From the NCBI RefSeq assembly GCF_024519435.1, contig NZ_JALJRZ010000003.1, positions 248,001 through 312,000 on the forward strand: a stretch of 64,000 nt of DNA, given 5' to 3'. This document shows positions 1 to 64,000 of this stretch, in pieces. Under the pieces are notes generated by a model that did no database searches, was not told where the DNA came from, and saw nothing but the letters and a program-made list of their open reading frames with translations. How positions within the stretch are numbered: position 1 is the first letter of the stretch; each line of letters opens with the position of its first letter. Position numbers and translations under genes: made by a program. This stretch comes from Terrabacter sp. Ter38. Lineage in GTDB: Bacteria > Actinomycetota > Actinomycetes > Actinomycetales > Dermatophilaceae.

Positions 1-477
1 ATCGGGGTCGTCGAGAACCTGCTGGAACGCCTCGTTGACCTTCGCGGCCTTGCGGATCTCCTTCACGGTGCCCCCGTAGTTGCGGGCGTAGCCTCCCGCG
101 CTCTGCTGGGCACTGAGGATGAAGTCCTTCACCGATTCGAGGGTCGGCAGGCCCTCGTAGCCCACGACGTGCTGGAAGATCGCGTCGAAGAGCCTGAGCG
201 GCTTCGAGGCGAAGTCCTCCATGTAGGCGTCCCAGGGGCCGTCGAAGCTCGTCGCGAAGAGCAGCCGCGTGTCGTCGTCGAAGGGGACGAACCGGGCCTC
301 GTGGATCGAGGCGATCGGCATCTCGTAGTCGCCGGGACGGTAGCCCGGTGCGGCCTGCAGGTCCCGGAGCGCCTGGTGAAGGGCTTCCCCGTGTCCCGGC
401 TTGACGTGGAAGAACAGGCTGAACTCACTCGTGGGCCCGACCCTGATGCCCGGTCTGGAACTCGTGTCGGAACCCAT
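1..477 (-). CDS. conserved hypothetical protein, C-terminus beyond the left edge
   Basis: Reading leftwards from an ATG at 475-477, an open frame of 159 codons runs off the window without a stop. The protein starts MGSDTSSRPG and soon gives a strand-rich stretch (FSLFFHVKPG) followed by a helix, then ARFVPFDDD and LLFATSFDG, which looks like a ferredoxin-like alpha/beta fold. The later part (VGYEGLPT, GGYARNYGGT) is helical. I do not recognise a named family with certainty. Similar short proteins occur in actinobacteria near peroxidases and other redox enzymes, but no partner is visible here. Codon use is normal for the window, so it is very probably a real gene. Confidence 0.75.
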   Translation of the reverse strand, partial: MGSDTSSRPGIRVGPTSEFSLFFHVKPGHGEALHQALRDLQAAPGYRPGDYEMPIASIHEARFVPFDDDTRLLFATSFDGPWDAYMEDFASKPLRLFDAIFQHVVGYEGLPTLESVKDFILSAQQSAGGYARNYGGTVKEIRKAAKVNEAFQQVLDDPD

Positions 478-845
478 CACTGACGCCCTGTCTCTCGGTG
501 GCTTCTGGTGGGAGGGCCCGCTGCCCCGAGCGGAGGCTGTCATTCGGTCCAGTCGTTGCTCGGGGCCCCGCGAGACCCCCTCCCACCGATCCCACCGTCA
601 CGGCTGCGCCGGGGGTGAACATCACCCGCACAGTATGAAAGGGGACCCGAGACGGCCGCTCCGAGCGCCTCCTCGGCGGCGGCGTGAGGTCGTGCAGGCA
701 GACCGAAGCCGGCTGCTCCGGCCGAATTTCGTCCGAAGGGTTCACCCTCCGGGGTTGAGGCATCAGGTGGGGCGGGTGGGCAGGCTGTGGTCATCGGCGC
801 ACGTCAGCGCCCGGATCATCGCCACACCGCACCGAGGGGACTGAC
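478..845. other. intergenic region between divergent genes
   Basis: About 370 bases without a convincing gene. Small open frames exist on both strands but have no ribosome site or protein-like composition. It should hold the divergent promoters for the leftward hypothetical gene and the rightward SHOCT gene. A GAGGGG ribosome site lies just before the ATG at 846. Confidence 0.6.
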
Positions 846-1247
846 ATGGACAACATCACCACCAACTTCTGGGACGTCCTGCTGTGGAGCTTCTGGTTCT
901 TCATCTGGATCGCCGCGATCACCGTGTGGTTCCGGTGCATCTTCGACCTGTTCCGTGACCGCGAGCTCAGCGGATGGGGCAAGGCGGGCTGGGCCGTGCT
1001 GCTCATCCTCGTGCCCTGGTTGGGCGCGCTGATCTACCTCATCGCCCGCGGTCGGAGCATGACCGAGCGGCAGATGACGGAGATGGCGCAGATGAGGGCC
1101 CAGCAGGACGAGTACATCCGTCAGGCGGCTGGCTCGCAGACAGCGGAGAGCCCGGCTGCGCAGATCGCCAGCGCGAAGGGCCTGCTCGACTCCGGGACCA
1201 TCAACCAGGACGAGTTCGATGCCCTCAAGGCGAGGGCGCTGGCCTGA
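846..1247 (+). CDS. PLDc_N/SHOCT domain membrane protein
   Basis: A 133-residue protein. Residues about 8-70 carry two membrane helices separated by a charged loop (RCIFDLFRDRELSGWGKAGW), which is the pattern of the PLDc_N (phospholipase D nuclease N-terminal-like) membrane domain. The C-terminus (about 103-132, with GLLDSGTINQDEFDALKARALA split over the last 30 residues) matches a SHOCT domain, a short helical hairpin common at the ends of membrane proteins. Such proteins are frequent in actinobacteria and probably sit in the cytoplasmic membrane with the SHOCT tail inside; the function is unknown. The ATG is preceded by GAGGGG at good spacing. A lipoprotein gene follows 15 bases downstream, so they may be cotranscribed. 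Confidence 0.85.
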   Translation: MDNITTNFWDVLLWSFWFFIWIAAITVWFRCIFDLFRDRELSGWGKAGWAVLLILVPWLGALIYLIARGRSMTERQMTEMAQMRAQQDEYIRQAAGSQTAESPAAQIASAKGLLDSGTINQDEFDALKARALA

Positions 1248-1262
1248 CGAGGGTCAGCGACC

Positions 1263-2486
1263 GTGCTGCCCCTGAGGGGTCTGTCCGACACCTCCGACCG
1301 CACTGAGGTCGACGGGCGTCCATCCGGTGCGGGTCGCCGGAGTCGACTCCACCTCGGGTGCTGCACGCTGGCGCTGGTGCTGGCCCTCGGGGCCTGCACC
1401 AGCGCCGGGACGGCAGTGCCCGACGCCCGGGTGTCCGTCAAGGAGAAGGACCTCGCGCAGGCGCAGACGACCGCCGCGGCCGCCGAGGCGCACTTCTGCA
1501 CGACGGCTGCCGACTACGTCACGGCGGTCGACCGCTACGGGGACGTGCTGACGGCGACGGCTCCGACCGTCGGGGACGTCCAGACGGCAGGCGCCGACCT
1601 CGAGCAGCCGCGCGCGGACGTCACCGCAGCCGCGACCGCTGCGGTCGACGCCCGGGCGGCGATGGTGACGGCAGAGCAGGAGCTCGCGGCCGCACGGGAG
1701 GCCGCGGCCTCCGCGAACACCACGGGCGGGTCCTCGTCGAGCTCCACGACCCCGGCGGCGAGCCAGAGCCCGGCGCCGACCCTGCCGCCGGCGACGGTGA
1801 ACCGGGTCAAGCAGGCCGAGACCGAGTTCACGGCCGCTCAGCAGGGCATCGGCGCCCAGACGCCGTTGCACCAGGCGGCCCAACAGTTCAACGCCGCGGC
1901 CGTGGCCCTCGAGATGTCGTGGCTGGCCCTCTTCGCCGAGGCCGGATGTCTGACGGACGAGGCCCAGAAGTCCGCCCAGGCCGCGGTGCACGACTACACG
2001 GCCGCGCTGCAGAAGTCCCTGAGCCAGGCCGGGTACTTCGACGGCAACGTCGACGGCGTGTACGGGCCGTCGACGGTCGACGCCGTGCAGGCGCTGCAGA
2101 AGGCCCATGGACTACCCGTCACGGGCACGGTCGACAAGGCGACGCAGGAGGCCCTCCAGTCCGACCTCCAGGCAAAGGGCGGCGCGGCCGCGCAGGAGGA
2201 GCTCGCGTCGACGGCTGCCGTGCAGCAGACCCTCAAGCTCGCCGGCTTCTGGGACGGTCCCGTCGACGGACGGTGGACACCTGCCCTGACGGAAGCGCTC
2301 AAGGAGCTGCAGGCCGAGCTCCACGTCCCTGCCACCGGGACGGTGGACGCCGCGACGGTCGCCGCGCTCGAGAAGGCGATCGCCAAGGCCGGGCAGCCGA
2401 CGCCCTCACCGACCCCCTCGCGGTCAGCCACGTCGACAGCACCGGAGCCGTCGGCGTCGACATCGAAGGCGTCGACAACGACGTAG
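1263..2486 (+). CDS. lipoprotein with two peptidoglycan-binding (PG_binding_1) domains
   Basis: A 407-residue exported protein read from a GTG. An arginine-rich start (GRRSR) is followed by a hydrophobic stretch and a lipobox LALGAC at about residues 40-45, so it is predicted to be lipid-anchored outside the membrane. The middle is Ala-rich and helical, probably coiled coil, with a Ser/Thr linker near residues 157-175. Two PG_binding_1 repeats follow: about 244-292 (AGYFDGNVDGVYGP, LPVTGTVDKAT) and 322-372 (AGFWDGPVDGRWTP, VPATGTVDAAT). The tail is Pro/Ser/Thr rich. It probably binds cell-wall peptidoglycan and may position envelope enzymes; no catalytic domain is visible. The start is uncertain because no strong ribosome site is seen. 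Confidence 0.85.
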   Translation: MLPLRGLSDTSDRTEVDGRPSGAGRRSRLHLGCCTLALVLALGACTSAGTAVPDARVSVKEKDLAQAQTTAAAAEAHFCTTAADYVTAVDRYGDVLTATAPTVGDVQTAGADLEQPRADVTAAATAAVDARAAMVTAEQELAAAREAAASANTTGGSSSSSTTPAASQSPAPTLPPATVNRVKQAETEFTAAQQGIGAQTPLHQAAQQFNAAAVALEMSWLALFAEAGCLTDEAQKSAQAAVHDYTAALQKSLSQAGYFDGNVDGVYGPSTVDAVQALQKAHGLPVTGTVDKATQEALQSDLQAKGGAAAQEELASTAAVQQTLKLAGFWDGPVDGRWTPALTEALKELQAELHVPATGTVDAATVAALEKAIAKAGQPTPSPTPSRSATSTAPEPSASTSKASTTT

Positions 2487-2627
2487 CCGCCCTGCCCGAT
2501 GGGCGCCGGGGGCGCGCTCGTGCTGGTGGTTTCCCGGCGCCGGGCGCCGGCGATCCACCACGATCTGCGGGGGTGCGGGTCGATTGGGTATGCCGGCCGG
2601 CGTGGTGTTATCGTTCCTTCGCACCTC

Positions 2628-2748
<121 letters not shown>

Positions 2749-3074
2749 CTGGAATTCAGTGATTCGAGGAGCCGCCGTGGTGGGCGGCGGCGGGGGCGCG
2801 CCGGTGGCGGACCGACGGGACTTCGTCGCGTCGATGTCGGCGAACGGAAGGGCCGGCAGCGACCTGTCGACCACGCGTCACGCGTCTGGGCCCGACTGCT
2901 CTCGAGGCTGCAACCAATCTCGGGTCGACAGCAATCGCGCTGACCTCCCAGCCGCGGCCACCACGGGCATCAAGAGCCCTTGCGCCTGACCCGACATCGA
3001 GATGCGCACCCCTGCTTGACGTCGAGACCACCCTTGCATCACTATTTACCTACCTTCGTAGATAAGGTGTTGTC
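2749..3074. other. intergenic region, promoter side of the GntR operon
   Basis: About 325 bases with no convincing gene. Only the last ~60 bases show clear signals: an inverted repeat at 3046-3065 and AT-rich promoter-like sequence before the GTG at 3075. Confidence 0.55.
3034..3070 (+). promoter_or_regulatory. promoter and probable GntR operator
   Basis: TTACCTAC (3046-3053) and GTAGATAA (3058-3065) form a near-perfect inverted repeat, 7 of 8 positions, around CTTC. A possible -35 TTGCAT (3034-3039) and -10 TAGATA (3059-3064, 19-base spacer) frame it, and AAGG just after it can serve as ribosome site for the GTG at 3075. A repressor bound here would block both. YtrA-type GntR repressors usually bind such sites before their own operon; autoregulation is an inference. 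Confidence 0.6.
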
Positions 3075-3467
3075 GTGATTACGTTTCGACTCGACCCGGC
3101 ATCGGGTGTCCCGACCTACCTTCAGCTGGTCCACCAGGTGAAGCACGCGTTGCGCGTGGGGCAGCTGCAGGTGGGGGACCAGCTACCGCTGGTCCGGGAA
3201 GTGGTTGCCAGCCTGGCGATCAACCCCAACACGGTGCTCAAGGCCTACCGGCAGCTGGAGTCTGCAGGCCTGACGGTGGGGCGACCGGGTGTTGGGACGT
3301 TCGTCCGTGTCGACGTGCCGGACCAGACAGTCATGGCCACCCCGGCCCTTCGACGCCGACTGTCGGCGTGGGTCGACGCCGCGCGCAAGGAGGGTCTGGA
3401 CGACCAGGACCTCAGCGCGCTGTTCGCGTCAGCACTGCACGACTCTGTCGCAGAAGGTGTCGCATGA
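3075..3467 (+). CDS. GntR-family (YtrA-like) transcriptional regulator
   Basis: A 130-residue regulator. Residues about 1-75 form the GntR winged helix-turn-helix: PTYLQLVHQVKHAL, GDQLPLVREV, then INPNTVLKAYRQLESAGL and the wing GRPGVGTFV. The C-terminus is only ~50 residues, too short for a FadR/HutC ligand domain and typical of the YtrA subfamily, which controls ABC transporter operons. It overlaps the ATPase gene by 4 bases (ATGA) and so heads a three-gene operon. The GTG start is supported by the ribosome-like AAGG upstream and by homologous start position. It probably represses its own operon from the inverted repeat at 3046-3065. Confidence 0.9.
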   Translation: MITFRLDPASGVPTYLQLVHQVKHALRVGQLQVGDQLPLVREVVASLAINPNTVLKAYRQLESAGLTVGRPGVGTFVRVDVPDQTVMATPALRRRLSAWVDAARKEGLDDQDLSALFASALHDSVAEGVA

Positions 3468-4360
3468 GCGCCCCCTTGGAAGTGACCGGGCTGGGTCGGT
3501 CGTTCGGCCACACGTGGGCCTTGCGGCACTGCTCTCTACGCATCGAACCGGGCTCGATCACGGCGCTGGTCGGGCCGAATGGCGCGGGAAAGTCAACGCT
3601 GCTCCAGCTCGCGGTCGGGCTGCTGACCCCGACCGAAGGAACCGCGACAATATTCGGGCAGCCGCCAGCCACATCGGCCGCCGCCCTTGCCCAGGTCGGC
3701 TATCTCGCCCAGGACCACCCGCTCTACCGGGGCCTGACTGTCGGCGACCTGCTGCGCATGGGCCGCGGAATGAATCCGACCTGGGATCACGACTTCGCCC
3801 TCGGCCACCTCGCCGAACTCGGCATTCCGCTGTCCAGGAAGGCCGGCGGGTTGTCCGGTGGCCAGCAGGCACAGGTGGCGCTCACCTTGACCTTGGCGAA
3901 GCGACCGGCACTCCTGATCCTCGACGAACCGGTCGCGAGCCTCGACCCGCTGGCCCGACGAGACTTCATGGCCACCGTGCTTGCCGACGCGGCCGACCGT
4001 GGCACGACCGTCGTCCTGTCATCCCACGTCATCTCCGAACTGGAACGGGTCAGCGACCACCTCGTCGTCCTCGGCTCGGGACAGGTCCAGGTCGACGGCG
4101 CCATCGACGACCTCCTCGACCGCCACCGGATCCTCGTCGGACCCGGCTACGCCTCACCCCCGACGGGGCTGCGGCACGTCCTGTCCGAGCACACCACCGA
4201 ACGTCAGACCACGCTCATCGTCGAGCTCGACGGCCCAGTCCAGGACCCGCGATGGACCACCCACCCGCTCAGCCTCGAAGACCTCGTCCTGGCTTACCTG
4301 CGCGACCCGGACGCAGGAACCCGGACTTTCGCGACACAAGCGACAGGAAGCCTGTCATGA
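3464..4360 (+). CDS. ABC transporter ATP-binding protein
   Basis: A 298-residue cytoplasmic ATPase. Walker A is GPNGAGKST (about residues 36-44), a Q-loop follows at GYLAQD, the signature is LSGGQQAQ (about 128-135) and Walker B LLILDEPVASLDP (about 147-159), with the switch histidine in LSSHVISEL. After about residue 210 comes a ~85-residue tail. The ATG at 3464 overlaps the regulator stop, and its own stop overlaps the permease ATG, so it is translationally coupled to both. Together with the next gene it forms an exporter of the YtrBC/CcmA-like type; the substrate cannot be told from sequence. Peptide antibiotics or lipids are typical for such operons. Confidence 0.92.
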   Translation: MSAPLEVTGLGRSFGHTWALRHCSLRIEPGSITALVGPNGAGKSTLLQLAVGLLTPTEGTATIFGQPPATSAAALAQVGYLAQDHPLYRGLTVGDLLRMGRGMNPTWDHDFALGHLAELGIPLSRKAGGLSGGQQAQVALTLTLAKRPALLILDEPVASLDPLARRDFMATVLADAADRGTTVVLSSHVISELERVSDHLVVLGSGQVQVDGAIDDLLDRHRILVGPGYASPPTGLRHVLSEHTTERQTTLIVELDGPVQDPRWTTHPLSLEDLVLAYLRDPDAGTRTFATQATGSLS

Positions 4361-5241
4361 CCTGGACCTCCTGGCGACTCACACGCCCGGCCGCGATAGG
4401 CGCCGCCGCCCTCGTCGCGCTGCTCGCGACCTACCTCGTCGCGGCCGGACACACCCTGCGCGCCGCCCTCGACTCCACTGGGCTGTTGTCGTGCCTGTCG
4501 GCCGGGGGTAGCCGACAAACCTGCTCCGACCAGGCTGCCGCCTTCTACCGAACGCTGAACTCACTCACCGGCGGCCAACCTGTCGCGGCCTACCTGGTCC
4601 TGCTGCCTGGCCTGCTGGGGGTCTTCGTCGGAACTCCGATCCTCGTCCGCGAGATCGAGTCCGGGACACTGCGCCTGGCCTGGACCCAATCCGTAACGCG
4701 CACCCGGTGGCTCACTTCGAGACTCGTCATCGCCGGACTTGTCGTTGTGGTCGCCCAGCTCGCCATCACGCTGCTCATGACCTACTGGCGGGGCCCGGTC
4801 AACATGCTCGACGGTCGTTTCGAACCGACCGGTTACAACATCCAAGGGATAGTCCCCCTCGGCTACGCGCTGGCCGCCTTCGCCCTGGGGGCCTTCGTCG
4901 GCGTGACCGTGCGACGCAGCGCGCCTGCGTTCGCGATCACTCTGGCGGGGTACTTCCTGATCCGGCTGGTCATCGAGAACATGCTGCGCGGCCGGTTCAT
5001 GACCCCGCTGACCGTCAGCTGGGTGGGTCACGCGCCCACGGTGTTGCCCAGCGGCGCTCACGGGGACTGGCTCATGGAGCAGGACATTCCCAAACCGGGA
5101 TCCGGCTACCCCACCGTCATCATCTACCAGCCCGCCGACCGCTTCTGGACCTTCCAGGCACTCGAGCTCGGCATCACCGTTGCCATCGCGGCCACCCTCA
5201 TCACTCTCACCTACGTCTGGGTCAGACGCCGATCCCACTGA
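4357..5241 (+). CDS. ABC-2 type transporter permease
   Basis: A 294-residue integral membrane protein with about six hydrophobic segments: one at residues 14-32, a pair near 75-100 and 115-145, then 165-205, 205-225 and a final one near 265-288. The sequence LVREIESGTLRLAWTQSVTR after the second segment is the cytoplasmic coupling region typical of ABC-2 permeases facing their ATPase. A large outer loop (about 50-70 residues) precedes the last helix. The ATG overlaps the ATPase stop by 4 bases. It is the membrane half of the GntR-controlled transporter. Confidence 0.88.
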   Translation: MTWTSWRLTRPAAIGAAALVALLATYLVAAGHTLRAALDSTGLLSCLSAGGSRQTCSDQAAAFYRTLNSLTGGQPVAAYLVLLPGLLGVFVGTPILVREIESGTLRLAWTQSVTRTRWLTSRLVIAGLVVVVAQLAITLLMTYWRGPVNMLDGRFEPTGYNIQGIVPLGYALAAFALGAFVGVTVRRSAPAFAITLAGYFLIRLVIENMLRGRFMTPLTVSWVGHAPTVLPSGAHGDWLMEQDIPKPGSGYPTVIIYQPADRFWTFQALELGITVAIAATLITLTYVWVRRRSH

Positions 5242-5413
5242 CGTTCCGAGGGGAGCGGGGTTCTCGGTGTTGGGTCGACGCGACGGACGTGTCCGCGTGG
5301 CCTGACTGGCGTGCCAGCTCATCCCGGTGGAACCTCGCATTCCGGGGACATCCGGGGCGGCGAGGCGTGTACTGGTCGGGACCAACGCGAGTGGGCTCTC
5401 GAGGAGGTAACGC

Positions 5414-5968
5414 GTGGGCATCGGGGATCGGCGTCGGGAGCGACGCGAGGAGCGCCGGGACGACCGCAGGGGGGTCGGGCGCACGACGTACCGGATGCGC
5501 CAGAAGCTCGTCTCGATCGGTGACGACTACTGGATCGAGGACGAGCAGGGCCAGCGCCTCTTCAAGGTGAACGGCAAGGCCCTCCGGATCCGTGACACGC
5601 TGGTCCTCGAGGATGCCGAGGGCAATGCGCTCCTGAAGCTGCAGGAGCGCAAGCTACGGGTGCGCGACTCCATGGAGATCGAGGACCCGTCGGGACGCAC
5701 TGTCGCCACGGTCAGGAAGGCGCTGATCTCGCCACTGCGGGAGCGGTTCTCCGTCGACGTGGCGGAGGGTCCCGACCTGGACGTGCAGGGCAACGTCGTC
5801 GACCATGAGTACGAGATCACCGCGGACGGCGAGAAGGTCGCGGAGGTGTCGAAGAAGTGGTTCCGGGTCGCGGACACGTACGGCGTCGAGGTCGCCGACG
5901 GGCAGGACGCGGTGCTGTTGCTGGCCGTGGCCGCCGTGATCGACCAGCTGACCCACGACGCCGGCTGA
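5414..5968 (+). CDS. LURP-one-related / YxjI-like protein
   Basis: A 184-residue soluble protein with a strongly basic and acidic start (RRRERREERRDDRR), then repeated beta strands: YRMRQKLVSIGDDYWIEDE, LFKVNGKALRIRDTL, LLKLQERKLRVRDSM, FSVDVAEGPDLDVQG and EVSKKWFRVADTYGVEV. This is the Tubby-C-terminal-like barrel of LURP-one proteins (bacterial YxjI). The biochemical role is not established; membrane-lipid tethering has been suggested for the fold. The GTG start follows GAGGAGGTAA, a very strong ribosome site. It stands alone, 170 bases after the ABC operon. Confidence 0.88.
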   Translation: MGIGDRRRERREERRDDRRGVGRTTYRMRQKLVSIGDDYWIEDEQGQRLFKVNGKALRIRDTLVLEDAEGNALLKLQERKLRVRDSMEIEDPSGRTVATVRKALISPLRERFSVDVAEGPDLDVQGNVVDHEYEITADGEKVAEVSKKWFRVADTYGVEVADGQDAVLLLAVAAVIDQLTHDAG

Positions 5969-6031
5969 CCACCGCTGGCGCCGCAGGCGGACTCCGGCTC
6001 GTCCACCAGGCCCTACCGACGTGAGCAGGGC

Positions 6032-7627
6032 TCAGACCCAGCTGGGGAACCACATCCGAGCCTGCCACTCCGACAGCGGGATGACGTCGGCGACGTAGAT
6101 CGGGTGGAAGAACGCGAAGAGGCCCATGGTGACGAGCACGAACGCCCCCATGAGGCCGTAGCCGATGCGGCGGCGCGTCAGGGAGGCGTCGCGACCGCCG
6201 ACGACGAGCCCGAGGACGTAGACGCACGTGAGCACGACGTAGGGCACGAACGCGACCTCGTAGAACGAGTAGATCGTCCGGTTGCCGAGGAAGAACCACG
6301 GAAGGTAGCCGGCGAAGAGAGCGCAGAGGATCGCGCCGGCCCGCCAGTCGCGGCGCAGCGCCCACATGAAGAGCAGGACGAAGATCGCGAGCGTCGCGCC
6401 CCACCAGATCGAGACGGTGCCGATCGAGGTGATCGCCTTGCTGCACTGGTCGACGAGGCACCCGTCGGCGCCCTTCTTCGGGCCCTCGTAGAAGAACGAC
6501 GTCGGCCGTCCCTGGATGAGCCAGGACCACGGGTTGGTCTGGTACGGGTGCGAGCTCGTGATCGCCTGCGTCGACGCATACATCTGCTGGTGGTAGGCCC
6601 AGAGGGAGCGCCACCAGTCCGGCAGCCAGCCGTGGTCGGTGTCGGGGTTGTTCTGCGCCCACGTGCGGAAGGAGCCGCCCTTGGTGAGGATCCAGCCGGT
6701 CCAGCTCGCGACGTACGTGGCGACGGCGGTGACGACGAGCTGCGCGAACGCGTACGGCCCGTCCTTGACGACCCCGCCGACCGACCAGCCACGCACACCG
6801 GCGGCTCGGCGCGCCCCGATGTCCCAGAGCACGGTGAGCAGCCCGAAGAAGACGAGGAAGTAGAGGCCGGACCACTTCACGCCGGCCGAGAGACCGAGCA
6901 TGATGCCCGCGACCCAGCGCCAGGGGCGCCAGCCGAGCCACGGTCCCATCCACGAGGTCGCGGCCCGGGCGCGGTCACCGACCTTGCGGGCCAGCACCTC
7001 TCGCGCCTTGTCCCGGTCGATGAGCAGGGCTCCGAAGGCGGCGAGGCCGAAGAACATGACGAAGATGTCGAGCAGGCCGGTGCGCGAGTGGACGAAGTGG
7101 TGGCCCTCGAAGGCCAGGAGCGCGGCCGCGACGGTGCCGAGCAGGTCGGAGCGGAAGAGTCGCCGGGCGATGCGACCGAGCATGAAGATCGAGATCGTGC
7201 CGGCGAGCGCGACGGCGAAACGCCAGCCGAAGGAGTTGAGGATGCCGAACGGCGCCTCGCCCCAGCCGATGAGCCACTTCCCCACGGGTGGGTGAACGAC
7301 GAAGTCGCCCTCGGTGCCGTAGACCATCGGGTCGTTGGCGGTGAAGTGCTGGTCGACCTGGTTGGCCTGCTGCAGCACGTCGTCGTTCTTCATCTCGAAC
7401 CAGTACAGGACCATCGACCAGCCCTGCTTGACGTAGTACGTCTCGTCGAAGATCAGCTGGTGCGGGGCCCCGATGTGCCAGAAGCGCATGAAGCCACCGA
7501 CGAGCATGAAGAAGAGCGGTCCGGCCCAGCCGAGCCACGCGATGCGACCGGCGGTGCGGCGGGTCAGCCGGTAGTCGTCGGCCGGGTCCCCGAGCAGGCG
7601 AGCGCGCACCTGTCTGGCCGAGTTCAT
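6032..7627 (-). CDS. polyprenol-phosphate-mannose--protein O-mannosyltransferase
   Basis: A 531-residue polytopic membrane enzyme of the GT-C fold (PMT family). It moves mannose from polyprenyl-phosphate mannose to Ser/Thr of secreted proteins as they leave the Sec translocon. The first outer loop has the catalytic acidic pair in IFDETYYVKQGW (about residues 50-61). The loop VVHPPVGKWLIGWGE follows, then many helices and the C-terminal four-helix PMT domain with FFLGNRTIYSFY and IYVADVIPLSEW. The start at 7627 is preferred over the ATG at 7636 because TACGAT (7635-7640 on this strand) lies 7 bases upstream and looks like the -10 of a leaderless transcript. The Ser/Thr-rich secreted proteins of this window are plausible substrates. 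Confidence 0.93.
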   Translation of the reverse strand: MNSARQVRARLLGDPADDYRLTRRTAGRIAWLGWAGPLFFMLVGGFMRFWHIGAPHQLIFDETYYVKQGWSMVLYWFEMKNDDVLQQANQVDQHFTANDPMVYGTEGDFVVHPPVGKWLIGWGEAPFGILNSFGWRFAVALAGTISIFMLGRIARRLFRSDLLGTVAAALLAFEGHHFVHSRTGLLDIFVMFFGLAAFGALLIDRDKAREVLARKVGDRARAATSWMGPWLGWRPWRWVAGIMLGLSAGVKWSGLYFLVFFGLLTVLWDIGARRAAGVRGWSVGGVVKDGPYAFAQLVVTAVATYVASWTGWILTKGGSFRTWAQNNPDTDHGWLPDWWRSLWAYHQQMYASTQAITSSHPYQTNPWSWLIQGRPTSFFYEGPKKGADGCLVDQCSKAITSIGTVSIWWGATLAIFVLLFMWALRRDWRAGAILCALFAGYLPWFFLGNRTIYSFYEVAFVPYVVLTCVYVLGLVVGGRDASLTRRRIGYGLMGAFVLVTMGLFAFFHPIYVADVIPLSEWQARMWFPSWV

Positions 7628-7634
7628 GGGCGCC

Positions 7635-7640
7635 ATCGTA
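7635..7640 (-). promoter_or_regulatory. -10 element TACGAT of a leaderless transcript
   Basis: TACGAT on the minus strand ends 7 bases before the ATG at 7627, so transcription would begin at the start codon. It overlaps the alternative ATG at 7636 and therefore decides the start. Confidence 0.5.
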
Positions 7641-7695
7641 TGCAGTGGGGCTGGGTGGGCCGCGCAGCGCTCCGGCGGCGGCGCGCGGCGCCCGG

Positions 7696-8571
7696 TCAGA
7701 TCGAGACCCCGCGCGCCCGCAGCACGGAGTAGCCGACGAAGGCCACGGTGTCGAGCACCGCATGGCACACGACGAGCGGCATGACGCGTCGGGTGCGCAC
7801 GAAGACGAGGCCGAGGACGAGCCCCATGACGATGTTGCCCGCGAAGCCGCCGAAGCCCTGGTAGAGGTGGTAGCTGCCGCGGATCAGGGCCGAGAGCCCG
7901 ATGACGAGCGGCCACGACCACCCGGTCTGGCGCCACCGCGTGAAGAGGTAACCGACCATGATGACCTCCTCGAGGAGGGCGTTCTCGACGGCCGCGAGGA
8001 CGAGCACGGGAGCCGACCACCACACCGCCTCGAGGTTGGCCGCCGAGACCTGGGTGTTGATGCCGATCGCCTTGGCGAGGAAGTAGAAGCCGAGCCCCGG
8101 GATGCCGATGACGGCGGCGAGCCCGAGGCCGCGGAGCAGGTCACGGCCGGGCTCGCGACGGTCGAGGCCGACGAAGTGGCCGGCGCGGACGTCGACGGCC
8201 GGCCTCCGGACGTGGTTGAGCAGGTAGAGGGCCAGGCCGACGGCGACGAGGGGCAGGACGATGCCGGCGAGCTGGTAGGCGAGGTCGAGCCAGGGACGTC
8301 CCGGCGTGGCCGACTGGTTCATCGCCGTCGTCTGCTGTGACAGCGGTACCGGGCGGGTCAGCTTCTCGATGATGCTGAGCACCGCGTAGACCGCTGACGA
8401 CCCGAGGCTGACCCCGAGGACGAGGACCGTCTCCCAGCGGAGCCCGCGACGCGCCGCGGGGTCGGTGACGGGCGACGGGTCGCGGGGGGAGGGCCGCGAC
8501 AGGAGCCGCGCGAGGGCGCCGCCGCCCGGGGAGGAGACCTGGGTCGCGGCCGCGCCGGCGTCGCTCGACAT
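7696..8571 (-). CDS. CPBP-family intramembrane glutamic/metallo-endopeptidase
   Basis: A 291-residue membrane protein with about eight helices after a ~45-residue cytoplasmic start. The CPBP (CAAX protease and bacteriocin-processing, Abi) motifs are all present: NALLEEVIMVGYLFTR gives the EE plus R of motif 1, RGSYHLYQG the histidine of motif 2 and VVCHAVLDTV the histidine of motif 3. Family members cleave prenylated or other substrates in the membrane; in bacteria roles include bacteriocin immunity and protein sorting. The target here is unknown. The start at 8571 is set by TACAGT 6 bases upstream, again a leaderless arrangement. It is divergent from the next gene with only 64 bases between. 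Confidence 0.9.
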   Translation of the reverse strand: MSSDAGAAATQVSSPGGGALARLLSRPSPRDPSPVTDPAARRGLRWETVLVLGVSLGSSAVYAVLSIIEKLTRPVPLSQQTTAMNQSATPGRPWLDLAYQLAGIVLPLVAVGLALYLLNHVRRPAVDVRAGHFVGLDRREPGRDLLRGLGLAAVIGIPGLGFYFLAKAIGINTQVSAANLEAVWWSAPVLVLAAVENALLEEVIMVGYLFTRWRQTGWSWPLVIGLSALIRGSYHLYQGFGGFAGNIVMGLVLGLVFVRTRRVMPLVVCHAVLDTVAFVGYSVLRARGVSI

Positions 8572-8577
8572 GGCGTC

Positions 8578-8583
8578 ACTGTA
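8578..8583 (-). promoter_or_regulatory. -10 element TACAGT of a leaderless transcript
   Basis: TACAGT on the minus strand lies 6 bases before the ATG of the CPBP protease gene, with no ribosome site in between. Confidence 0.5.
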
Positions 8584-8623
8584 GCCGCGCGGCCGACTCC
8601 GCCCGTGGGAGTGCCGGCCGCCG

Positions 8624-8629
8624 TAGGGT
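8624..8629 (+). promoter_or_regulatory. -10 element TAGGGT of a leaderless transcript
   Basis: TAGGGT ends 6 bases before the ATG at 8636. The same hexamer precedes rsmA, ispE and the ABC-F gene at the same place. Confidence 0.55.
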
Positions 8630-8635
8630 CGTTGC

Positions 8636-9385
8636 ATGTCGCTGCTGACGGGCTGGGCGGGCGCGAACTTCGCCGCGGAGGGCTTCACCTACCCCGTCTA
8701 CGAGCGTGGCGAGGGGCCGGGGATCGTCGTGGTCCACGAGAGTCCGGGCCTGACCCCCGAGGTCATCGAGCTGGGTGACGAGCTCGTCGAGGACGGCTTC
8801 AGGGTGACGATGCCGCACCTGTTCGGGTCGTCGCACGCGCCGCCGCACACGTGGGAGGCGCTGCGCGTGGTGCCGCGGCTCTGCATGACCCGCGAGTTCA
8901 CGATGTTCGCGACCGGTCGCACGGCACCGCTCGCCGGGTGGCTACGTGCCCTCGCGCGGGACCTGCACCTGCGCGCGGGCGGCCCGGGAGTGGGGGCGAT
9001 CGGGATGTGCGTGACCGGCGGCTTCGCGCTGGCGATGATGGTCGACCCCGTCGTGGTGGCGCCGGTGGTCGCGCAGCCGGCGACCCCGCTGCCGCTCGGG
9101 CGACGGCGGGCGGCCGACATCAACCTGGCGGCTGCGGACCTCGAGGTGGTGCGACGCCGCGTCGCGCAGGGATGTCCGGTGCTCGGGGTCCGGTACAGCG
9201 GTGACTGGGTCACGGGGACGCGGTTCGAGACGCTGCGTCGTGAGCTCGGCGACGGCTTCATCGCGGTGGAGCTCGAGGGCCACGACCACGCGACGCTCAC
9301 GGACCACAAGCACCCGGAGGCCGTCGCGGCCGTCCGCGACTTCTTCCGGGAGCGGCTGCGTCCGTCGGACCGACGTCCCTCGTGA
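8636..9385 (+). CDS. dienelactone hydrolase-family protein
   Basis: A 249-residue alpha/beta hydrolase. The early motif VVVHESPGL holds the conserved Glu that helps position the nucleophile in dienelactone hydrolases. The nucleophile elbow is GMCVTGG (Cys near residue 124), cysteine rather than serine being the hallmark of this family. The late EGHDHATL supplies the histidine, and an Asp in RYSGDWV completes the triad. Known members open dienelactone rings in chlorocatechol breakdown, but most genomic copies have unknown substrates; no aromatic pathway surrounds this one. The start is fixed by a TAGGGT -10 element 6 bases upstream. Confidence 0.87.
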   Translation: MSLLTGWAGANFAAEGFTYPVYERGEGPGIVVVHESPGLTPEVIELGDELVEDGFRVTMPHLFGSSHAPPHTWEALRVVPRLCMTREFTMFATGRTAPLAGWLRALARDLHLRAGGPGVGAIGMCVTGGFALAMMVDPVVVAPVVAQPATPLPLGRRRAADINLAAADLEVVRRRVAQGCPVLGVRYSGDWVTGTRFETLRRELGDGFIAVELEGHDHATLTDHKHPEAVAAVRDFFRERLRPSDRRPS

Positions 9386-9419
9386 CGAAACCTCTTGGCG
9401 CGCAGCACGGGCGGCGGCA

Positions 9420-9425
9420 TACCGT
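9420..9425 (+). promoter_or_regulatory. -10 element TACCGT of a leaderless transcript
   Basis: TACCGT sits 6 bases before the ATG at 9432 and overlaps a copy of the recurrent GGCATAC motif (9416-9422). Confidence 0.45.
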
Positions 9426-9431
9426 CTCGGC

Positions 9432-9812
9432 ATGTCTTCGCCTCTCCGCACCGTTCTGCGTTCCCGTCTGACGACGGCCATGCGTGAGCGCGACCGGGCC
9501 GCCGTGAGCGTGCTGCGCACCACCGTGGCCGCGATCGAGAACGCCGAGGCCGTGCAGGTCGCCGACCGTCGCGCCGTCGCGACGTCGGCCGACGTCGCCG
9601 GGGCGGCCGTCGGGCTCGGGGTCACGGAGGCCGAGCGTCGCCGGCTCGACGATGCCACCGAGCGCTCGCTCGTGGCCGCCGAGCTGCGGTCGCTCGTCGA
9701 GGCGGAGGCTGCGTATGCCGCCGCCGGGGACCGCGAGCGGGCGCGCGACGCGGCGGTCGGGGTGGCCCTCCTTCGGGCCGTTCTGGCCGAGTCGGGCGGG
9801 GCCGGCGACTGA
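9432..9812 (+). CDS. GatB/YqeY domain-containing protein
   Basis: A 126-residue, almost all-helical protein. The start SSPLRTVLRSRLTTAMRERDR and the stretch AAVSVLRTTVAAIENAEA match YqeY, which resembles the C-terminal tRNA-binding tail of the GatB amidotransferase subunit. A second helix pair at about 75-120 (ERSLVAAELRSLVEAEAAY) completes the domain. The protein is shorter and more divergent than typical YqeY (about 150 residues): the usual GIxA-type end is missing. Function of stand-alone YqeY is unclear; a tRNA-linked role is inferred from the fold only. It starts without a ribosome site next to a TACCGT -10 element. Confidence 0.82.
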   Translation: MSSPLRTVLRSRLTTAMRERDRAAVSVLRTTVAAIENAEAVQVADRRAVATSADVAGAAVGLGVTEAERRRLDDATERSLVAAELRSLVEAEAAYAAAGDRERARDAAVGVALLRAVLAESGGAGD

Positions 9813-9938
9813 GCCCCGCCGTCCACAGGCGCGGTGCACAAGCTGTGCACCAGCGCGTACGACCGGTGGAGAAACGCACTCTTCCTGTGGACGACACGCC
9901 GCCTGCCTGTGGACCGCGGAAATGTTTGGCGAAAGCCC
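9813..9938. other. DnaA-box-like and palindromic intergenic sequence
   Basis: GTGCACA-AGC-TGTGCAC (9834-9850) is a perfect inverted repeat. Around it lie three sites containing GTCCACA on one or other strand (CCGTCCACAGG near 9820, CCTGTGGACGAC near 9888 and CCTGTGGACCGC near 9905); the first two fit the degenerate actinobacterial DnaA-box pattern. Their meaning is uncertain because no dnaA or dnaN is nearby. Confidence 0.4.
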
Positions 9939-9967
9939 TTGCGGACCCCGTCGGTGCGGGATAGAAA
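9939..9967 (+). promoter_or_regulatory. sigma70-type promoter of the candidate small RNA
   Basis: TTGCGG (9939-9944), a 17-base spacer, then TAGAAA (9962-9967). This is one of the best -35/-10 pairs in the window and no protein gene begins downstream of it on this strand. Confidence 0.55.
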
Positions 9968-9973
9968 TCTCTC

Positions 9974-10160
9974 ACGCCCTCCCCTCGGGGAGAGCGGGAC
10001 AACTCGGAGACGAGGGTCCACACGGTGGGGCAACCCACTGCGGCAGCCGGGTGACGAGGCGGCCGGGACCGGAAACGACGAGGAGTCGATCGGGAGCGTC
10101 ACATCGACCGATCAACCAGAAGGGCCCTTGAGACTCATACTCCCAAGGGCCCTTCGCCTT
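9974..10160 (+). ncRNA. candidate small RNA, about 185 nt
   Basis: A stand-alone transcript is suggested by a good promoter (9939-9967) and a strong hairpin at the end (10119-10130 with 10144-10155), with no credible open frame between. The 5' part can form a short hairpin (CTCCCC near 9978 with GGGGAG). Length and layout would suit a 6S-like or other housekeeping regulatory RNA, but I could not match a known family from sequence alone. Alternatively the hairpin only terminates the leftward DinB gene and the promoter drives a short leader. Confidence 0.35.
10119..10155. terminator. hairpin terminator, probably bidirectional
   Basis: GAAGGGCCCTTG (10119-10130) pairs with CAAGGGCCCTTC (10144-10155) around 13 bases. 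Each arm is itself partly palindromic. It can end the candidate small RNA on the plus strand and the DinB-fold gene on the minus strand. Confidence 0.65.
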
Positions 10161-10195
10161 TGTGCTGCACGCGTTGTGCTGCAACGGAACTCGCG

Positions 10196-10804
10196 TCAGG
10201 CGCTGCTCTGCGCCGCCGGTCGCCACGGGGTGAGCCACGGCGTCTCGGGCCAGCCCTCCCGGGCGGCCACGAGCTCGAACGTCGTCGCGCCGTCGATCGA
10301 CTCGCGGACGATGTCGGCGTGCCCGGCGTGCCGGGCGAGCTCCTCGACGAGGTGCATCGCGACCCAGCGCACCGACCACGCGTCGACGTCCTGGGGGAAC
10401 CACGGGGCGTCGCGCGGCACCGGCACCGCGGCTCCGAGGTCGGCCCGGCGGAGCACCTCGCGGGTCGTGTCGCCCTGGGCGGCGAGGGCGGCCAGGAGCG
10501 ACTCGAGCGAGTCACCGTCGGTGACGCGGAAGTCGTCGCCCCAGGCGGTGGCCTGCTCCTCGAGGGACCGGTCCGGCGGGGCCGGCGCGTCGGGCGCCGC
10601 AGCCATCCGCTCGGTCCAGCCTCGCTCGCACGTGGTGACGTGCTTGACGAGGCCGCCGATGCTGAGGGTGCCGGCGGTCGGTGCGAGGCGGATCTGCTCC
10701 TCGGCCAGGCCGAGGGCCACGGTGGCGAAGGCGTCGCGCTGCTGGTCGAGGTAGGCGATGAGACTGTCGCGCTCGTCGGCGACGGGTGGGACGTGGGCTG
10801 CCAT
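10196..10804 (-). CDS. DinB-family / mycothiol-dependent-type protein
   Basis: A 202-residue four-helix-bundle protein of the DinB/DUF664 superfamily. Metal-binding histidines of the fold are placed as expected: GGLVKHVTTCERGW (about 50-63), then MHLVEELARHAGHADIVRE (about 152-170). Family members use a metal and often a small thiol such as mycothiol or bacillithiol for transfer or isomerisation. The exact reaction is not known. The start at 10804 is preferred over an upstream ATG (10846) because GAGAGAGGA stands at ribosome-site distance and because it avoids overlap with the next gene. It lies 13 bases downstream of a second DinB-fold gene, so the two form an operon. Confidence 0.87.
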   Translation of the reverse strand: MAAHVPPVADERDSLIAYLDQQRDAFATVALGLAEEQIRLAPTAGTLSIGGLVKHVTTCERGWTERMAAAPDAPAPPDRSLEEQATAWGDDFRVTDGDSLESLLAALAAQGDTTREVLRRADLGAAVPVPRDAPWFPQDVDAWSVRWVAMHLVEELARHAGHADIVRESIDGATTFELVAAREGWPETPWLTPWRPAAQSSA

Positions 10805-10817
10805 GTCGGGTCCTCTC

Positions 10818-11393
10818 TCAGTCGTTCCGGTGGGCGTAGAGGTCACGGAGCAGGGCGATCTCTGCCCCGTGGTGGATGAGCTCGCGGTTGATGTGGAGGA
10901 CGAGCTCGACGCGCGGGTGCTCGGCCCAGGGGCCCTCGCTCGGTCCGCACGGCTCGGCCAGCGCGGTCTCGTCCCAGCCTCTGGCGCCGGCGGCCCAGGC
11001 GGCGAAGGCCAGGTCGACCTGGGCCAGGGCCTCGTCTGCGGTACCCGCGTAGTCGAAGGTGAGGTAGTCGACCTCTGGTCCGCCGAAGTGGCTGTGCACG
11101 CGGGCGCCGAGGACGCCGACGATGAGGTGCGCGAGCCGCCAGGCGATCGTCGTGACCGGTGCGGGGACGGGCTCGGGGTGGGCGAAGTCGATGGTCAGCG
11201 CACCGCTGCCGCCCTGGATCTCGGTGGCGCCCTGTCCGCGCGGGTGGACGTTCCAGGCGCCGGGGGTCGGCTCCCAGAGGTACTCCTCGTCGGTCAGTCC
11301 CTCGAAGCGGGGGCGCAGCTGGTTGGTCCAGTGCCGGGCGGCCTGGTCGACGAGGGTCGAGGTCCAGTCGATGGAGGTCTGTGTCGTGGTCAT
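10818..11393 (-). CDS. DinB-family protein, WYL-regulator partner
   Basis: A 191-residue DinB-like four-helix protein. WTNQLRPRFEGLTDEEYLWEP is the typical first helix, WRLAHLIVGVLGARVHSHF carries the middle histidines, and HINRELIHHGAEIALLRDLY the last ones, giving a three-histidine metal site. Proteins of this type in actinobacteria are often beside a divergent WYL regulator, as here, and are assumed to be small-thiol-dependent transferases of unknown substrate. It heads the two-gene leftward operon. The 61-base gap to the divergent regulator holds a perfect GGACAG-TTT-CTGTCC palindrome. Confidence 0.87.
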   Translation of the reverse strand: MTTTQTSIDWTSTLVDQAARHWTNQLRPRFEGLTDEEYLWEPTPGAWNVHPRGQGATEIQGGSGALTIDFAHPEPVPAPVTTIAWRLAHLIVGVLGARVHSHFGGPEVDYLTFDYAGTADEALAQVDLAFAAWAAGARGWDETALAEPCGPSEGPWAEHPRVELVLHINRELIHHGAEIALLRDLYAHRND

Positions 11394-11416
11394 GGCTCGA
11401 CTCTCTCAGCCATATA

Positions 11417-11431
11417 GGACAGTTTCTGTCC
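11417..11431. promoter_or_regulatory. palindromic operator GGACAG-TTT-CTGTCC
   Basis: A perfect 15-base palindrome next to CATATAG, in the divergent promoter region of the DinB gene (start 11393) and the WYL regulator (start 11455). It is the likely binding site of that regulator; GGACA/TGTCC half sites are typical for HTH_11-WYL proteins controlling a neighbouring DinB gene. Confidence 0.7.
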
Positions 11432-11454
11432 GCAGAGGCTGGCATGCTCGAGCC

Positions 11455-12468
11455 ATGTCCACGACGTCCGACAGCGGCTCCGGCACGACGGCCCGGGTCC
11501 TGCGCCTGCTCGACCTGCTCCAGAGCCGCCCCGTCTGGAGCGGCACCGAGCTCGCCGACCGCCTGGACGTCACGACCCGGAGCGTGCGCCGCGACGTCGA
11601 GCGGCTGCGCGACCTCGGCTACCCCGTCAACGCCGCCCACGGAGCCGGTGGCGGCTACCAGCTCGGCGCCGGGCGACGCCTGCCACCGCTGCTGCTCGAC
11701 GACACCGAGGCGGTCGCCGTCGCCGTCTGCCTCCGGCTCGCAGCCGGTGGCACGGTCGAGGGGCTCGGGGAGGCGGCGGTGCGCACGCTCGCCAAGCTCG
11801 ACCAGGTGCTGCCGGGGAGGCTCCGCGCGCAGGTCGAGGCCATCCACGAGGCGACGGTGACGCTCGACGGTGGCGCCGCGCCCGTCGACGCCGCCACCCT
11901 CCTGCTGCTGGCGCGCGCCTGCCGCGAGACGGAGCGGGTCACCTTCGCGTATGCCGGCCCGCGCGGGTCCGGGGAACGCCGCGTCGAGCCCTACCGCCTC
12001 GTGGCCACCGGTCGCCGCTGGTACCTGCTCGCGTACGACCTCGACCGTGAGGACTGGCGCACCTTCCGGCTCGACCGCATGGCCGATGCGACGACCCGTG
12101 GCTGGCGCTTCCGGCCGCGCGACGACGCGCCCGACGCCGCCGAGCACGTGCAGCGGGCGATCAGCCGCGACGCGTACGACCACGTCGCCCGAGTGCGGAT
12201 CGAGGCGCCGAAGTCGTCGGTGGACCGCCAGGTCCCGCCATCGGTCGGCACCGTCACGGCCGACGGCCCCGACCACTGCATCTTCGAGGCCGGCGGCAAC
12301 CACCTCGGCGCGATGGCGATGCATCTCGGCGCGCTGCCGTGGGAGATGACCGTGCTCGACCCGCCGGAGCTGCGCGAGGTGATGCGCGAGCAGGCGACCC
12401 GAATGCTCCGCGCCGCCGTCGACCCCGCGAGCGCCACCGCCAGCCTCACCGCCACCGACACCGACTGA
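11455..12468 (+). CDS. WYL-domain transcriptional regulator (DeoR-type HTH)
   Basis: A 337-residue regulator. The N-terminal HTH_11 winged helix spans about residues 10-70 (RVLRLLDLLQSRPVWSG, VTTRSVRRDVERLRDLGYPV, wing GAGGGYQLGAG). The WYL domain follows at about 150-215, with RVTFAYAGP and RRWYLLAYDLDREDWRTFRLDRM, and a C-terminal WCX segment to the end. WYL domains are thought to sense nucleic acids or small ligands. The ATG at 11455 is in the right place for the HTH start. It is divergent from a DinB operon with a shared palindromic operator and probably controls it. Confidence 0.9.
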   Translation: MSTTSDSGSGTTARVLRLLDLLQSRPVWSGTELADRLDVTTRSVRRDVERLRDLGYPVNAAHGAGGGYQLGAGRRLPPLLLDDTEAVAVAVCLRLAAGGTVEGLGEAAVRTLAKLDQVLPGRLRAQVEAIHEATVTLDGGAAPVDAATLLLLARACRETERVTFAYAGPRGSGERRVEPYRLVATGRRWYLLAYDLDREDWRTFRLDRMADATTRGWRFRPRDDAPDAAEHVQRAISRDAYDHVARVRIEAPKSSVDRQVPPSVGTVTADGPDHCIFEAGGNHLGAMAMHLGALPWEMTVLDPPELREVMREQATRMLRAAVDPASATASLTATDTD

Positions 12469-12586
12469 CCCCGGCCGGAAACCCACGCCGCGGCAACTGC
12501 GCCAGGGCTGGCTTCGGGGGGTTGTCCGGGCCCGGTTCGCGGCGCCGGCTGCGCCGCGGCGGACGTGGCGCGGTCGAGACGCCTAC

Positions 12587-12614
12587 GGCAAACGGCATAC
12601 GGCATACGGCATAC
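12587..12614. repeat. 7-base tandem repeat (GGCATAC)
   Basis: Three exact GGCATAC units (12594-12614) preceded by one variant GGCAAAC (12587-12593), in the short gap between the convergent WYL and ppc genes. The unit is the same heptamer that recurs singly all over the window. Confidence 0.85.
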
Positions 12615-12625
12615 GGCTGACGGCC

Positions 12626-15463
12626 TCAGCCGGTGTTGCGCAGCCCCGCGGCGATGCCGTTGATCGTCAGGAGCAGTGCGCGCTGCACGTCGGCGTCCGG
12701 CTCGACGTCGTCGGGCACCGCACGTGAGCGCGCGAGCAGGGAGGTCTGCAGCGCGTGCAACGGGGCGAGGTAGCTGTCGCGCAGGTCGAGCGTGCGCCGC
12801 AGCACGGGAGCCGCCTCGAGCAGCTCCTTCTGACCGGTGACCCGCAGCACCTCCTCGACGGTCCGCGCGTGCTCCTCGCGGATCGTGTCGAAGACCCCGG
12901 CGACGTCGTCGGGCACGAGGGCCCGCACGTACCCGGCGGCGATGTCGAGGTCCGACTTCGCCAGGGTCATCTGGACGTTGGACAGGAAGGTGCGGAAGAA
13001 GGCCCATGAGCCGTACATCTCGCGCAGCGTCTTCTCGCGGCCGTCCTCGCGAGCCGCGGCAAGACCGGAGCCGACGCCGAACCAGCCGGGCAGGATGATC
13101 CGCGACTGGGTCCAGCCGAAGACCCACGGGATGGCGCGGAGGTCCTCGAGTCCACCCTCGCCGCCGGGCCTCTTGGACGGCCGCGAGCCGATGTTCATCT
13201 TGCCCAGCTCGTCGACCGGCGTCGCCGACACGAAGAAGGGCACGAGCCCGGGGTCCCGCACGAGGGAGCGGTAGGCGTCCTGGCCGCGCCCGGCGACGAG
13301 GTCCATCGTGCCGTTCCAGCCGTCGAGGACGTCCCGGGGGAGCAGCGACCTCCGGTGCAGGACCGAGGCCTCGAGCACCGCGGCCAGGGCGACCTCGAGG
13401 TTGAAGCGCGCGAGGCCGGGCAGCGTGTACTTGTCGCTGATGACCTCGCCCTGCTCGGTGATCTTGATCGGCCCGTCGAGGCTGCCGTAGGGCTGGGAGA
13501 GGATCGCCTCACCCGTCGGGCCGCCACCGCGACCCACCGAGCCGCCGCGGCCGTGGAAGAGCCGCAGGACGACCCCGTGCTGCCGGGCGACGTCGCGCAG
13601 CGCGCGCTGGGCCCGGTGGATCTGCCACTGCGAGGCGGCGATCCCGGCGTCCTTCGACGAGTCGGAGTAGCCGAGCATGATCTCCTGCACGTCGCCGCGG
13701 GCTGCGACGACGCGGCGGTACGACGGATCGGACAGCAGCGCCTCGAGCAGAGGCCCGGCGGCCTCGAGCTCGGCGACGGTCTCGAAGAGCGGCGCGAAGC
13801 CGATGCGCGCGGTGGCCGGGGTCGAGTCGGTGCCCGTGTCGACGAGCCCCGCCTCACGGGCCAGGACGACGACCGCGAAGAGGTCGTCGACGTCGTGGGT
13901 CATCGACACGATGTAGGTCTCGATCGCCTCGGGGCCGTAGGTGTCGAGCGCTCGCCCGATCGCCGCCATGAGCGACAGGGACGCCTGCGCGGCCTCGCCG
14001 ACGTCGTGGACGCCGACACCGGTGAGCGGACGGCGCGAAGCCATCTCGCGGGCCAGCACCTCGATGCGTGCCGCGTGGTCGAGCTGGGCGTAGGGGGTGT
14101 CGAGGCCGCCGATGCGGTCGTAGAGGTCGGCGAGCGCGGCGTGGTGCTTCGCGCTGTGCTCGCGCACGTCGAGCGTCGCGAGGCCGGTGCCGGTGGCGAC
14201 CACCGCGCGGATGAGGCGCAGGATCGCACCGTCCGCGGTCAGCGTGTCACCGGCCGCGAGCATCGAGTCGCGCATGAGGACGAGGTCGTCCAGCAGCTCG
14301 TCGAACCCCGCGTAGTCGCGGCCGGGCTCGTGTGGGGTCCCGTGGGTGAGGCGGTCGCGCGTGCGCAGCAGCCGGACGCGCACGAAGCTGAGCTTGAGGC
14401 GGTAGGGCTCCTCCGCGTTGAGCCGGCACACCGCGGCATACGTCACCGGCAGCGCCTCCGCGTCGCGCTCGAGGCTCTCGCGCAGGGCCTCTGTCACCTC
14501 GACGAAGCGGGTCGACGACGACAGCTCGTGGAGCATGTGGTCGAGCTTCTCGACGAGCTCGGCGAGGCCGGCGTCGTGCTGCATGCCGATGACCGCGAGA
14601 GTCACCTCGGGCGTGACGTTGGGGTTGCCGTCCCGGTCGCCGCCGGCCCACGCACCGAAGCGCAGCGGCCGGGCCGATGGTGGCAGCTCGACGCCGATGC
14701 CGGCGAGCGTCCGGTCGAGCTCGGCGAGCAGGTCGGGCACCACCTGGTCGGCGAGGAAGCGCAGCGTGTGCATGGCCGTGCGGGCCTCGTCGGTCGGCTC
14801 GGGCCGGACGATCCGCAGCTCGTCCGTCTGCCACATCATGTCGACGAGCTCGGCCAGCCGGCGCTCGGCACGCGGTCCGTCGGACACCGGACGGCGCGGG
14901 TCCTCGAGCTCGTCGACGGTCACGGCGATCCGCCGGAGCAGATTGAGGACGGTGCGTCGCGTCGCCTCGGTGGGGTGCGCGGTGAAGACCGGGCGGTACT
15001 CCAGCCGGGCCAGGATCGACTCGAGCTCGTCGCGACCCAGGGTCCCGGCCTCGAGAGCGGCGCCGATGCGGCCGACCGTCGCTTCCAGGGGGGTCTGCTC
15101 GACCGCGCTCAGCTCCTGCCAGCGGTGCAGCTGCTCGGTGACGTTGACGAGCTGGAAGTAGGCCGTGAAGGCCCGGGCCAGCACGACGGCGGTCGGGGCG
15201 TCGACGCCCTCGAGGAGCGCGCGCAGCTCGTCGTCCTCCGGCTCGCGGGCCAGCCCGCGCACCTTCTCGACGAGCGCGAGCAGGGCAGCGCCCTCGTGGC
15301 GTTCGAGGGCCTCGCCGAGCAGCGCGCCCAGCTGGCGCACGGACGCGCGGAGGGCCGCGTGCTGCTGCGCCGACGAGACGCCGGAGGCGAACGTCGCGGC
15401 GTTCGGCTCGCGCCGGTCGGCCTCGAGGAGCTGCTCGGTCGTGGCGGGGCCCTGGCTCGTCAT
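12626..15463 (-). CDS. ppc: phosphoenolpyruvate carboxylase
   Basis: A 945-residue enzyme that adds bicarbonate to phosphoenolpyruvate to form oxaloacetate and phosphate, refilling the TCA cycle. All family motifs are seen: VFTAHPTEATRR with the catalytic His, FGAWAGGDRDGNPNVT, MLGYSDSSKDAG, the mobile loop FHGRGGSVGRGGGPT, QPYGSLDGPIKITEQGE and the C-terminal LLLTINGIAAGLRNTG, whose last residues reach the effector site in known enzymes. Length is typical. The ATG at 15463 is supported by TACGAC (15470-15475 on this strand) 6 bases upstream, a leaderless -10. The upstream gap to rsmI holds two GTCCAC palindromes that may regulate either gene. Confidence 0.97.
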   Translation of the reverse strand: MTSQGPATTEQLLEADRREPNAATFASGVSSAQQHAALRASVRQLGALLGEALERHEGAALLALVEKVRGLAREPEDDELRALLEGVDAPTAVVLARAFTAYFQLVNVTEQLHRWQELSAVEQTPLEATVGRIGAALEAGTLGRDELESILARLEYRPVFTAHPTEATRRTVLNLLRRIAVTVDELEDPRRPVSDGPRAERRLAELVDMMWQTDELRIVRPEPTDEARTAMHTLRFLADQVVPDLLAELDRTLAGIGVELPPSARPLRFGAWAGGDRDGNPNVTPEVTLAVIGMQHDAGLAELVEKLDHMLHELSSSTRFVEVTEALRESLERDAEALPVTYAAVCRLNAEEPYRLKLSFVRVRLLRTRDRLTHGTPHEPGRDYAGFDELLDDLVLMRDSMLAAGDTLTADGAILRLIRAVVATGTGLATLDVREHSAKHHAALADLYDRIGGLDTPYAQLDHAARIEVLAREMASRRPLTGVGVHDVGEAAQASLSLMAAIGRALDTYGPEAIETYIVSMTHDVDDLFAVVVLAREAGLVDTGTDSTPATARIGFAPLFETVAELEAAGPLLEALLSDPSYRRVVAARGDVQEIMLGYSDSSKDAGIAASQWQIHRAQRALRDVARQHGVVLRLFHGRGGSVGRGGGPTGEAILSQPYGSLDGPIKITEQGEVISDKYTLPGLARFNLEVALAAVLEASVLHRRSLLPRDVLDGWNGTMDLVAGRGQDAYRSLVRDPGLVPFFVSATPVDELGKMNIGSRPSKRPGGEGGLEDLRAIPWVFGWTQSRIILPGWFGVGSGLAAAREDGREKTLREMYGSWAFFRTFLSNVQMTLAKSDLDIAAGYVRALVPDDVAGVFDTIREEHARTVEEVLRVTGQKELLEAAPVLRRTLDLRDSYLAPLHALQTSLLARSRAVPDDVEPDADVQRALLLTINGIAAGLRNTG

Positions 15464-15469
15464 GGGTCT

Positions 15470-15475
15470 GTCGTA
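15470..15475 (-). promoter_or_regulatory. -10 element TACGAC of leaderless ppc
   Basis: TACGAC on the minus strand lies 6 bases before the ppc ATG and no ribosome site intervenes. Confidence 0.45.
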
Positions 15476-15503
15476 CCGCGTCGAGGTTTCGTCGGCGTTT
15501 CGA

Positions 15504-15551
15504 GTCCACGATGGGGACCATCCCGTGGACACCGAAGTCCACCACGTGGAC
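15504..15551. promoter_or_regulatory. two adjacent GTCCAC palindromes
   Basis: GTCCACG (15504-15510) and CGTGGAC (15524-15530) form a 27-base dyad whose interior is also partly symmetric. GTCCAC-CAC-GTGGAC (15537-15551) is a second, perfect 15-base dyad 6 bases on. Two dyads in the divergent ppc/rsmI promoter region suggest a cooperative dimeric repressor or activator site. Confidence 0.6.
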
Positions 15552-15659
15552 GGTTGTCGGGGTCATCAGCGGTAGGGGGCCTCGACGAGCCGCCACCAGG
15601 CCGGTTGTCGTGACGCACCGTCGCGACGGGGCACGTCGGTGCCCTGCGAGGATGACGGC

Positions 15660-16490
15660 ATGACCACCGGCACCCTCGTCCTCGCGGCCACCCCGATCGG
15701 CGACCCACGGGACGCGGCACCTCGACTGGGGCAGGAGCTCGCCACCGCCGACGTCGTCGCGGCCGAGGACACCCGCCGCCTGCGTCGCCTGCTCGCCGAG
15801 CTCGCCGTCACCCCGACCGGGTCGGTCGTCAGCTACCACGAGCACAACGAGGCCGCCCGCACGCCCGACCTCGTCGCCCGGCTCGTGGCCGGCGGGCGCG
15901 TCGTCGTGGTCACCGACGCCGGTATGCCGTCCGTCTCCGACCCCGGCTACCGCCTCGTCGCCGCTGCGGTCGAGGCGGGCGTACGCGTGACGTGCGTCCC
16001 CGGTCCGAGCGCGGTCCTCATGGCGCTGGCCGTCTCGGGCCTCCCGGTCGACCGCTTCTGCTTCGACGGCTTCCTCCCGCGCAAGCCGGGCGAGAAGGCG
16101 AAGGTCCTCGCCGACGTGGCCGACGAGCGGCGCACCATCGTCTTCTTCGAGGCGCCGCACCGGCTCTCGGAGACGCTCGCCGCGATGCGCGACGCCTTCG
16201 GCCCGGACCGCCGGGCCGCCGTGTGCCGCGAGCTGACGAAGACCTACGAGGAGGTCCGACGCGGCACGCTCGACGAGCTCGTCGAGTGGGCCGAGGGCGG
16301 CGTCAAGGGCGAGATCACCGTCGTCGTGGCCGGTGCCGAGCGCGTGGTGCCGTCCCTCGAGGAGGCCGTGGCCGGCATCCGCACGCGGGTCGACGCGGGG
16401 GAGCGGCTCAAGGACGTCGCCGCCGACGTCGCGTCGCGGACGGGACTGTCCAAGAAGGCGCTCTACGACGCGTCGCTCGCCGCTCGCTGA
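15660..16490 (+). CDS. rsmI: 16S rRNA (cytidine1402-2'-O)-methyltransferase
   Basis: A 276-residue SAM-dependent enzyme of the tetrapyrrole-methylase fold that methylates the ribose of C1402 in the 16S decoding centre. Motifs include [80 protein letters not shown] and VFFEAPHRL, all standard for RsmI. The C-terminal helix pair ([13 protein letters not shown]) is the usual RsmI tail. Start at ATG 15660 aligns with the family start. It is transcribed away from ppc. Confidence 0.95.
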
Positions 16491-16522
16491 GCGCCCCGCC
16501 GGGCCGTCTCGACAGGCGAACC

Positions 16523-16551
16523 CCTTGCCTCCCGGGGAACAGCGGGCAAGG
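16523..16551 (+). terminator. possible terminator after rsmI
   Basis: CCTTGCC (16523-16529) pairs with GGCAAGG (16545-16551) around a GC-rich 15-base loop. There is no T run, as is common in actinobacteria. Confidence 0.4.
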
Positions 16552-16621
16552 CTGCTCTCGTTCCCTCTTCGGAGGCCGGCGACCGTCCGGCCGAGTCGAC
16601 TGCACAGCGAAGGAGCAAGGC

Positions 16622-17047
16622 ATGGGCACCACTCGCACCGCCAGCACGCACTGGGAGGGCTCGCTCTTCGAGGGCTCCGGCCAGGTCAGCCTCGAGAGCT
16701 CGGGCATCGGCACCTACGACGTCAACTGGCCCTCGCGGGCGGAGTCGTCGAACGGCAAGACGAGCCCCGAGGAGCTCATCGCCGCCGCGCACTCCTCGTG
16801 CTACTCGATGGCGCTGTCGAACGGCCTCGCCAAGGCCGGCACGCCTCCGACGACACTCGACACGACGGCGAACGTCACGTTCGTCCCGGGCACGGGCATC
16901 ACGGAGATCGCCCTGAGCGTCGTCGCCGACGTGCCCGGCATCTCGGCCGAGGACTTCCAGGCCGCGGCCGAGGACGCCAAGGCCAACTGCCCCGTGAGCC
17001 AGGCGCTCAAGGCCGTGCCCATCTCCCTCGAGGCTCGCCTCGGCTGA
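16622..17047 (+). CDS. OsmC-family peroxiredoxin (OsmC/Ohr-like)
   Basis: A 141-residue thiol peroxidase of the OsmC family, which reduces organic hydroperoxides. The two catalytic cysteines are in place: AAHSSCYSMAL (about residue 60) and AKANCPVSQAL (about residue 125). The start TRTASTHWEGSLFEGSGQV and PEELIAAAH are OsmC rather than Ohr style. A GAAGGAG ribosome site precedes the ATG at 16622. It stands alone between rsmI and a converging SRPBCC gene. No OhrR-type regulator is adjacent. Confidence 0.93.
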   Translation: MGTTRTASTHWEGSLFEGSGQVSLESSGIGTYDVNWPSRAESSNGKTSPEELIAAAHSSCYSMALSNGLAKAGTPPTTLDTTANVTFVPGTGITEIALSVVADVPGISAEDFQAAAEDAKANCPVSQALKAVPISLEARLG

Positions 17048-17075
17048 GCCGCACCGCTGCGGTCCTGCACGCGAC

Positions 17076-17104
17076 CGGCGCCGACCCGTCCAGGGTCGGC
17101 GCCG
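17076..17104. terminator. bidirectional terminator hairpin
   Basis: A perfect 12-base stem, CGGCGCCGACCC (17076-17087) with GGGTCGGCGCCG (17093-17104), around GTCCA. It lies between the convergent OsmC and SRPBCC genes and can end both transcripts. Confidence 0.8.
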
Positions 17105-17147
17105 ATTCCGTGGTGGGCCGAGGTCGCTCGTGACGGCGCGCGGAACG

Positions 17148-17579
17148 TCAGCCCGACTCGACCGTCGACTTCAGCGACTCGAGCATGCCCTGCCAGCTCT
17201 GCGAGAACTGGTCGGCCTGCTCCTGCGAGTCGTTGCCGTCCTGCTCGAGGGCCAGCGTGGTGTGGCCGTCCCGCGTCGGGGTCAGCGTGTAGGTGACGGT
17301 GTGGTAGTTCTCGGGCCGGTCCTCCTGGCCCATGAGCGGGCTGTAGTGCGTCATCGAGAGACGGCGGCCCTCCTCGACCTCGAGCACCTCGCCCTTGTCC
17401 TCGTAGGGCTTGCCCTCCATCTCGCCCTGCCAGGTGATGGGGCTGCCGACCTGCCAGTCGGTGGAGAGGGTGGTGCCGGCCATCCACTCCTTCACCTGCT
17501 CCGGCTGCGTCAGGGCGCCCCAGACGGCACGCTGCGACGCGTCGACGATGACCTCTGCCTGTGCGATGTGTCCAGTCAT
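17148..17579 (-). CDS. SRPBCC (AHSA1/START-like) domain protein
   Basis: A 143-residue single-domain protein. [63 protein letters not shown] (read in pieces) and the final helix [15 protein letters not shown] are the standard layout of SRPBCC ligand-binding barrels of the AHSA1 type. These hold hydrophobic ligands or act as stress proteins; the ligand is unknown. It converges with the OsmC gene and is divergent from metG with 134 bases between. Confidence 0.9.
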
Positions 17580-17699
17580 GTCTCTGTCGTACCCCCAGGA
17601 GGACGTCCGGCGCTAGAAGGAAACCGACAGCCTGTCCGGGCCGGACCCGGCGTCGCGGCCCGGCGGCATACTCGTGCGCGGTGGCGCCCCCGCCCCGCC

Positions 17700-17705
17700 T
17701 AGGAT
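17700..17705 (+). promoter_or_regulatory. -10 element TAGGAT of leaderless metG
   Basis: TAGGAT ends 8 bases before the metG ATG at 17714, leaving no room for a ribosome site. Confidence 0.5.
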
Positions 17706-17713
17706 TGCTCGCC

Positions 17714-19630
17714 ATGAGCCATGTCCTGTCTGCCGTCGCCTGGCCGTACACCAACGGCCCGCGCCACATCGGCCACGTGGCCGGTTTCGGCGTGCCCTCC
17801 GACGTCTTCAGCAGGTACATGCGGATGGCCGGGCACGAGGTCCTCATGGTCTCGGGCACCGACGAGCACGGCACCCCGATCCTCGTCCTCGCCGAGGAGG
17901 AGGGCCTGGAGCCCCAGCAGCTCGTCGACAAGTACAACTCCGTCATCGCCCAGGACCTCGCCGACCTCGGCCTGTCCTACGACCTCTTCACCCGCACCAC
18001 GACGCGCAACCACTACGCCGTCGTGCAGGAGATGTTCCGCCAGGTCCACGCCAACGGCTACATGATCGAGCAGACCACGCGCGGCGCCATCAGCCCCTCG
18101 ACGGGCCGCACGCTGCCCGACCGCTACATCGAGGGCACGTGCCCCATCTGCGCCTTCCCCGAGGCCCGGGGCGACCAGTGCGACAACTGCGGCAACCAGC
18201 TCGACGCCGACGAGCTGATCAACCCGCGCAGCAAGATCAACGGCGAGACGCCCGAGTTCATCGAGACGCAGCACTTCTTCCTCGACCTGCCCGCCCTCGC
18301 CGGCGCGCTCGGCGAGTGGCTCGCGGGCCGTGAGGCGTCGGGCACGTGGCGCCCCAACGTCATCAAGTTCTCCGAGAACCTCCTCAAGGACGTCCGACCG
18401 CGCGCGATGACCCGTGACATCGACTGGGGCATCCCGGTGCCGCTCGAGGGCTGGGAGGACAACCCGAGCAAGCGCCTCTACGTCTGGTTCGACGCGGTCA
18501 TCGGCTACCTCTCCGCCTCCATCGAGTGGGCCCGCCGGGTCGGTGAACCGGAGCGCTGGCGCGAGTGGTGGAACGACCCGTCGGCCGTGTCCTACTACTT
18601 CCAGGGCAAGGACAACATCACCTTCCACAGCCAGATCTGGCCGGCCGAGCTGCTCGGCTACGCCGGCAAGGGTGACAAGGGCGGCGAGCCGGGGGAGTAC
18701 GGCGTGCTCAACCTGCCCACCGAGGTCGTGGCCTCCGAGTTCCTCACCCTCGAGGGCAAGCAGTTCTCGACGAGCCGCAAGCACGTCATCTACGTCCAGG
18801 ACATCGTCGCGCGCTACGGCCCCGACCCGATCCGGTACTTCATCTGCGCCGCCGGTCCCGAGAACCAGGACGCCGACTTCTCCTGGGCTGAGTTCGTCCA
18901 GCGCAACAACAGCGAGCTCGTCGCGGGCTGGGGCAACCTCGTCAACCGCACGGCCGCGATGATCGCCAAGAGCTTCGGCGAGATCCCGAGGGCGTATGCC
19001 GTCGAGCCCGTCGACGAGGACCTGCTGGCCGCCGTGCGGGGTGCGTTCGCGACCGTCGGTGCCTCCCTCGAGCGACACCGGCAGAAGGCCGCCCTCGCCG
19101 AGGTCATGCGGGTCGTCGGTGAGGCCAACGCGTACGTCTCCAAGACCGAGCCGTTCAAGCTCAAGGGTGACGACGAGCGCGAGCGTCTCTCCACGGTGCT
19201 GCACACGCTGGCCCAGGCCGTCTCAGATATCAATACGCTCATCTCACCCTTCCTGCCCCACGCGGCGAACCGCGTCCACGCCGTCCTCGGCGGCGAGGGC
19301 GAGTTCATGCCGATGCCTCGTCTGGAGGTCGTCGCCGACCTCGACGACGACCTCCGGAGCTATCCGGTCATCACCGGCGAGTACTCCGCCACACCCCGGT
19401 GGGAGTCGCGTCCGGTCGTCGTCGGGACGCCCGTCGCCAAGCCGTCCGGCGTCTTCGTCAAGCTCGACGCCGAGCAGGTCGTCGAGGACGAGCGGGCCCG
19501 CCTCGGCGACAGCGCACCGGGGGGCACGCGGCACCACACCGACCCGCTCGCCGCGCCGAGGATGAGGGCGCCGAAGGGCGGCGGTCGGGGCGCCGGGAGC
19601 GCCGCCGGCGCCGAGGCACCGACCGCATGA
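17714..19630 (+). CDS. metG: methionyl-tRNA synthetase
   Basis: A 638-residue class I aminoacyl-tRNA synthetase that charges tRNA-Met and initiator t[19 protein letters not shown] contains the HIGH motif; the zinc knuckle is [18 protein letters not shown] (about 147-163); the KMSKS loop is KQFSTSRKH. The helical anticodon domain follows. The last ~40 residues are a low-complexity Gly/Ala/Arg tail rather than the tRNA-binding EMAP domain of some MetG. The stop overlaps the tatD ATG by 4 bases (ATGA), so the two are coupled. A TAGGAT -10 element directly upstream suggests a leaderless message. Confidence 0.97.
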
Positions 19631-20508
19631 CCCCGCACGCGTCGGGGCAGCGGGGCCTGCCGGAGACGGCGCCGGACCCGCTGCCCATCGACGTCGTCGA
19701 CAACCACGTCCACCTCGACATCACGCGCGAGGGCGACGAGCCGTTCGACGTCGCCGACGCGATCAAGGCCGCCCGAGCCGTCGGTGTCACCCGTCTCGTC
19801 CAGGTCGGGTGCGACCTCGAGGGGATCCGCTTCACCATGGACGCGATCGATGCCCATGACGAGCTGGTCGGCGGAATCGCCTTGCACCCCAACGAGGTTC
19901 CACGCCTCGCGGCGGACGGTCGGCTCGAGGAGGCGTACGCCGAGGTGGAGCGCTGCGCGGCCCACGATCGCATCCGCGTCATCGGTGAGACCGGTCTCGA
20001 CTACTTCCGCACCGGCCCCGAGGGGGTACCGGTGCAGCAGGACGGCTTCCGCTGGCACATCGACCTCGCCAAGCGGCTCGGCAAGGCCCTCCAGATCCAC
20101 GACCGCGACGCGCATGCCGACGTGCTCCGGATCCTCGAGGAGGAGGGGGCTCCGGAGCACACGGTGCTGCACTGCTTCTCCGGCGACCTGACGATGGCGC
20201 GCGAGTGCGTCGACCGGGGCTACTACCTCAGCTTCGCGGGCACCGTGACGTTCAAGAACGCGCGCGGCCTGCGCGACGCGCTGACCGCGATCCCGCTCGA
20301 CCGCATTCTCGTCGAGACCGATGCGCCCTACCTCGCTCCGGCCCCGCACCGCGGTGCCACGAACGCCTCGTTCCTCGTGCCCGTGACGGTCCGGGCGATG
20401 GCCGCGGTGCTCAACATCGACGTCCCCGCGCTGTGTCGTGCGGTCTCGGAGAACAGCGAGCGGGTGTACGGCCCGTGGGGTGCGGAGCGAACCGGACAAT
20501 CCGCCTAG
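19627..20508 (+). CDS. TatD-family metal-dependent deoxyribonuclease
   Basis: A 293-residue TIM-barrel hydrolase. Metal ligands are visible in order: DNHVHLD (about 23-29), [16 protein letters not shown] with the conserved Glu, [17 protein letters not shown] and [10 protein letters not shown] with the conserved Asp. TatD proteins act as 3'-5' exonucleases in DNA repair and turnover. The gene starts inside the metG stop. It is followed by rpf and rsmA, the conserved actinobacterial order metG-tatD-rpf-rsmA-ispE. Length is slightly over the typical 260 residues because of an N-terminal extension. Confidence 0.94.
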
Positions 20509-20693
20509 CGCACCGCAGAGCGTCGCGTCCACCGACACTGGTCTCCGTTACCGAAATTTGACCTTTCCGTGGTCTGTCGGTCACTGTGGACGACTGTTGG
20601 CCGGTTGCCACCCCGCATCGACCTCCTTCCGACGACGTGAGGAGGACGGATCGAGAGCGCGTTGCACCCGGGTCGTTCGACGTTCGGAGTGTT

Positions 20694-21851
20694 TTGATTT
20701 CTCGCAACGCCAAGATCCTGGCCGCCGCTGGCGCGGCCGTCGTCCTCACCGGTGGCGCCGTCGGCGCGACCCAGCTCGACAAGGCCGTCAACCTCTCCGT
20801 GGACGGCACGGCCAGCTCGGCCCACGTCTTCGGCAGCACGGTCGGCGACGTCCTCGACAACCAGGGGATCGCGGTCAAGCCGGGCGACGTCGTCGTCCCT
20901 GCCGCAGACGCCCCCATCAACGACGGCGACACGATCACCGTCAAGTACGCCCGCTTGCTGACCCTCACGGTCGACGGCAAGACGCGTCAGCTGCGCACGA
21001 CCGAGACGACGGTCGACGGAGCGCTCCTCGCGCTCGGCCTCCGCGGTGAGGGTGCCCGTCTGTCGGTCTCGCGTTCGCAGACCATCGGTCGCCAGGGCCT
21101 CACCGTCAGCATCGTCACCCCGAAGGCCGTCACGGTCGTGGTCGACGGCAAGACGACGAAGAAGACCATCGCCGCGGCGACCGTCGGTGAGGCACTGACG
21201 CAGCTCGGCGTCCGCGTCGGCAAGACCGACAAGGTCAACCCGCCGGTCACGACCCGCCTCACCTCGGGTGTCAAGATCGCCGTCCAGCGCGTGCAGACCA
21301 AGGACAAGAAGGTCAACGAGTCCATCGCCTTCGGCACGACGAAGAAGAAGACGAGCGACCTCTACGTCGACCAGGCCAAGGCCTCGCGTGCCGGTGTCGC
21401 CGGCGTGCGCACCGTCACCGTCCGCACCACCGTCGTCGACGGCAAGGTCGTCTCGACCAAGGCGATCTCCTCGAAGGTCACCAAGGCCCCCGTCGACCGC
21501 ATCGTGCTCGTCGGCACGAAGGCCCGGCCGGTCGCTGCCCCGAGCCCGAAGAGCACCCGGAGCACCAGCACCACCACCCGCAGCACGGGTGGTTCGAGCT
21601 CGGGTGCGGGGATCAACCTGGCCCGCGCGGCCATGTGGGACGGCATCGCCCAGTGCGAGTCCACCGGCAACTGGCACATCAACACCGGCAACGGCTACTA
21701 CGGCGGCCTCCAGTTCCTCACCTCCACGTGGCTCGGCTACGGCGGTGGCGACTTCGCCTCCCGCGCTGACCTCGCCTCCCGCGAGCAGCAGATCACCGTG
21801 GCGAACCGCGTCTACGCCGACAACGGCACGTCGCAGTGGAGCTGTGGCTGA
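20694..21851 (+). CDS. resuscitation-promoting factor, RpfB-like
   Basis: A secreted or membrane-anchored muralytic protein of about 385 residues. A short basic start and hydrophobic segment ([18 protein letters not shown]) form the signal/anchor. Then come three DUF348 ubiquitin-like repeats (about 30-75, 78-120, 133-175), a G5 domain (about 185-265) and the Rpf catalytic domain at the end ([27 protein letters not shown]), with the catalytic Glu in QCES. Rpf proteins cleave peptidoglycan and wake dormant cells. The start is unclear: TTG 20694 gives a compact signal sequence and has GGAG nearby; GTG 20586 would add 36 residues without signal character. It lies in the usual place between tatD and rsmA. 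Confidence 0.93.
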
Positions 21852-21871
21852 GCCACCCTCCCCACGTCCGC

Positions 21872-21906
21872 ACGAGGCCCCCGACCGTCACGGTCGGGGG
21901 CCTCGT
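21872..21906 (+). terminator. terminator after rpf
   Basis: A 17-base perfect stem (21872-21888 with 21890-21906) with its tip in GACCGTCACGGTC. This is one of the strongest hairpins in the window and lies just past the rpf stop. Confidence 0.85.
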
Positions 21907-21982
21907 CCGTTCGCCGACGGGCGCGCGAGCCGGCGCGATCTCGTCATCCGCCCGGCGGCATACGCCAGCGGGCACGGCCCCA

Positions 21983-21988
21983 TAGGGT
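21983..21988 (+). promoter_or_regulatory. -10 element TAGGGT of leaderless rsmA
   Basis: CATAGGGT with TAGGGT ending 6 bases before the ATG at 21995. The same octamer recurs before ispE and the ABC-F gene. Confidence 0.55.
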
Positions 21989-21994
21989 GAGAGC

Positions 21995-22918
21995 ATGAGC
22001 AAGAAGGACGCGCCGGCCGTCGACGATGCCGCGCTCCTCGGGCCGGCACAGGTGCGTGAGCTCGCCGAGCGTCTCGATGTGCGGCCGACGAAGCAGTGGG
22101 GCCAGAACTTCGTCGTCGACGCCAACACGGTGCGCAAGATCGTCCGGGTGGCCGGCGTCGGACCGCACGACGTCGTCGTCGAGGTCGGCCCCGGGCTCGG
22201 CTCGCTCACCCTCGCACTACTCCCTGCCGTCAAGCACGTGACGGCCGTCGAGGTCGACCCGCGGCTCGCGGGCGCGCTCGAGGAGACGGTCCGCTCGCTC
22301 CAGCCGGACAACGCCGACAAGCTCCGCCTCGTCGCGGCCGATGCCCTGACGATCACGAAGCTCCCCGGCCCCGATCCCACCGCGCTCGTCGCCAACCTGC
22401 CCTACAACATCTCGGTCCCCGTCGTGCTCTCCTTCCTCCAGCACTTCCCGACGATCGAGCGTGTCCTCGTCATGGTGCAGCTCGAGGTCGCCGAGCGGCT
22501 CGCGGCCAAGCCGGGCAGCAAGATCTACGGCGTCCCGAGCCTCAAGGCCGCGTGGTACGCCGACGTCGAGCTGGCCGGGCGGGTCGGGCGCAACGTCTTC
22601 TGGCCCGCGCCGAACGTCGACTCGGGCCTGGTCGCGCTGCGCCGGCGCAAGCCGCCGAAGACGACCGCGAGCCGCGAGGACGTCTTCCGCTGCATCGACG
22701 CGGCGTTCCTCCAGCGACGCAAGTCCCTGCGTGGGGCGCTGGCGTCGTGGGCGGGGTCGGCAGACGCTGCCGAGCAGGCGCTCGTCACAGCCGGGGTCGA
22801 CCCCCGCACCCGCGGTGAGCAGCTCGACATCCTGACCTTCGCGCGCATTGCGGAGGCCCGGCCCCAGGGCGTGGGTCCCGCCGAACCGCGCGCACGCCGT
22901 GGGGGCCGTACGTCCTGA
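21995..22918 (+). CDS. rsmA: 16S rRNA (adenine1518/1519-N6)-dimethyltransferase
   Basis: A 307-residue SAM-dependent enzyme (KsgA) that dimethylates A1518 and A1519 of 16S rRNA late in 30S assembly. Motifs: KQWGQNFVVDANTV, VVVEVGPGLGSLTLALL (SAM loop), AVEVDPRLAG, VANLPYNISVPVV with the catalytic NLPY, and FWPAPNVDSGLVAL. The C-terminal helical domain follows, then a short basic tail. The preceding rpf terminator and its own TAGGGT -10 element mean it is transcribed separately, probably leaderless. Confidence 0.96.
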   Translation: MSKKDAPAVDDAALLGPAQVRELAERLDVRPTKQWGQNFVVDANTVRKIVRVAGVGPHDVVVEVGPGLGSLTLALLPAVKHVTAVEVDPRLAGALEETVRSLQPDNADKLRLVAADALTITKLPGPDPTALVANLPYNISVPVVLSFLQHFPTIERVLVMVQLEVAERLAAKPGSKIYGVPSLKAAWYADVELAGRVGRNVFWPAPNVDSGLVALRRRKPPKTTASREDVFRCIDAAFLQRRKSLRGALASWAGSADAAEQALVTAGVDPRTRGEQLDILTFARIAEARPQGVGPAEPRARRGGRTS

Positions 22919-22936
22919 CGCCGGCGGATCGGCCCA

Positions 22937-22942
22937 TAGGGT
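22937..22942 (+). promoter_or_regulatory. -10 element TAGGGT of leaderless ispE
   Basis: CATAGGGT again, with TAGGGT ending 6 bases before the ispE ATG at 22949, inside the 30-base gap after rsmA. Confidence 0.55.
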
Positions 22943-22948
22943 GGGCGC

Positions 22949-23893
22949 ATGACTGTCGCTCCGACCCTGCCCGGCGCCGTGACCGTGCGGGTCCCGGCCA
23001 AGGTCAACCTCGAGCTGCGCGTCGGTCCCCGGCGTCCTGACGGCTTCCACGCGCTCGCAACCGTGTACCAGGCGGTCTCTCTGCACGACGAGGTCTCCGT
23101 CGCGCGCTGGGCCGAGTGGCAGGTCGTCGCTGCGGGGGCGTATGCCGACCGCATCCCCACCGACGGTGACAACCTCGCCGTCCGCGCTGCCCGTCTCGTC
23201 GCCGACCGGTGGGACGTCGACGAGCGCCTCTCGATCCGCATCGACAAGGACATCCCGGTCGCGGGCGGCATGGCCGGCGGTTCCGCCGACGCCGCGGCGG
23301 CCCTCGTGGCATGCGACCAGCTGTGGGGCCTCGGTCTCGACCGCGACGAGCTGGCCGAGCTCGCGGCCACCCTCGGCAGCGACGTGCCGTTCATCCTCTC
23401 GGGCGGCAACGCCATGGGCTCGGGCCGCGGCGAGCAGCTCGCGCCGGTACTGGCGCGCGGCACCTTCCACTGGGTGTTCGCCATCAGCGACACCGGCCTG
23501 TCGACCCCGGAGGTGTATGCCGAGTGTGACCGCCTGCGCCAGCGTGACGGCGTCGACGTGCCCGAGCCGCAGGTCAGCTCCGAGCTCATGGCCGCCCTGC
23601 GCTCGGGTGACCCGGCCCTGCTCGGCGCGGCCCTGCACAACGACCTGGAGCCGGCCGCCTTCTCGCTCCGGCCCCAGCTGCGAGAGCTGCGTGACGCGGG
23701 CGTCGAGTTCGGCGCGCTCGGCGGCATCGTCTCGGGCTCGGGCCCGACCGTCGCCTTCCTCACCGAGAGCCACGAGGCCTCGCTCGACCTGTCGGTGTCG
23801 CTCGCGGCCTCTGACCTCTGCCGCGACCTGCGACGCGCCAAGGGCCCGGTCCACGGAGCCCACGTCGTCGCCACCCCCCGCCACGTCGAGTGA
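22949..23893 (+). CDS. ispE: 4-diphosphocytidyl-2-C-methyl-D-erythritol kinase
   Basis: A 314-residue GHMP kinase that phosphorylates CDP-methylerythritol at the 2-hydroxyl, fourth step of the MEP route to isopentenyl diphosphate. VRVPAKVNLELRVGPRRPDGFHAL is the family start, IPVAGGMAGGSADAAAAL the GHMP ATP loop, and GGIVSGSGPTVAFL the C-terminal GHMP motif. It follows rsmA by 30 bases, with its own -10 element in the gap. Its product feeds polyprenyl carriers used by the O-mannosyltransferase and the polysaccharide genes of this window. Confidence 0.96.
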   Translation: MTVAPTLPGAVTVRVPAKVNLELRVGPRRPDGFHALATVYQAVSLHDEVSVARWAEWQVVAAGAYADRIPTDGDNLAVRAARLVADRWDVDERLSIRIDKDIPVAGGMAGGSADAAAALVACDQLWGLGLDRDELAELAATLGSDVPFILSGGNAMGSGRGEQLAPVLARGTFHWVFAISDTGLSTPEVYAECDRLRQRDGVDVPEPQVSSELMAALRSGDPALLGAALHNDLEPAAFSLRPQLRELRDAGVEFGALGGIVSGSGPTVAFLTESHEASLDLSVSLAASDLCRDLRRAKGPVHGAHVVATPRHVE

Positions 23894-23912
23894 GCCCCCC
23901 ACGCCTTCCCAC

Positions 23913-23978
23913 CGAACGCGGCGTTCGATGGGAAAGTGCGGGTAGAGCACTGAGTCCGCCACCGAACGCCGCGTTCGG
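23913..23978. repeat. two copies of a CGAACGC-N-GCGTTCG palindrome
   Basis: CGAACGC-G-GCGTTCG (23913-23927) and CCGAACGC-C-GCGTTCGG (23962-23978) sit 34 bases apart between ispE and the ABC-F gene, each preceded by CCCACC or GCCACC. They may be a paired operator or a terminator pair; the second is closest to the ABC-F promoter. Confidence 0.65.
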
Positions 23979-23997
23979 CGGGAGGGGCCGGAGCACA

Positions 23998-24003
23998 TAG
24001 GGT
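23998..24003 (+). promoter_or_regulatory. -10 element TAGGGT of the ABC-F gene
   Basis: CATAGGGT with TAGGGT ending 9 bases before the ATG at 24013. Confidence 0.5.
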
Positions 24004-24012
24004 CAGTCAGCG

Positions 24013-25884
24013 ATGGCAAACCTGATCTCCCTCGAGCGCGTGTCGCTCGTCTTCGGCACGTCCCACGTCCTCGACGACGTCAGCCTCGGCATCCTCACGG
24101 GCGACCGTATCGGCGTCGTCGGCGTCAACGGCGGCGGCAAGTCGACGCTGCTGCGCGTCATGGCCGGCCTGCAGGAGGCCGACTCGGGCCGCATCACCAA
24201 GCAGGGCGGCGCCTACGGCATCCGCATCGGCATGCTCGCCCAGGAGGACGCGCTCGACCCCGAGTGGACGATCCGCGAGGCGGTGCTCGGCGACCTTCCC
24301 GAGCACGTCTGGGCCGGCGACCCCCGCATCCGCGACGTCCTGACGGGGCTGCTCGGCGGCATCGAGGCGCAGAACGTCGGCGGCCTCGACAGCCGGGTCG
24401 GCCCGAAGTCCGGTGGTGAGCGGCGCCGCCTCGCGCTGGCGCGCCTGCTGGTCTCGGACCCCGAGCTGCTCCTGCTCGACGAGCCGACCAACCACCTCGA
24501 CGTCGAGGGCGTCGCTTGGCTCGCGGACCACCTCGCGACGAAACGGCCCCGACCCGGCAACGCGACCGTCGCGATCACCCACGACCGGTGGTTCCTCGAT
24601 GCCTACGCGACGAACACGTGGGAGGTCGAGGGTGGCAAGGTCAGCGCCTTCGAGGGCGGGTATGCCGCGTACGTCCTCGCCAAGGCCGAGCGCGACCGTC
24701 TCGCCGGGGTCGTCGCCGACCGCCGCTCCAACCTCATGCGCAAGGAGCTCGCGTGGCTGCGCCGCGGGGCGCCCGCGCGCACGAGCAAACCGAAGTTCCG
24801 CATCGACGCGGCCAATGCGCTCATCGCGGACGAGCCGGCACCACGCAACAGCGTCGAGCTCGCGTCGTTCGCGAGCCGACGCCTCGGCAAGGACGTGCTC
24901 GACCTCGAGGACGCCACGGTGTCCGTGGGCGAGCCGCCCCTCGAGCGCCGCCTCCTCGACCACGTGACGTGGCGGCTCGCGCCGGGCGAGCGCATCGGCA
25001 TCGTCGGGGTCAACGGCGCCGGCAAGTCGACCCTCCTGCGCGCGCTGACGGGCGAGGTCCCGCTCGACGCCGGTCGTCGCAAGATCGGCAAGACCGTCGC
25101 CATCGCCCACCTCACGCAGGAGGTGCGCGAGCTCGAGCGCTTCGAGCAGTGGCGCGTCATCGAGGCCATCGAGGACGTCAAGCAGTGGACGACCCTTGGC
25201 GACAAGGAGATCAGCGCCAGCCAGCTCGCGACTCGTCTCGGCTTCCCGGGCGGTCGCCAGCAGTCGCGGGTCGGCGACCTCAGCGGTGGCGAGCGACGCC
25301 GGCTCCAGCTGACCCGCCTGCTGCTCACCGAGCCCAACGTGCTCATCCTCGACGAGCCGACCAACGACCTCGACATCGAGACGCTGACCTCGCTCGAGGA
25401 CGTCCTCGACGGCTGGGCCGGCACCCTCGTCGTCGTCTCGCACGACCGCTACCTCCTCGAGCGGGTGGCCGACAAGCAGCTGGCCCTGCTCGGGGACGGC
25501 AAGGTGCGCGAGCTGCCGGGCGGTGTCGAGGAGTACCTCCGGTTGCGCACGGCGGACATCGCGGCCCAGGTCGCGCGCGCGGCCGCTCCCTCCGTCCCGA
25601 GCGGTGGCGCGGCTGCCGCGTCGAGCTCGGCGGCCGGCATTCCTCCTCAGGCGGCGGTGACCGCGAGCCCGGCCGAGGTGCGTGAGGCGCGCAAGTCGAT
25701 GGCGCGCATCGAGAAGCAGCTCTCGCGGTTGCAGGACCGTGAGGAGCGCCTGCACGGCGACATGGCCGAAAAGGCCACGGATCCCGCGGCCCTCGCCGAC
25801 CTCAACGCCAAGCTGCAGGCCGTCGTCATCGAGCGCGAGGAGCTCGAGCTCGAGTGGCTCGAGGCCGCCGAGATCGTCGGCTGA
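24013..25884 (+). CDS. ABC-F family ATPase (ribosome-associated type)
   Basis: A 623-residue soluble protein with two ABC domains and no membrane helices. Domain 1 has Walker A GVNGGGKST, signature SGGERRRLA and LLLLDEPTNHLD; domain 2 has GVNGAGKST, LSGGERRRLQ and LILDEPTNDLD. The linker between them is the P-site tRNA interaction motif region of ABC-F factors. A C-terminal coiled coil (about 555-620, KSMARIEKQLSRLQDREERL) resembles the Uup tail. ABC-F proteins act on ribosomes to relieve stalling or protect against antibiotics. The layout is nearest to Uup-type housekeeping proteins; a resistance role cannot be excluded. Confidence 0.93.
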   Translation: MANLISLERVSLVFGTSHVLDDVSLGILTGDRIGVVGVNGGGKSTLLRVMAGLQEADSGRITKQGGAYGIRIGMLAQEDALDPEWTIREAVLGDLPEHVWAGDPRIRDVLTGLLGGIEAQNVGGLDSRVGPKSGGERRRLALARLLVSDPELLLLDEPTNHLDVEGVAWLADHLATKRPRPGNATVAITHDRWFLDAYATNTWEVEGGKVSAFEGGYAAYVLAKAERDRLAGVVADRRSNLMRKELAWLRRGAPARTSKPKFRIDAANALIADEPAPRNSVELASFASRRLGKDVLDLEDATVSVGEPPLERRLLDHVTWRLAPGERIGIVGVNGAGKSTLLRALTGEVPLDAGRRKIGKTVAIAHLTQEVRELERFEQWRVIEAIEDVKQWTTLGDKEISASQLATRLGFPGGRQQSRVGDLSGGERRRLQLTRLLLTEPNVLILDEPTNDLDIETLTSLEDVLDGWAGTLVVVSHDRYLLERVADKQLALLGDGKVRELPGGVEEYLRLRTADIAAQVARAAAPSVPSGGAAAASSSAAGIPPQAAVTASPAEVREARKSMARIEKQLSRLQDREERLHGDMAEKATDPAALADLNAKLQAVVIEREELELEWLEAAEIVG

Positions 25885-25915
25885 GCCTCTCGAGCCCGCG
25901 CCCGCAGGGCTCTTG

Positions 25916-25941
25916 AAAGTATCTTGATGTCAAGATACTTT
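25916..25941. promoter_or_regulatory. 26-base palindromic MarR-type operator
   Basis: AAAGTATCTTGA (25916-25927) and TCAAGATACTTT (25930-25941) are exact inverted copies around TG. This is the most perfect long dyad in the window, placed directly before the VOC gene ribosome site GGAGG. ATCTTGA/TCAAGAT dyads are known MarR-family operators, and a marR gene lies 0.4 kb away. Confidence 0.8.
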
Positions 25942-25953
25942 GGAGGCATGGAA

Positions 25954-26310
25954 ATGTCCCTGCACCACGTCCAGGTGTCCGGTCCGTCCGGGTGTGAAGC
26001 CGCCGTGCGCGACTTCTACGTCGGCGTCCTCGGAATGACCGAGGTCGACAAGCCAGAGCGACTCCGGGCCCGCGGCGGAGCGTGGTTCCGGGCCGGCTCC
26101 GCCGAGGTCCACGTCGGCATCGAGGAGGGCTTCGTCCCGGCCCGCAAGGCCCACCCCGGCATCGCGGTCGGTGACGTCGACGCTCTCGCGCGCGCCGTCG
26201 AGCAGGCGGGTGCGCCGGTGACGTGGGACGAGAACATCCCGGGCCTGCGCCGCTTCCACACCGCCGACCCCGTCGGCAACCGGCTGGAGTTCCAGCAGGC
26301 TCAGGAGTGA
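25954..26310 (+). CDS. VOC-family (glyoxalase/bleomycin-resistance fold) protein
   Basis: A 118-residue protein of the vicinal-oxygen-chelate fold. HHVQVSG begins the first beta-alpha-beta-beta-beta unit, AAVRDFYVGVLGMTE is the classic helix, and the second unit ends DPVGNRLEFQQ with the conserved Glu. Likely a small metal-dependent enzyme or a binding protein for a toxic compound. Two earlier ATGs exist, but GGAGG at 25942-25946 is at the right distance only for 25954. The strong palindrome just upstream indicates control by the MarR protein encoded next door, which it converges with. Confidence 0.88.
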   Translation: MSLHHVQVSGPSGCEAAVRDFYVGVLGMTEVDKPERLRARGGAWFRAGSAEVHVGIEEGFVPARKAHPGIAVGDVDALARAVEQAGAPVTWDENIPGLRRFHTADPVGNRLEFQQAQE

Positions 26311-26323
26311 TCGGGTGACGACC

Positions 26324-26857
26324 TCAGCCGTGCGAGTCGCGACGCGTCTCGCGCCTCTCGAGCGGGGCCAGCATCCGCCGCAGCAGCCCGGCCAGCTGGG
26401 TCCGGTCGGTCGCCGACAGCTCCGAGAGCAACGACTTCTCCTGCTCGATGAGGTCGGCCATCGCCGAGTCGACGACGTCGCGACCCGCCGGGGTCAGGCG
26501 GACGAGCACGCCGCGCCGGTCACCCGGGTCGGGACGCCGCTCGACGAAGCCGCTGCGCTCGAGTCGGTCGACGCGGTTCGTCATCGTCCCCGAGGTGACG
26601 AGAGTCTGCTGCACGAGCTGGCCGGGCGACAGCTCGTAGGGTTCGCCCGCCCGGCGCAGCGCCGACAGCACGTCGAAGGCCCATCCGTCGAGCAGGTGCT
26701 CGGAGAACGCCGACCCGCGGGCGAGGTCGAGCCGGCGCGCGAGCCGCGACACCCGCGAGAGCACCTCGAGCGGCGACACGTCGAGGTCGGGGCGCTCCCG
26801 GCGCCAGGCCGCGACGATCTCGTCGACGTCGTCGGCTGGCCTGCGGTCGGCGCTCAT
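26324..26857 (-). CDS. MarR-family transcriptional regulator
   Basis: A 177-residue winged-helix regulator. DLDVSPLEVLSRVSRLARRLDLARG is the dimerisation helix, TLVTSGTMTNRVDRLERSGFV the recognition helix region, and RRPDPGDRRGVLVRLTPAG the wing, with the usual DxRxxxLxLT pattern. The C-terminus is the second dimer helix. The gene is divergent from the methyltransferase gene and convergent with the VOC gene. TACAGT (26865-26870, minus) 7 bases upstream of ATG 26857 suggests a leaderless start. Dyads before both flanking genes contain TCTTGA/TCAAGA, so it likely represses both and itself. Confidence 0.92.
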   Translation of the reverse strand: MSADRRPADDVDEIVAAWRRERPDLDVSPLEVLSRVSRLARRLDLARGSAFSEHLLDGWAFDVLSALRRAGEPYELSPGQLVQQTLVTSGTMTNRVDRLERSGFVERRPDPGDRRGVLVRLTPAGRDVVDSAMADLIEQEKSLLSELSATDRTQLAGLLRRMLAPLERRETRRDSHG

Positions 26858-26864
26858 GTTCCCA

Positions 26865-26870
26865 ACTGTA
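26865..26870 (-). promoter_or_regulatory. -10 element TACAGT of leaderless marR
   Basis: TACAGT on the minus strand lies 7 bases before the marR ATG at 26857, adjacent to the TCAAGA/TCTTGA operator. Confidence 0.45.
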
Positions 26871-26876
26871 GTCGCC

Positions 26877-26898
26877 GTCAAGACTCTTGACATCGAAA
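26877..26898. promoter_or_regulatory. MarR-type operator between marR and the methyltransferase gene
   Basis: GTCAAGA-C-TCTTGAC (26877-26891) is a perfect 15-base dyad. In addition TCTTGA-CA-TCGAAA (26885-26898) matches the spacing of the site before the VOC gene with a degenerate right half. Either arrangement would cover the divergent promoters. Confidence 0.7.
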
Positions 26899-26912
26899 GA
26901 AAGCGAGACGAC

Positions 26913-27803
26913 ATGACCGAGCCCACGACCCCACCTGAAGCCGATGGAGTCGAGGTCGCCCCCGACCGTCCGGTCGCCCCAGGCGCTCCTGCCCGCTCCG
27001 CCGACTCCGCCTGGGACCCGCGGCAGTATGCCGTCTTCGCCGGCCACCGCGGCCGGCCCTTCGCCGACCTGCTGGCGCGCGTCGACGCCGACGACCCCAC
27101 GCTCGTCGTCGACCTCGGCTGCGGCCCCGGCGACCTGACGCTCGGGCTCGCCCAGCGCTGGCCCAGCGCACGGATCATCGGCGTCGACAGCTCTCCCGAG
27201 ATGCTCGAGCGCGCCCGGGCCCTCGACACCGACGACCGCGTCGAGTGGGTCGAGGCGAGCGCCGAGGACTGGGACCCGACCGAGTCCGGCGCCCCGGTCG
27301 ACGTCCTCGTCACGAACGCCACGCTCCAGTGGGTCCCGAGCCACCTGCGCCTCATCCCCTCGTGGCTCGAGAGCCTCGCGCCCGGAGGCACGTTCGCCAT
27401 GCAGGTCCCCGCGAACTTCGACGCGCCGTCGCACCGCCTCATGCGCGAGGTCGCGGCGCGCCACCCCCGCGCCGACGACCTGCGCCCGGGACTCGACCGG
27501 GCCCAGGCCGTGGCCCGCCCGGAGACGTATGCCGCCCTCCTGCTCGACCGCACTGCTGACGTCGACGTGTGGCAGACGACCTATCAGCACGTCCTCGGCG
27601 GCGAGGCCGGCGGCCCGCACCCGGTGCTCGAGTGGGTGCGCGGCACGGGCCTGCGGCCGGTGCTCGGCGTTCTCGACGGTGACGAGCGAGACGCCTTCGT
27701 CACGGACTATGAGCGCGAGCTCGAGACGGCATACCCGCGTCGTGCGTTCGGCGTGCTCTTCCCCTTCACGCGCACGTTCGCCGTGGCCCGCGCCGCGCGC
27801 TGA
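26913..27803 (+). CDS. tam: trans-aconitate 2-methyltransferase
   Basis: A 296-residue class I SAM methyltransferase. After a disordered Pro-rich start, SAWDPRQYAVFAGHRGRPFADLL and VVDLGCGPGDLTLGLAQRWPSARIIGVDSS are characteristic of Tam, as are LVTNATLQWVPSH and FAMQVPANFDAPSH. Tam methylates trans-aconitate, a spontaneous by-product that inhibits aconitase. It reads away from marR and sits behind a shared operator. Its 3' end lies at the point where an opposing photolyase gene loses its C-terminal half, so the block may have arrived by recombination. Confidence 0.92.
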   Translation: MTEPTTPPEADGVEVAPDRPVAPGAPARSADSAWDPRQYAVFAGHRGRPFADLLARVDADDPTLVVDLGCGPGDLTLGLAQRWPSARIIGVDSSPEMLERARALDTDDRVEWVEASAEDWDPTESGAPVDVLVTNATLQWVPSHLRLIPSWLESLAPGGTFAMQVPANFDAPSHRLMREVAARHPRADDLRPGLDRAQAVARPETYAALLLDRTADVDVWQTTYQHVLGGEAGGPHPVLEWVRGTGLRPVLGVLDGDERDAFVTDYERELETAYPRRAFGVLFPFTRTFAVARAAR

Positions 27804-28373
27804 CGCGGTCACCTCTCTGGGCGCTGCGTCGCCGCGCGGCTCGTAGGGCGCCGGCACGTCGAGCCGCTCGGCTCCCTGGGGCGGCGGCTCGCGGTTGTCC
27901 TCGTCGGACGACGACCGACAGCCGACGGGCCGGTCGCCCTCGACGAGCAGGTCGAGCCGCTGCCGCTGGAAGCGGTAGAAGTCCTCCATCCGCAGCCGCC
28001 GCCGCCCGTCGGGCCACCGGGCGAAGTCCTCGCGCGACAGGCTGTAGCCCGGCGTCGGGTCGACGGACTCGACGATGCCCGACGCGAGCAGGCGGCGCAC
28101 AAGGCGCTCGGCGGCATACGACGTCGGCTCGTGGACCCGCACCGGCTCGCCCAGCTCGCGCAGCGCGTCGGTGTACGTGTCGCTGCGCAGGAGCGTCGCT
28201 GAGTCTCCGAGCTCGGCGGCCCGGTGGCGCAGCGCCGAGAGCACGAGGTGGAGCTTCTGACGGTGGAACGGTCGCCGTCCCAGTGCCCGACGGCTCTCGA
28301 CGAGCAGGACGCCGCCGCGACCCACGTCGAAGTGCGGGCCGAGCTGGTCGGCGAAGAGCCAGCGCCTCGTCAT
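27804..28373 (-). pseudogene. truncated deoxyribodipyrimidine photolyase-related protein
   Basis: The first ~180 codons read TRRWLFADQLGPHF, VLLVESRRALGRRPFHRQKLHLVLSALRHRA (in pieces), GYSLSREDFARWPDGRRRLRMEDFYRFQRQRLDLL and DEDNREPPP, which is the N-terminal Rossmann domain of the DPRP (FeS-photolyase/PhrB-like) family. The family is normally about 500 residues, with a C-terminal FAD and Fe-S domain. Here homology stops near 27836, where the opposing tam gene begins; the frame stays open only because it is antisense to tam. The usual GGxWNxD before NR is replaced by GCRSSSD, so decay has begun. It cannot repair DNA as encoded. Confidence 0.75.
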
Positions 28374-28898
28374 CGGGTCGGCGGCATCGTCAGGGGCACG
28401 CCCTCATCATGGTCGAGCCCGGCGACAGCCGGGCCGCTCAGAGGGAGGGCGTGGAGTCGTGAGGTAAACCGCCGGTCTCGTCGGGTTAAGGCCCGGGTCT
28501 CGACGACGCCAGCCGTCTCGCTCGGGCAGAAAGTCTGGGTCAATTTCTGGCATTTCGACCCATTTCGGGAAAGCGTGTCATGAAATGGGTCCCGGCACGT
28601 CATACAGATGACGGCACCGAAGGGGTCTCCCGCTTGGTCAGGGGAGGGAGTGGCCCCTACGGGTTTGTCTTCGGTGGTGCCGCCAGGTTTCGTCCTTCCG
28701 CGTGGTTTCGTGGAGGGGATCATCCGGAAGGACGAAACCTGCCCACCGCGCCTCGACGCAGCCCCCGACGAGGGCGCCGAGGCAGGGCCCGATCCGGACT
28801 GTTTCGTCCTGATCTCGCACACGCCCGCGTTCCGACTCGACGCCCGCCCCGCCGCTTGGCAGACTGACCCGCACCGGGGCAGGAGAAGGGCGAGAGGG
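28374..28898. other. intergenic region with two long inverted repeats
   Basis: About 525 bases without a convincing gene. It holds GACCCATTTC (28557-28566) inverted to GAAATGGGTC (28582-28591), a GTCATGAAA motif (28577-28585), and a perfect 17-base inverted repeat at 28685-28701 and 28726-28742. AT content is higher than in flanking genes. An in-frame extension of the downstream sigma gene back to 28608 is open but has no protein-like character. Confidence 0.6.
28685..28742. repeat. 17-base perfect inverted repeat with 24-base spacer
   Basis: CAGGTTTCGTCCTTCCG (28685-28701) is exactly inverted at 28726-28742. It lies ~160 bases upstream of the sigma fusion gene. It may be a regulatory hairpin in the leader, an attenuator or a remnant element end. 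Confidence 0.75.
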
Positions 28899-30788
28899 TT
28901 GTCGGCAGACGCGACCTTGTGGTCGAGCGAGGCATGGGCCTCGGCCCCTGACGTGTCCCTCCTCGCCCGGACCCGCGAAGGCTCCGCCGAGGCGTTCGGC
29001 GAGCTGTGGCGTCGCCACCTGCCGGCTGCGTATGCCGTCGCCGGACGTCACCGGGGCCGCTCGGCCCCGGAGGACATCGTCGCGGAGGCTGCCGCGCGCG
29101 TCCTCGCGCTGATCCGCGCGGGCAAGGGGCCCGACGAGCACTTCCGGGCCTACTTCCTCTCGGCCGTGCGGTCCGTCGCCATCGACCAGGGCCGCCGCGA
29201 CCTGCGGGTCGTGCCGACCGAAGCCGACGACCTCGAGGTCCTCGCCGACCCGACCGACGACCCCTTCGAGGGGCTCGCCACCGACGACGACGGCCTCGCC
29301 CTCGTCCGGGAGGCCTTCGCCGGGCTGCCCGAGCGCGACCAGCGCGTGCTGTGGCACACCACGGTCGAGGGCGCCGCGCCGCGCGCCGTCGCGCCGGCCC
29401 TCGGCATGACCGCCAACGCCGTCAGCGTTCGGGCCATGCGGGCCCGGGAGTCGCTCCGGGCGCTCTACCTCGACGCCCGGGCCGAGCGCGGCCTCGCCGC
29501 GGCCGACACCGACGAATGCCACTGGACCGTGAGCCACCTCGGGGCGCTCGTCCGGGGGCGCCTGCCCAAGCGGCAGACCGAACGTGCCGAGGCACACGTC
29601 GCCGAGTGCCCCCACGCCGCCGCCATCGCCGCCGACCTGCGGGTCATCCACGAGGGCTTCCCGGCGCTCATCGTCCCGCTCGCGCTGCTGGCGGGCCTCG
29701 GCACGCCGGGCTTCGTCAGTGTCCCGGCCGTCGTCGGTCTCTCCGGCGGGGCCGGAGCGGCCGGCTTCGCCGGGTTCGCCGGCGTCGCGGGTGGGGGGGC
29801 CCAGGGTGCGGATGCCGCGGGTCAGCCTGTGCCGTCGCCCTCCTCCTCCTCATCTGCCGGTTCCGGGACCTCGGTCGAGGTCCTGGCCCAGGCTGCGAGT
29901 CGGGTCACCGGGCTCGTCGCGGGGCTCGCGGTGACCGCGGGCGTCGCCGGCGCGCTGGCCCTGCCCGGCGCCTCCCTGGCAGCGCCGTCGGCGGCCGCGA
30001 CGGTTCCGACCGCCTCCTCGCCGGCGGCAGGGGCTGCCGCCGGTCCGGGCGGCGCCCCGGCCCCCGGCGGACGGACCGCCTCGGGTGCCTCCGGTGCCGT
30101 CGCCACACCCGTCCAGAGCTCGACCGGCCCGGCCGGCACGAGCGCCGCGGCCGTCCCCTCGACGTCGGGTCGGCCGACACCGTCCGCCGGCACGGACGGC
30201 GACGGTGCCGCCACGCCCTCGACCGCATCCGGCACCCCGGTGCCTCCGGGCGCGCCCCGGGCCGACAGCGGTGGCGCCGATCCGGCGCCCCCGCCGGCCC
30301 CCGCACCCGCGGCGAGCGACACCCCCGGACGACCGACGGCCACTGCGCCCGCGACGCCGCCGGCCCCGGCGCCCGCGACGCCGCCGACGCGGCCGCCGGC
30401 TCCCAGCCCGACGCCCCCGGCGCCGACCACGACGCCGACCACGACGCCGACCACGACGCCCCCGGCACCCCAGCCGGGTGGCGTCGCGCCCACCATCACG
30501 GTCCGCCTCGTGTCCGGACGCGACCCGGCACGGATCTCCGTGCGCGTGCGCTCCCGGGTCGAGGGCTCGATGACGGTGCGCATCAGCGACGCGTCCGGCG
30601 CCGGGACGCTCTCGGTGCGCAACTCCAGCTGGACGTGCACGCAGACGAGCACGTCGGCGGTGCGGTGCACCGGCGAGCGGGGGCAGGCGCTGCTCGAGCA
30701 GTCCGGCACCGGAGGCGCCCAGGCCGTCGTCGTTCGCGTCACCGACGCCGCCGGCGACACGTGGACGGAGACCGTCCGCCCCACCTGA
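28899..30788 (+). CDS. ECF sigma factor fused to anti-sigma zinc domain, hydrophobic segments and Pro-rich tail
   Basis: About 629 residues read from TTG 28899, which has AGGAGAAGG 9 bases upstream. Sigma region 2 lies at about 15-95 (DVSLLARTREGSAEAFGELWRRHLP, HFRAYFLSAVRSVAIDQGRR) and region 4 at about 140-190 (LPERDQRVLWHTTVEG, ALGMTANAVSVRAMRARESL). Then comes a ZAS-like zinc segment, CHWTVSHLGALVRGRL to EAHVAECPHA (about 205-235). Hydrophobic Gly/Ala-rich stretches at about 250-300 and 335-365 could cross the membrane. A long Pro/Ala/Thr/Ser tail (about 370-530) ends in a ~95-residue beta domain with a Cys pair. It looks like a membrane-held sigma factor with built-in inhibitor and an external sensor. 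A paralogue lies 1 kb away. Confidence 0.85.
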   Translation: MSADATLWSSEAWASAPDVSLLARTREGSAEAFGELWRRHLPAAYAVAGRHRGRSAPEDIVAEAAARVLALIRAGKGPDEHFRAYFLSAVRSVAIDQGRRDLRVVPTEADDLEVLADPTDDPFEGLATDDDGLALVREAFAGLPERDQRVLWHTTVEGAAPRAVAPALGMTANAVSVRAMRARESLRALYLDARAERGLAAADTDECHWTVSHLGALVRGRLPKRQTERAEAHVAECPHAAAIAADLRVIHEGFPALIVPLALLAGLGTPGFVSVPAVVGLSGGAGAAGFAGFAGVAGGGAQGADAAGQPVPSPSSSSSAGSGTSVEVLAQAASRVTGLVAGLAVTAGVAGALALPGASLAAPSAAATVPTASSPAAGAAAGPGGAPAPGGRTASGASGAVATPVQSSTGPAGTSAAAVPSTSGRPTPSAGTDGDGAATPSTASGTPVPPGAPRADSGGADPAPPPAPAPAASDTPGRPTATAPATPPAPAPATPPTRPPAPSPTPPAPTTTPTTTPTTTPPAPQPGGVAPTITVRLVSGRDPARISVRVRSRVEGSMTVRISDASGAGTLSVRNSSWTCTQTSTSAVRCTGERGQALLEQSGTGGAQAVVVRVTDAAGDTWTETVRPT

Positions 30789-30813
30789 ACCCCTCACACG
30801 AGGGGGGTGTTCA
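30786..30813. terminator. bidirectional terminator between sigma fusion gene and tetR
   Basis: TGAACCCCTC-ACAC-GAGGGG with GTGTTCA completing the outer stem. It contains the stop codons of both convergent genes. Confidence 0.75.
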
Positions 30814-31467
30814 GCGGTGGGGGACGGTGACGAGCCGCGGGGTGCGGTCCAGCCCCGAGAGACCGTTCCAGGCGAGGTTGACGAGGTGCGCTGCGACCTG
30901 GTCCTTCTTGAACTTGCGTCGATCGAGCCACCACTGCCCGGTCAGAGCCACCATTCCGACGAGCATCTGCGCGTGGATCGGTGCCGACCTGGGGTCGAGG
31001 CCGCGCTGCTTGAACTCGGCGGCGAGCAGGTGCTCGACCTGGACCGCGACGTCACCGAGGACGCTCGCGAACGACCCGGTCGACTGGCCCGGCGGCGAGT
31101 CCCGCACGAGGATCCGGAAGCCCGACGGGTCGCTCTCGATGTAGTCGAGCAGGGCGAGGGTGGCCCGCTCGAGCAGGACCCGCGCCCCTTCCGGCTCCTC
31201 GAGCGCCGTGCTGATGCCGCCCATCAGCGCCTGGATCTCACGGTCCACGACGACGGCGTAGAGGCCTTCCTTGCCGCCGAAGTGCTCGTAGACGACCGGC
31301 TTGGAGACGCTCGCCTTGGCCGCGACCTCCTCGACCGTCGTCGCCTCGAAACCCTTGTCGGCGAAGAGCTTGCGACCGACGGCGATGAGCTGCTCACGGC
31401 GTTCCGGGCCGGTCATCCGGGCGCGAGGGCGGGAGCGGTCGGCGCGGTCTGAACGGTCGGCGGTCAC
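30811..31467 (-). CDS. TetR-family transcriptional regulator
   Basis: A 218-residue regulator. The N-terminal HTH is GPERREQLIAVGRKLFADKGFEATTVEEVAAKASVSKPVVYEHFGGKEGLYAVV (about 18-70, quoted for its landmarks ATTVEEVA and KPVVYEHF). The rest is the helical ligand and dimer domain. The GTG at 31467 is chosen because CACAAT (31474-31479, minus) sits 6 bases upstream as a leaderless -10; ATGs further inside would still keep the HTH. It lies between, and is opposite in direction to, the two sigma fusion genes, so it may control one or both; its ligand is unknown. Confidence 0.9.
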   Translation of the reverse strand: MTADRSDRADRSRPRARMTGPERREQLIAVGRKLFADKGFEATTVEEVAAKASVSKPVVYEHFGGKEGLYAVVVDREIQALMGGISTALEEPEGARVLLERATLALLDYIESDPSGFRILVRDSPPGQSTGSFASVLGDVAVQVEHLLAAEFKQRGLDPRSAPIHAQMLVGMVALTGQWWLDRRKFKKDQVAAHLVNLAWNGLSGLDRTPRLVTVPHR

Positions 31468-31775
31468 GCCGCCATTGTGCCTGTCCCGGTCCCGTCGGCC
31501 GCGACGGATGAGGCCGGACCCGACTTTCTTGCCGAATCCCGTCATGAAACGCCCCCCCGACACGTCTATGTCATTGGTAGGGAGGAGGCGGTTCGCGCCG
31601 GGCGCCGTGTGGGGACACGGTTCGGCCGAGACCGCCGGTGAGGTCGATCTCGACGCGAAGGGGCGGGCGCGGATCGACCTCACCGTCATGCCCGACGACA
31701 CTTCGGCAAAGACCCCCACGGGGCGGCCGTCGTGGAGCACACTGGTGAGGCACATCCGGCGAAAGGTGCCGCAGA
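31468..31775. other. intergenic region between tetR and the second sigma fusion gene
   Basis: About 308 bases without a convincing gene. It contains CACAAT before tetR and GTCATGAAAC at 31541-31550, a motif shared with the upstream regions of the first sigma fusion gene and the beta-helix gene at 53.5 kb. GAAAGG near 31760 may be the ribosome site for the GTG at 31776. Confidence 0.5.
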
Positions 31776-34295
31776 GTGTCAGCACACACGATGGGACCAC
31801 GGTCCGACACCATGACCGCCGCACCCGCGACGGCTGGGGTCGAGGAGTCCGATGTCGTGCTGCTCGCGCGGGCGCGCTCGGGCGACGAGGAGGCCTTTGC
31901 AGCGCTCTGGCGCCGCCACCTGCCAGCCGCCCACGCCGCCGCCACGCCGTATCGCGGCCGCGTGTCCGCCGAGGACCTCGTGGCCGAGGCCTCTGCCCGT
32001 CTCTTCCATCTCCTGAGCGAGGGGAGGGGACCGTCGTCGAACTTCCGCGCGTACTTCCTGTCGACCGTCCGCACCGTCGGCGTCGACGCGATCCGTCGTG
32101 AGATGAGCGTGGTCCCGACGTCGACGACGGACCTCGACCTGCTGCCCGGCCCTGACGAAGGACTGTCGGCCCTCAGCGCCCAGGGTGTCGACACGGACCT
32201 GGTCCGAGAGGCTTTTCTCCGGTTGAGCGAGGGAGATCGACGGCTGCTCTGGCAGACGATGGTCGAGGGCCATCCGCCGCGGGTGGTCGCTCCCGAGCTC
32301 GGTGTCTCGGCCAACGCGGCCAGTGCACGCGCGAAGCGCGCTCGTGACGAGCTCCGGGACCGCTATCTCGACTCCTGGGTGCGGCGCCGGGTGCCGGTCT
32401 GCGACGCGCGCGACTGTCGCTGGACCCTCGACCATCTCAGCGGCCACGTCCGAGGCCGACTGACGGAGCGGCAGCGAGCGCGCGTCGAAGCGCACCTGGA
32501 CTGCTGTCCTCGCGAGGCGGGACTCGCCGTGGAGCTGCAGCGCGTCTACGACGGGTTCGGTGCACTGACCGGTCCTCTCCTCCTCGCCGCCGGAGCGACG
32601 ATGCTCGCCGGGCTGCCCCCGGGGACTTTCGCTGCTCTGGTCGGGTCGAGCGCGGCGGGTGCGACCACGGGTGCGACCACGGGTGCGACCACGGGTGCGA
32701 CCACGGGTGCGACCACGGGTGCGACCACGGGTGCGACCACGGGTGTGACGGCGGGTGCCGGTGCTGCGGGTGGAACGGCCGGCGCGGGTGCCGCGGGCAC
32801 GACTGCCGTCGCCTCGGTCGGCGCCGGGTCCACGGTCGGAGGCACGGTTGCAGGCAGCGCCGGTCTCGGCGGCACGCTGACCGCGAGCGGTGCCGGGGCG
32901 ACGGCATCCGGCGCGGCGGCCGCAGGAGCGGGAATCACCACGGGGGCGACCTCCGTGTCGGCCGCCACCGCGGCCGGTACGGCCGCCGCCGGTACGGCCA
33001 CGTGCGCGGGTGCGGGCGGCGCAGTCCTCACGGTGCCGGCTGCGGCCGGCATGGCCGGGACCACCGCCCTCATGTCCAGCGCGGCCATCGTCACTCCCGT
33101 CGCCGCGTTGACGGGCGGTTCGATCCTGGCCGGGACGGCGATCGGCCCACCCCTCGCCACCGCGATGGCCGGCCTTGTCGTGGGGCTCGGCCTCTCGGTT
33201 GCACCGGCGGCAGCGCACGACCTTGGTACGACGGCGACGACGTCGGTCGCCGCCTCGGTCGACGGCGCCACACCTGTGCTCAGCCCCGGGTCGGTGGCCG
33301 GGGCGGCCGCCGGCACGACCCCGGTCGACGTGCTCCACCTCGCCCTCCTCCCTGCCCCCGCCGACCCCGCGCCGACCGACCCCGCGCCCGCGGCCCCTGC
33401 GCCGTCCGACGCGACGCCCGTCGACCCCGCGCCTGCACCCCCGGCGCCTCCGGACCCAGCACCTGCTGCTCCGGCACCCGTCGACCCCGCGCCGTCCTAC
33501 TCGACGCCGGCCGACCCGACGCCTGCCCCGTCGGCGCCGGCCGACCCGGCGCCCGCGGATCCGGCGCCTGCCGACGCGACGCCGGCCGACCCGGCGCCGG
33601 CCGACCCGGCGCCTGTGGCTCCGTCAGATGCGACGCCTGTCGACCCCACGCCGGTCGACCCGACGCCGGCCGACCCGACGCCGGTCGACCCGACGCCGGC
33701 CGATCCGACGCCGGTCGACCCGACGCCGGCCGATCCGACGCCGGCCGATCCGACGCCGGCCGACCCGACGCCGGCCGATCCGACGCCGGTCGACCCGACG
33801 CCGGCCGACCCGACGCCGGCCGCTCCGACGCCGGTCGACCCGACGCCGGCCGATCCGACGCCGGCCGATCCGACGCCGGCCGATCCGACGCCGGCCGATC
33901 CGACGCCCGCGGATCCGGCGCCTGTGGCTCCGTCAGACGCGACGCCTGTCGACCCGACGCCGGCCGATCCAGCACCTGCCGACTCGGCTCCGTCCGACCC
34001 GGCGCCGACGGATCCCGTTCCGGCTGAAGGTGATTCGGGATCCTCGACGGTTGACCCTGTCTCCGCGCCCGGTGGCGCAGATCCGGCGGACCCCGCGGCG
34101 ACGAGCGCGGCGTCCAGCCCGGCGACCGAGAACGGCCAGCTGCGTTCCGCCAGTCCAGGAGCCGACCAACCGGCAGATCCGCCGACCGAGCCGACATCCG
34201 TCGTCGCCGCCCCGGTCCAGGGCTCCCACGGTCCTGCCGCCGGTGATGCGACGCCGGAGACACCGCCCGGCGACGCGCCCCCGGCAGGTGCATGA
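31776..34295 (+). CDS. second ECF sigma/anti-sigma fusion with repeat-rich tail
   Basis: 839 residues, paralogous to the protein at 28.9 kb. Sigma region 2 is at about 25-105 (DVVLLARARSGDEEAFAALWRRHLP, FRAYFLSTVRTVGVDAIRR) and region 4 at about 145-195 (LSEGDRRLLWQTMVEG, ELGVSANAASARAKRARDEL). The zinc segment follows: CRWTLDHLSGHVRGRL, then EAHLDCCPREA. Hydrophobic Ala/Gly-rich stretches flank seven GATT repeats, and a stronger helix pair lies near 425-475, ending APAAAHD. From about 520 on, the protein is Pro/Asp/Thr/Ala repeats (DPTPA/DPTPV, 18 units) and then an acidic tail. Unlike its paralogue no folded C-terminal domain is visible. Start GTG 31776 or ATG 31812. Probably a membrane-tethered sigma factor with a wall-spanning stalk. 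Confidence 0.83.
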   Translation: MSAHTMGPRSDTMTAAPATAGVEESDVVLLARARSGDEEAFAALWRRHLPAAHAAATPYRGRVSAEDLVAEASARLFHLLSEGRGPSSNFRAYFLSTVRTVGVDAIRREMSVVPTSTTDLDLLPGPDEGLSALSAQGVDTDLVREAFLRLSEGDRRLLWQTMVEGHPPRVVAPELGVSANAASARAKRARDELRDRYLDSWVRRRVPVCDARDCRWTLDHLSGHVRGRLTERQRARVEAHLDCCPREAGLAVELQRVYDGFGALTGPLLLAAGATMLAGLPPGTFAALVGSSAAGATTGATTGATTGATTGATTGATTGATTGVTAGAGAAGGTAGAGAAGTTAVASVGAGSTVGGTVAGSAGLGGTLTASGAGATASGAAAAGAGITTGATSVSAATAAGTAAAGTATCAGAGGAVLTVPAAAGMAGTTALMSSAAIVTPVAALTGGSILAGTAIGPPLATAMAGLVVGLGLSVAPAAAHDLGTTATTSVAASVDGATPVLSPGSVAGAAAGTTPVDVLHLALLPAPADPAPTDPAPAAPAPSDATPVDPAPAPPAPPDPAPAAPAPVDPAPSYSTPADPTPAPSAPADPAPADPAPADATPADPAPADPAPVAPSDATPVDPTPVDPTPADPTPVDPTPADPTPVDPTPADPTPADPTPADPTPADPTPVDPTPADPTPAAPTPVDPTPADPTPADPTPADPTPADPTPADPAPVAPSDATPVDPTPADPAPADSAPSDPAPTDPVPAEGDSGSSTVDPVSAPGGADPADPAATSAASSPATENGQLRSASPGADQPADPPTEPTSVVAAPVQGSHGPAAGDATPETPPGDAPPAGA
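32658..32741 (+). repeat. seven perfect 12-base tandem repeats encoding GATT
   Basis: GGTGCGACCACG repeated seven times without change (units start 32658, 32670, 32682, 32694, 32706, 32718, 32730), followed by a diverged unit GGTGTGACGGCG. Perfect identity points to recent slippage or recombination; copy number changes keep the frame. Confidence 0.95.
33639..33908 (+). repeat. about 18 tandem 15-base repeats encoding DPTP(A/V)
   Basis: Units GTCGACCCGACGCCG or GCCGATCCGACGCCG follow one another for 270 bases, differing only at GTC/GCC and GAC/GAT positions. A longer block ending GCGCCTGTGGCTCCGTCAGA flanks the array on both sides (33609 and 33918), showing a larger duplication. The array encodes a Pro-rich, acidic stalk. 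Confidence 0.93.
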
Positions 34296-34348
34296 GTCCG
34301 CGACGGAGCGACCCGGGGTCTGCACTACCCTGTCCACGTCCACGACGA

Positions 34349-34427
34349 TCCCCGGTTGGTCTGCCGGCAGGGCCCGCCTGACTTTGAATCAGGACAAGCG
34401 ACGCAGGTTCGACTCCTGCCCGGGGAG
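34349..34427 (+). tRNA. tRNA-Gln-like gene (anticodon TTG), atypical
   Basis: Acceptor TCCCCGG (34349-34355) pairs with CCGGGGA (34420-34426), with G34427 as discriminator, both typical of Gln. The anticodon stem CCTGA/TCAGG encloses CTTTGAA, anticodon TTG. The T arm is GCAGG-TTCGACT-CCTGC. Odd points: the D arm is weak (GGTC/GGCC with a T where A14 is expected), two extra bases precede the anticodon stem, the variable region is 9 bases and CCA is not encoded. It lies upstream of glmU, where actinobacteria often have a tRNA-Gln. A functional but divergent tRNA-Gln(UUG) is most likely; a decayed copy is possible. Confidence 0.65.
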
Positions 34428-34811
34428 CAGGGGCCGCTGACGGCCCTCGGACGAGCGGCGTCGCCCGACATGCGGTGGGGGTCCGCGGTCGAGCGACGCC
34501 TTGGCCGCTCGGCAGGGAGTTGGTGCCAGAGCCAGCCCCGGGTCCGCCAACTTAGGGGGGGACTGGCGGGCCCGTCCTCCCATGGTCGCACGATTGGCGG
34601 AGATGGGCGCTCAGCACGCGACCGCGCCGTGTGCCACACGGCATACGCCACCGCGCGGAAGGGGCGATGTGAGGGGGGTCACGGCACGCCCGTGGCTGGG
34701 CCGGCACCCTCGCTCCCCACGAGTAGCATGGCCGAGGCGCACCCCGGCGCCCGCGTGGGCCGGGGTCGTACGCACCCGAGTGCACCCCGATCCAAAAAGG
34801 AGCTGCGCCCT
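34428..34811. other. intergenic region between tRNA-Gln and glmU
   Basis: About 384 bases without a convincing gene. TAGCAT (34724-34729) may be the -10 element for glmU, leaving an ~80-base leader. AAAAAGGAG directly before 34803 is the ribosome site. Confidence 0.5.
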
Positions 34812-36320
34812 GTGAGCGATCTACGGCCGACCGCCGTGATCGTCCTCGCCGCCGGTGAGGGCACACGCATGAAGTCCGCGACCCCCAAGGTCCTCCACAC
34901 GATCGGAGGCCGCAGTCTCGTGGCCCACGCGATCCGGGCGGCCCGGGGTACGAGCCCGCACCACCTCGCCGTCGTCGTGCGCCACGAGCGCGACCGCGTG
35001 GCCGAGCACGTGGCACAGGTCGACCCGGAGGCGGTCGTCGCCGACCAGGACGAGGTCAAGGGGACGGGGCGCGCCGTTGAGTGCGCGCTCGAGGCGCTGC
35101 CCGGCGACCTCGCCGGCACCGTCGTCGTCACCTACGGCGACGTGCCGCTGCTGACCAGCGCCACGCTCGAGGGACTCGTCGCGGCGCACCACGCGTCCGG
35201 CAGTGCCGTCACCGTCATCACGGCGACGCTCGAGGACCCCACGGGCTACGGGCGGGTCATCCGTGACGCGGAGGGCTCGGTCGTCGCAATCGTCGAGCAG
35301 AAGGACGCCGACGAGGAGCAGCGCGCCATCCGCGAGGTCAACAGCGGCCTGTACGCGTTCGACGCGGCGGTCCTGCGCGAAGCCCTCTCGGAGGTGGGCA
35401 CCGACAACGCGCAGGGCGAGAAGTACCTCACCGACGTCATCGCCATCGCCCGCGGGCGCGGTCTCGGGGTGCGCGCTCACCTCGTCGCCGACCTCTGGCA
35501 GACGGAAGGCGTGAACGACAAGGTGCAGCTGGCCCGTCTCGGTGCCGAGCTCAACCGCCGCACCGTCGAGCAGGCCATGCGCGACGGCGCGATCGTCATC
35601 GACCCGGCGACGACGTGGCTCGACGCCGACGTGACGATCGGGCCCGACACGGTCGTGCGCCCCGGCACGCAGATCCTCGGCGCCAGCACGATCGGCCGCG
35701 ACTGCGTCATCGGCCCCGACACGACGCTGACCGACGTCGAGGTCGGTGACGGTGCGAGCGTCGTGCGGACCCAGGCCGAGCTCGCCGAGATCGGGCCCGG
35801 CGCCACCGTCGGGCCCTTCTCCTTCCTGCGCCCGGGCACACGACTCGGGGCGAAGGGCAAGATCGGCGGCTTCGTCGAGACGAAGAACGCCGACATCGGA
35901 GCGGGCGCCAAGGTGCCGCACCTGACCTACTGCGGCGACGCGACGATCGGCGAGGGCGCCAACATCGGCGCGGGCACGATCTTCGCCAACTACGACGGCG
36001 TCACGAAGGGCCACACGAACGTCGGGGCGCACAGCTTCGTGGGCAGCAACTCGGTCATCGTCGCGCCCCGGACGATCGCCGACGGCGCCTACGTCGCCGC
36101 GGGATCGGCCGTCGTCGGCGACGTCGACCCGGGACAGCTGGCCGTGACCCGCGCGCAGCAGCGCAACGTCGACGGCTGGGTGGCCCGGCGCCGGGCCGGC
36201 ACGAAGACCGACGAGGCAGCCCGCGCCGCGCAGGAGCGGTCCACCGCGGCACAGACCCCCGAGCGGGCCCCCGAGCAGATCCCCGAGCAGACCTCCGAGA
36301 CGAAGGACGCCCAGCGATGA
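34812..36320 (+). CDS. glmU: bifunctional GlcN-1-P acetyltransferase / GlcNAc-1-P uridyltransferase
   Basis: A 502-residue cytoplasmic enzyme making UDP-GlcNAc, precursor of peptidoglycan, mycothiol and surface glycans. The uridyltransferase half has VLAAGEGTRMKSATPKVLH at the start, DQDEVKGTGRAVE, TYGDVPLL and NSGLYAF. From about residue 250 the left-handed beta-helix acetyltransferase takes over, with hexapeptides such as IGPDTVVRPGT, RPGTRLGAKGKIGGFVETKNADIGAG and LTYCGDATIGEGANIGAGTI. The last ~45 residues are an acidic, Pro/Glu-rich tail, common in actinobacteria. The GTG start has AAGGAG upstream. The stop overlaps prs by 4 bases. Confidence 0.97.
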   Translation: MSDLRPTAVIVLAAGEGTRMKSATPKVLHTIGGRSLVAHAIRAARGTSPHHLAVVVRHERDRVAEHVAQVDPEAVVADQDEVKGTGRAVECALEALPGDLAGTVVVTYGDVPLLTSATLEGLVAAHHASGSAVTVITATLEDPTGYGRVIRDAEGSVVAIVEQKDADEEQRAIREVNSGLYAFDAAVLREALSEVGTDNAQGEKYLTDVIAIARGRGLGVRAHLVADLWQTEGVNDKVQLARLGAELNRRTVEQAMRDGAIVIDPATTWLDADVTIGPDTVVRPGTQILGASTIGRDCVIGPDTTLTDVEVGDGASVVRTQAELAEIGPGATVGPFSFLRPGTRLGAKGKIGGFVETKNADIGAGAKVPHLTYCGDATIGEGANIGAGTIFANYDGVTKGHTNVGAHSFVGSNSVIVAPRTIADGAYVAAGSAVVGDVDPGQLAVTRAQQRNVDGWVARRRAGTKTDEAARAAQERSTAAQTPERAPEQIPEQTSETKDAQR

Positions 36321-37297
36321 GCGGCATCAACAAGACGACCGAGAAGCACCTCATGGTCTTCTCCGGCCGGGCCCATCCGCAGCTCGCGCAGGAGGTCGCC
36401 GCCGCGCTCGGCACCGACCTCGTACCGACGTCGGCCTACGACTTCGCCAACGGCGAGATCTACGTCCGCTACGAGGAGTCCGTCCGCGGCTCCGACGCCT
36501 TCGTCATCCAGAGCCACACCGCTCCGATCAACGAGTGGATCATGGAGCAGCTCATCATGATCGACGCGCTGAAGCGGGCCTCCGCCAAGCGCATCACTGT
36601 CGTCCTGCCCTTCTACGGCTACGCCCGCCAGGACAAGAAGCACCGTGGCCGGGAGCCGATCTCGGCCCGCCTCATGGCCGACCTGTTCAAGACGGCCGGT
36701 GCCGACCGGCTCATGGCGATCGACCTCCACACCGCGCAGATCCAGGGCTTCTTCGACGGCCCGGTCGACCACCTCATGGCGATGCCGATCCTGGCCGGCT
36801 ACGTCGGCAGGAAGTACGGCCACCTCGACCTCGCCGTCGTCTCGCCCGACGCCGGGCGCATCAAGGTCGCCGAGGACTGGAGCTCGCGCCTCGGTGGCGC
36901 TCCGCTCGCCTTCATCCACAAGACCCGCGACATCAACCGGCCCAACGAGGTCGTCGCCAACCGCGTCGTCGGTGAGATCAAGGGCCGCGTCTGCGTGCTC
37001 GTCGACGACATGATCGACACGGCCGGCACCATCACCAAGGCCGCCGATGCGCTCATGGACCAGGGTGCCGCCGGGGTCATCATCGCCGCGACGCACGCGA
37101 TCCTCTCGGGGCCGGCCGTCGACCGCCTCAAGGCCTGCAAGGTCGAGGAGGTCATCGTGACGAACACGCTCCCGATCCCCGACGACCGCCGCTTCGACAA
37201 GCTCGAGGTCCTCTCGATCGCGCCGCTCGTCTCGATGGCGATCCGGGAGGTCTTCGAGGACGGCTCGGTGACGAGCCTCTTCGACGGCAAGGCCTGA
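36317..37297 (+). CDS. prs: ribose-phosphate pyrophosphokinase
   Basis: A 326-residue enzyme that makes PRPP from ribose-5-phosphate and ATP, feeding purine, pyrimidine, His, Trp and NAD synthesis, and in actinobacteria decaprenyl-phosphoribose. Motifs: FANGEIYVRYEESVRG, PFYGYARQDKKHRGREPISARL, IDLHTAQIQGFF, SPDAGRIKVAE and the PRPP loop CVLVDDMIDTAGTI. It starts within the glmU stop (ATGA), so the two genes are translationally coupled, the standard actinobacterial glmU-prs order. A hairpin terminator follows. Confidence 0.98.
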   Translation: MSGINKTTEKHLMVFSGRAHPQLAQEVAAALGTDLVPTSAYDFANGEIYVRYEESVRGSDAFVIQSHTAPINEWIMEQLIMIDALKRASAKRITVVLPFYGYARQDKKHRGREPISARLMADLFKTAGADRLMAIDLHTAQIQGFFDGPVDHLMAMPILAGYVGRKYGHLDLAVVSPDAGRIKVAEDWSSRLGGAPLAFIHKTRDINRPNEVVANRVVGEIKGRVCVLVDDMIDTAGTITKAADALMDQGAAGVIIAATHAILSGPAVDRLKACKVEEVIVTNTLPIPDDRRFDKLEVLSIAPLVSMAIREVFEDGSVTSLFDGKA

Positions 37298-37313
37298 AGG
37301 GCCACCACACGAC

Positions 37314-37356
37314 GAGGGCGTATGCCGTCGGGACCGCCCCGGCGGCATACGCCCTC
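37314..37356. terminator. bidirectional terminator between prs and the CGNR gene
   Basis: GAGGGCGTATGCCG (37314-37327) pairs exactly with CGGCATACGCCCTC (37343-37356). Both arms contain the recurrent GTATGCC motif. The convergent CGNR gene ends 14 bases beyond. Confidence 0.85.
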
Positions 37357-37369
37357 CGTACGTGACGGG

Positions 37370-37930
37370 TCAGGCGTGCGCGGCTCTGCGGGCGCGGTAG
37401 GCGGCGGTGTGGGCGCGAGCCGCGCAGCCGCCCTCGCAGAAGCGTCGCGAGCGGTTGCGGGAGAGGTCGACGACCACGTCGTCGCAGTCGGCGGCCTCGC
37501 AGACGCGCAGCCGCGCGAGCTCGCCGGCGCGCACGACGTCGATGACCGCGATCGCGGCCTCGACGGCCATCCGGCGGGCGAGCGGGGCGTCGGACGGGGT
37601 GGCGTGGACGTGCCACCCCACGTCGTCGTGGTCGACGAGCTGGGGGACGGCGCCAGCCTCGGCGAGCAGCTCGTTGACGAGGGCCACGACGCCGGCCTCG
37701 TCCTCGTCCCAGAAGCCGCGCAGCCGGGGCCGCAGCGCCCGGACCGCCGCGAGCTCCGCGGCATCGCGGTCGAAGCGGCCGGTCCACCCCTGGTCGCGGT
37801 AGAGCGACTCGAGCTCCTCGAGGCAGGTCAGGCGGTCGGGGTCAGTGTCGCCGGGCACCGAGCCGGGCATCGTGTTGACGAGGGCTGCGGCACCGCCGAG
37901 GGCGACATCGGTGTCATGGGTGAAAAGCAT
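37370..37930 (-). CDS. CGNR zinc-finger / ABATE-domain regulator
   Basis: A 186-residue protein. The N-terminal ~110 residues are the ABATE-like ligand domain (ALVNTMPG, WTGRFDRDAAELAAVRALRPRLRGFWD). The C-terminus is a CGNR-type zinc finger: VCEAADCDDVVVDLSRNRSRRFCEGGCAARAHTAAYRARR (about 143-182, read in parts), with cysteines at CEAADC and CEGGC. The usual CGN is CEGGC here. It is divergent from an EamA transporter gene 108 bases away, a common pairing in actinobacteria; it probably regulates that transporter. Confidence 0.9.
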   Translation of the reverse strand: MLFTHDTDVALGGAAALVNTMPGSVPGDTDPDRLTCLEELESLYRDQGWTGRFDRDAAELAAVRALRPRLRGFWDEDEAGVVALVNELLAEAGAVPQLVDHDDVGWHVHATPSDAPLARRMAVEAAIAVIDVVRAGELARLRVCEAADCDDVVVDLSRNRSRRFCEGGCAARAHTAAYRARRAAHA

Positions 37931-38038
37931 GTTGACTCCTGACGGGTGCGGTCGCTACCGTCATGAGTGTAATCAATTTCGGTGCTGACATCTGCTCGCT
38001 CGAGACGAGCCGGTCGGCCGGAGCGGCGAGGAGCTGTC

Positions 38039-39088
38039 ATGGCGGAGCGGGTCGTGGTCGCAGGGCCAGCGGTGGTCGGTGCCGGTGGGAGCGCCGGGCC
38101 GGGAAGGGCTGCCGTGCCGCTGTCGCGGCCGGTCCGCCACCCGCTCGTCGGCCTCGGGGTCGCCCTCGCGTCGGCCGCGGCCTTCGCGACGTCCGGCGCT
38201 TTCGGCAAGTCGCTGCTCGTCGGTGGCTGGTCGCCCGGTGCGGTCGTGACGATGCGCATCACCCTGGCCGCTGTCGTGCTCCTCGGCCCCGCCCTGTGGT
38301 CGCTGCGGGGCCGGTGGGGGGCGCTGCGCCGCAACGGCTGGGTCGTCGTCGGCTACGGCCTCACCGGCGTCGCCGGCTGCCAGCTCGCCTACTTCAACGC
38401 CGTGACGCACCTGTCGGTCGGGGTGGCCCTGCTGCTCGAGTACCTCGCGCCGGTGCTCATCGTCGGCTGGCTCTGGATGCGCCACCGGCAGACCCCGCGC
38501 CGCCTCACGTTCGCCGGGGTGGCGCTCGCCGTGGCCGGGCTGCTCCTCGTCCTCGACGTCGTGGGTGGTGGCGGGAACGTCAGCATCGTCGGGGTGCTCT
38601 GGGGGCTCGGTGCTGCCGTCTGCCTCGTGCTCTACTTCCTCCTCGCGGACCACGTCGACGACGACGTGCCGCCGCTCGCCCTCGCCGGCGGTGGCCTCGT
38701 CGTCGGAGCGGCCTCGCTCGGCCTGGCGGGGCTGGTCGGCGTGCTCGACATGTCCCGGGGTGCGGCCCGCGTGCCGCTCGGGGGCGTCGTCGTGGACTGG
38801 TGGGTCCCGGTCCTCGTCATCGCGATCGTCGCCGCCGCCTTCGCCTACGTCACCGGCATCGCGGCCGTGCGGATGCTCGGCCCCAAGGTGGCCTCCTTCG
38901 TGGCCCTGACCGAGGTGCTCTTCGCGGTGCTCTTCGCGTGGCTCGTCCTGGCCGAGCTGCCGACGCCCGTCCAGATCGTCGGTGGACTGCTCATCGTCGC
39001 CGGCCTCGTGGCGGTCCGTGCGGACGAGTCCCGCGGCCCGGGCCTCGTGGTCGACGAGCCCGTCACCGGCCCGGCCGCGCGGCCCTAG
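38039..39088 (+). CDS. EamA-family (DMT superfamily) transporter
   Basis: A 349-residue membrane protein with ten helices from about residue 35 on, arranged as two five-helix EamA repeats: ASAAAFATSGAFGKSLL begins repeat one, and the second begins near VSIVGVLWGLGAAVCLVLYFLL. FNAVTHLSVGVALLLEYLAPVL and FVALTEVLFAVLFAWLVLAELPTP are the conserved ends of each repeat. Likely exports small metabolites such as amino acids. GAGGAG precedes the ATG. It is divergent from a CGNR regulator, which is its likely controller. Confidence 0.92.
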   Translation: MAERVVVAGPAVVGAGGSAGPGRAAVPLSRPVRHPLVGLGVALASAAAFATSGAFGKSLLVGGWSPGAVVTMRITLAAVVLLGPALWSLRGRWGALRRNGWVVVGYGLTGVAGCQLAYFNAVTHLSVGVALLLEYLAPVLIVGWLWMRHRQTPRRLTFAGVALAVAGLLLVLDVVGGGGNVSIVGVLWGLGAAVCLVLYFLLADHVDDDVPPLALAGGGLVVGAASLGLAGLVGVLDMSRGAARVPLGGVVVDWWVPVLVIAIVAAAFAYVTGIAAVRMLGPKVASFVALTEVLFAVLFAWLVLAELPTPVQIVGGLLIVAGLVAVRADESRGPGLVVDEPVTGPAARP

Positions 39089-39143
39089 CCTTCGGCCCTG
39101 GCACCCGGACTCGGTCAGGCGCGCCGCCTCCGCCGGTGCGCCC

Positions 39144-39149
39144 TAGAGT
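39144..39149 (+). promoter_or_regulatory. -10 element TAGAGT of a leaderless transcript
   Basis: TAGAGT ends 7 bases before the ATG at 39157 of the metallophosphatase gene, with no ribosome site in the gap. Confidence 0.5.
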
Positions 39150-39156
39150 GACCGGC

Positions 39157-40287
39157 ATGCAGTGGCGTCGCGGCGTGGTGTGCGCGCTGGGGATGCTCGC
39201 CCTGGCCGGCGGCGCTCCCTGTACCTCGCCGTCCCCGACGACCCCACGGCCCCCCTCCGTGGCCGCGCTGACCTCCGACCCGGGCCCGGCGTCCGTGGCG
39301 CCGCCGGTGACGGGCGGCCTGCGACCGCCCGGCACCGCCGGGGCTCCTGCACCCTCGGCGCGCGTGCACCTGACCGCGGCCGGTGACTACGCCGCGAACG
39401 TCGCGACGACCGGTGGCGTGCTGCGGGCCCTGGCGCTCTCCGGCTCCGATGCGCACCTGGCCCTCGGCGACCTCTCCTACGGATCGCCGGGCGGGGAGAG
39501 CGCGTGGTGCTCCTTCGTGACCTCGCGCGTCGGCACGTCGTTCCCGTTCGAGCTGCTCTCCGGCAACCACGAGAGCAACGGCACCAACGGCTCCATCGCC
39601 CGCTTCGCCAGCTGCCTGCCCAACCGCCTCGGCGGGGCCGTCGGGGACTACGCCCGCCAGTACTACGTCGACCTCCCACGCTCGAGCCCACTCGTCCGCG
39701 TGGTCCTCGTCTCGCCGGGGCTCACCTTCCCCGACGGCACGTGGAGCTATGCGGCGGGCTCGGCCCGCTACGCGTGGACCGCGGCGGCCATCGACGGAGC
39801 GCGGCGGGCCGGCATCCGCTGGGTCGTCGTGGCCATGCACGAACCGTGCCTCTCGATGGGCCGCTACGGCTGCTCGAGCGGGCCCGACCTCCAGCACCTG
39901 CTCGTCTCCAAGCACGTCGACCTCGTGCTGTCCGGTCACGAGCACCTCTACCAGCGCACGAAGCAGCTGCGCGAGGGCACGGGGTGTGCACGGATCGCCG
40001 TCGGGTCCTACGTGCCGGCCTGCGTCGCCGATGCCGACACCTCCATGGTCGCCGGAGCGGGCACCGTCTTCGCCACGATCGGGACCGGTGGTGTGGCTCT
40101 GCGCCAGGTCGCGGCGACCGATCCGGAGCGCGGCTATTTCGCCGCCACCTCGGGTGCCGCCACCAACCCGACCTACGGCTTCGCCGACCTCCGCGTCACC
40201 TCGGGCGAGCTGCGGTTCTCCTTCGTGCGCGGAGCCGGGGGCAGCTTCACGGACTCATGGGTGCTCCGGCGTACGCCCCCCGGGTGA
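39157..40287 (+). CDS. secreted calcineurin-like metallophosphoesterase
   Basis: A 376-residue exported protein. A signal sequence (VVCALGMLALAGGAPC) is followed by a ~45-residue Pro/Ala/Thr linker and a catalytic domain from about residue 68. Metal motifs are in order: AAGDYA, LALGDLSYGS, LSGNHESN, VVAMHEPC and LSGHEHLYQR, the binuclear centre of purple-acid-type phosphatases. The cysteine before the linker has Pro at -1, so a lipoprotein signal is unlikely. The substrate is probably an extracellular phosphoester. TAGAGT 7 bases before the ATG suggests a leaderless message. Confidence 0.92.
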   Translation: MQWRRGVVCALGMLALAGGAPCTSPSPTTPRPPSVAALTSDPGPASVAPPVTGGLRPPGTAGAPAPSARVHLTAAGDYAANVATTGGVLRALALSGSDAHLALGDLSYGSPGGESAWCSFVTSRVGTSFPFELLSGNHESNGTNGSIARFASCLPNRLGGAVGDYARQYYVDLPRSSPLVRVVLVSPGLTFPDGTWSYAAGSARYAWTAAAIDGARRAGIRWVVVAMHEPCLSMGRYGCSSGPDLQHLLVSKHVDLVLSGHEHLYQRTKQLREGTGCARIAVGSYVPACVADADTSMVAGAGTVFATIGTGGVALRQVAATDPERGYFAATSGAATNPTYGFADLRVTSGELRFSFVRGAGGSFTDSWVLRRTPPG

Positions 40288-40321
40288 CCCGCGGTCGTCC
40301 GGACGTCCGCGGGTCGCGGAT

Positions 40322-40351
40322 TTCACCCCCCGGGCGTCCGTCCCGTAAGAT
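40322..40351 (+). promoter_or_regulatory. promoter of rplY with a long leader
   Basis: TTCACC (40322-40327), an 18-base spacer and TAAGAT (40346-40351). The first gene after it, rplY, starts at 40574, so the leader would be about 215 bases, unusually long here. Confidence 0.5.
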
Positions 40352-40573
40352 CGAGCAGTTGCCTCGGCGAGGGACGGTGCACGGCTGCCACGGCAGGGCG
40401 TGACGAGGTCCGTGATCGACGCGGTGGCCTGACGTGGAGCACTTCCTGGTCGGGTTCGCCTCTGCGTGCGGCCCTGAACGACCGTCCCGCTCCGTCACTG
40501 CCGAAGACCGCGCGTCGTCCCGCGTCGAGGCCGACCACAGAGACCGCCTCATCCGAGATACCCAGGAGACCCC

Positions 40574-41251
40574 GTGTCCGACAACACCAAGCTCGTCGCC
40601 GAGAAGCGCACCGACTTCGGCAAGGGCGCCGCCCGCAAGATCCGCCGCGCCGGCAACATCCCCGCCGTCATGTACGGCCACGGCACGGAGCCCGTCCACA
40701 TCTCGCTCCCCGGCCACGACACGATGATGGCCCTCAAGCAGGCCAACGCCCTTCTGACGATCGTCGTCGACGGCAAGGAGCAGCTCGCCCTCGCCAAGGA
40801 CGTCCAGCGGGACGCCATCAAGCCGGTCATCGACCACGTCGACCTCGTCGTCGTCCGCAAGGGCGAGAAGGTCGTCGTCGACGTCGCCGTGCACCTCGAG
40901 GGCGAGGCCGCTCCCGAGACCGTCGTCACGCTCGACCACAACACGCTCCAGGTCGAGGCGCTCGCCACGAACATCCCCGAGAACGTCGTCGTCTCCGTCG
41001 AGGGCCTCGAGGCCGGCACGCAGATCCTCGCCGGCGCCGTCGAGCTGCCCGAGGGTTCGACGCTCGTCACCGACGAGGAGGCTCTCGTCGTCAACGTCAC
41101 GCAGGCGATCTCCGAGGAGGCCCTCGAGGCCGAGCTCGCCGAGGCGGAGGCCGAGGCCGGCATCGAGCGCGAGGAGTCCGACGAGGAGGCCGCCGATGCC
41201 GCCGACGGCGACAGCGCCGAGGACGCCGACGCCAAGGCCGACGAGGCCTGA
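40574..41251 (+). CDS. rplY: 50S ribosomal protein L25/general stress protein Ctc
   Basis: A 225-residue protein of the long CTC type of L25, which binds 5S rRNA. The L25 barrel spans about 1-95 (KRTDFGKGAARKIRRAGNIPAVMYGHG, ALAKDVQRDAIKPVIDHVDL), the TL5/CTC C-terminal domain about 96-185, and the end is an acidic Glu/Ala/Asp tail. The GTG has AGGAG 5 bases upstream. It is followed by pth, the conserved rplY-pth pair. A terminator hairpin lies in between, so expression of pth may be partly separate. Confidence 0.96.
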   Translation: MSDNTKLVAEKRTDFGKGAARKIRRAGNIPAVMYGHGTEPVHISLPGHDTMMALKQANALLTIVVDGKEQLALAKDVQRDAIKPVIDHVDLVVVRKGEKVVVDVAVHLEGEAAPETVVTLDHNTLQVEALATNIPENVVVSVEGLEAGTQILAGAVELPEGSTLVTDEEALVVNVTQAISEEALEAELAEAEAEAGIEREESDEEAADAADGDSAEDADAKADEA

Positions 41252-41276
41252 GGCGTCTCGCACTGATCCACCCCGC

Positions 41277-41306
41277 GCAACGGCACGGCGTATGCCGTGC
41301 AGTTGC
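41277..41306 (+). terminator. terminator after rplY
   Basis: GCAACGGCACGGC (41277-41289) pairs with GCCGTGC-A-GTTGC (41294-41306) around GTAT, one bulged base. The loop contains GTATGCC. Confidence 0.7.
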
Positions 41307-41344
41307 CCGGGACGCACCATCCGCACTACCTCTCGAGGACGGTC

Positions 41345-41944
41345 ATGGACACCTGGCTCGTCGTCGGACTGGGCAACCCCGGTCCGGAGTACGCCGGTAA
41401 CCGCCACAACGTCGGCGCCATGACCGCCCTCGAGCTCGCTGGCCGCGACGCCTCCGGCGGCGCTGGCAGTGCCTCGTTCAAGGCGCACAGGGTTCGCGCC
41501 AGGGTGGCCGAGGTGCGCCTTCGCGTGCCGGGTCCCAAGGTCGTGCTCGCCATCCCCTCGAGCTACATGAATGAGTCCGGTGGCGCCGTGGCCGGACTCA
41601 TGAAGTACTACGACGTCCCCATCGATCGCGTCGTCGTCCTGCACGACGAGCTCGACATCGACGCCGGACTCGTCCGACTCAAGCAGGGTGGGGGCGAGGG
41701 CGGCCACAACGGCCTGCGGTCGGTGTCGCGCTCGCTCGGCTCGCGGGACTTCCTGCGGGTCCGGCTAGGCATCGGTCGGCCACCGGGCCGGCAGGACCCC
41801 GCCGACTTCGTCCTTAAGGACTTCTCGAAGGCCGAGCGCACCGAGGTGTTGCCGTTCCTCCTCGACGGGGGCGCCGACGCCGTCGCCGCCCTCATCGACG
41901 TGGGCCTGCTCGAGGCCCAGCAGCGGTTCCACGCCCCACGCTGA
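41345..41944 (+). CDS. pth: peptidyl-tRNA hydrolase
   Basis: A 199-residue esterase that frees tRNA from peptides dropped off the ribosome. WLVVGLGNPGPEYAGNRHNVGAM carries the catalytic His, IPSSYMNESGGAVAGLMKYYDVP, VVLHDELDI with the catalytic Asp, and KQGGGEGGHNGLRSV are all family motifs. The usual GLGNPG start fixes the ATG at 41345. It is the last clearly housekeeping gene before the surface and polysaccharide locus. Confidence 0.97.
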   Translation: MDTWLVVGLGNPGPEYAGNRHNVGAMTALELAGRDASGGAGSASFKAHRVRARVAEVRLRVPGPKVVLAIPSSYMNESGGAVAGLMKYYDVPIDRVVVLHDELDIDAGLVRLKQGGGEGGHNGLRSVSRSLGSRDFLRVRLGIGRPPGRQDPADFVLKDFSKAERTEVLPFLLDGGADAVAALIDVGLLEAQQRFHAPR

Positions 41945-42141
41945 GCAGTGTTCTGGACCGCGATTCGTTTACCCGCAGGAAGTTTTGGCATCCCCGACAC
42001 ATCTTGGAGATGTAGCCCTAGACTCACTCGAGTGGAGGCGCCGACTAGGAGCCTCTCCGGGGTGCCGAGGGCCGGGGGGAACTGGCTCGGGGCGCTGAAT
42101 CTTTTTGGAGGCTGGTCCTCCGCACCTTTTGTGGGGGTCGC
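41945..42141. other. promoter region of the surface locus
   Basis: AT-richer than the flanking genes. ACATCT-TGG-AGATGT (41999-42013) is a perfect 15-base palindrome, TAGACT (42019-42024) a possible -10, and GGAGG-CTGGT-CCTCC (42107-42121) followed by CACCTTTT a small hairpin just before the first gene. These suggest regulated expression. Confidence 0.5.
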
Positions 42142-42846
42142 GTGTCCTGGGTTAGTCGGGTATTCACTGATGTGCGACCAAACGGTGCACGGTCCAGGCT
42201 GGCAGCAGCACCTCGTCATGTGCGCGGACTGGTCGTGGGGGCCGCTGGCTTGACCCTCGTCCTGAGCGCGTGCTCCACCGCGAGTTCCGTCTCGCCCTCC
42301 GCCGCACCCACCACGCCCAATGCTGCGTCCAGCACTACGGCGAAAGCCGCTGACGAACCCACGGGCACTGCCGTCAGACCTCCGGACCCGCTAGTTGCCT
42401 CACTGCCAAGCTTCAAACGCGCCGGCGGCCTCGGCAGGGGGCGGGCGCAGGCGGAAGCCAAGGCTTTCGACCAAGCTGTCGTCTACGCCGACGGCGTCAA
42501 AGTGAAGATCGTCGCCATCAAGCAGACCGTGACGTCCGGCAAGGGTCCCGGCGTCTTCGTCGGCTCCCCGCTGACCCAGCTGGACGTCGAAGTGACGAAC
42601 GACTCATCCGCCGACCTCGTCCTCGACCAGGTCGTCGTCTCGATGGTCTACGGTTCGCCCCAGCGGCTCGCTGCAGCCGTCTACGAGGACGGCGCCGTGG
42701 ACCTGGGTGGGGCTGTCGCGGGTGGCAAGTCCAAGACCGGACGCTACATGTTCTCCGTTCCCACCGCCCAGCTCTCCCGTGTGTCGCTCAACGTCGACTT
42801 CGACGGCAAGCATGCGGCGGCGACGTTCAAAGGGTCCGTTAGATGA
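42142..42846 (+). CDS. lipoprotein of the surface locus
   Basis: About 234 residues from GTG 42142, or 224 from GTG 42172. The signal GLVVGAAGLTLVLSAC ends in a lipobox (Cys near 44 of the longer form), so the protein is predicted to be lipid-anchored. A Ser/Thr/Pro linker follows to about residue 80. The folded part has a beta-rich pattern: KVKIVAIKQTV, LDVEVTNDSSADLVLDQVVVSMVYG, GRYMFSVP, LSRVSLNVDFDG, like the DUF4352 telokin-like extracellular fold. The role is unknown. The stop overlaps the start of the first large LamG/PKD protein by 4 bases, so the lipoprotein is translationally coupled to it. Confidence 0.85.
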   Translation: MSWVSRVFTDVRPNGARSRLAAAPRHVRGLVVGAAGLTLVLSACSTASSVSPSAAPTTPNAASSTTAKAADEPTGTAVRPPDPLVASLPSFKRAGGLGRGRAQAEAKAFDQAVVYADGVKVKIVAIKQTVTSGKGPGVFVGSPLTQLDVEVTNDSSADLVLDQVVVSMVYGSPQRLAAAVYEDGAVDLGGAVAGGKSKTGRYMFSVPTAQLSRVSLNVDFDGKHAAATFKGSVR

Positions 42847-45800
42847 ACCTCGCCCCTCGGCGCAGCTGGACTGCCAGTCGCGGCCTTCGTGCCACCGCCA
42901 TCGCCGTCTCAGTGGCCCTTACTTGCCTCGGTCTCACCCCAAGCGGTGCCACGGTCGCCCACGCCGACACGGCGCCTGAAGCGGGCGTACCCGCCACCGT
43001 AACCGCCGACGCACTGCCCACGTGGCAGGTCAACGGAGTGGTCTGGTCGCAGGTCATCGTCGGCAACACCGTGTACGTCACCGGCAAGTTCGCCACCGCC
43101 CGACCGCCGGGTGTGTCTGTCGGGGGCGCCGGGGAGGTCCCGGTCGGCAACCTCTTCGCATATGACATCCGCACCGGCAACCGCGTGCCCGGTTTCGACC
43201 ACGTGCTCAACGCGCAGGGCCTGGTCGTGCACGCCACCTCGGACGGCTCACGCCTGTACGTCGGTGGTGACTTCACCTCCGTCGACGGTCAGCCGCGCGG
43301 CCACATCGCGGCCTTCGACCTCTTGACCGGCGCCCTCGTGTCCGACTTCGCGCCGACTCTCGACGGCACGGTGAAGGCGATCACCACCGACGGCACGTGG
43401 GTCTACGCCGGTGGTGGCTTCTTCCATGCCGGTGAGGTCTACCGCCAGCGCCTAGTGGCCTTTGCGGCTGTCAACGGTGGCATCTCCTCGACGTGGGCGC
43501 CGCGGGCCTCGACCTCCGACGTGCGCGCCATGGTTATGGCCCCCGACCGGTCGAAGGTCATCATCGGAGGGTCTTTCCTGACCCTGAGCGACGTGACCGC
43601 GAACGGTATGGGCGCGGTCGACCCGATCGACGGCACCGTGCTCCCGTGGGCCGCAAGCTCGGTCATCAAGGACTACGACAACGGCGGCATCAACTCACTG
43701 ACGACCGACGGCACGAGCATCTACGGCTCCGGTTTCGCATTCGGCACCGGGGGCACCTTCGAAGGCAGCTTCGCGGCCAACCCCGCCGACGGTACGGTCA
43801 TCTGGATCGCCGACTGCCTCGGCGACACGTACGCCGTCTACCCTGACGCCGACGCGGTCTACAGCGTCGGCCACGCGCACAACTGCAGCAACGCGGGCGG
43901 CTTTCCCGACACGAACCCGCGCGTTCGCTGGCAGCGCGCCCTGGCCACCACGAAGACGGCCACCGGCACGATCGCCGCGCCCGACGCCTACGGCTGGAAC
44001 TTCACGGGTCAGGGCACGCCCTCGCTGCTGCACTGGTACCCCGGGCTCGAGGACGGCGCCGCCTCCGGCCAGTCCCAGGCCGCCTGGAGCGTCGTCGGCA
44101 CCGGTGACTACGTCGCCCTCGCGGGTGAGTTCCCGATCGTCAACAACGCCTACCAGCAGGGACTGACCCGCTTCGCGAAGCGCGCCGTCGCCCCCAACCT
44201 GGCCCGCCCACGGTTCGACGTGGTGCCCGCCAAGGTCGTCCCGACGGTGGCCGCGGCGCTCCAACCCGGCAAGGTGCGCCTCACCTACGGCTCGGCCTGG
44301 GACCGCGACAACGAACTCCTCACCTACGAGGTGTTCCGCGACTCGACCATCGTCAGCACAACCACGCTGCGGACGAACTTCTGGACCACCCCGTCGGTGT
44401 CGTTCACGGACACCGGGGTGCCGGCCGGTACGCATGTCTACAAGGTCCGGGTGACGGACCCGCTGGGGAACAGCAACTACACGACCGGCTCCAACCAGGT
44501 CGTGGTGCCCACCGCGGCCCCGGCCTACGCCGGTGCGGTGCTCGACGGCTCACCCAGTGCCTTCTGGCGTCTCGGGGAGTCCGCCGGTCCGACCGCCTAC
44601 GACTACACCGGAAACGGCAACGAGGCGACTGCTCTCGCAGGCGTGGCGTTCGGCGGTGCCGGCGCCACCGAGGCATCGGCCGCCCCCGACACGTCGGTAT
44701 CCCTCTCCGGTACCAGCACCGGGCTGCTCGCCGGCGCGACGCCGATCACCGCCCCCGACACCTTCAGCGTGGAGGCGTGGTTCAGGACGACGACCACGCG
44801 AGGCGGCAAGATCATCGGCTTCGGCAACAAGACCAACGGCTCGAGCACGGTGACGGACCGCAACGTCTACCTCGACAACACCGGGCACGTCCTGTTCGGC
44901 GTCAACCCCGGGTCGGTGAAGACCGTCAGCTCGACGGGCGTCTACAACGACGGACAGTGGCACCACGTGGTGGCGACCCTCGGGACTGACGGCCAGCGGC
45001 TCTACGTGGACGGCCAGTTCGTCTCCCGCAACGTCGCCGTGACCAGCGCCCAAGCGGGCGTGGTGGGCCAGTGGGTCCTTGGTGGTGACACCCTCACCGG
45101 AGCCGCGAGTGCACCGACCAGCCGGTACCTCGCGGGCTCGATCGACGATGTCGCCGTCTACCCGTCGGTGCTCTCCCCGGCCACGGTGCGCTCGCACTAC
45201 GTCGTGAGCGGTCGTACCGCTGCGGTGGCCCCTGCGCCGGTCGACCCGTACGGCGCTGCCGTGACCGCTTCCCACCCGTCGTCGTACTGGCGTCTCGACG
45301 AGGCCTCCGGCACCCTCGCGTCCGACGCGAGCGGCGCGAACGAGACCGGCACCTATGTCGGCACACTGACGCGTTCGCAGGCCGGCGCGGTCGGCTCGGG
45401 CACCGCAGTGCTGGCGAACGGGTCGAACGGGTTCGTCGCCAGTGCGCTCAACTCGGTGGGCCCCCCCGCCTACAGCGCCGAGGTCTGGTTCAAGACCACG
45501 ACGACCAAGGGTGGCAAGCTCATCGGCTACGGCGACAAGGCGACCGGCGCCAGTGCGGTCATCGACCGCAACCTCACCATGGTGAACAGCGGGGCGTTGC
45601 GGTTCTCGACGAACAACAACACTGCGGTGCTCGACTCGCCTGCCACCTACCGTGACGGCCAGTGGCACCACGCGGTGATCGCCCAGGACGCAGCCGGGAT
45701 GGCCCTGTACGTGGACGGCGCGCGGGTGGCCTCCAACACGGCATCCGCCACGACGTCCTTCGTCGGCTACTGGCGCTTCGGTGGCGACCTCACGTGGGGT

Positions 45801-47549
45801 GGCAGCACGAGCAGCTACTTCGGCGGAACGCTCGACGAGGCCGCGGTGTACCCTTCCGCGCTGTCCATCGCCGACGTCCGGGCCCACTACCGCGCGTCGG
45901 GTCGAGCCCTGCCCAACGCCCTGCCCACGGCTGACTTCTCCTCGACGCACGCGAAGCGGGTCTACTCCTTCGACGCCACGGCGTCCCGTGACGACGACGG
46001 TCCCCTCACGTCGCTCGCGTGGGACTTCGGCGATGGCGGCACCGCCTCCGGCGCCACGGCACAGCACACCTACAGCAAGGCCGGCAACTACACGGTCACC
46101 CTGAAGGTCACCGACTCCGCCGGCGCTGTCGCCACGAAGACCGCAGTGGTCACGGTGGACAACGCCGCCCCCGTGGCCTCCTTCACGAGCGCCGTCACGG
46201 GCAAGGCGGTGGCACTCGACGCGTCCGGCTCGTCGGATGCCGATGCGCCCATATCGAGCTACGTCTGGCAGTTCGGTGACGGAGCCACGGACGCCGGCGT
46301 GACGGCCAACCACGTGTATGTACACGCGGGTTCCTACCAGGTCACGCTCACGGTGACCGACAGTGACGGCGTGGCGGTGGCCACCACCTCGACCGTCGAC
46401 GCGGTCAACGCCACCCCCACGGCTGCCTTCACCAAGGCGGTGACCGACCTGGCGGTCGACGTCGACGCGGCCGCGTCGGGCGACGCCGACGGATCGGTCA
46501 TTGGGTACGCTTGGGACTTCGGCGACGGAGGCACGGCGAGCTCGGTGTCGGCGAGCCACACGTACGCCACCGGCGGCACGTACACCATCACCCTCACCGT
46601 GACCGACGACGACGGCGCCGTCGCGGTCAAGACCAACGAGGTGACGGTGCGGGCGGCGAACCAGCTGCCGACCGCCGGCTTCGCGGCCACCGCGCCGTCC
46701 GACCTCCTCGGTGCGTTCGACGCCTCGGCGTCGGCCGACCCCGACGGCTCGGTCGTCACCTACGCCTGGACCTTCGGCGACGGCCAGACGGGCACCGGTG
46801 CGACGACGCAGCACACCTACGGGGCGATCGGCACCTACCAGGTGGGTCTCACCGTGACCGATGACCGAGGCGGCTCGGCGACGACCTCGAAGGCGGTCGT
46901 CATCACGGGCCCGACCGGCGCCGACACCTTCAGCCGCACGCAGGCAACCGGTTGGGGCACCGCTGACACGGGTGGAGTGTGGACCCTCCAAGGTGCTGCC
47001 AGCACCTTCACGGTTGCCGGCGGGGTGGGCACGATCAAGCACGCGTCCGCCGGAGCCGGCGCGGCCGTACAGCTGAACGGACTTTCCTCGACCGACACCG
47101 ACCTCTCGTTGCAGCTGTCCACGGACAAGCTGGTCAACGGTGGCGGACAGTACGTCTACGTCACCGGCCGCGGTTCCTTCTCCGACGCCTACCGCACGAA
47201 GATCCAGGTGACGAGCAGCGGTGCTGTGGTCGTCGCACTGACCAAGGTCGTTGGCAACACTGAGACGACCTTGACCACCAAGGTCGTGGCGGGGCTGACC
47301 ATCGCCCCGCAAGGGGCGTACACGGTTCGCACTCAGACCTTCGGGACCTCACCCACCACGATCCGGGCGAAGATCTGGCCAACCGGCCAGACTCAGCCCG
47401 CCGACTGGGCGGCGAGCATCACCGACGCCACGGCCACGCTGCAGGTGCCAGGAGCCATCGGCCTGCGCACGTACATCTCGGGGACGGCCACCAACCTCCC
47501 GGCAAACATCTCATTCGACAACATCGTCGCTCGCGCGACCGGCAACTGA
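42843..47549 (+). CDS. large secreted protein: beta-propeller-like head, 2 LamG, 4 PKD, C-terminal module
   Basis: 1568 residues. A signal sequence (about 1-42, ALTCLGLTPSGATVAHA) is followed by a repeat region to about 445 with YVTGKFATA, YVGGDFTSVDG and IIGGSFLTLSD units, like delta-60/beta-propeller proteins. A fibronectin-like domain spans about 460-555, two LamG sugar-binding domains about 560-795 and 800-1015, and four PKD domains about 1020-1360 (WDFGDGGTASGATAQHTY type). A ~200-residue C-terminal module closes the protein (about 1365-1568). No sortase signal or membrane anchor is seen. It probably binds polysaccharide and forms an adhesive or capsule-organising fibre. It is coupled to the lipoprotein and followed by a longer paralogue 9 bases on. 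Confidence 0.88.
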   Translation: MNLAPRRSWTASRGLRATAIAVSVALTCLGLTPSGATVAHADTAPEAGVPATVTADALPTWQVNGVVWSQVIVGNTVYVTGKFATARPPGVSVGGAGEVPVGNLFAYDIRTGNRVPGFDHVLNAQGLVVHATSDGSRLYVGGDFTSVDGQPRGHIAAFDLLTGALVSDFAPTLDGTVKAITTDGTWVYAGGGFFHAGEVYRQRLVAFAAVNGGISSTWAPRASTSDVRAMVMAPDRSKVIIGGSFLTLSDVTANGMGAVDPIDGTVLPWAASSVIKDYDNGGINSLTTDGTSIYGSGFAFGTGGTFEGSFAANPADGTVIWIADCLGDTYAVYPDADAVYSVGHAHNCSNAGGFPDTNPRVRWQRALATTKTATGTIAAPDAYGWNFTGQGTPSLLHWYPGLEDGAASGQSQAAWSVVGTGDYVALAGEFPIVNNAYQQGLTRFAKRAVAPNLARPRFDVVPAKVVPTVAAALQPGKVRLTYGSAWDRDNELLTYEVFRDSTIVSTTTLRTNFWTTPSVSFTDTGVPAGTHVYKVRVTDPLGNSNYTTGSNQVVVPTAAPAYAGAVLDGSPSAFWRLGESAGPTAYDYTGNGNEATALAGVAFGGAGATEASAAPDTSVSLSGTSTGLLAGATPITAPDTFSVEAWFRTTTTRGGKIIGFGNKTNGSSTVTDRNVYLDNTGHVLFGVNPGSVKTVSSTGVYNDGQWHHVVATLGTDGQRLYVDGQFVSRNVAVTSAQAGVVGQWVLGGDTLTGAASAPTSRYLAGSIDDVAVYPSVLSPATVRSHYVVSGRTAAVAPAPVDPYGAAVTASHPSSYWRLDEASGTLASDASGANETGTYVGTLTRSQAGAVGSGTAVLANGSNGFVASALNSVGPPAYSAEVWFKTTTTKGGKLIGYGDKATGASAVIDRNLTMVNSGALRFSTNNNTAVLDSPATYRDGQWHHAVIAQDAAGMALYVDGARVASNTASATTSFVGYWRFGGDLTWGGSTSSYFGGTLDEAAVYPSALSIADVRAHYRASGRALPNALPTADFSSTHAKRVYSFDATASRDDDGPLTSLAWDFGDGGTASGATAQHTYSKAGNYTVTLKVTDSAGAVATKTAVVTVDNAAPVASFTSAVTGKAVALDASGSSDADAPISSYVWQFGDGATDAGVTANHVYVHAGSYQVTLTVTDSDGVAVATTSTVDAVNATPTAAFTKAVTDLAVDVDAAASGDADGSVIGYAWDFGDGGTASSVSASHTYATGGTYTITLTVTDDDGAVAVKTNEVTVRAANQLPTAGFAATAPSDLLGAFDASASADPDGSVVTYAWTFGDGQTGTGATTQHTYGAIGTYQVGLTVTDDRGGSATTSKAVVITGPTGADTFSRTQATGWGTADTGGVWTLQGAASTFTVAGGVGTIKHASAGAGAAVQLNGLSSTDTDLSLQLSTDKLVNGGGQYVYVTGRGSFSDAYRTKIQVTSSGAVVVALTKVVGNTETTLTTKVVAGLTIAPQGAYTVRTQTFGTSPTTIRAKIWPTGQTQPADWAASITDATATLQVPGAIGLRTYISGTATNLPANISFDNIVARATGN

Positions 47550-47558
47550 GGATCAACG

Positions 47559-50500
47559 ATGCTCTCCTTCAAGTCTCCATTCGGTGGCGCCCGGCGCTCG
47601 CGCACGGTTCAGGCGGGTCGCGACGGTCAGAGCAGGGTCCGGCTGTCGGGCTCGTGGCGGCGTCGAGTGGCGCTGCCGGTCGTCATCGGAATGTTCGGCG
47701 CCGCCCTGCCGGTCGCGCTCTCGACGAGCAGCGCCGTGGCCGACACGCGGCCGCCGGCCGGCGTGCCTGCCACCGCCTCGGCGAAGGCCCTGCCTACCTG
47801 GCAGATCAACGGCGTCGGTTGGGCACAGGTCGTGGTGGGCAACACCGTCTACGTCACCGGCAACTTCACGACAGCGCGCCCCCCGGGGGTCGGCATCGGC
47901 GGCGCCGGCCAGGTGAACGTCGGCCACCTTCTGGCCTACGACATCACTACCGGCAACCGCATCGCCTCGTTCAACCACATTCTCAACGCCCAAGGACGCG
48001 GCATCGCCGCGTCACCCGATGGCTCAAGGGTCTATGTCGTCGGCGACTTCACGACGGTCGACGGCGCGGCGCGCGGCCACGTCGCCGCCTTCGACACTGT
48101 GTCCGGCGCTCTCGTGACGAACCTGGCACCCAACGTCAACGGCGCCGTGCGTGCCGTCACGGCCACCAATACGGCTGTCTACTTCGGAGGGTCCTTCAGC
48201 AACGTCAACGGCACAGCGCGCGGCAGTCTCGCGTCGGTGAACACGTCCGACGGTTCGCTGCGCAGCTGGGCCCCGGGCGTCGACGCGACCGTCTGGTCGA
48301 TGGTGCTGACGCCCGACCTGAGCAAGGTCGTCATCGGCGGCCAGTTCGTCAATCTGAACGCCACCGTCGTCAATGGCCACGGTGCCGTGTCGGCTTCGAC
48401 GGGCGGGATCCTGCCCTGGTTGGCGAACCAGTACGTGCACGACGCCACCAACGGAGCGGTCGGCTCGCTGACCACCGACGGGACCTACATCTACGGCACG
48501 GGCTGGGCATTCGGCGCCGGCTCCTCGTTCGAGGGCACGTACGCTGCCAACCCGGCCGACGGCTCCATCCATTGGATCTACGACTGCCTCGGCGACACCT
48601 ACAGCGCGGCTGCCGCAGGGGATGCGATCTACTCCGTCGGGCACAGCCACGACTGCACCATGATCGACGAGTTCCCCGACACGAACCCGCGCGTTCGCTG
48701 GCAGAACTCACTCGCCTTCACGAAGGACGCTCGGGGCACCAACCGGGGCCCGGACGTCTACGGCTGGAACTACAACGGTCTCCCTGCGCCGAAATTGCTC
48801 CACTGGTTCCCGCAGTGGTCCAACGGCAGCTTCACCGGTCAGTACCAGGCTGGTTGGAGCGTCACCGGCAACAGCCAGTACGTCGCCGTGGCGGGGGAGT
48901 TCCCCTACGTCAACGGCGGCGCGCAACAGGGCCTGGTTCGCTTCGGCATCGGAACGACCGCCAACAACACGTCCGGCCCGACCTACGAGACCAAGCCGCC
49001 ACGCGACGTGCCGTCGACGACAGCCGGCTCGGTGCGGCCCGGAACGGTGCGTGTCGGCTTCGGCTCGGCCTGGGACTATGACAACGAGACCCTGACCTAC
49101 CAGGTCGTCCGCGACGGCAACACCAACGTCGGCGCCCCGATCACCCAGAAGTCGAACTTCTGGACCCTCCCGTCGCTTTCCATCACCGACACCAACGTGC
49201 CCGCCGGCAACCACACCTACCGGGTGCGGATCACCGACCCGTTCGGCAACCTGCTGCTCAGCCCTGTGTCGAACCAGGTGGCCGTCTCGAACACCATCGG
49301 CGCCTACGGCGACGCGGTCATCGCAGATGACCCGGTCGACTACTGGCGCTTCGGCGAGGCTGGTGGCAACCTCGCGCTCGACGGCGGTTCGGCCGGGCTC
49401 GACCAGTCGACCAAGGCCGGCGTGACGTGGGGCGCTTCCGGCGCGGTGAGCGGCAACACCGCTGCCAGATTCGACGGCACCAGCACGGGCCAGGCGGGCA
49501 CCTCGACGCTGATCAGCGGCCCCGACAGCTTCGCCACCGAGGCGTGGATCAACACCACGACGGCCAGTGGCGGCAAGATCCTCGGGTTCGGCAACTCGAA
49601 CCAGGGCGGCAGCGGTAGCTACGACCGTCACGTCTACATGACCAGCGCGGGCAAGCTCGTCTTCGGCATCTACGACGGCGGCACCCGGACCATCACCACG
49701 GCCGACTCGTTCAACGACGGGCAGTGGCACCACATCGTGGCCTCCATGGGCAGCGAGGGGATGCGCCTGTACGTCGACGGCCTCCTGCAGGGCAAGCAGC
49801 CCAGCGTCACGGCCGGCCAGCCCTACCAGGGCTACTGGCTCGTCGGTGGTGACAGCCTCGGCGGCTGGCCGGACCAGCCCAGCTCGAACTTCTTCGCGGG
49901 AGCGATCGACGAGGTCGCCGTCTACGGTGCGCCGCTGACTGAGGCAAAGGTGCGTGCGCACTACACGGCGAGCGGCCGCACCGTGAACGTCCCGCCGGCG
50001 CCGAGCGACAGCTACGGTTCCGCCGTCTACGGCTCGACGCCCGACTTCTACTGGCGCCTCAACGAGGCCACGGGCTCTGTCGCCCGTGACGAGATGGGCA
50101 GCACGAACGGCAACCTCACCGGCGGGTTCACCCTCGGTGTGGCCGGTGCCGTGCCCGGTCAGGCCGGTGACAAGTCCGTGGGTCTGGACGGGGTCAACGG
50201 CAACGTCACCGCCGCGACGACGGTCACCAACCCGACGACCTACTCCGAGGAGCTGTGGTTCAACACGACCACGACCCGTGGTGGCAAGCTCATCGGGATG
50301 GGTGACCAGCCCACCGGCAACAGCGGCGGGTACGACCGGCACGTCTGGATGCTCAACGACGGCAGGCTGCGCTTCGGCACCTGGACCGGTCAGCCGAACA
50401 CCATCGACAGCAGCAGGCCGTACAACGACGGTGGCTGGCACCACATGGTCGCCACCCAAGGTGCCGCTGGCATGAAGCTGATCGTCGACGGCGTGCTCGT

Positions 50501-53255
50501 CGGCACCAACCCGCAAACCCAGGCCCAGGACTACACGGGCTACTGGAGGGTCGGCGGCGACACTCACTGGGGAGACGCCGACAGCCAGTGGTTCAACGGC
50601 CGAATCGACGAGGTCGCGATCTACTCGCGCGCACTCCCGCTGGCCGAGGTGCAGGCCCACTACTCCGCCAACGGCGGCACCGTGGTCAACACCCCGCCGG
50701 TCGCGTCATTCACGGCATCTACGGTCGGGCGTGACCTCACGGTGGACGGCTCGGGCTCGAGCGACCCCGACGGGAGCATCGCCTCCTACGTCTGGAACTT
50801 CGGTGACGGGGCGACGGGCAGTGGCGAGACAGCGGCACACACCTACGCTGCGTCAGGCACCTACACGGTAACTCTGACGGTGACGGACAACCGTGGAGCC
50901 GCCGTCGCGACGACCCGCTCGGTCGTCACGGTGGCCCCACCGACCGATGCCTACGGTGCTGCGGTCTACGCGACCAATCCCGACCTCTACTGGAGACTCG
51001 GTGAGAGCGGCGGCGTAGATGCTGCTGACGCCATGGGCCGCAACGGTGGCACCTACTTCGGTGGCGGTGTCAGCTACGGCGGCGTGGGCGCGGTGCCAGG
51101 CACCAACACGTCCGTCGGCTTCGACGGCAACGTCTCCGGTGTCGGATCCACGTCGGCGGTCGACAACCCGACCACCTACACAGAGGAGCTCTGGTTCAAG
51201 ACAACCACCACCTCTGGAGGCAAGCTCATCGGCTTCGGCGACCGGCAGAATGGGTTCAGCAGCAACTACGACCGTCACGTCTACATGACCGCGTCGGGCC
51301 AGTTGAACTTCGGCGTCTACACCGGTGCGCTCAACGTCGTCACCTCGCCGCGGTCGTACAACAACGGCCAGTGGCACCACATCGCTGCGATGCAAGGCTC
51401 GGACGGCATGAAGCTGTACGTCGACGGGGCGCTCGTCGGTACCGACCCGCAGACCGCCGCACAGCCCTACTCGGGCTACTGGCGCGTGGGTGGCGACAGC
51501 TCGTGGGCCGACAGCAACTTCTTCGCGGGCCAGATCGACGAGGTCGCCGTCTACTCCAAGACGCTGAGCTCGGCGCAGGTGCAGAACCACTTCGTAAAGG
51601 GTGGCGGCGTGGTGGCCAACGATCCGCCTGTTGCCTCATTCACGGCAACGCTCACCGGCCGCACCGTAGCCGTGGACGCCTCGGCGTCGACCGACCCCGA
51701 CGGCAACATCGCGACATACGAGTGGGACTTCGGCGACGGTGCGACCGATACCGGAGTCACTGCGGCCCACCCCTACACCGCCGCGGGGCCGCACACCGTG
51801 ACGCTCAAGGTGACCGACGACAAGGGTGGCAGCAACACGACCACCCGCGCCGTCAACATAGCCAACCAGGACCCGACCGCCTCCTTCACCTCGACCTCCA
51901 ACCGGTTCACGGCGACCGTCAACGGATCGGCCAGCACCGACCCCGACGGCAACATCGCGTCGTACGCCTGGACCTTCGGTGACGGAGGCACGGCCTCCAC
52001 CGCGACGGCGAACCACACGTACGCCGCCGCCGGCGCCTTCAGTGTCAAGCTCGTCGTCACCGACAACGACGGCGCCACGGCGGAGGTGACCCATACGGTC
52101 ACGGTCTCCGGCAACGCGGCTCCGGTCGCGTCCTTCACGACCGGTACCAACGGTCTGGTGGTGACGGTCAACGGATCGGCCAGCACCGACCCCGACGGCA
52201 CCATCGCGACGTACGCCTGGATCTTCGGTGACGGGGGCACGGCCACGACCCCGACTCCGACGGCGAACCACACGTACGCCGCCGGCGGCACCTACACGAT
52301 CACGCTCACGGTGACCGACAACGACGGCACGTCGACGTCGACCACCCGCAGCGTGGCCGTGGTGGCCAACCAGTCGCCCACTGCCGCCTTCACCCAGACG
52401 GCCAACGACCTGGTGCTCGCGCTCGACGGGTCCGGTTCGTCCGACCCCGACGGCACGATCGCGGCGTACGCCTGGACCTTCGGTGACGGCGACACGGCAT
52501 CCGTGGTCAAGCCCTCGCACACCTACGCGGCACCCGGCACCTACACCGTGGCCCTGAAGGTGACGGACAACGTCGGTGCCGTCGACACGGTGACGAAGTC
52601 GGTCGTCGTGACCGGGCCGTTCGCGAAGGACACCTTCGCCCGCACGCTCGCGACCGGTCTGGGCAGTGCACAGACCGGTGGGGCCTGGACGCTGTCGGGT
52701 GTGGCATCGGCGTTCTCGGTGGCCAACGGATGGGGCAACATGCGGGTCGCCACAGCCGGCAAGGGTCTTGCGGCCTCGCTGGCCGGCGTGTCCTCGACCG
52801 ACACCGACCTCTCGATGCGCTTCACCTTCGACACCGCGCCCACCGGTGGCGGTCACTACGGCTACTTCACGGCTCGTGGTTCCTTCAACGACGCTTACCG
52901 CACCAAGGTGTTCGTCGCGGCCAACGGCGCGATGACGGTCGCCCTCACCAAGGTCGTGGCTGGGGCGGAGACGACGTTCGCGTCGCAGACGCTCACTGGT
53001 GTCACGTTCGTGCCGGGCACGTCGTACTCGGTGCGGATGCAGGCGTGGGGCACCAGCCCCACGCGCCTTACCGCCAAGGTCTGGCGCAGCTCGGACACCG
53101 AGCCCACCGCATGGACGGTCAGCGCGACCGATGCGACTGCCTCGCTGCAGGTGGCCGGCGGCATCGTCGCCACCTGCTACGAATCGGGCACGGCCACGAA
53201 CGCCCCTGTGACGTTCCGCATCGCCGACCTCGTCGCTCGCAAGACCGGCAACTGA
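47559..53255 (+). CDS. larger paralogue: beta-propeller-like head, 3 LamG, 5 PKD, C-terminal module
   Basis: 1898 residues, aligned with the preceding protein from the mature start (LPTWQINGVGWAQVVVGNTVYVTG). Head to about 465, fibronectin-like domain about 480-575, LamG about 580-810 and 815-1040, one PKD about 1045-1125, a third LamG about 1130-1345, four PKD about 1350-1690, and the shared C-terminal module about 1695-1898 (YRTKVFVAANGAMTVALTKV). LamG domains have the WHH.V....G..LYVDG pattern. The domain gain relative to its neighbour suggests intragenic duplication. Basic signal start (RSRTVQAG, RRRVALPVV). The strong terminator at 53275 ends this operon. Confidence 0.88.
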   Translation: MLSFKSPFGGARRSRTVQAGRDGQSRVRLSGSWRRRVALPVVIGMFGAALPVALSTSSAVADTRPPAGVPATASAKALPTWQINGVGWAQVVVGNTVYVTGNFTTARPPGVGIGGAGQVNVGHLLAYDITTGNRIASFNHILNAQGRGIAASPDGSRVYVVGDFTTVDGAARGHVAAFDTVSGALVTNLAPNVNGAVRAVTATNTAVYFGGSFSNVNGTARGSLASVNTSDGSLRSWAPGVDATVWSMVLTPDLSKVVIGGQFVNLNATVVNGHGAVSASTGGILPWLANQYVHDATNGAVGSLTTDGTYIYGTGWAFGAGSSFEGTYAANPADGSIHWIYDCLGDTYSAAAAGDAIYSVGHSHDCTMIDEFPDTNPRVRWQNSLAFTKDARGTNRGPDVYGWNYNGLPAPKLLHWFPQWSNGSFTGQYQAGWSVTGNSQYVAVAGEFPYVNGGAQQGLVRFGIGTTANNTSGPTYETKPPRDVPSTTAGSVRPGTVRVGFGSAWDYDNETLTYQVVRDGNTNVGAPITQKSNFWTLPSLSITDTNVPAGNHTYRVRITDPFGNLLLSPVSNQVAVSNTIGAYGDAVIADDPVDYWRFGEAGGNLALDGGSAGLDQSTKAGVTWGASGAVSGNTAARFDGTSTGQAGTSTLISGPDSFATEAWINTTTASGGKILGFGNSNQGGSGSYDRHVYMTSAGKLVFGIYDGGTRTITTADSFNDGQWHHIVASMGSEGMRLYVDGLLQGKQPSVTAGQPYQGYWLVGGDSLGGWPDQPSSNFFAGAIDEVAVYGAPLTEAKVRAHYTASGRTVNVPPAPSDSYGSAVYGSTPDFYWRLNEATGSVARDEMGSTNGNLTGGFTLGVAGAVPGQAGDKSVGLDGVNGNVTAATTVTNPTTYSEELWFNTTTTRGGKLIGMGDQPTGNSGGYDRHVWMLNDGRLRFGTWTGQPNTIDSSRPYNDGGWHHMVATQGAAGMKLIVDGVLVGTNPQTQAQDYTGYWRVGGDTHWGDADSQWFNGRIDEVAIYSRALPLAEVQAHYSANGGTVVNTPPVASFTASTVGRDLTVDGSGSSDPDGSIASYVWNFGDGATGSGETAAHTYAASGTYTVTLTVTDNRGAAVATTRSVVTVAPPTDAYGAAVYATNPDLYWRLGESGGVDAADAMGRNGGTYFGGGVSYGGVGAVPGTNTSVGFDGNVSGVGSTSAVDNPTTYTEELWFKTTTTSGGKLIGFGDRQNGFSSNYDRHVYMTASGQLNFGVYTGALNVVTSPRSYNNGQWHHIAAMQGSDGMKLYVDGALVGTDPQTAAQPYSGYWRVGGDSSWADSNFFAGQIDEVAVYSKTLSSAQVQNHFVKGGGVVANDPPVASFTATLTGRTVAVDASASTDPDGNIATYEWDFGDGATDTGVTAAHPYTAAGPHTVTLKVTDDKGGSNTTTRAVNIANQDPTASFTSTSNRFTATVNGSASTDPDGNIASYAWTFGDGGTASTATANHTYAAAGAFSVKLVVTDNDGATAEVTHTVTVSGNAAPVASFTTGTNGLVVTVNGSASTDPDGTIATYAWIFGDGGTATTPTPTANHTYAAGGTYTITLTVTDNDGTSTSTTRSVAVVANQSPTAAFTQTANDLVLALDGSGSSDPDGTIAAYAWTFGDGDTASVVKPSHTYAAPGTYTVALKVTDNVGAVDTVTKSVVVTGPFAKDTFARTLATGLGSAQTGGAWTLSGVASAFSVANGWGNMRVATAGKGLAASLAGVSSTDTDLSMRFTFDTAPTGGGHYGYFTARGSFNDAYRTKVFVAANGAMTVALTKVVAGAETTFASQTLTGVTFVPGTSYSVRMQAWGTSPTRLTAKVWRSSDTEPTAWTVSATDATASLQVAGGIVATCYESGTATNAPVTFRIADLVARKTGN

Positions 53256-53274
53256 GGTAGCTCGACCGCAGGCC

Positions 53275-53312
53275 CAGGAGGCCGCTCGTCCACCCGGACG
53301 GGCGGCTTCCTG
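53275..53312 (+). terminator. terminator after the LamG/PKD operon
   Basis: A 17-base stem with two mismatches (53275-53291 with 53296-53312) around ACCC, directly after the stop at 53255. Confidence 0.8.
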
Positions 53313-53395
53313 TCGTTCCCGGACGCCGCGGGCCCAGACTGCGGCCCGAGCCCGGGTGGCTCGTCGGTACGAATTGATCAGGGAACTTCGCCCCT

Positions 53396-53429
53396 ATTTG
53401 CCCGCAAATGTCCGGGTATGGTCATGAAA
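53396..53429 (+). promoter_or_regulatory. palindrome and promoter-like sequence before the beta-helix gene
   Basis: ATTTGC-CC-GCAAAT (53396-53409) is a perfect dyad, followed by TATGGT (53417-53422) and GTCATGAAAC (53421-53430). The last motif is shared with the upstream regions of both sigma fusion genes. Confidence 0.45.
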
Positions 53430-53540
53430 CGGCAACGGCTGAAACCCATTTGGGCGGTGTCTCGGGGCTAACGTGTTCGGCTCCCCCCCGACGTGGGTTC
53501 CCCACCCACCAACCCCCACCCCCTGAAGGGCAACTCATCG

Positions 53541-55904
53541 ATGACTCCTGTCCACTTCCGCACCCCTCTGAGCCGGCGGTCGCTCCCATGGTCCGGCGCG
53601 TTCGTGGCCTCGGCCCTGGCGGTCGCCGGGCTGGCCCCGGTCGCCGGCGCCGTGGCTGCCCCACAGGCCGTCAGCGCCTCCGTCGTGAGCGCCACGACCA
53701 CCGATGTCACCCTCGCCCCGGGCACCGAGACACAGCAGACCGCCGGTACCACGTCCCTGACCGACGTCCTCGTGCACACCCAGTTCACCGTGCCCGACGC
53801 GTACCCCATCTACTACTCGGCGCAGGCCCGTCGCCAGGCCGACGGCAGGGCCTATCGGGCTCGCGTCGTCATCCCGGCTACCGGCCGGCAGCTGCTGCAG
53901 ATCCTGCGGGTCGAGCCCGGCGGCGCCGTCACGACGCTCAAGGAGAGCCTGCTGACCGCGCCGGCGCTGGTCGGAACGTCCGTGGACGTCGACCTGTCCA
54001 TCTCGGGATCGAACCCGGTCACCCTGCAGGCCCGCACCCGAGTCGGTAGCGCACCGGTCACCGACGCCTGGCAGCTGACAGCCACCGACACCACGGCCCA
54101 GCAGATCTCCGGCGCCGGGACCTCCGGCATGCACGCCTACCTCTCCCGAGGCGCGGCGAAGTCGGTGGTGCTCCGCACCACGGCCCTCTCGGCCACCGAC
54201 ACCACCAGGACGACACCGACACCGCCGCCGCCCACTCCGGCCCCGGTCGGCTCCAGCGGCAGCGCCCCGGTGGGCACGACCACCTACGCCGCTCCGGCAG
54301 GTGCCGTCTACGTCTCGACGAGCGGCTCGGATGCCGGCTCGGGGAGCCTGTCCGCCCCGAAGCGCACGGTGACCGCCGCGATCGCCGTCGCCCCGTCGGG
54401 TGGCACGATCGTCGTCCGAGGCGGTACGTACTACGAGAGCGTCACCGTCCCGTCGAACAAGTCGCTGACCATCCAGTCGTTCCCCAGTGAGGCGGTCTGG
54501 TTCGACGCCACGGTCCCCGTCTCCGGTCTGGCCAAGACGGGCAACGTCTGGGCCACCTCCTGGCGGGTGCACCTCGACCACAGCCCGACGGACACGCGCG
54601 GAGCACCCGACTACACCACCCCGGGCTGGCAGTTCGTCAACCCGGCCTACCCGATGGCCCCCTACCCCGAGCAGGTGTGGGTCGGCGGGGTCGAGCAACG
54701 TCAGGTCAAGTCGCTCTCGCTGGTCGGGTCCGGCTCGTTCTACCTCGACGAAGGGGCTGAGCGGCTCTACCTCGGCACCGACCCGACCGGCAAGTCGGTG
54801 CGCAGCAGCGTCCTGGGGCGCGCCTTCAGCGTGCAGTCGGCCAACACCACGATCCGCGGCATCGGCGTGCGCAACTACGCGACGTCCGTGCCCGACCAGG
54901 GTGCCGTGCGCACCAGCGGTGCGAACTTCGTGCTCGAGAACGTCGTCGTCGCCGACAGTTCGACCGGCGGCGTGGGCGTGTTCGCCCCCGGTGCACGGTT
55001 GCGCCACATCACCGTGTCCGGCAGCGGCCAGCAGGGCATTCAGGGCCACTTCGCCGACGACATCGCCATCACGGACTCGCGCATCACTAACAGCAACGAC
55101 GAGCGGTTCAACCAGATCCCGGCAGCCGGCGGCATCAAGCTGACCTCGAGCCGCAAGGTGCTGCTCTCGGGCAGCGTCATCACCGGCGGAGTGGGCAGCG
55201 CCTTCTGGAGCGACATGGCCTGCTACGACCTCACCGTCGTGGGCAACACCATCGCGAACAACTCCTGGCGCGGCATCTTCCTCGAGCTGTCGTCGAAGGC
55301 CGTCGTGGCCAACAACGTGCTGCGCGACAACGGCGGCGAGCAGCTCACCTCGCGCCAGACCGACCGCGTCAAGGTGTGGAACAACACCTTCGTCGGGTCA
55401 TCGAAAGCGGTTGAGTTCGTTCGTGACTCGCGCAACCAGTCCAACACCGCCTACGCGCGCGACACCCGGCGCCCCTTCCCGGACCCCGAGATGCCGTGGA
55501 GCATCGGCAACAGCCAGGTCAGCAACAACATCCAGCAGTCGAGTGCCAGCTATCTGCTCTCGGTCGAGGACTACACCCACGAGAAGGGCGCCAGCCAGCT
55601 CGGGATCGTGGCGAATGGCAATGTCTACAGCCAGCAGCGGGCCGGCGTGCCCGGGTGGCTGGTGGTGTGGGCTCGGCCCGGGACCGACCCGGCGGTCTAC
55701 GGCACCCTGGCCGGTTTCATGACCGCGACGGGTCAGGAACGCCAGAGCCTGTCGCTCATTGTGCCGACCGCCGTAGGTAGCGACAATGTCCCCCTTCAGT
55801 CTGTGCTGGACAAGGTGGGGTCGGTCGCCCAGTCGCTGCCCTCAGATGTTGCCTCGGTGACCGGCCGCGCCACCGGGGCCAAGTACCTGGGGGCGTGGCG
55901 CTGA
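53541..55904 (+). CDS. secreted right-handed parallel beta-helix protein
   Basis: 787 residues. The signal sequence (about 1-40) ends AGAVAAPQA. Residues about 45-215 form a module homologous to the C-terminal module of the two upstream LamG/PKD proteins (YRARVVIPATGRQLLQILRV, DAWQLTATDTTAQQ). A Thr/Pro linker follows at about 220-255. From about 265 a parallel beta-helix begins with the typical VYVSTSGSDAGSGSLSAPKRTVTAAIA start and coil repeats such as LTIQSF, TTIRGIGVRNY, FVLENVVVADSS, VVANNVLRDN and VKVWNNTF. Such folds bind or cleave polysaccharides (lyases, epimerases). No catalytic residues can be fixed by eye. It probably acts on the locus's own glycan. Confidence 0.87.
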   Translation: MTPVHFRTPLSRRSLPWSGAFVASALAVAGLAPVAGAVAAPQAVSASVVSATTTDVTLAPGTETQQTAGTTSLTDVLVHTQFTVPDAYPIYYSAQARRQADGRAYRARVVIPATGRQLLQILRVEPGGAVTTLKESLLTAPALVGTSVDVDLSISGSNPVTLQARTRVGSAPVTDAWQLTATDTTAQQISGAGTSGMHAYLSRGAAKSVVLRTTALSATDTTRTTPTPPPPTPAPVGSSGSAPVGTTTYAAPAGAVYVSTSGSDAGSGSLSAPKRTVTAAIAVAPSGGTIVVRGGTYYESVTVPSNKSLTIQSFPSEAVWFDATVPVSGLAKTGNVWATSWRVHLDHSPTDTRGAPDYTTPGWQFVNPAYPMAPYPEQVWVGGVEQRQVKSLSLVGSGSFYLDEGAERLYLGTDPTGKSVRSSVLGRAFSVQSANTTIRGIGVRNYATSVPDQGAVRTSGANFVLENVVVADSSTGGVGVFAPGARLRHITVSGSGQQGIQGHFADDIAITDSRITNSNDERFNQIPAAGGIKLTSSRKVLLSGSVITGGVGSAFWSDMACYDLTVVGNTIANNSWRGIFLELSSKAVVANNVLRDNGGEQLTSRQTDRVKVWNNTFVGSSKAVEFVRDSRNQSNTAYARDTRRPFPDPEMPWSIGNSQVSNNIQQSSASYLLSVEDYTHEKGASQLGIVANGNVYSQQRAGVPGWLVVWARPGTDPAVYGTLAGFMTATGQERQSLSLIVPTAVGSDNVPLQSVLDKVGSVAQSLPSDVASVTGRATGAKYLGAWR

Positions 55905-55990
55905 CCAACGTGCACGAACGCTGACGAACCGGCCCGGCTCTCGCCCGCCTGATGGCATGATGGCGGGCGAGAGCGGGGAGGTGGGTCGGC

Positions 55991-57307
55991 ATGCAGTTCA
56001 TCGCGTGGGCGATCGCCTGCCTCATCCTGTCGGTGGCGCTGGTGCGTCGCCCGATGGTCCCCCTCATCACGGCCATGTCCATATGGGTGCTCGTGCCCGG
56101 CACCGCCGGGCACGTGCTCACCGGTGTCGCCACCGGACCCCTGGCGATCCACCCGGCCGCCGTGCTCATCATGACGAGTGCGGCGGTGCAGGTGGTCGAG
56201 CGCCCGAGACGTGTTCTCGCTGCCCTCCAGCACCGACCCGAGTGGACCGTGCTGCTCGCGACGGTGGCCGGCATCTCGAGCGTGATCGGCATCTACAGCG
56301 GCCTCGGCTTCGACTCGATCGCGGCGGCTGGAGACCAGGTGCTCTGGCCTCTCGTGCTCTTCTTCCTGCTGGGGGCCTGCCTCCTTGAGCGGCCCGAGCG
56401 GCTCCAGACGTTGCGCACCTGGTTCGTCGTCGCCGCCACGGGTGAGGCGCTGCTCGCCATCGCGCAGCTCGGACTCCAGAGCTCGATCTTCTTCACCTCC
56501 GAGTTCGCCGAGCAGCGCTTCTTCCGGCAGGACCTCAACCGGTGGATGGGCACGCTGGACCACCCGCTCATCCTCTCGTTCTTCCTCGTCCTCTCACTGT
56601 TCCTGCTCGCCTCGTACCGACGTTGGTGGGTCATCTTGCCGCTCATGCTCACGATGCTGGGCGGCATCGTCGTCACCCAGTCGCGCGTGGGTGTCGGGGT
56701 CGCCATCGTCGGCGTGATCTACGTCATCCGCCGGGCCGCGCTGCGAGGTGCCTGGCAGCGAGTCCTGCTCCTCCTCCCGCTCGTGGCGGGGGCGGCCATC
56801 GCCGTCGCCAACGGCGTCACCGACGCGATCCAGGCCCGGGTCGTCGACGACACGGGGTCCACGAGCGCGCGAGCCAACGCCCTCGGCTACTTCCTCGACC
56901 ACATCGGCGAGTATTCGTGGATGGGGCAGGGCCTCAACGGCAGCTTCGCAGTCTCCGACAACGCCGGCCTGGGCACGAGCTTCGAGAGCGCCGTCCTGAT
57001 GTACTCCATCGACCTCGGGATCGTGGCAACAGCGTTCTACTTCGGGGTCATGCTCATGACAGTGATCCGAGCGTTCGGGCGCATGGTGATGGCGGGGCCA
57101 GTCGGGTCGGGCGTTGCCGCCTTGCTCATCCCGCAGTCGTTCAGCGCCCTGTCCGGCAATACGGCAGCGCCCATGATCGTCTGGGCCATTTTCGCGATGA
57201 CAGGGTTCGGCGTGCTCCTGGAGCGCGGCCCCCAGCGTCACTCGGTTCCCCTGCGCCGATCCGCGCACGAAGATACGTTCTCCTCAGGAACGGTCCGAAC
57301 GCGTTGA
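55991..57307 (+). CDS. O-antigen ligase/polymerase-like membrane protein (Wzy)
   Basis: A 438-residue protein with about eleven hydrophobic helices and a large loop between about 270 and 320 (DTGSTSARANALGYFLDHIGEYSWMGQGLN). The pattern VVTQSRVGVGVAI followed by that loop with R and H matches the Wzy_C/O-antigen ligase family. It should polymerise lipid-linked repeat units on the outer side of the membrane. A GGGCGAGAGCGGGGAGGTGGG stretch before the ATG supplies the ribosome site. It is followed by a Wzx-like flippase gene, the expected partner. Confidence 0.88.
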   Translation: MQFIAWAIACLILSVALVRRPMVPLITAMSIWVLVPGTAGHVLTGVATGPLAIHPAAVLIMTSAAVQVVERPRRVLAALQHRPEWTVLLATVAGISSVIGIYSGLGFDSIAAAGDQVLWPLVLFFLLGACLLERPERLQTLRTWFVVAATGEALLAIAQLGLQSSIFFTSEFAEQRFFRQDLNRWMGTLDHPLILSFFLVLSLFLLASYRRWWVILPLMLTMLGGIVVTQSRVGVGVAIVGVIYVIRRAALRGAWQRVLLLLPLVAGAAIAVANGVTDAIQARVVDDTGSTSARANALGYFLDHIGEYSWMGQGLNGSFAVSDNAGLGTSFESAVLMYSIDLGIVATAFYFGVMLMTVIRAFGRMVMAGPVGSGVAALLIPQSFSALSGNTAAPMIVWAIFAMTGFGVLLERGPQRHSVPLRRSAHEDTFSSGTVRTR

Positions 57308-57353
57308 TCCAATTCCTGACCAAGTCTGGCTACACGGCGGGAGGATTTCGGTC

Positions 57354-58808
57354 ATGGCGAGCCTCGGCCGATTGGCAGCACGTGGGGCGGGTGTCACCTT
57401 TGGTGCTCAGCTAACCCGCTTCGCACTGCAGATCGTGTCGCTCGCGGTGCTCTCACGCATCCTCACCCCCGCCCAGGTGGGGCTGGTCGCCATGGTCACG
57501 GCAATCCTCAACGTGGCAGAAATCGTACGCGACTTCGGTCTCTCGGCGGCAGCGGTATCGGCCAAGACCGTCTCGATTGCCGAGCGCAGCAACCTGTTCT
57601 GGCTGAACCTGGCCATCGGGACCGCATGCTCGGTCGTGGCCGTCGCTCTGGCCCCGGTGCTCGCACGGCTGTACGGAGAGCCGGAAGTGCAGGGCATCGC
57701 CTACGCTCTTGCCGGCCTCTTCGTGGTCTCCGGCGCGAACACCCAGTACCGAGCCGACCTCAGCCGGGCGATGCGCTTCTCGGCTCTGGCGATCACCGAC
57801 ATCGGCGCCCAATCAGTGAGCGTCATCGTGTCCATCGTGGCGGCCCTCTCCGGCGCTGGCTACTGGGCGATCGTGCTGCAGCAGGCGACCTTCGTGATCT
57901 CCACCTTTGCCATCAACCTCGTGCAGTGCAGCTGGCTGCCAGGGCGCCCTCGCCGGGATGTCAGTGTGCGTGCGTTCGCCCGCACAGGGTCGCACCTCCT
58001 TGGTACCAACCTGCTTGGGTTCGCGGTGAACAACATCGACAACGTCGGCATCGGAGCAGTGTGGGGCCCAACCGCGGTCGGCCTTTACAGCCGTGCCTTC
58101 CAGTTGCTGCAGGTGCCCCTCCAGCAGGTGAACGCGCCGCTGTCGAGGGTGGTGCTGCCCGTGCTGTCCCAGCTGCACGACCAGCCGGAGGTGTTTGACC
58201 GGTTCTTCCAGCGATTTCAGCTCGCACTCTGTTACGCCCTTGGTCTCGGTTTCGCCGTGCTCGCCGGGGTGAGCGACCCCCTCGTCCACGTGTTGTTCGG
58301 GCCCGCATGGGCAGGCGCCGCGCCCATCCTGGCGGTGCTGGCGTGCAGCGGAATCTTCCGAGGCATCGACTCCGCCAACTACCAGCTGTGGGTGGCCAAG
58401 GGGCTCACCGGCAAACTGCTCAAGTTCTATCTCGTTTCCCGCCCGATCATGATCCTGTGCATCCTCGCTGGGCTGCCCTGGGGCCCGATCGGGGTGGCGT
58501 TCGCACACCTCGTTGTGGCCGTCGCCCACTGGGCAGTCGGCCTGCGTTATGTGTGTGTGCTCGCTGGCACCGACTGGCGCCCCATCCTCGGGCAGTCGGT
58601 CCGCACCATGCTGCTCGTGATCGGCCCGGCCGGACTGGTCGCGTGGGCAGCAACCCAGATCGTCGCCGGCCCCGTCCTGCGCCTCGCCGCCGGGGTGGCG
58701 GCCGGCCTGTTGTGGGCGGTTGTCTCGACAGCTCTGATCCCGCCGGTGCGTCGCTCCGCGGCGCCGCTCGTAAGCGTAGCCTTACGGGCCGTGCGTTCCG
58801 CGGCCTGA
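57354..58808 (+). CDS. lipopolysaccharide/EPS flippase-like protein (Wzx, MOP superfamily)
   Basis: A 484-residue membrane protein with about fourteen helices. The start GAGVTFGAQLTRFALQIVSLAVLSRILTPAQVGLVAMV (landmark: RILTPAQVGLVAM) is the signature of polysaccharide transporters of the MOP superfamily (PST/WzxC type). NLLGFAVNNIDNVGIGAVWGPTAVGLYSRAFQLLQVP is a second conserved stretch. It likely flips lipid-linked oligosaccharide across the membrane for the polymerase upstream. It overlaps the opposing glycosyltransferase gene by 27 bases at their 3' ends. Confidence 0.93.
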   Translation: MASLGRLAARGAGVTFGAQLTRFALQIVSLAVLSRILTPAQVGLVAMVTAILNVAEIVRDFGLSAAAVSAKTVSIAERSNLFWLNLAIGTACSVVAVALAPVLARLYGEPEVQGIAYALAGLFVVSGANTQYRADLSRAMRFSALAITDIGAQSVSVIVSIVAALSGAGYWAIVLQQATFVISTFAINLVQCSWLPGRPRRDVSVRAFARTGSHLLGTNLLGFAVNNIDNVGIGAVWGPTAVGLYSRAFQLLQVPLQQVNAPLSRVVLPVLSQLHDQPEVFDRFFQRFQLALCYALGLGFAVLAGVSDPLVHVLFGPAWAGAAPILAVLACSGIFRGIDSANYQLWVAKGLTGKLLKFYLVSRPIMILCILAGLPWGPIGVAFAHLVVAVAHWAVGLRYVCVLAGTDWRPILGQSVRTMLLVIGPAGLVAWAATQIVAGPVLRLAAGVAAGLLWAVVSTALIPPVRRSAAPLVSVALRAVRSAA

Positions 58809-59831
58809 GGGCACGGGCCGCAGGTACTCGTAGCGCACCGCCCCGTAGGCGCCCATCAGGATGCCGAACCCGCTCGCCACGTCGACGGCGCCGCGGGCAT
58901 CGCCCGGCACGTCCCGGCGCAAGCGGGCCAGTGCCCGACGTGCGCTGCCCCGTGCGATCCGATACCCGCCCCGTGCGGTCAACTCGGCCCGGGCCCGCCA
59001 GATCGAGCCGTCTTGGCGCGCCAGAACTACCGCGACTCGGCTCCATGTGTTGCTCGTGCGCATGGTCCGAGTGAACACCCACCTGCGCCGCGACCGAGCG
59101 GCCGGCACGAACTCGGTCACGGATGCCTCCTGGCACCAGCGGATCTGCTCACCCCGGCCGCGTAGCGCGTGGGCGAGCATGGTGTCGCTGCCGCCGCTGA
59201 GCCCGAACTGCTCGTCGAAGCGGATGTTGTGCCGCTTCAGTGCTGCCAGGTCGAGCAGGAGGTTGGCCGAGCTCGCCCCGGGGTTGAGGGCGCCGGTCGT
59301 GCGGTGGGCGCGGTCGAACAGCCCACTCGCGCGCACCCAATCGTCGGCCTCGCCGACAAACACCGAGGTCACCGGGCCGGTCACGGCCGCGCACCCCCAC
59401 GCCTTCCAGCTGTCGAGCAGGCTCTGCAACCAGCCGTCGTCGGGGATCTCGTCGTCGTCGATGAACACGAGCGCGTCCGCCCCCTCGGCCTCGTCGATCG
59501 CCCGGTTGCGGGCGGCCGAGATGCCGGGACGCCGCTCATGAACGTAACGGGCGCCGGGTATGTCCAGTCGCTCGAAGTCCTTGCGAGCGCCTCCTTCAGG
59601 ATCGTTGTCGATCACGACGACCGTGCCGCTGGCGCCGCGCAGAGCGGCGACCTGAGCGACGAGTAGTGGCACCGTCCGGGCCATGTCGTCGTTGCGCTGG
59701 TACGTCGCCATGCCCACCACGACGGTGGGATGCAGCTCGGCGCCCTCGACCGGGTCCCGGGTGTCGGTGTCAGCGGGCACCGGTTGCGTCGCCTGTGGCT
59801 GGCCGGTGGGCTTCTGCTCGCTGGTCGACAC
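58782..59831 (-). CDS. glycosyltransferase family 2 protein
   Basis: A 349-residue GT-A enzyme. After a ~30-residue polar start, VVVGMATYQRNDDMARTVPLL begins the fold, IDNDPEGG follows, and FIDDDEIPDDGWL gives the DxD metal site. SANLLLDLAALKRHNIRFDEQFGLSGGSDT is the acceptor region shared with the later GT2 (TGGEDT). The C-terminus may touch the membrane. It is the only leftward gene of the locus and is divergent from the GT4 gene. The GTG start has GAAGGGA 7 bases upstream. The sugar is not predictable. Confidence 0.92.
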   Translation of the reverse strand: MSTSEQKPTGQPQATQPVPADTDTRDPVEGAELHPTVVVGMATYQRNDDMARTVPLLVAQVAALRGASGTVVVIDNDPEGGARKDFERLDIPGARYVHERRPGISAARNRAIDEAEGADALVFIDDDEIPDDGWLQSLLDSWKAWGCAAVTGPVTSVFVGEADDWVRASGLFDRAHRTTGALNPGASSANLLLDLAALKRHNIRFDEQFGLSGGSDTMLAHALRGRGEQIRWCQEASVTEFVPAARSRRRWVFTRTMRTSNTWSRVAVVLARQDGSIWRARAELTARGGYRIARGSARRALARLRRDVPGDARGAVDVASGFGILMGAYGAVRYEYLRPVPSGRGTHGP

Positions 59832-59950
59832 CGTGCATTCCCTTCATCATGCGCCATTCTGCATAGTCGATCGTAGTGCGCAGGTACCATCGCCTCAGGC
59901 ACTTGGGGAGAACATCTGCCGAAGTCGCAAAATCGTGGAGGGGGGCTGGC

Positions 59951-61138
59951 GTGTCTGGGGGGAAACGTCGGGTGGTGGCTGTCTGGCGCAATCTGTGGCT
60001 GCCTACATCCGAGACCTTCGTACGCGACCACGTACTCGGGTTGCGTACTTGGTCAGTCCTGCCCATCGGGCTGCACCATGCCGACCAAGGGATGGGAGTG
60101 CGGCCGCTGAGGGCGCCGTTCCCCTACACCCCGTTCGGCCGCCGTCTCGCTCGAGCCTCGAGCCGGGTTGGGCACCCGCTGATCTACGACGCCCTACTCC
60201 GCCGCGGCGGCGCTAGCCTCGTACACGCCCACTACGGCACCGGTGCGGCTGAGGCCCTGCCGATCGCCAAACGGGCTGGGCTGCCGCTCGTCGTCACGTT
60301 CCACGGGCACGACGTCAACCGGGCGCCGTCGGAGGACGCTGACGGCTTCTACGGCCGCCGCCTCAGCGAAGTGTTCGCCTACGCCGACCTCTTGCTCCCG
60401 GTGTCGCGCTTCCTCGCGGGTCGCCTGCTTGAGCTCGGCGCCCCGCCCGAGAAGGTTCGCGTGCACTACCTTGGGGCCCCGGTTGCGGCCATGCTGCCCG
60501 ACCCGTCACATCAGCGTTCCGGCGTCGCCTACGTGGGGCGGCTGACCGCCCAGAAGGGCGTCGAAGACCTTATCCGGGCGTATGCCGCTCTGCCGCCCGA
60601 CATGCGGGCCGCTGCGTCGCTCAGCATTGTTGGCGACGGACCCGAAAGGGCCCGGCTCGGGGCGCTGGCGACGGATCTGCTCCCCGACGGTGACGTGAGA
60701 TTCCTCGGACCGCGGTCGTCGGCCGAGGTGACCCACCTGCTCTCGTCGACGCGGCTGTTCGTCGCTCCGTCCAAGCGCTCGTCCGACGGCGCGGCTGAGG
60801 CCTTCGGTCTAACGATCATTGAGGCCTCGATGGCGGGCGCCCCTGTCATTGGGTACGACTACGCCGGCGTCCCCGAGGCCGTCGCCGACGGCGAGAGCGG
60901 CCTGCTCGTGCCAGAAGGGGACATCGCCGCGCTGACCGCGGCTATGGTCCGCGTGCTGGGCGACCACGCCCTGGCGCAGTCGCTGGGTCGGGCAGGGCAA
61001 CAGCGCGCGGTGCAGAGCTTCGACGGCCAGCGCCAGATGGAGCGGCTGGAGGCGCTCTACGACGACGTGGTCGGCCTCGGACCGTCCAACAGCCCTACGA
61101 CGACGACGATCGCGCCGGCGAGCGGGTCTCTCGCGTGA
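59951..61138 (+). CDS. glycosyltransferase family 4 protein
   Basis: A 395-residue GT-B enzyme. The start RRVVAVWRNLWLPTSETFVRDHVLGL and VHAHYGTGAAEALPIAKRAGLPLVVTFHGHD are typical of bacterial GT4 from exopolysaccharide loci. The C-terminal domain has YVGRLTAQKGVEDLI, IVGDGPERARL, PSKRSSDGAAEAFGLTIIEASMAG with the EX7E pair, and GVPEAVADGESGLLV. The GTG start is chosen from the GGAGG upstream. Its stop overlaps the next GT2 gene by 4 bases, so three genes to 62843 form a tightly coupled unit. Confidence 0.92.
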   Translation: MSGGKRRVVAVWRNLWLPTSETFVRDHVLGLRTWSVLPIGLHHADQGMGVRPLRAPFPYTPFGRRLARASSRVGHPLIYDALLRRGGASLVHAHYGTGAAEALPIAKRAGLPLVVTFHGHDVNRAPSEDADGFYGRRLSEVFAYADLLLPVSRFLAGRLLELGAPPEKVRVHYLGAPVAAMLPDPSHQRSGVAYVGRLTAQKGVEDLIRAYAALPPDMRAAASLSIVGDGPERARLGALATDLLPDGDVRFLGPRSSAEVTHLLSSTRLFVAPSKRSSDGAAEAFGLTIIEASMAGAPVIGYDYAGVPEAVADGESGLLVPEGDIAALTAAMVRVLGDHALAQSLGRAGQQRAVQSFDGQRQMERLEALYDDVVGLGPSNSPTTTTIAPASGSLA

Positions 61139-62058
61139 TCACCGTCACCGTGGCCGTGCCCACCTTTCGCCGAAACGACGACCTCCTGGAGCTCGTGCCC
61201 ATGCTGCGCGATGCGGCGGCCGCCCTCGAGCAGCGACCCGGCTTCGCCGTGCGCGTGCTCATCGTTGACAACGACCCGGCGGGTGGAGCCGAGGTCATCG
61301 TGCGCTCGATGGGCGAGGGCGTCGACTATGTACATGAGCCTGTTCCGGGCCTGAGCGCCGTGCGCAGCCGGGCGATCGCCGAGAGCGGCTCCAGCCGGTT
61401 GCTCGCCTTCATCGACGACGACGGCCGGCCCGGGCCGGGTTGGCTCACGCTCCTGGTCGACGCGTGGATGATCGACGAGCCCGCGGCCGTCGCGGGTCGG
61501 GTGCTCGAGAGCTACGAGAGCGAACCCGACGCATGGCTGGTCGCCGGAGGCTTCTTCCGCCGCCGCAGTCTGCCCACCCGCACGGTCGTGCCCGTCGCCC
61601 CGGCCGGCAACCTCTTGCTCGACCTCGACGCGGTGCGTTCCCTGGGTCTCGACTTCGACCCGCGCTTCGGGCTCACCGGGGGGGAGGACACCCTCTTCAC
61701 CCGTCAGCTCTCCGACAGCGGTGGCCGCATCGTGTGGTGCGATGAGTCGCACGTCATCGACCAGGTGCCGACGAACCGAATGAACCGCACGTGGGTCCTC
61801 AATCGCTCGTTCAGCCACGGGAACACGTGGTCACTCGTCGAGCGGGCCATGACCGCCGGTCGCGCCGCGCGGCTGCGGGCTCGCGCCCGGTGCGCCGGAG
61901 GAGGCGCCGGCCGCGTCGTGGCCGGGTTGGGTCGCTACGCCCTCGGGATGCTCACTCGGTCGGTCGCCGGCCAGGCCAAGGGGCTTCGGCTCGCCTACCG
62001 AGGAGCGGGGATGGTCTACGGAGCCCTCGGCCGCACCGTCGAGGAGTACGCACGGTGA
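61135..62058 (+). CDS. glycosyltransferase family 2 protein
   Basis: A 307-residue GT-A enzyme starting with GTG inside the previous stop (GTGA). TVAVPTFRRNDDLLELVPML, VLIVDNDPAGG, YVHEPVPGLSAVRSRAIAES, AFIDDDGRPGPGWL (DxD), and PAGNLLLDLDAV with FGLTGGEDTLFTRQL give the family pattern. It is paralogous to the leftward GT2 at 59 kb, with which it shares NDPxGG and GG(S/E)DT. It probably adds a further sugar to the same lipid-linked unit. Coupled to the deacetylase gene by another GTGA overlap. Confidence 0.92.
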   Translation: MITVTVAVPTFRRNDDLLELVPMLRDAAAALEQRPGFAVRVLIVDNDPAGGAEVIVRSMGEGVDYVHEPVPGLSAVRSRAIAESGSSRLLAFIDDDGRPGPGWLTLLVDAWMIDEPAAVAGRVLESYESEPDAWLVAGGFFRRRSLPTRTVVPVAPAGNLLLDLDAVRSLGLDFDPRFGLTGGEDTLFTRQLSDSGGRIVWCDESHVIDQVPTNRMNRTWVLNRSFSHGNTWSLVERAMTAGRAARLRARARCAGGGAGRVVAGLGRYALGMLTRSVAGQAKGLRLAYRGAGMVYGALGRTVEEYAR

Positions 62059-62843
62059 ATGTCACGACGAAGCGGGGGCCGGCGGCCGCCGCCAGACGAT
62101 GGGTGCGTGGGCAGGGCTGGATGCTCGGTTCGGTCACGGGCACGACGGGCGCCTCCGTGGTCATCACCCTGGACGACGGACCCGACGAGGTCGAGACCCC
62201 GAAGGTGCTCGAGGTGCTCGCCCGACACGAGGCCACCGCCACGTTCTTCGTGCTCGTGGGCCGTGCTCGGCGCCATCCACACCTGCTGACCCGCATCCGG
62301 GATGCCGGCCATGAGATCGCGCTGCACGGCCCCGACCACCGGCCCCTGACGACGTTCGGCTTCACCGAGGCGCGGCGTCGCACCCGGGCCGCTCGCGCCG
62401 AGCTCGAGCAGCTCGCCGGGGTGCCGGTGCGATGGTTCCGTCCGCCGTACGGCAGCCAGACGCCCGTGACCTGGGCCGCCACCAGGAGCGCCGGTCTCGT
62501 GCCGGTTCTGTGGGACAGCACCACCTGGGACTGGAAGAACGTCACGCAGTCGGAACGCTTGGACAAGGCGATCGAGGGTGCCCGGCCGGGTGCCCTGCTG
62601 CTCGCCCACGACGGGATCGCCGGAGCCGACGACGGCGTGACCGACGCGCCCCCGCCCCTGCTCGAACGGGCGGCGCTGCTCGACCAGGTGCTGGACGAGC
62701 ACCGTCGCCGGGGTCTCCGAGGCAGGTCGCTGGGCTCGGCGCTGCAGGACGGCGCCCTCGTGCGCAGCATCGTCTTCACCGGAATACGACAAAACGGGCA
62801 GGTAGAGCAGATGGCTAGCGACATGATAGGGAAACGTCGATGA
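62055..62843 (+). CDS. polysaccharide deacetylase (NodB homology) protein
   Basis: A 262-residue carbohydrate esterase family 4 type protein. VVITLDDGPDEVETPKVLEVL holds the TxDDGP motif with two catalytic Asp, EIALHGPDHRPLTT is the histidine motif (H-x3-H), WFRPPYGSQTP the Arg-Pro-Pro-Tyr motif, and ALLLAHDGI the final His. CE4 enzymes remove N- or O-acetyl groups from polysaccharides. No signal sequence is seen, so it may act on lipid-linked precursors in the cytoplasm, though an unusual export route is possible. GTG start overlaps the previous gene. Confidence 0.9.
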   Translation: MNVTTKRGPAAAARRWVRGQGWMLGSVTGTTGASVVITLDDGPDEVETPKVLEVLARHEATATFFVLVGRARRHPHLLTRIRDAGHEIALHGPDHRPLTTFGFTEARRRTRAARAELEQLAGVPVRWFRPPYGSQTPVTWAATRSAGLVPVLWDSTTWDWKNVTQSERLDKAIEGARPGALLLAHDGIAGADDGVTDAPPPLLERAALLDQVLDEHRRRGLRGRSLGSALQDGALVRSIVFTGIRQNGQVEQMASDMIGKRR

Positions 62844-62892
62844 GATCCGGAAACCACGAGCCGCAGTCCGGCCCGACGCCAGGAGGTTGGGG

Positions 62893-64000
62893 ATGGAGCA
62901 TTCCAGCTACTGGTCACTGATCAAGCGCTACATCGTGCTCATCGTCGCCTGCAGCCTTCTTGGTGGTGCCATCGGGGCTTTCATGCAGCTGAAGGACGCC
63001 TCGGGCTACCTCGCCTCAGCTCGGGTCTTCGCCAACAGCAAGCGCGCCGACAACGTGGCCGTCTCGCAGTCCACCTCGCTGGCCGTCCAGCGGATGGAGA
63101 GCTACATCCGGCTTGCCAACAGCACACGTCTCGCCGATCGAGTGATTGCACGCCTCGGTGGCAACTCGAGCGCGGCAGCCATGGCCGACCGGATCTCGGC
63201 CACCCTCGACAAGGACACCGTCATCATGACGCTCAACGTCCAGGGGTCCACCCCTGACGAGGCTCGCCGGGTGATCGAGGTCCTGCCCTCCGAGTTCACG
63301 GCGCTCGTGAACCAGCTCGTGGACCTGCCCGTCACCAACGACAACGCGACCACCTTCACGATCGTCGACGGGCCCTTCGTCAGGAAGAACTCGTCGCTGA
63401 CCAAGCTCGTCGTCTCGACCGTGTTCGGTCTCATCCTGGGAGCCGCCATCGGGCTTGCCATCGCCTCGATCCGACTCAGGCGGATGGCCACCCGGACACC
63501 GCAGGGCGTGACCGGCATGACCGGGATGCCCGTCGTCGGCATCATCCCCGGGGGAGACCGGGGGAGGCGGAAGAACGACTCGATGCTGCCGGAGGGCCGC
63601 CGTCTTGCCTACCACCGGCTGGCCCGCAACCTCAGCCACCTCGCCACCACCAGGCATCGACTCGTCGTTGCGTGCTCGCCGGCCGGCGAGCCGTCAGCCA
63701 CCCCGACCGTCATCGGGCTGGCACGAGCGCTGGCCCAGCGCGGTGACGCCGTGCTCGTGGTCGACGCCTCGTTCAGCGGCCACGGCACGGCCGAGGCGTT
63801 CGAGGTGGCGTCGAACGGCAACGGGCTCGAGGCCGTCAAGGGGGTGCTGGGCCTCGACGAGGCCGTGACCAAGACCCCGTTCCCGAACCTGCGGTTGCTC
63901 CAGCTCGGCCACAGCCACGAAGAGCTGCTGGAGATCGGCGCCGGACACAAGCTCGCCGAGCTGCTCGACTACGCCCGGACGCAGTACGACACCGTGCTCG
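62893..64000 (+). CDS. Wzz/BY-kinase-like chain-length protein, cut by the right edge
   Basis: 369 codons are visible and the frame is open at the window end. The N-terminus has a membrane helix (YIVLIVACSLLGGAIGAFMQL), a periplasm-side Wzz-type domain to about residue 160 (GYLASARVFANS, LDKDTVIMTLNVQGSTPDEARRVIEVL) and a second helix at about 175-195 (LVVSTVFGLILGAAIGLAIA). A P-loop-like ATPase domain then begins: LVVACSPAGEPSATPTVIGLARALAQRGDAVLVVDAS. The normal Walker A GExGKS/T is absent, so the domain is probably not an active tyrosine kinase. AGGAGG precedes the ATG. Role: control of polymer length and export. The C-terminal Tyr cluster cannot be seen. Confidence 0.88.
   Translation, partial: MEHSSYWSLIKRYIVLIVACSLLGGAIGAFMQLKDASGYLASARVFANSKRADNVAVSQSTSLAVQRMESYIRLANSTRLADRVIARLGGNSSAAAMADRISATLDKDTVIMTLNVQGSTPDEARRVIEVLPSEFTALVNQLVDLPVTNDNATTFTIVDGPFVRKNSSLTKLVVSTVFGLILGAAIGLAIASIRLRRMATRTPQGVTGMTGMPVVGIIPGGDRGRRKNDSMLPEGRRLAYHRLARNLSHLATTRHRLVVACSPAGEPSATPTVIGLARALAQRGDAVLVVDASFSGHGTAEAFEVASNGNGLEAVKGVLGLDEAVTKTPFPNLRLLQLGHSHEELLEIGAGHKLAELLDYARTQYDTVL

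Follow-up and report, generated by a model that had tools for sequence, protein, structure and literature searches.

Previous descriptions of the ECF sigma factor groups ECF48, ECF52 and ECF53 present them as C-terminal fusions, in which the sigma part is followed by a zinc finger, one to two helices and a long extension, and from which the sigma part is expected to be freed by proteolysis; the best understood member is SCO4117 (PMC8999054). SCO4117 is described as consisting of a sigma part, a zinc finger, a membrane region, a Pro-rich extension and an end domain, and both release by an uncharacterised protease and positive autoregulation were proposed for it, as was a putative motif, CSGYN-17bp-SRHA, which is still called theoretical (PMC5826349). 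The original prediction for the locus studied here, made from the DNA sequence alone, had treated the fusion of sigma and anti-sigma parts as a departure from the usual separate anti-sigma protein. That claim does not hold, since the architecture is already known from ECF48, ECF52, ECF53 and SCO4117.

The window, a 64,000-nucleotide stretch of a Terrabacter genome (G000:C33:248001-312000, part of a 4.83-Mb genome in 54 contigs), carries two such fusion genes on the plus strand. P1 (28899..30788) has a TTG start and encodes 629 residues, in which domain matches and structure models point to an ECF sigma part, a built-in anti-sigma domain (ASD), a putative membrane segment, a Pro-rich tail and a predicted beta-sandwich domain. 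P2 (31776..34295), with a GTG start and 839 residues, is by domain matches a paralogous sigma/ASD fusion that continues into a Gly-Ala-Thr linker, hydrophobic stretches and a DPTP repeat tail. The frames had been placed correctly to the base, and neither contains an internal stop. The TTG start of P1 is backed by an aligned GTG start in the Intrasporangium calvum gene (L001); an N-terminal extension to the ATG at 28608 was rejected in view of that GTG and of stops just 5' of the TTG in L085 and L088. Over the 249 residues of sigma plus ASD the two proteins share 52% identity, and beyond this part only low-complexity matches are found. As had been noted, the paralogues differ most in their tails. 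Between them lies the expected TetR gene, on the minus strand (30811-31467 from a GTG start, or to 31416 from an ATG start), whose product is FasR-like, with a match to the FasR model (E 9e-32, 110 bits) under the FasR cut-off of 330. Divergent from P1 is a 617-aa frame (26520-28373, minus strand) with a match to photolyase-related DPRP over residues 5-190 only, perhaps a cut-short gene. Elsewhere in the window (42843-53252, plus strand), two surface-type proteins of very large size, 1568 and 1901 aa, contain PKD and laminin-G domains, and a gene for a beta-helix protein comes after them; comparison of the 1901-aa protein with the end domain of P1 revealed no kinship.

Both proteins pass the Pfam cut-off for Sigma70_r2 (24.8 bits in P1 and 30.2 in P2 against 24) and that of the whole-ECF model TIGR02937 (59.8 and 51.9 against 42.9), which argues for an ECF layout. 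Sigma70_r4_2 stays under its Pfam cut-off of 25.7 in both (22.0 and 19.5), and the assignment of sigma regions 2 and 4 is in this respect borne out for region 2 and for the ECF model as a whole. The zf-HC2 family is matched above its cut-off of 22.2 (24.9 bits in P1, 33.2 in P2; Pfam), which points to a zinc-finger ASD in the same chain. The Cys/His zinc segment had likewise been recognised in the original prediction, and is incomplete: the last ligand of HxxxCxxC is absent from both P1 and P2, also in an alignment of 67 proteins from which duplicates were dropped. In P1 the zinc-finger-like core (29517..29618, plus strand; Pfam match and alignments) is C207-H233-C237, with Ala (residue 240) at the fourth Cys position. 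An AF2 model of the N-terminal half of P1, which is weak (mean pLDDT 61), places helices at 205-266 after the sigma part; the Foldseek matches inspected for this half were sigma chains (best E 0.001), the ASD itself being unmatched.

To place these genes among their relatives, a profile was built from the sigma/ASD parts of P1 and P2 (two rows). At E <= 1e-30 it has matches in 30 of the 186 family genomes, at 1e-25 in 136 of 396 from the order, and at 1e-20 in 136 of 394 from the class, draws that share genomes; relatives of the sigma/ASD parts, for which a survey of genomes had been suggested, are common. The listed relative frames are mostly 500-1600 residues long. Named genome contigs yielded one relative, Intrasporangium calvum PheN6, with 69% in its best-matching segment. 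In a tree of 102 of the 103 proteins, 25 genes form one clade (support 100/100, branch 0.72); for the motif and residue counts below, membership was set at E < 1e-80 against the profile of two rows, a cut that yields the same 25 genes as the tree. Related sequences are counted singly throughout, with no tree weighting, and such counts do not represent independent events. The P1 and P2 genes of the genus fall in separate subgroups, and the P2 subgroup joins with lone genes from two further genera (97/95), so that the duplication, judged from this tree, seems older than the genus. Among the nine genus genomes, five have P1 and P2 together (G000, G171-G174), three have P1 alone (G170, G176, G177), and the 74%-complete G175 has one gene only, of the P2 type. 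A second, separate branch of sigma/ASD fusions also occurs in the genus (L098-L101, four genomes), with an intact HxxxCxxC and a strong membrane segment.

Members of the clade share an altered zinc site. In alignments, the first Cys, the His and the second Cys are kept in all 25 clade members, while the last Cys of HxxxCxxC is found in none, its place being taken by A in 17, E in five, D in two and T in one; outside the clade the same position is C in 77 of 78 relatives, the remaining one being a gap in a badly aligned row. In these alignments, the missing last Cys is a clean marker of the clade, and the residue before it is H in 17 of the 25. The clade hence lacks the Hx3Cx2C signature of the zinc-binding class I anti-sigma domain. 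PMC7406223 recognises zinc binding by this signature and reports groups in which zinc and non-zinc members occur side by side, so the loss of a zinc ligand is not unheard of. A redox sensor in which the last Cys forms a ZAS disulfide is unlikely, since that Cys is lost in the clade; zinc may still be bound through other residues. The surroundings of the genes are also conserved. Among the 17 larger clade loci, 15 have a tetR gene as neighbour of the sigma gene (the window, L001, L083-L093, L095 and L096), as does the short L037; none is seen in L097, and L094 meets a contig end. Most of the 17 also have MarR and methyltransferase genes on the near side and glmU-prs beyond, where the sequence reaches. 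The tie of tetR to the sigma genes is one of synteny, and it was set aside as a part of the circuit proposed below.

The original prediction included neither a promoter-like motif, nor a leader hairpin, nor a small RNA (sRNA). Upstream of P1 is GTCATGAAA-N12-CGTC (28577..28601, plus strand), which is kept in orthologues and lies 297 nt from the start codon; upstream of P2, genome and genus scans found GTCATGAAA-N13-CGTC (31541..31566, plus strand). The strict motif, GTCATGAAA-N11..14-CGTC, was first seen as a common block in aligned leaders. It has four sites in the 4.83-Mb genome, against none for the reversed control: those of P1 (28577) and P2 (31541), C11:272492, and C22:116052, which is within a frame. 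The nine genus genomes (N11..13) contain 20 sites, eight at P1, five at P2, six at a candidate sRNA and one other; the 186 family genomes yield 39 strict sites, 24 before clade genes or the sRNA and 15 scattered (reversed control 3), sites being assigned to genes by position in both sets. A loose form, GTCA-N15..18-CGTC, was counted for 101 genes with at least 250 nt upstream. Within the clade, 23 of 25 genes have it upstream, against a mean of 1.1 in shuffles, 1 on the opposite strand and 4 for the reversed pattern; outside the clade it precedes 11 of 76 relatives (shuffle 2.1, reversed 0) against 22 on the opposite strand, so that little can be concluded from the loose form by itself. The GAAA part of the motif is not universal, as seen from GTCATGATCC in L035, GTCACGATCC in L041, GTCATGGAAC in L040 and GTCATGATC at the sRNA of G172.

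Which sigma factor reads this motif is the point at which the most serious alternative arises. The ECF41 promoter, given as TGTCACA-n16-CGTC (PMC3426412), is close to the motif of P1 and P2, and the clade contains GTCAC variants as well as variants without GAAA. A different sigma factor, for example of the ECF41 type, might read the motif, in which case P1 and P2 would merely belong to its regulon and act on separate targets at other places; other candidate readers abound, as the ECF model has 46 matches in the genome, 36 of them above the cut-off. This alternative sits poorly with the placement of 24 of the 39 strict family sites before clade genes or the sRNA, even with 15 elsewhere, and with the finding that GTCAY-N14..17-CGTC occurs within 450 nt upstream of none of 20 other ECF-like genes (the best 20 of the 46 matches). 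We regard it as unlikely, and favour P1 and P2 themselves as the readers.

Hydrophobic stretches, as had been predicted, are present in both proteins by hydropathy. P1 has two main ones after the ASD, with KD values of 1.93 for the first and 1.89 for the second; the second has the lower insertion score in P1 and is clearly the stronger in several relatives (L092, L093, L098-L101). Residues 336-354 in this second stretch (29904..29960, plus strand), with an Arg just before, are the most likely membrane-spanning segment, and AF2 models a helix there (324-352) at low confidence. The first stretch is modelled within a helix (238-266) that continues the ASD, also at low confidence (pLDDT 61). In P2 several weak hydrophobic stretches are seen, of which none stands out.

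If both stretches of P1 span the membrane, the tail would be inside, and the protein would sense something in the cytoplasm. Such a topology draws on the nearly equal KD values of the two segments, on the one to two helices given for ECF48, ECF52 and ECF53 (PMC8999054), and on the K+R counts, which alone show no bias at segment 2 (29 up, 26 down and 43 ties among 98 proteins). Net charge at segment 2, in contrast, is asymmetric in the same 98 proteins, being higher before than after it in 71, lower in 8 and equal in 19; 101 of the 103 proteins were scored (L109 has no zinc-finger match, and one region is too short), and the 98 with a segment score <3.5 were used. The tails themselves also weigh in. 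Among nine relatives scanned with Pfam, Sigma70_r2 is above the cut-off in all nine and zf-HC2 is found in all nine, just under the cut-off in L131; the tails carry NPCBM in two (L129, L131) and I-set plus ricin-B lectin in one, above cut-off, and sub-threshold DUF11 or DUF3344 in two, with nothing recognised in four. The end domain of P1 contains a conserved Cys pair, kept in 13 of 13 P1-type tails examined, a set to which L035 and L041, at contig ends, do not belong. The lectin, NPCBM or Ig domains in three of the nine tails and this Cys pair suggest that the tail is likely outside the cell. Together with the charge asymmetry and the placement of segment 1 in the ASD helix, they make a cytoplasmic tail quite improbable.

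The terminal domain of P1 (30486..30785, plus strand; structure model, fold search and alignment) had been foreseen as a beta domain of about 95 residues with two cysteines, and is indeed predicted as a nine-strand beta fold (pLDDT 90). Its best Foldseek match is a CLIPPER adhesin domain (E 2e-4, TM 0.52, rmsd 5.9), which suggests that the modelled fold resembles, in general and loosely, adhesin or Ig-like sandwiches. No Pfam family was found in this domain or in the P2 tail. The latter ends in the predicted DPTP repeats, with 31 DP[TAS]P units (33357-34007, plus strand) against 15, 18, 7 and 7 in four orthologues from the genus, a number that shifts rapidly. That variation, and a tail in which Pfam recognises no folded domain, could be taken to mean that P2 is a decaying copy, its tail being expanding repeat DNA with no sensor domain. 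We give this little credence, because the sigma and ASD parts, the start and the motif are all kept in P2 orthologues, and the P2 clade has the sister genes in two other genera mentioned above.

Between the motif and the start codon of P1 lies a conserved leader RNA (28634..28759, plus strand; alignment and folding), with a G-rich first hairpin and a long second hairpin; the stretch 28600-28765 folds with a z of -4.15. A 25-bp hairpin with the loop GUGGAG (28683..28743, plus strand) has a z of -7.3, and z values of -5.8 to -7.6 in the six loci folded singly. Across 13 orthologous loci (10 distinct rows), 94% of the cells are paired. Eight pairs are changed on both sides, as is reached in 2 of 500 shuffles, with 15 such cells (0 of 500); the covariation score is 0.300 against 0.168 in shuffled alignments, none of the 500 attaining it, and slid controls do not exceed 0.114. 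L092 and L093 are included in this covariation alignment; L096, which is in the 14-row leader alignment, was left out of the covariation set, as its outer stem is unalignable, and alone has a z of only -2.56. G-U pairs are kept in the sense of P1, where they swap with G-C or A-U, and one pair is U-G in 10 of 10 rows. These kept pairs suggest that the hairpin acts as an RNA of P1 sense. That it is instead a DNA operator or a repeat element, as a long inverted repeat upstream of P1 with a tetR gene nearby might invite one to think, is very improbable, for the kept G-U pairs fit RNA, and among the 12 genome sites of TCGTGGAGGGG (control 11) only the P1 leader and the sRNA form the hairpin head in 72-nt folds, which argues against a dispersed repeat.

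The loop string CGTGGAGGGG occurs upstream of 14 of the 25 clade genes, namely L096 and 13 P1-type genes (P1 of the genus, of G099, G041, L001/G042, G039 and G040), and upstream of none of the seven P2-clade genes. A role of the loop GUGGAGGGG as antisense to many mRNAs was rejected, as 12 sites against 11 for the reversed control give no excess, and only two of them form the head. In an Intrasporangium genome (G041; L166:1024-1389) a strict motif site is followed by a leader with CCCCUCCACG, the complement of the P1 hairpin loop, and shortly thereafter by an 85-aa frame that is hydrophobic by eye and has no Pfam match; the second strict motif site of G017 shows no such loop-complement arrangement. 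Against Rfam, the P1 leader gave sub-threshold matches and none at gathering score, at which the window contains only two tRNAs.

The candidate sRNA is a structured element of about 136 nt on the minus strand (G000:C11:272355-272490; L153:1856-1991), recognised by motif, folding and covariance model, and lies between two converging gene-like frames. In the consensus fold, the motif is followed by hairpins and then by a 16-bp GC-rich terminator-like stem; the length of 134-136 nt reflects a cut from the motif to this stem, with unmapped ends. Six sequences have a mean identity of 95% and two compensated pairs, that is, strong conservation and thin covariation, and a 111-nt cut without the terminator-like stem has a z of -0.89, no better than shuffles. 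At gathering score, no Rfam match was found for four loci. With strict filters, the covariance model finds the sRNA in seven of the nine genus genomes and in none of 177 other family genomes. The seventh, in G172, is preceded by GTCATG-N15-CGTC, so that the same motif type precedes the sRNA in all seven. G170 and G177 have the sRNA and lack P2, and hence, as far as gene content tells, the sRNA does not need P2; G176 has P1 and no detected sRNA. The head UUC-GUGGAG-GGG of the P1 leader is also predicted in the sRNA. Searches with the sRNA model give P1 leaders no more than weak scores, with E 0.034 for the window and 0.0035 for L096, so that the two appear to share the hairpin head, not the whole fold. 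A CsrA/CsrB-type decoy system was rejected, CsrA being absent from the genome (0 matches of PF02599, against matches in 3 of 14 controls).

From the domains, the clade, the loss of the fourth ligand position, the motif, the leader covariation and the sRNA conservation, all read from sequence, we consider it probable that P1 and P2 are autoregulated membrane-held ECF sigma factors of the ECF48/52/53 kind, whose regulon includes the sRNA. Each would be a membrane-anchored ECF sigma factor that carries its class-I anti-sigma domain in the same chain, and the ASD helices after the sigma part would hold the N-terminal sigma inactive. A single pass, through the second hydrophobic stretch, would put the Pro-rich tail outside, with its beta-sandwich and Cys pair in P1 and a repeat spacer in P2. 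A signal on the tail would then lead to cleavage and free the sigma part, as proposed for SCO4117, and the freed sigma would read GTCAYGAAA-N-CGTC promoters at its own gene, its paralogue and the ~136-nt sRNA. As one hairpin head is predicted in both, the P1 leader and the sRNA would probably meet the same partner, RNA or protein, and thereby close a post-transcriptional loop.

The core of the original prediction was likewise a sigma factor in one piece, held at the membrane, with its tail outside and with proteolytic release. The membrane-held form with an outer tail stands as the best reading, and release is proposed in the literature for ECF48, ECF52 and ECF53 and for SCO4117. Its sensing part fared otherwise: no result supports the sensing of wall tension or a surface ligand, the P1 tail being only loosely like adhesin or Ig-like sandwiches. 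The CPBP protease named as a possible releaser is a real, Rce1-like protein (7699-8688, minus strand; PF02517, E 7e-17), 20 kb away, for which no tie to the pair was found. A more ambitious version, which we put forward tentatively and with some doubt, is a self-contained circuit in which a one-piece membrane sigma factor drives its own gene, that of its paralogue and an sRNA dedicated to the circuit, in which the sRNA and the leader compete through the GUGGAG head for one partner, an RNA-binding protein or an RNA, so that the sRNA tunes how much sigma is made after release, and in which the clade has dispensed with the zinc/disulfide switch found in ordinary ZAS domains.

Sigma/anti-sigma fusions occur widely among Actinobacteria, and genome comparison here gives a concrete promoter motif and a short list of candidate targets: self, paralogue and sRNA. 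RNA-binding partners in Actinobacteria are poorly known. If the proposal is true, a loop common to a sigma mRNA and to an sRNA of the same regulon would offer a handle on post-transcriptional control in this group.

SCO4117 of Streptomyces coelicolor (ECF52), as far as it is described, shares with P1 and P2 a single chain of sigma, zinc finger, membrane region (predicted in P1 and P2), Pro-rich extension and end domain, and adjoins atrA, which we take to be a TetR-family gene. Its end domain is given as a carbohydrate-binding module, whereas P1 ends in a sandwich with no assigned family and P2 in repeats, and Pfam finds a carbohydrate-binding end domain in neither; its CSGYN-17bp-SRHA motif differs from that of P1 and P2, and the NPCBM-tailed Streptomyces-like relatives belong to another tree branch than the P1/P2 clade. 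ECF53 and ECF48 of Actinobacteria are described as C-terminal fusions in which the zinc finger is followed by one or two helices and then by a long extension, a layout likewise predicted for P1 and P2. P1 and P2 differ in the changed fourth zinc ligand position, and they are likened to these groups by layout. The ECF41 factors resemble P1 and P2 in their fused C-terminal regulation and similar promoter motif, and are set apart by an extension described as SnoaL-like (PMC8999054). ECF41 factors are not known to have a membrane segment. IutY (ECF243) of Pseudomonas putida is likewise a sigma factor fused to a membrane anti-sigma part, and its sigma part is freed by Prc and RseP; unlike P1 and P2, it serves iron-siderophore signalling in a Gram-negative bacterium, and the passages that describe it mention no zinc finger or Pro-rich tail (PMC8999054). 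In the enterobacterial sigmaE-dependent sRNAs, as in the proposed circuit, an ECF sigma factor is described as driving an sRNA. CsrB-type decoy RNAs likewise present GGA in the loop of a hairpin; lack of an Rfam match at gathering score and of CsrA in the genome separates the P1 leader and the sRNA from them. The open-access literature returned by queries on the subject, made without the motif or RNA sequence, contains no report of the clade, the motif or the RNA in the parts retrieved. The fusion architecture itself is thus of a known kind and common in relatives, and what appears to be new, in comparison of sequences, is the clade-wide loss of a zinc ligand, the promoter-like motif, the covarying leader hairpin and the candidate sRNA.
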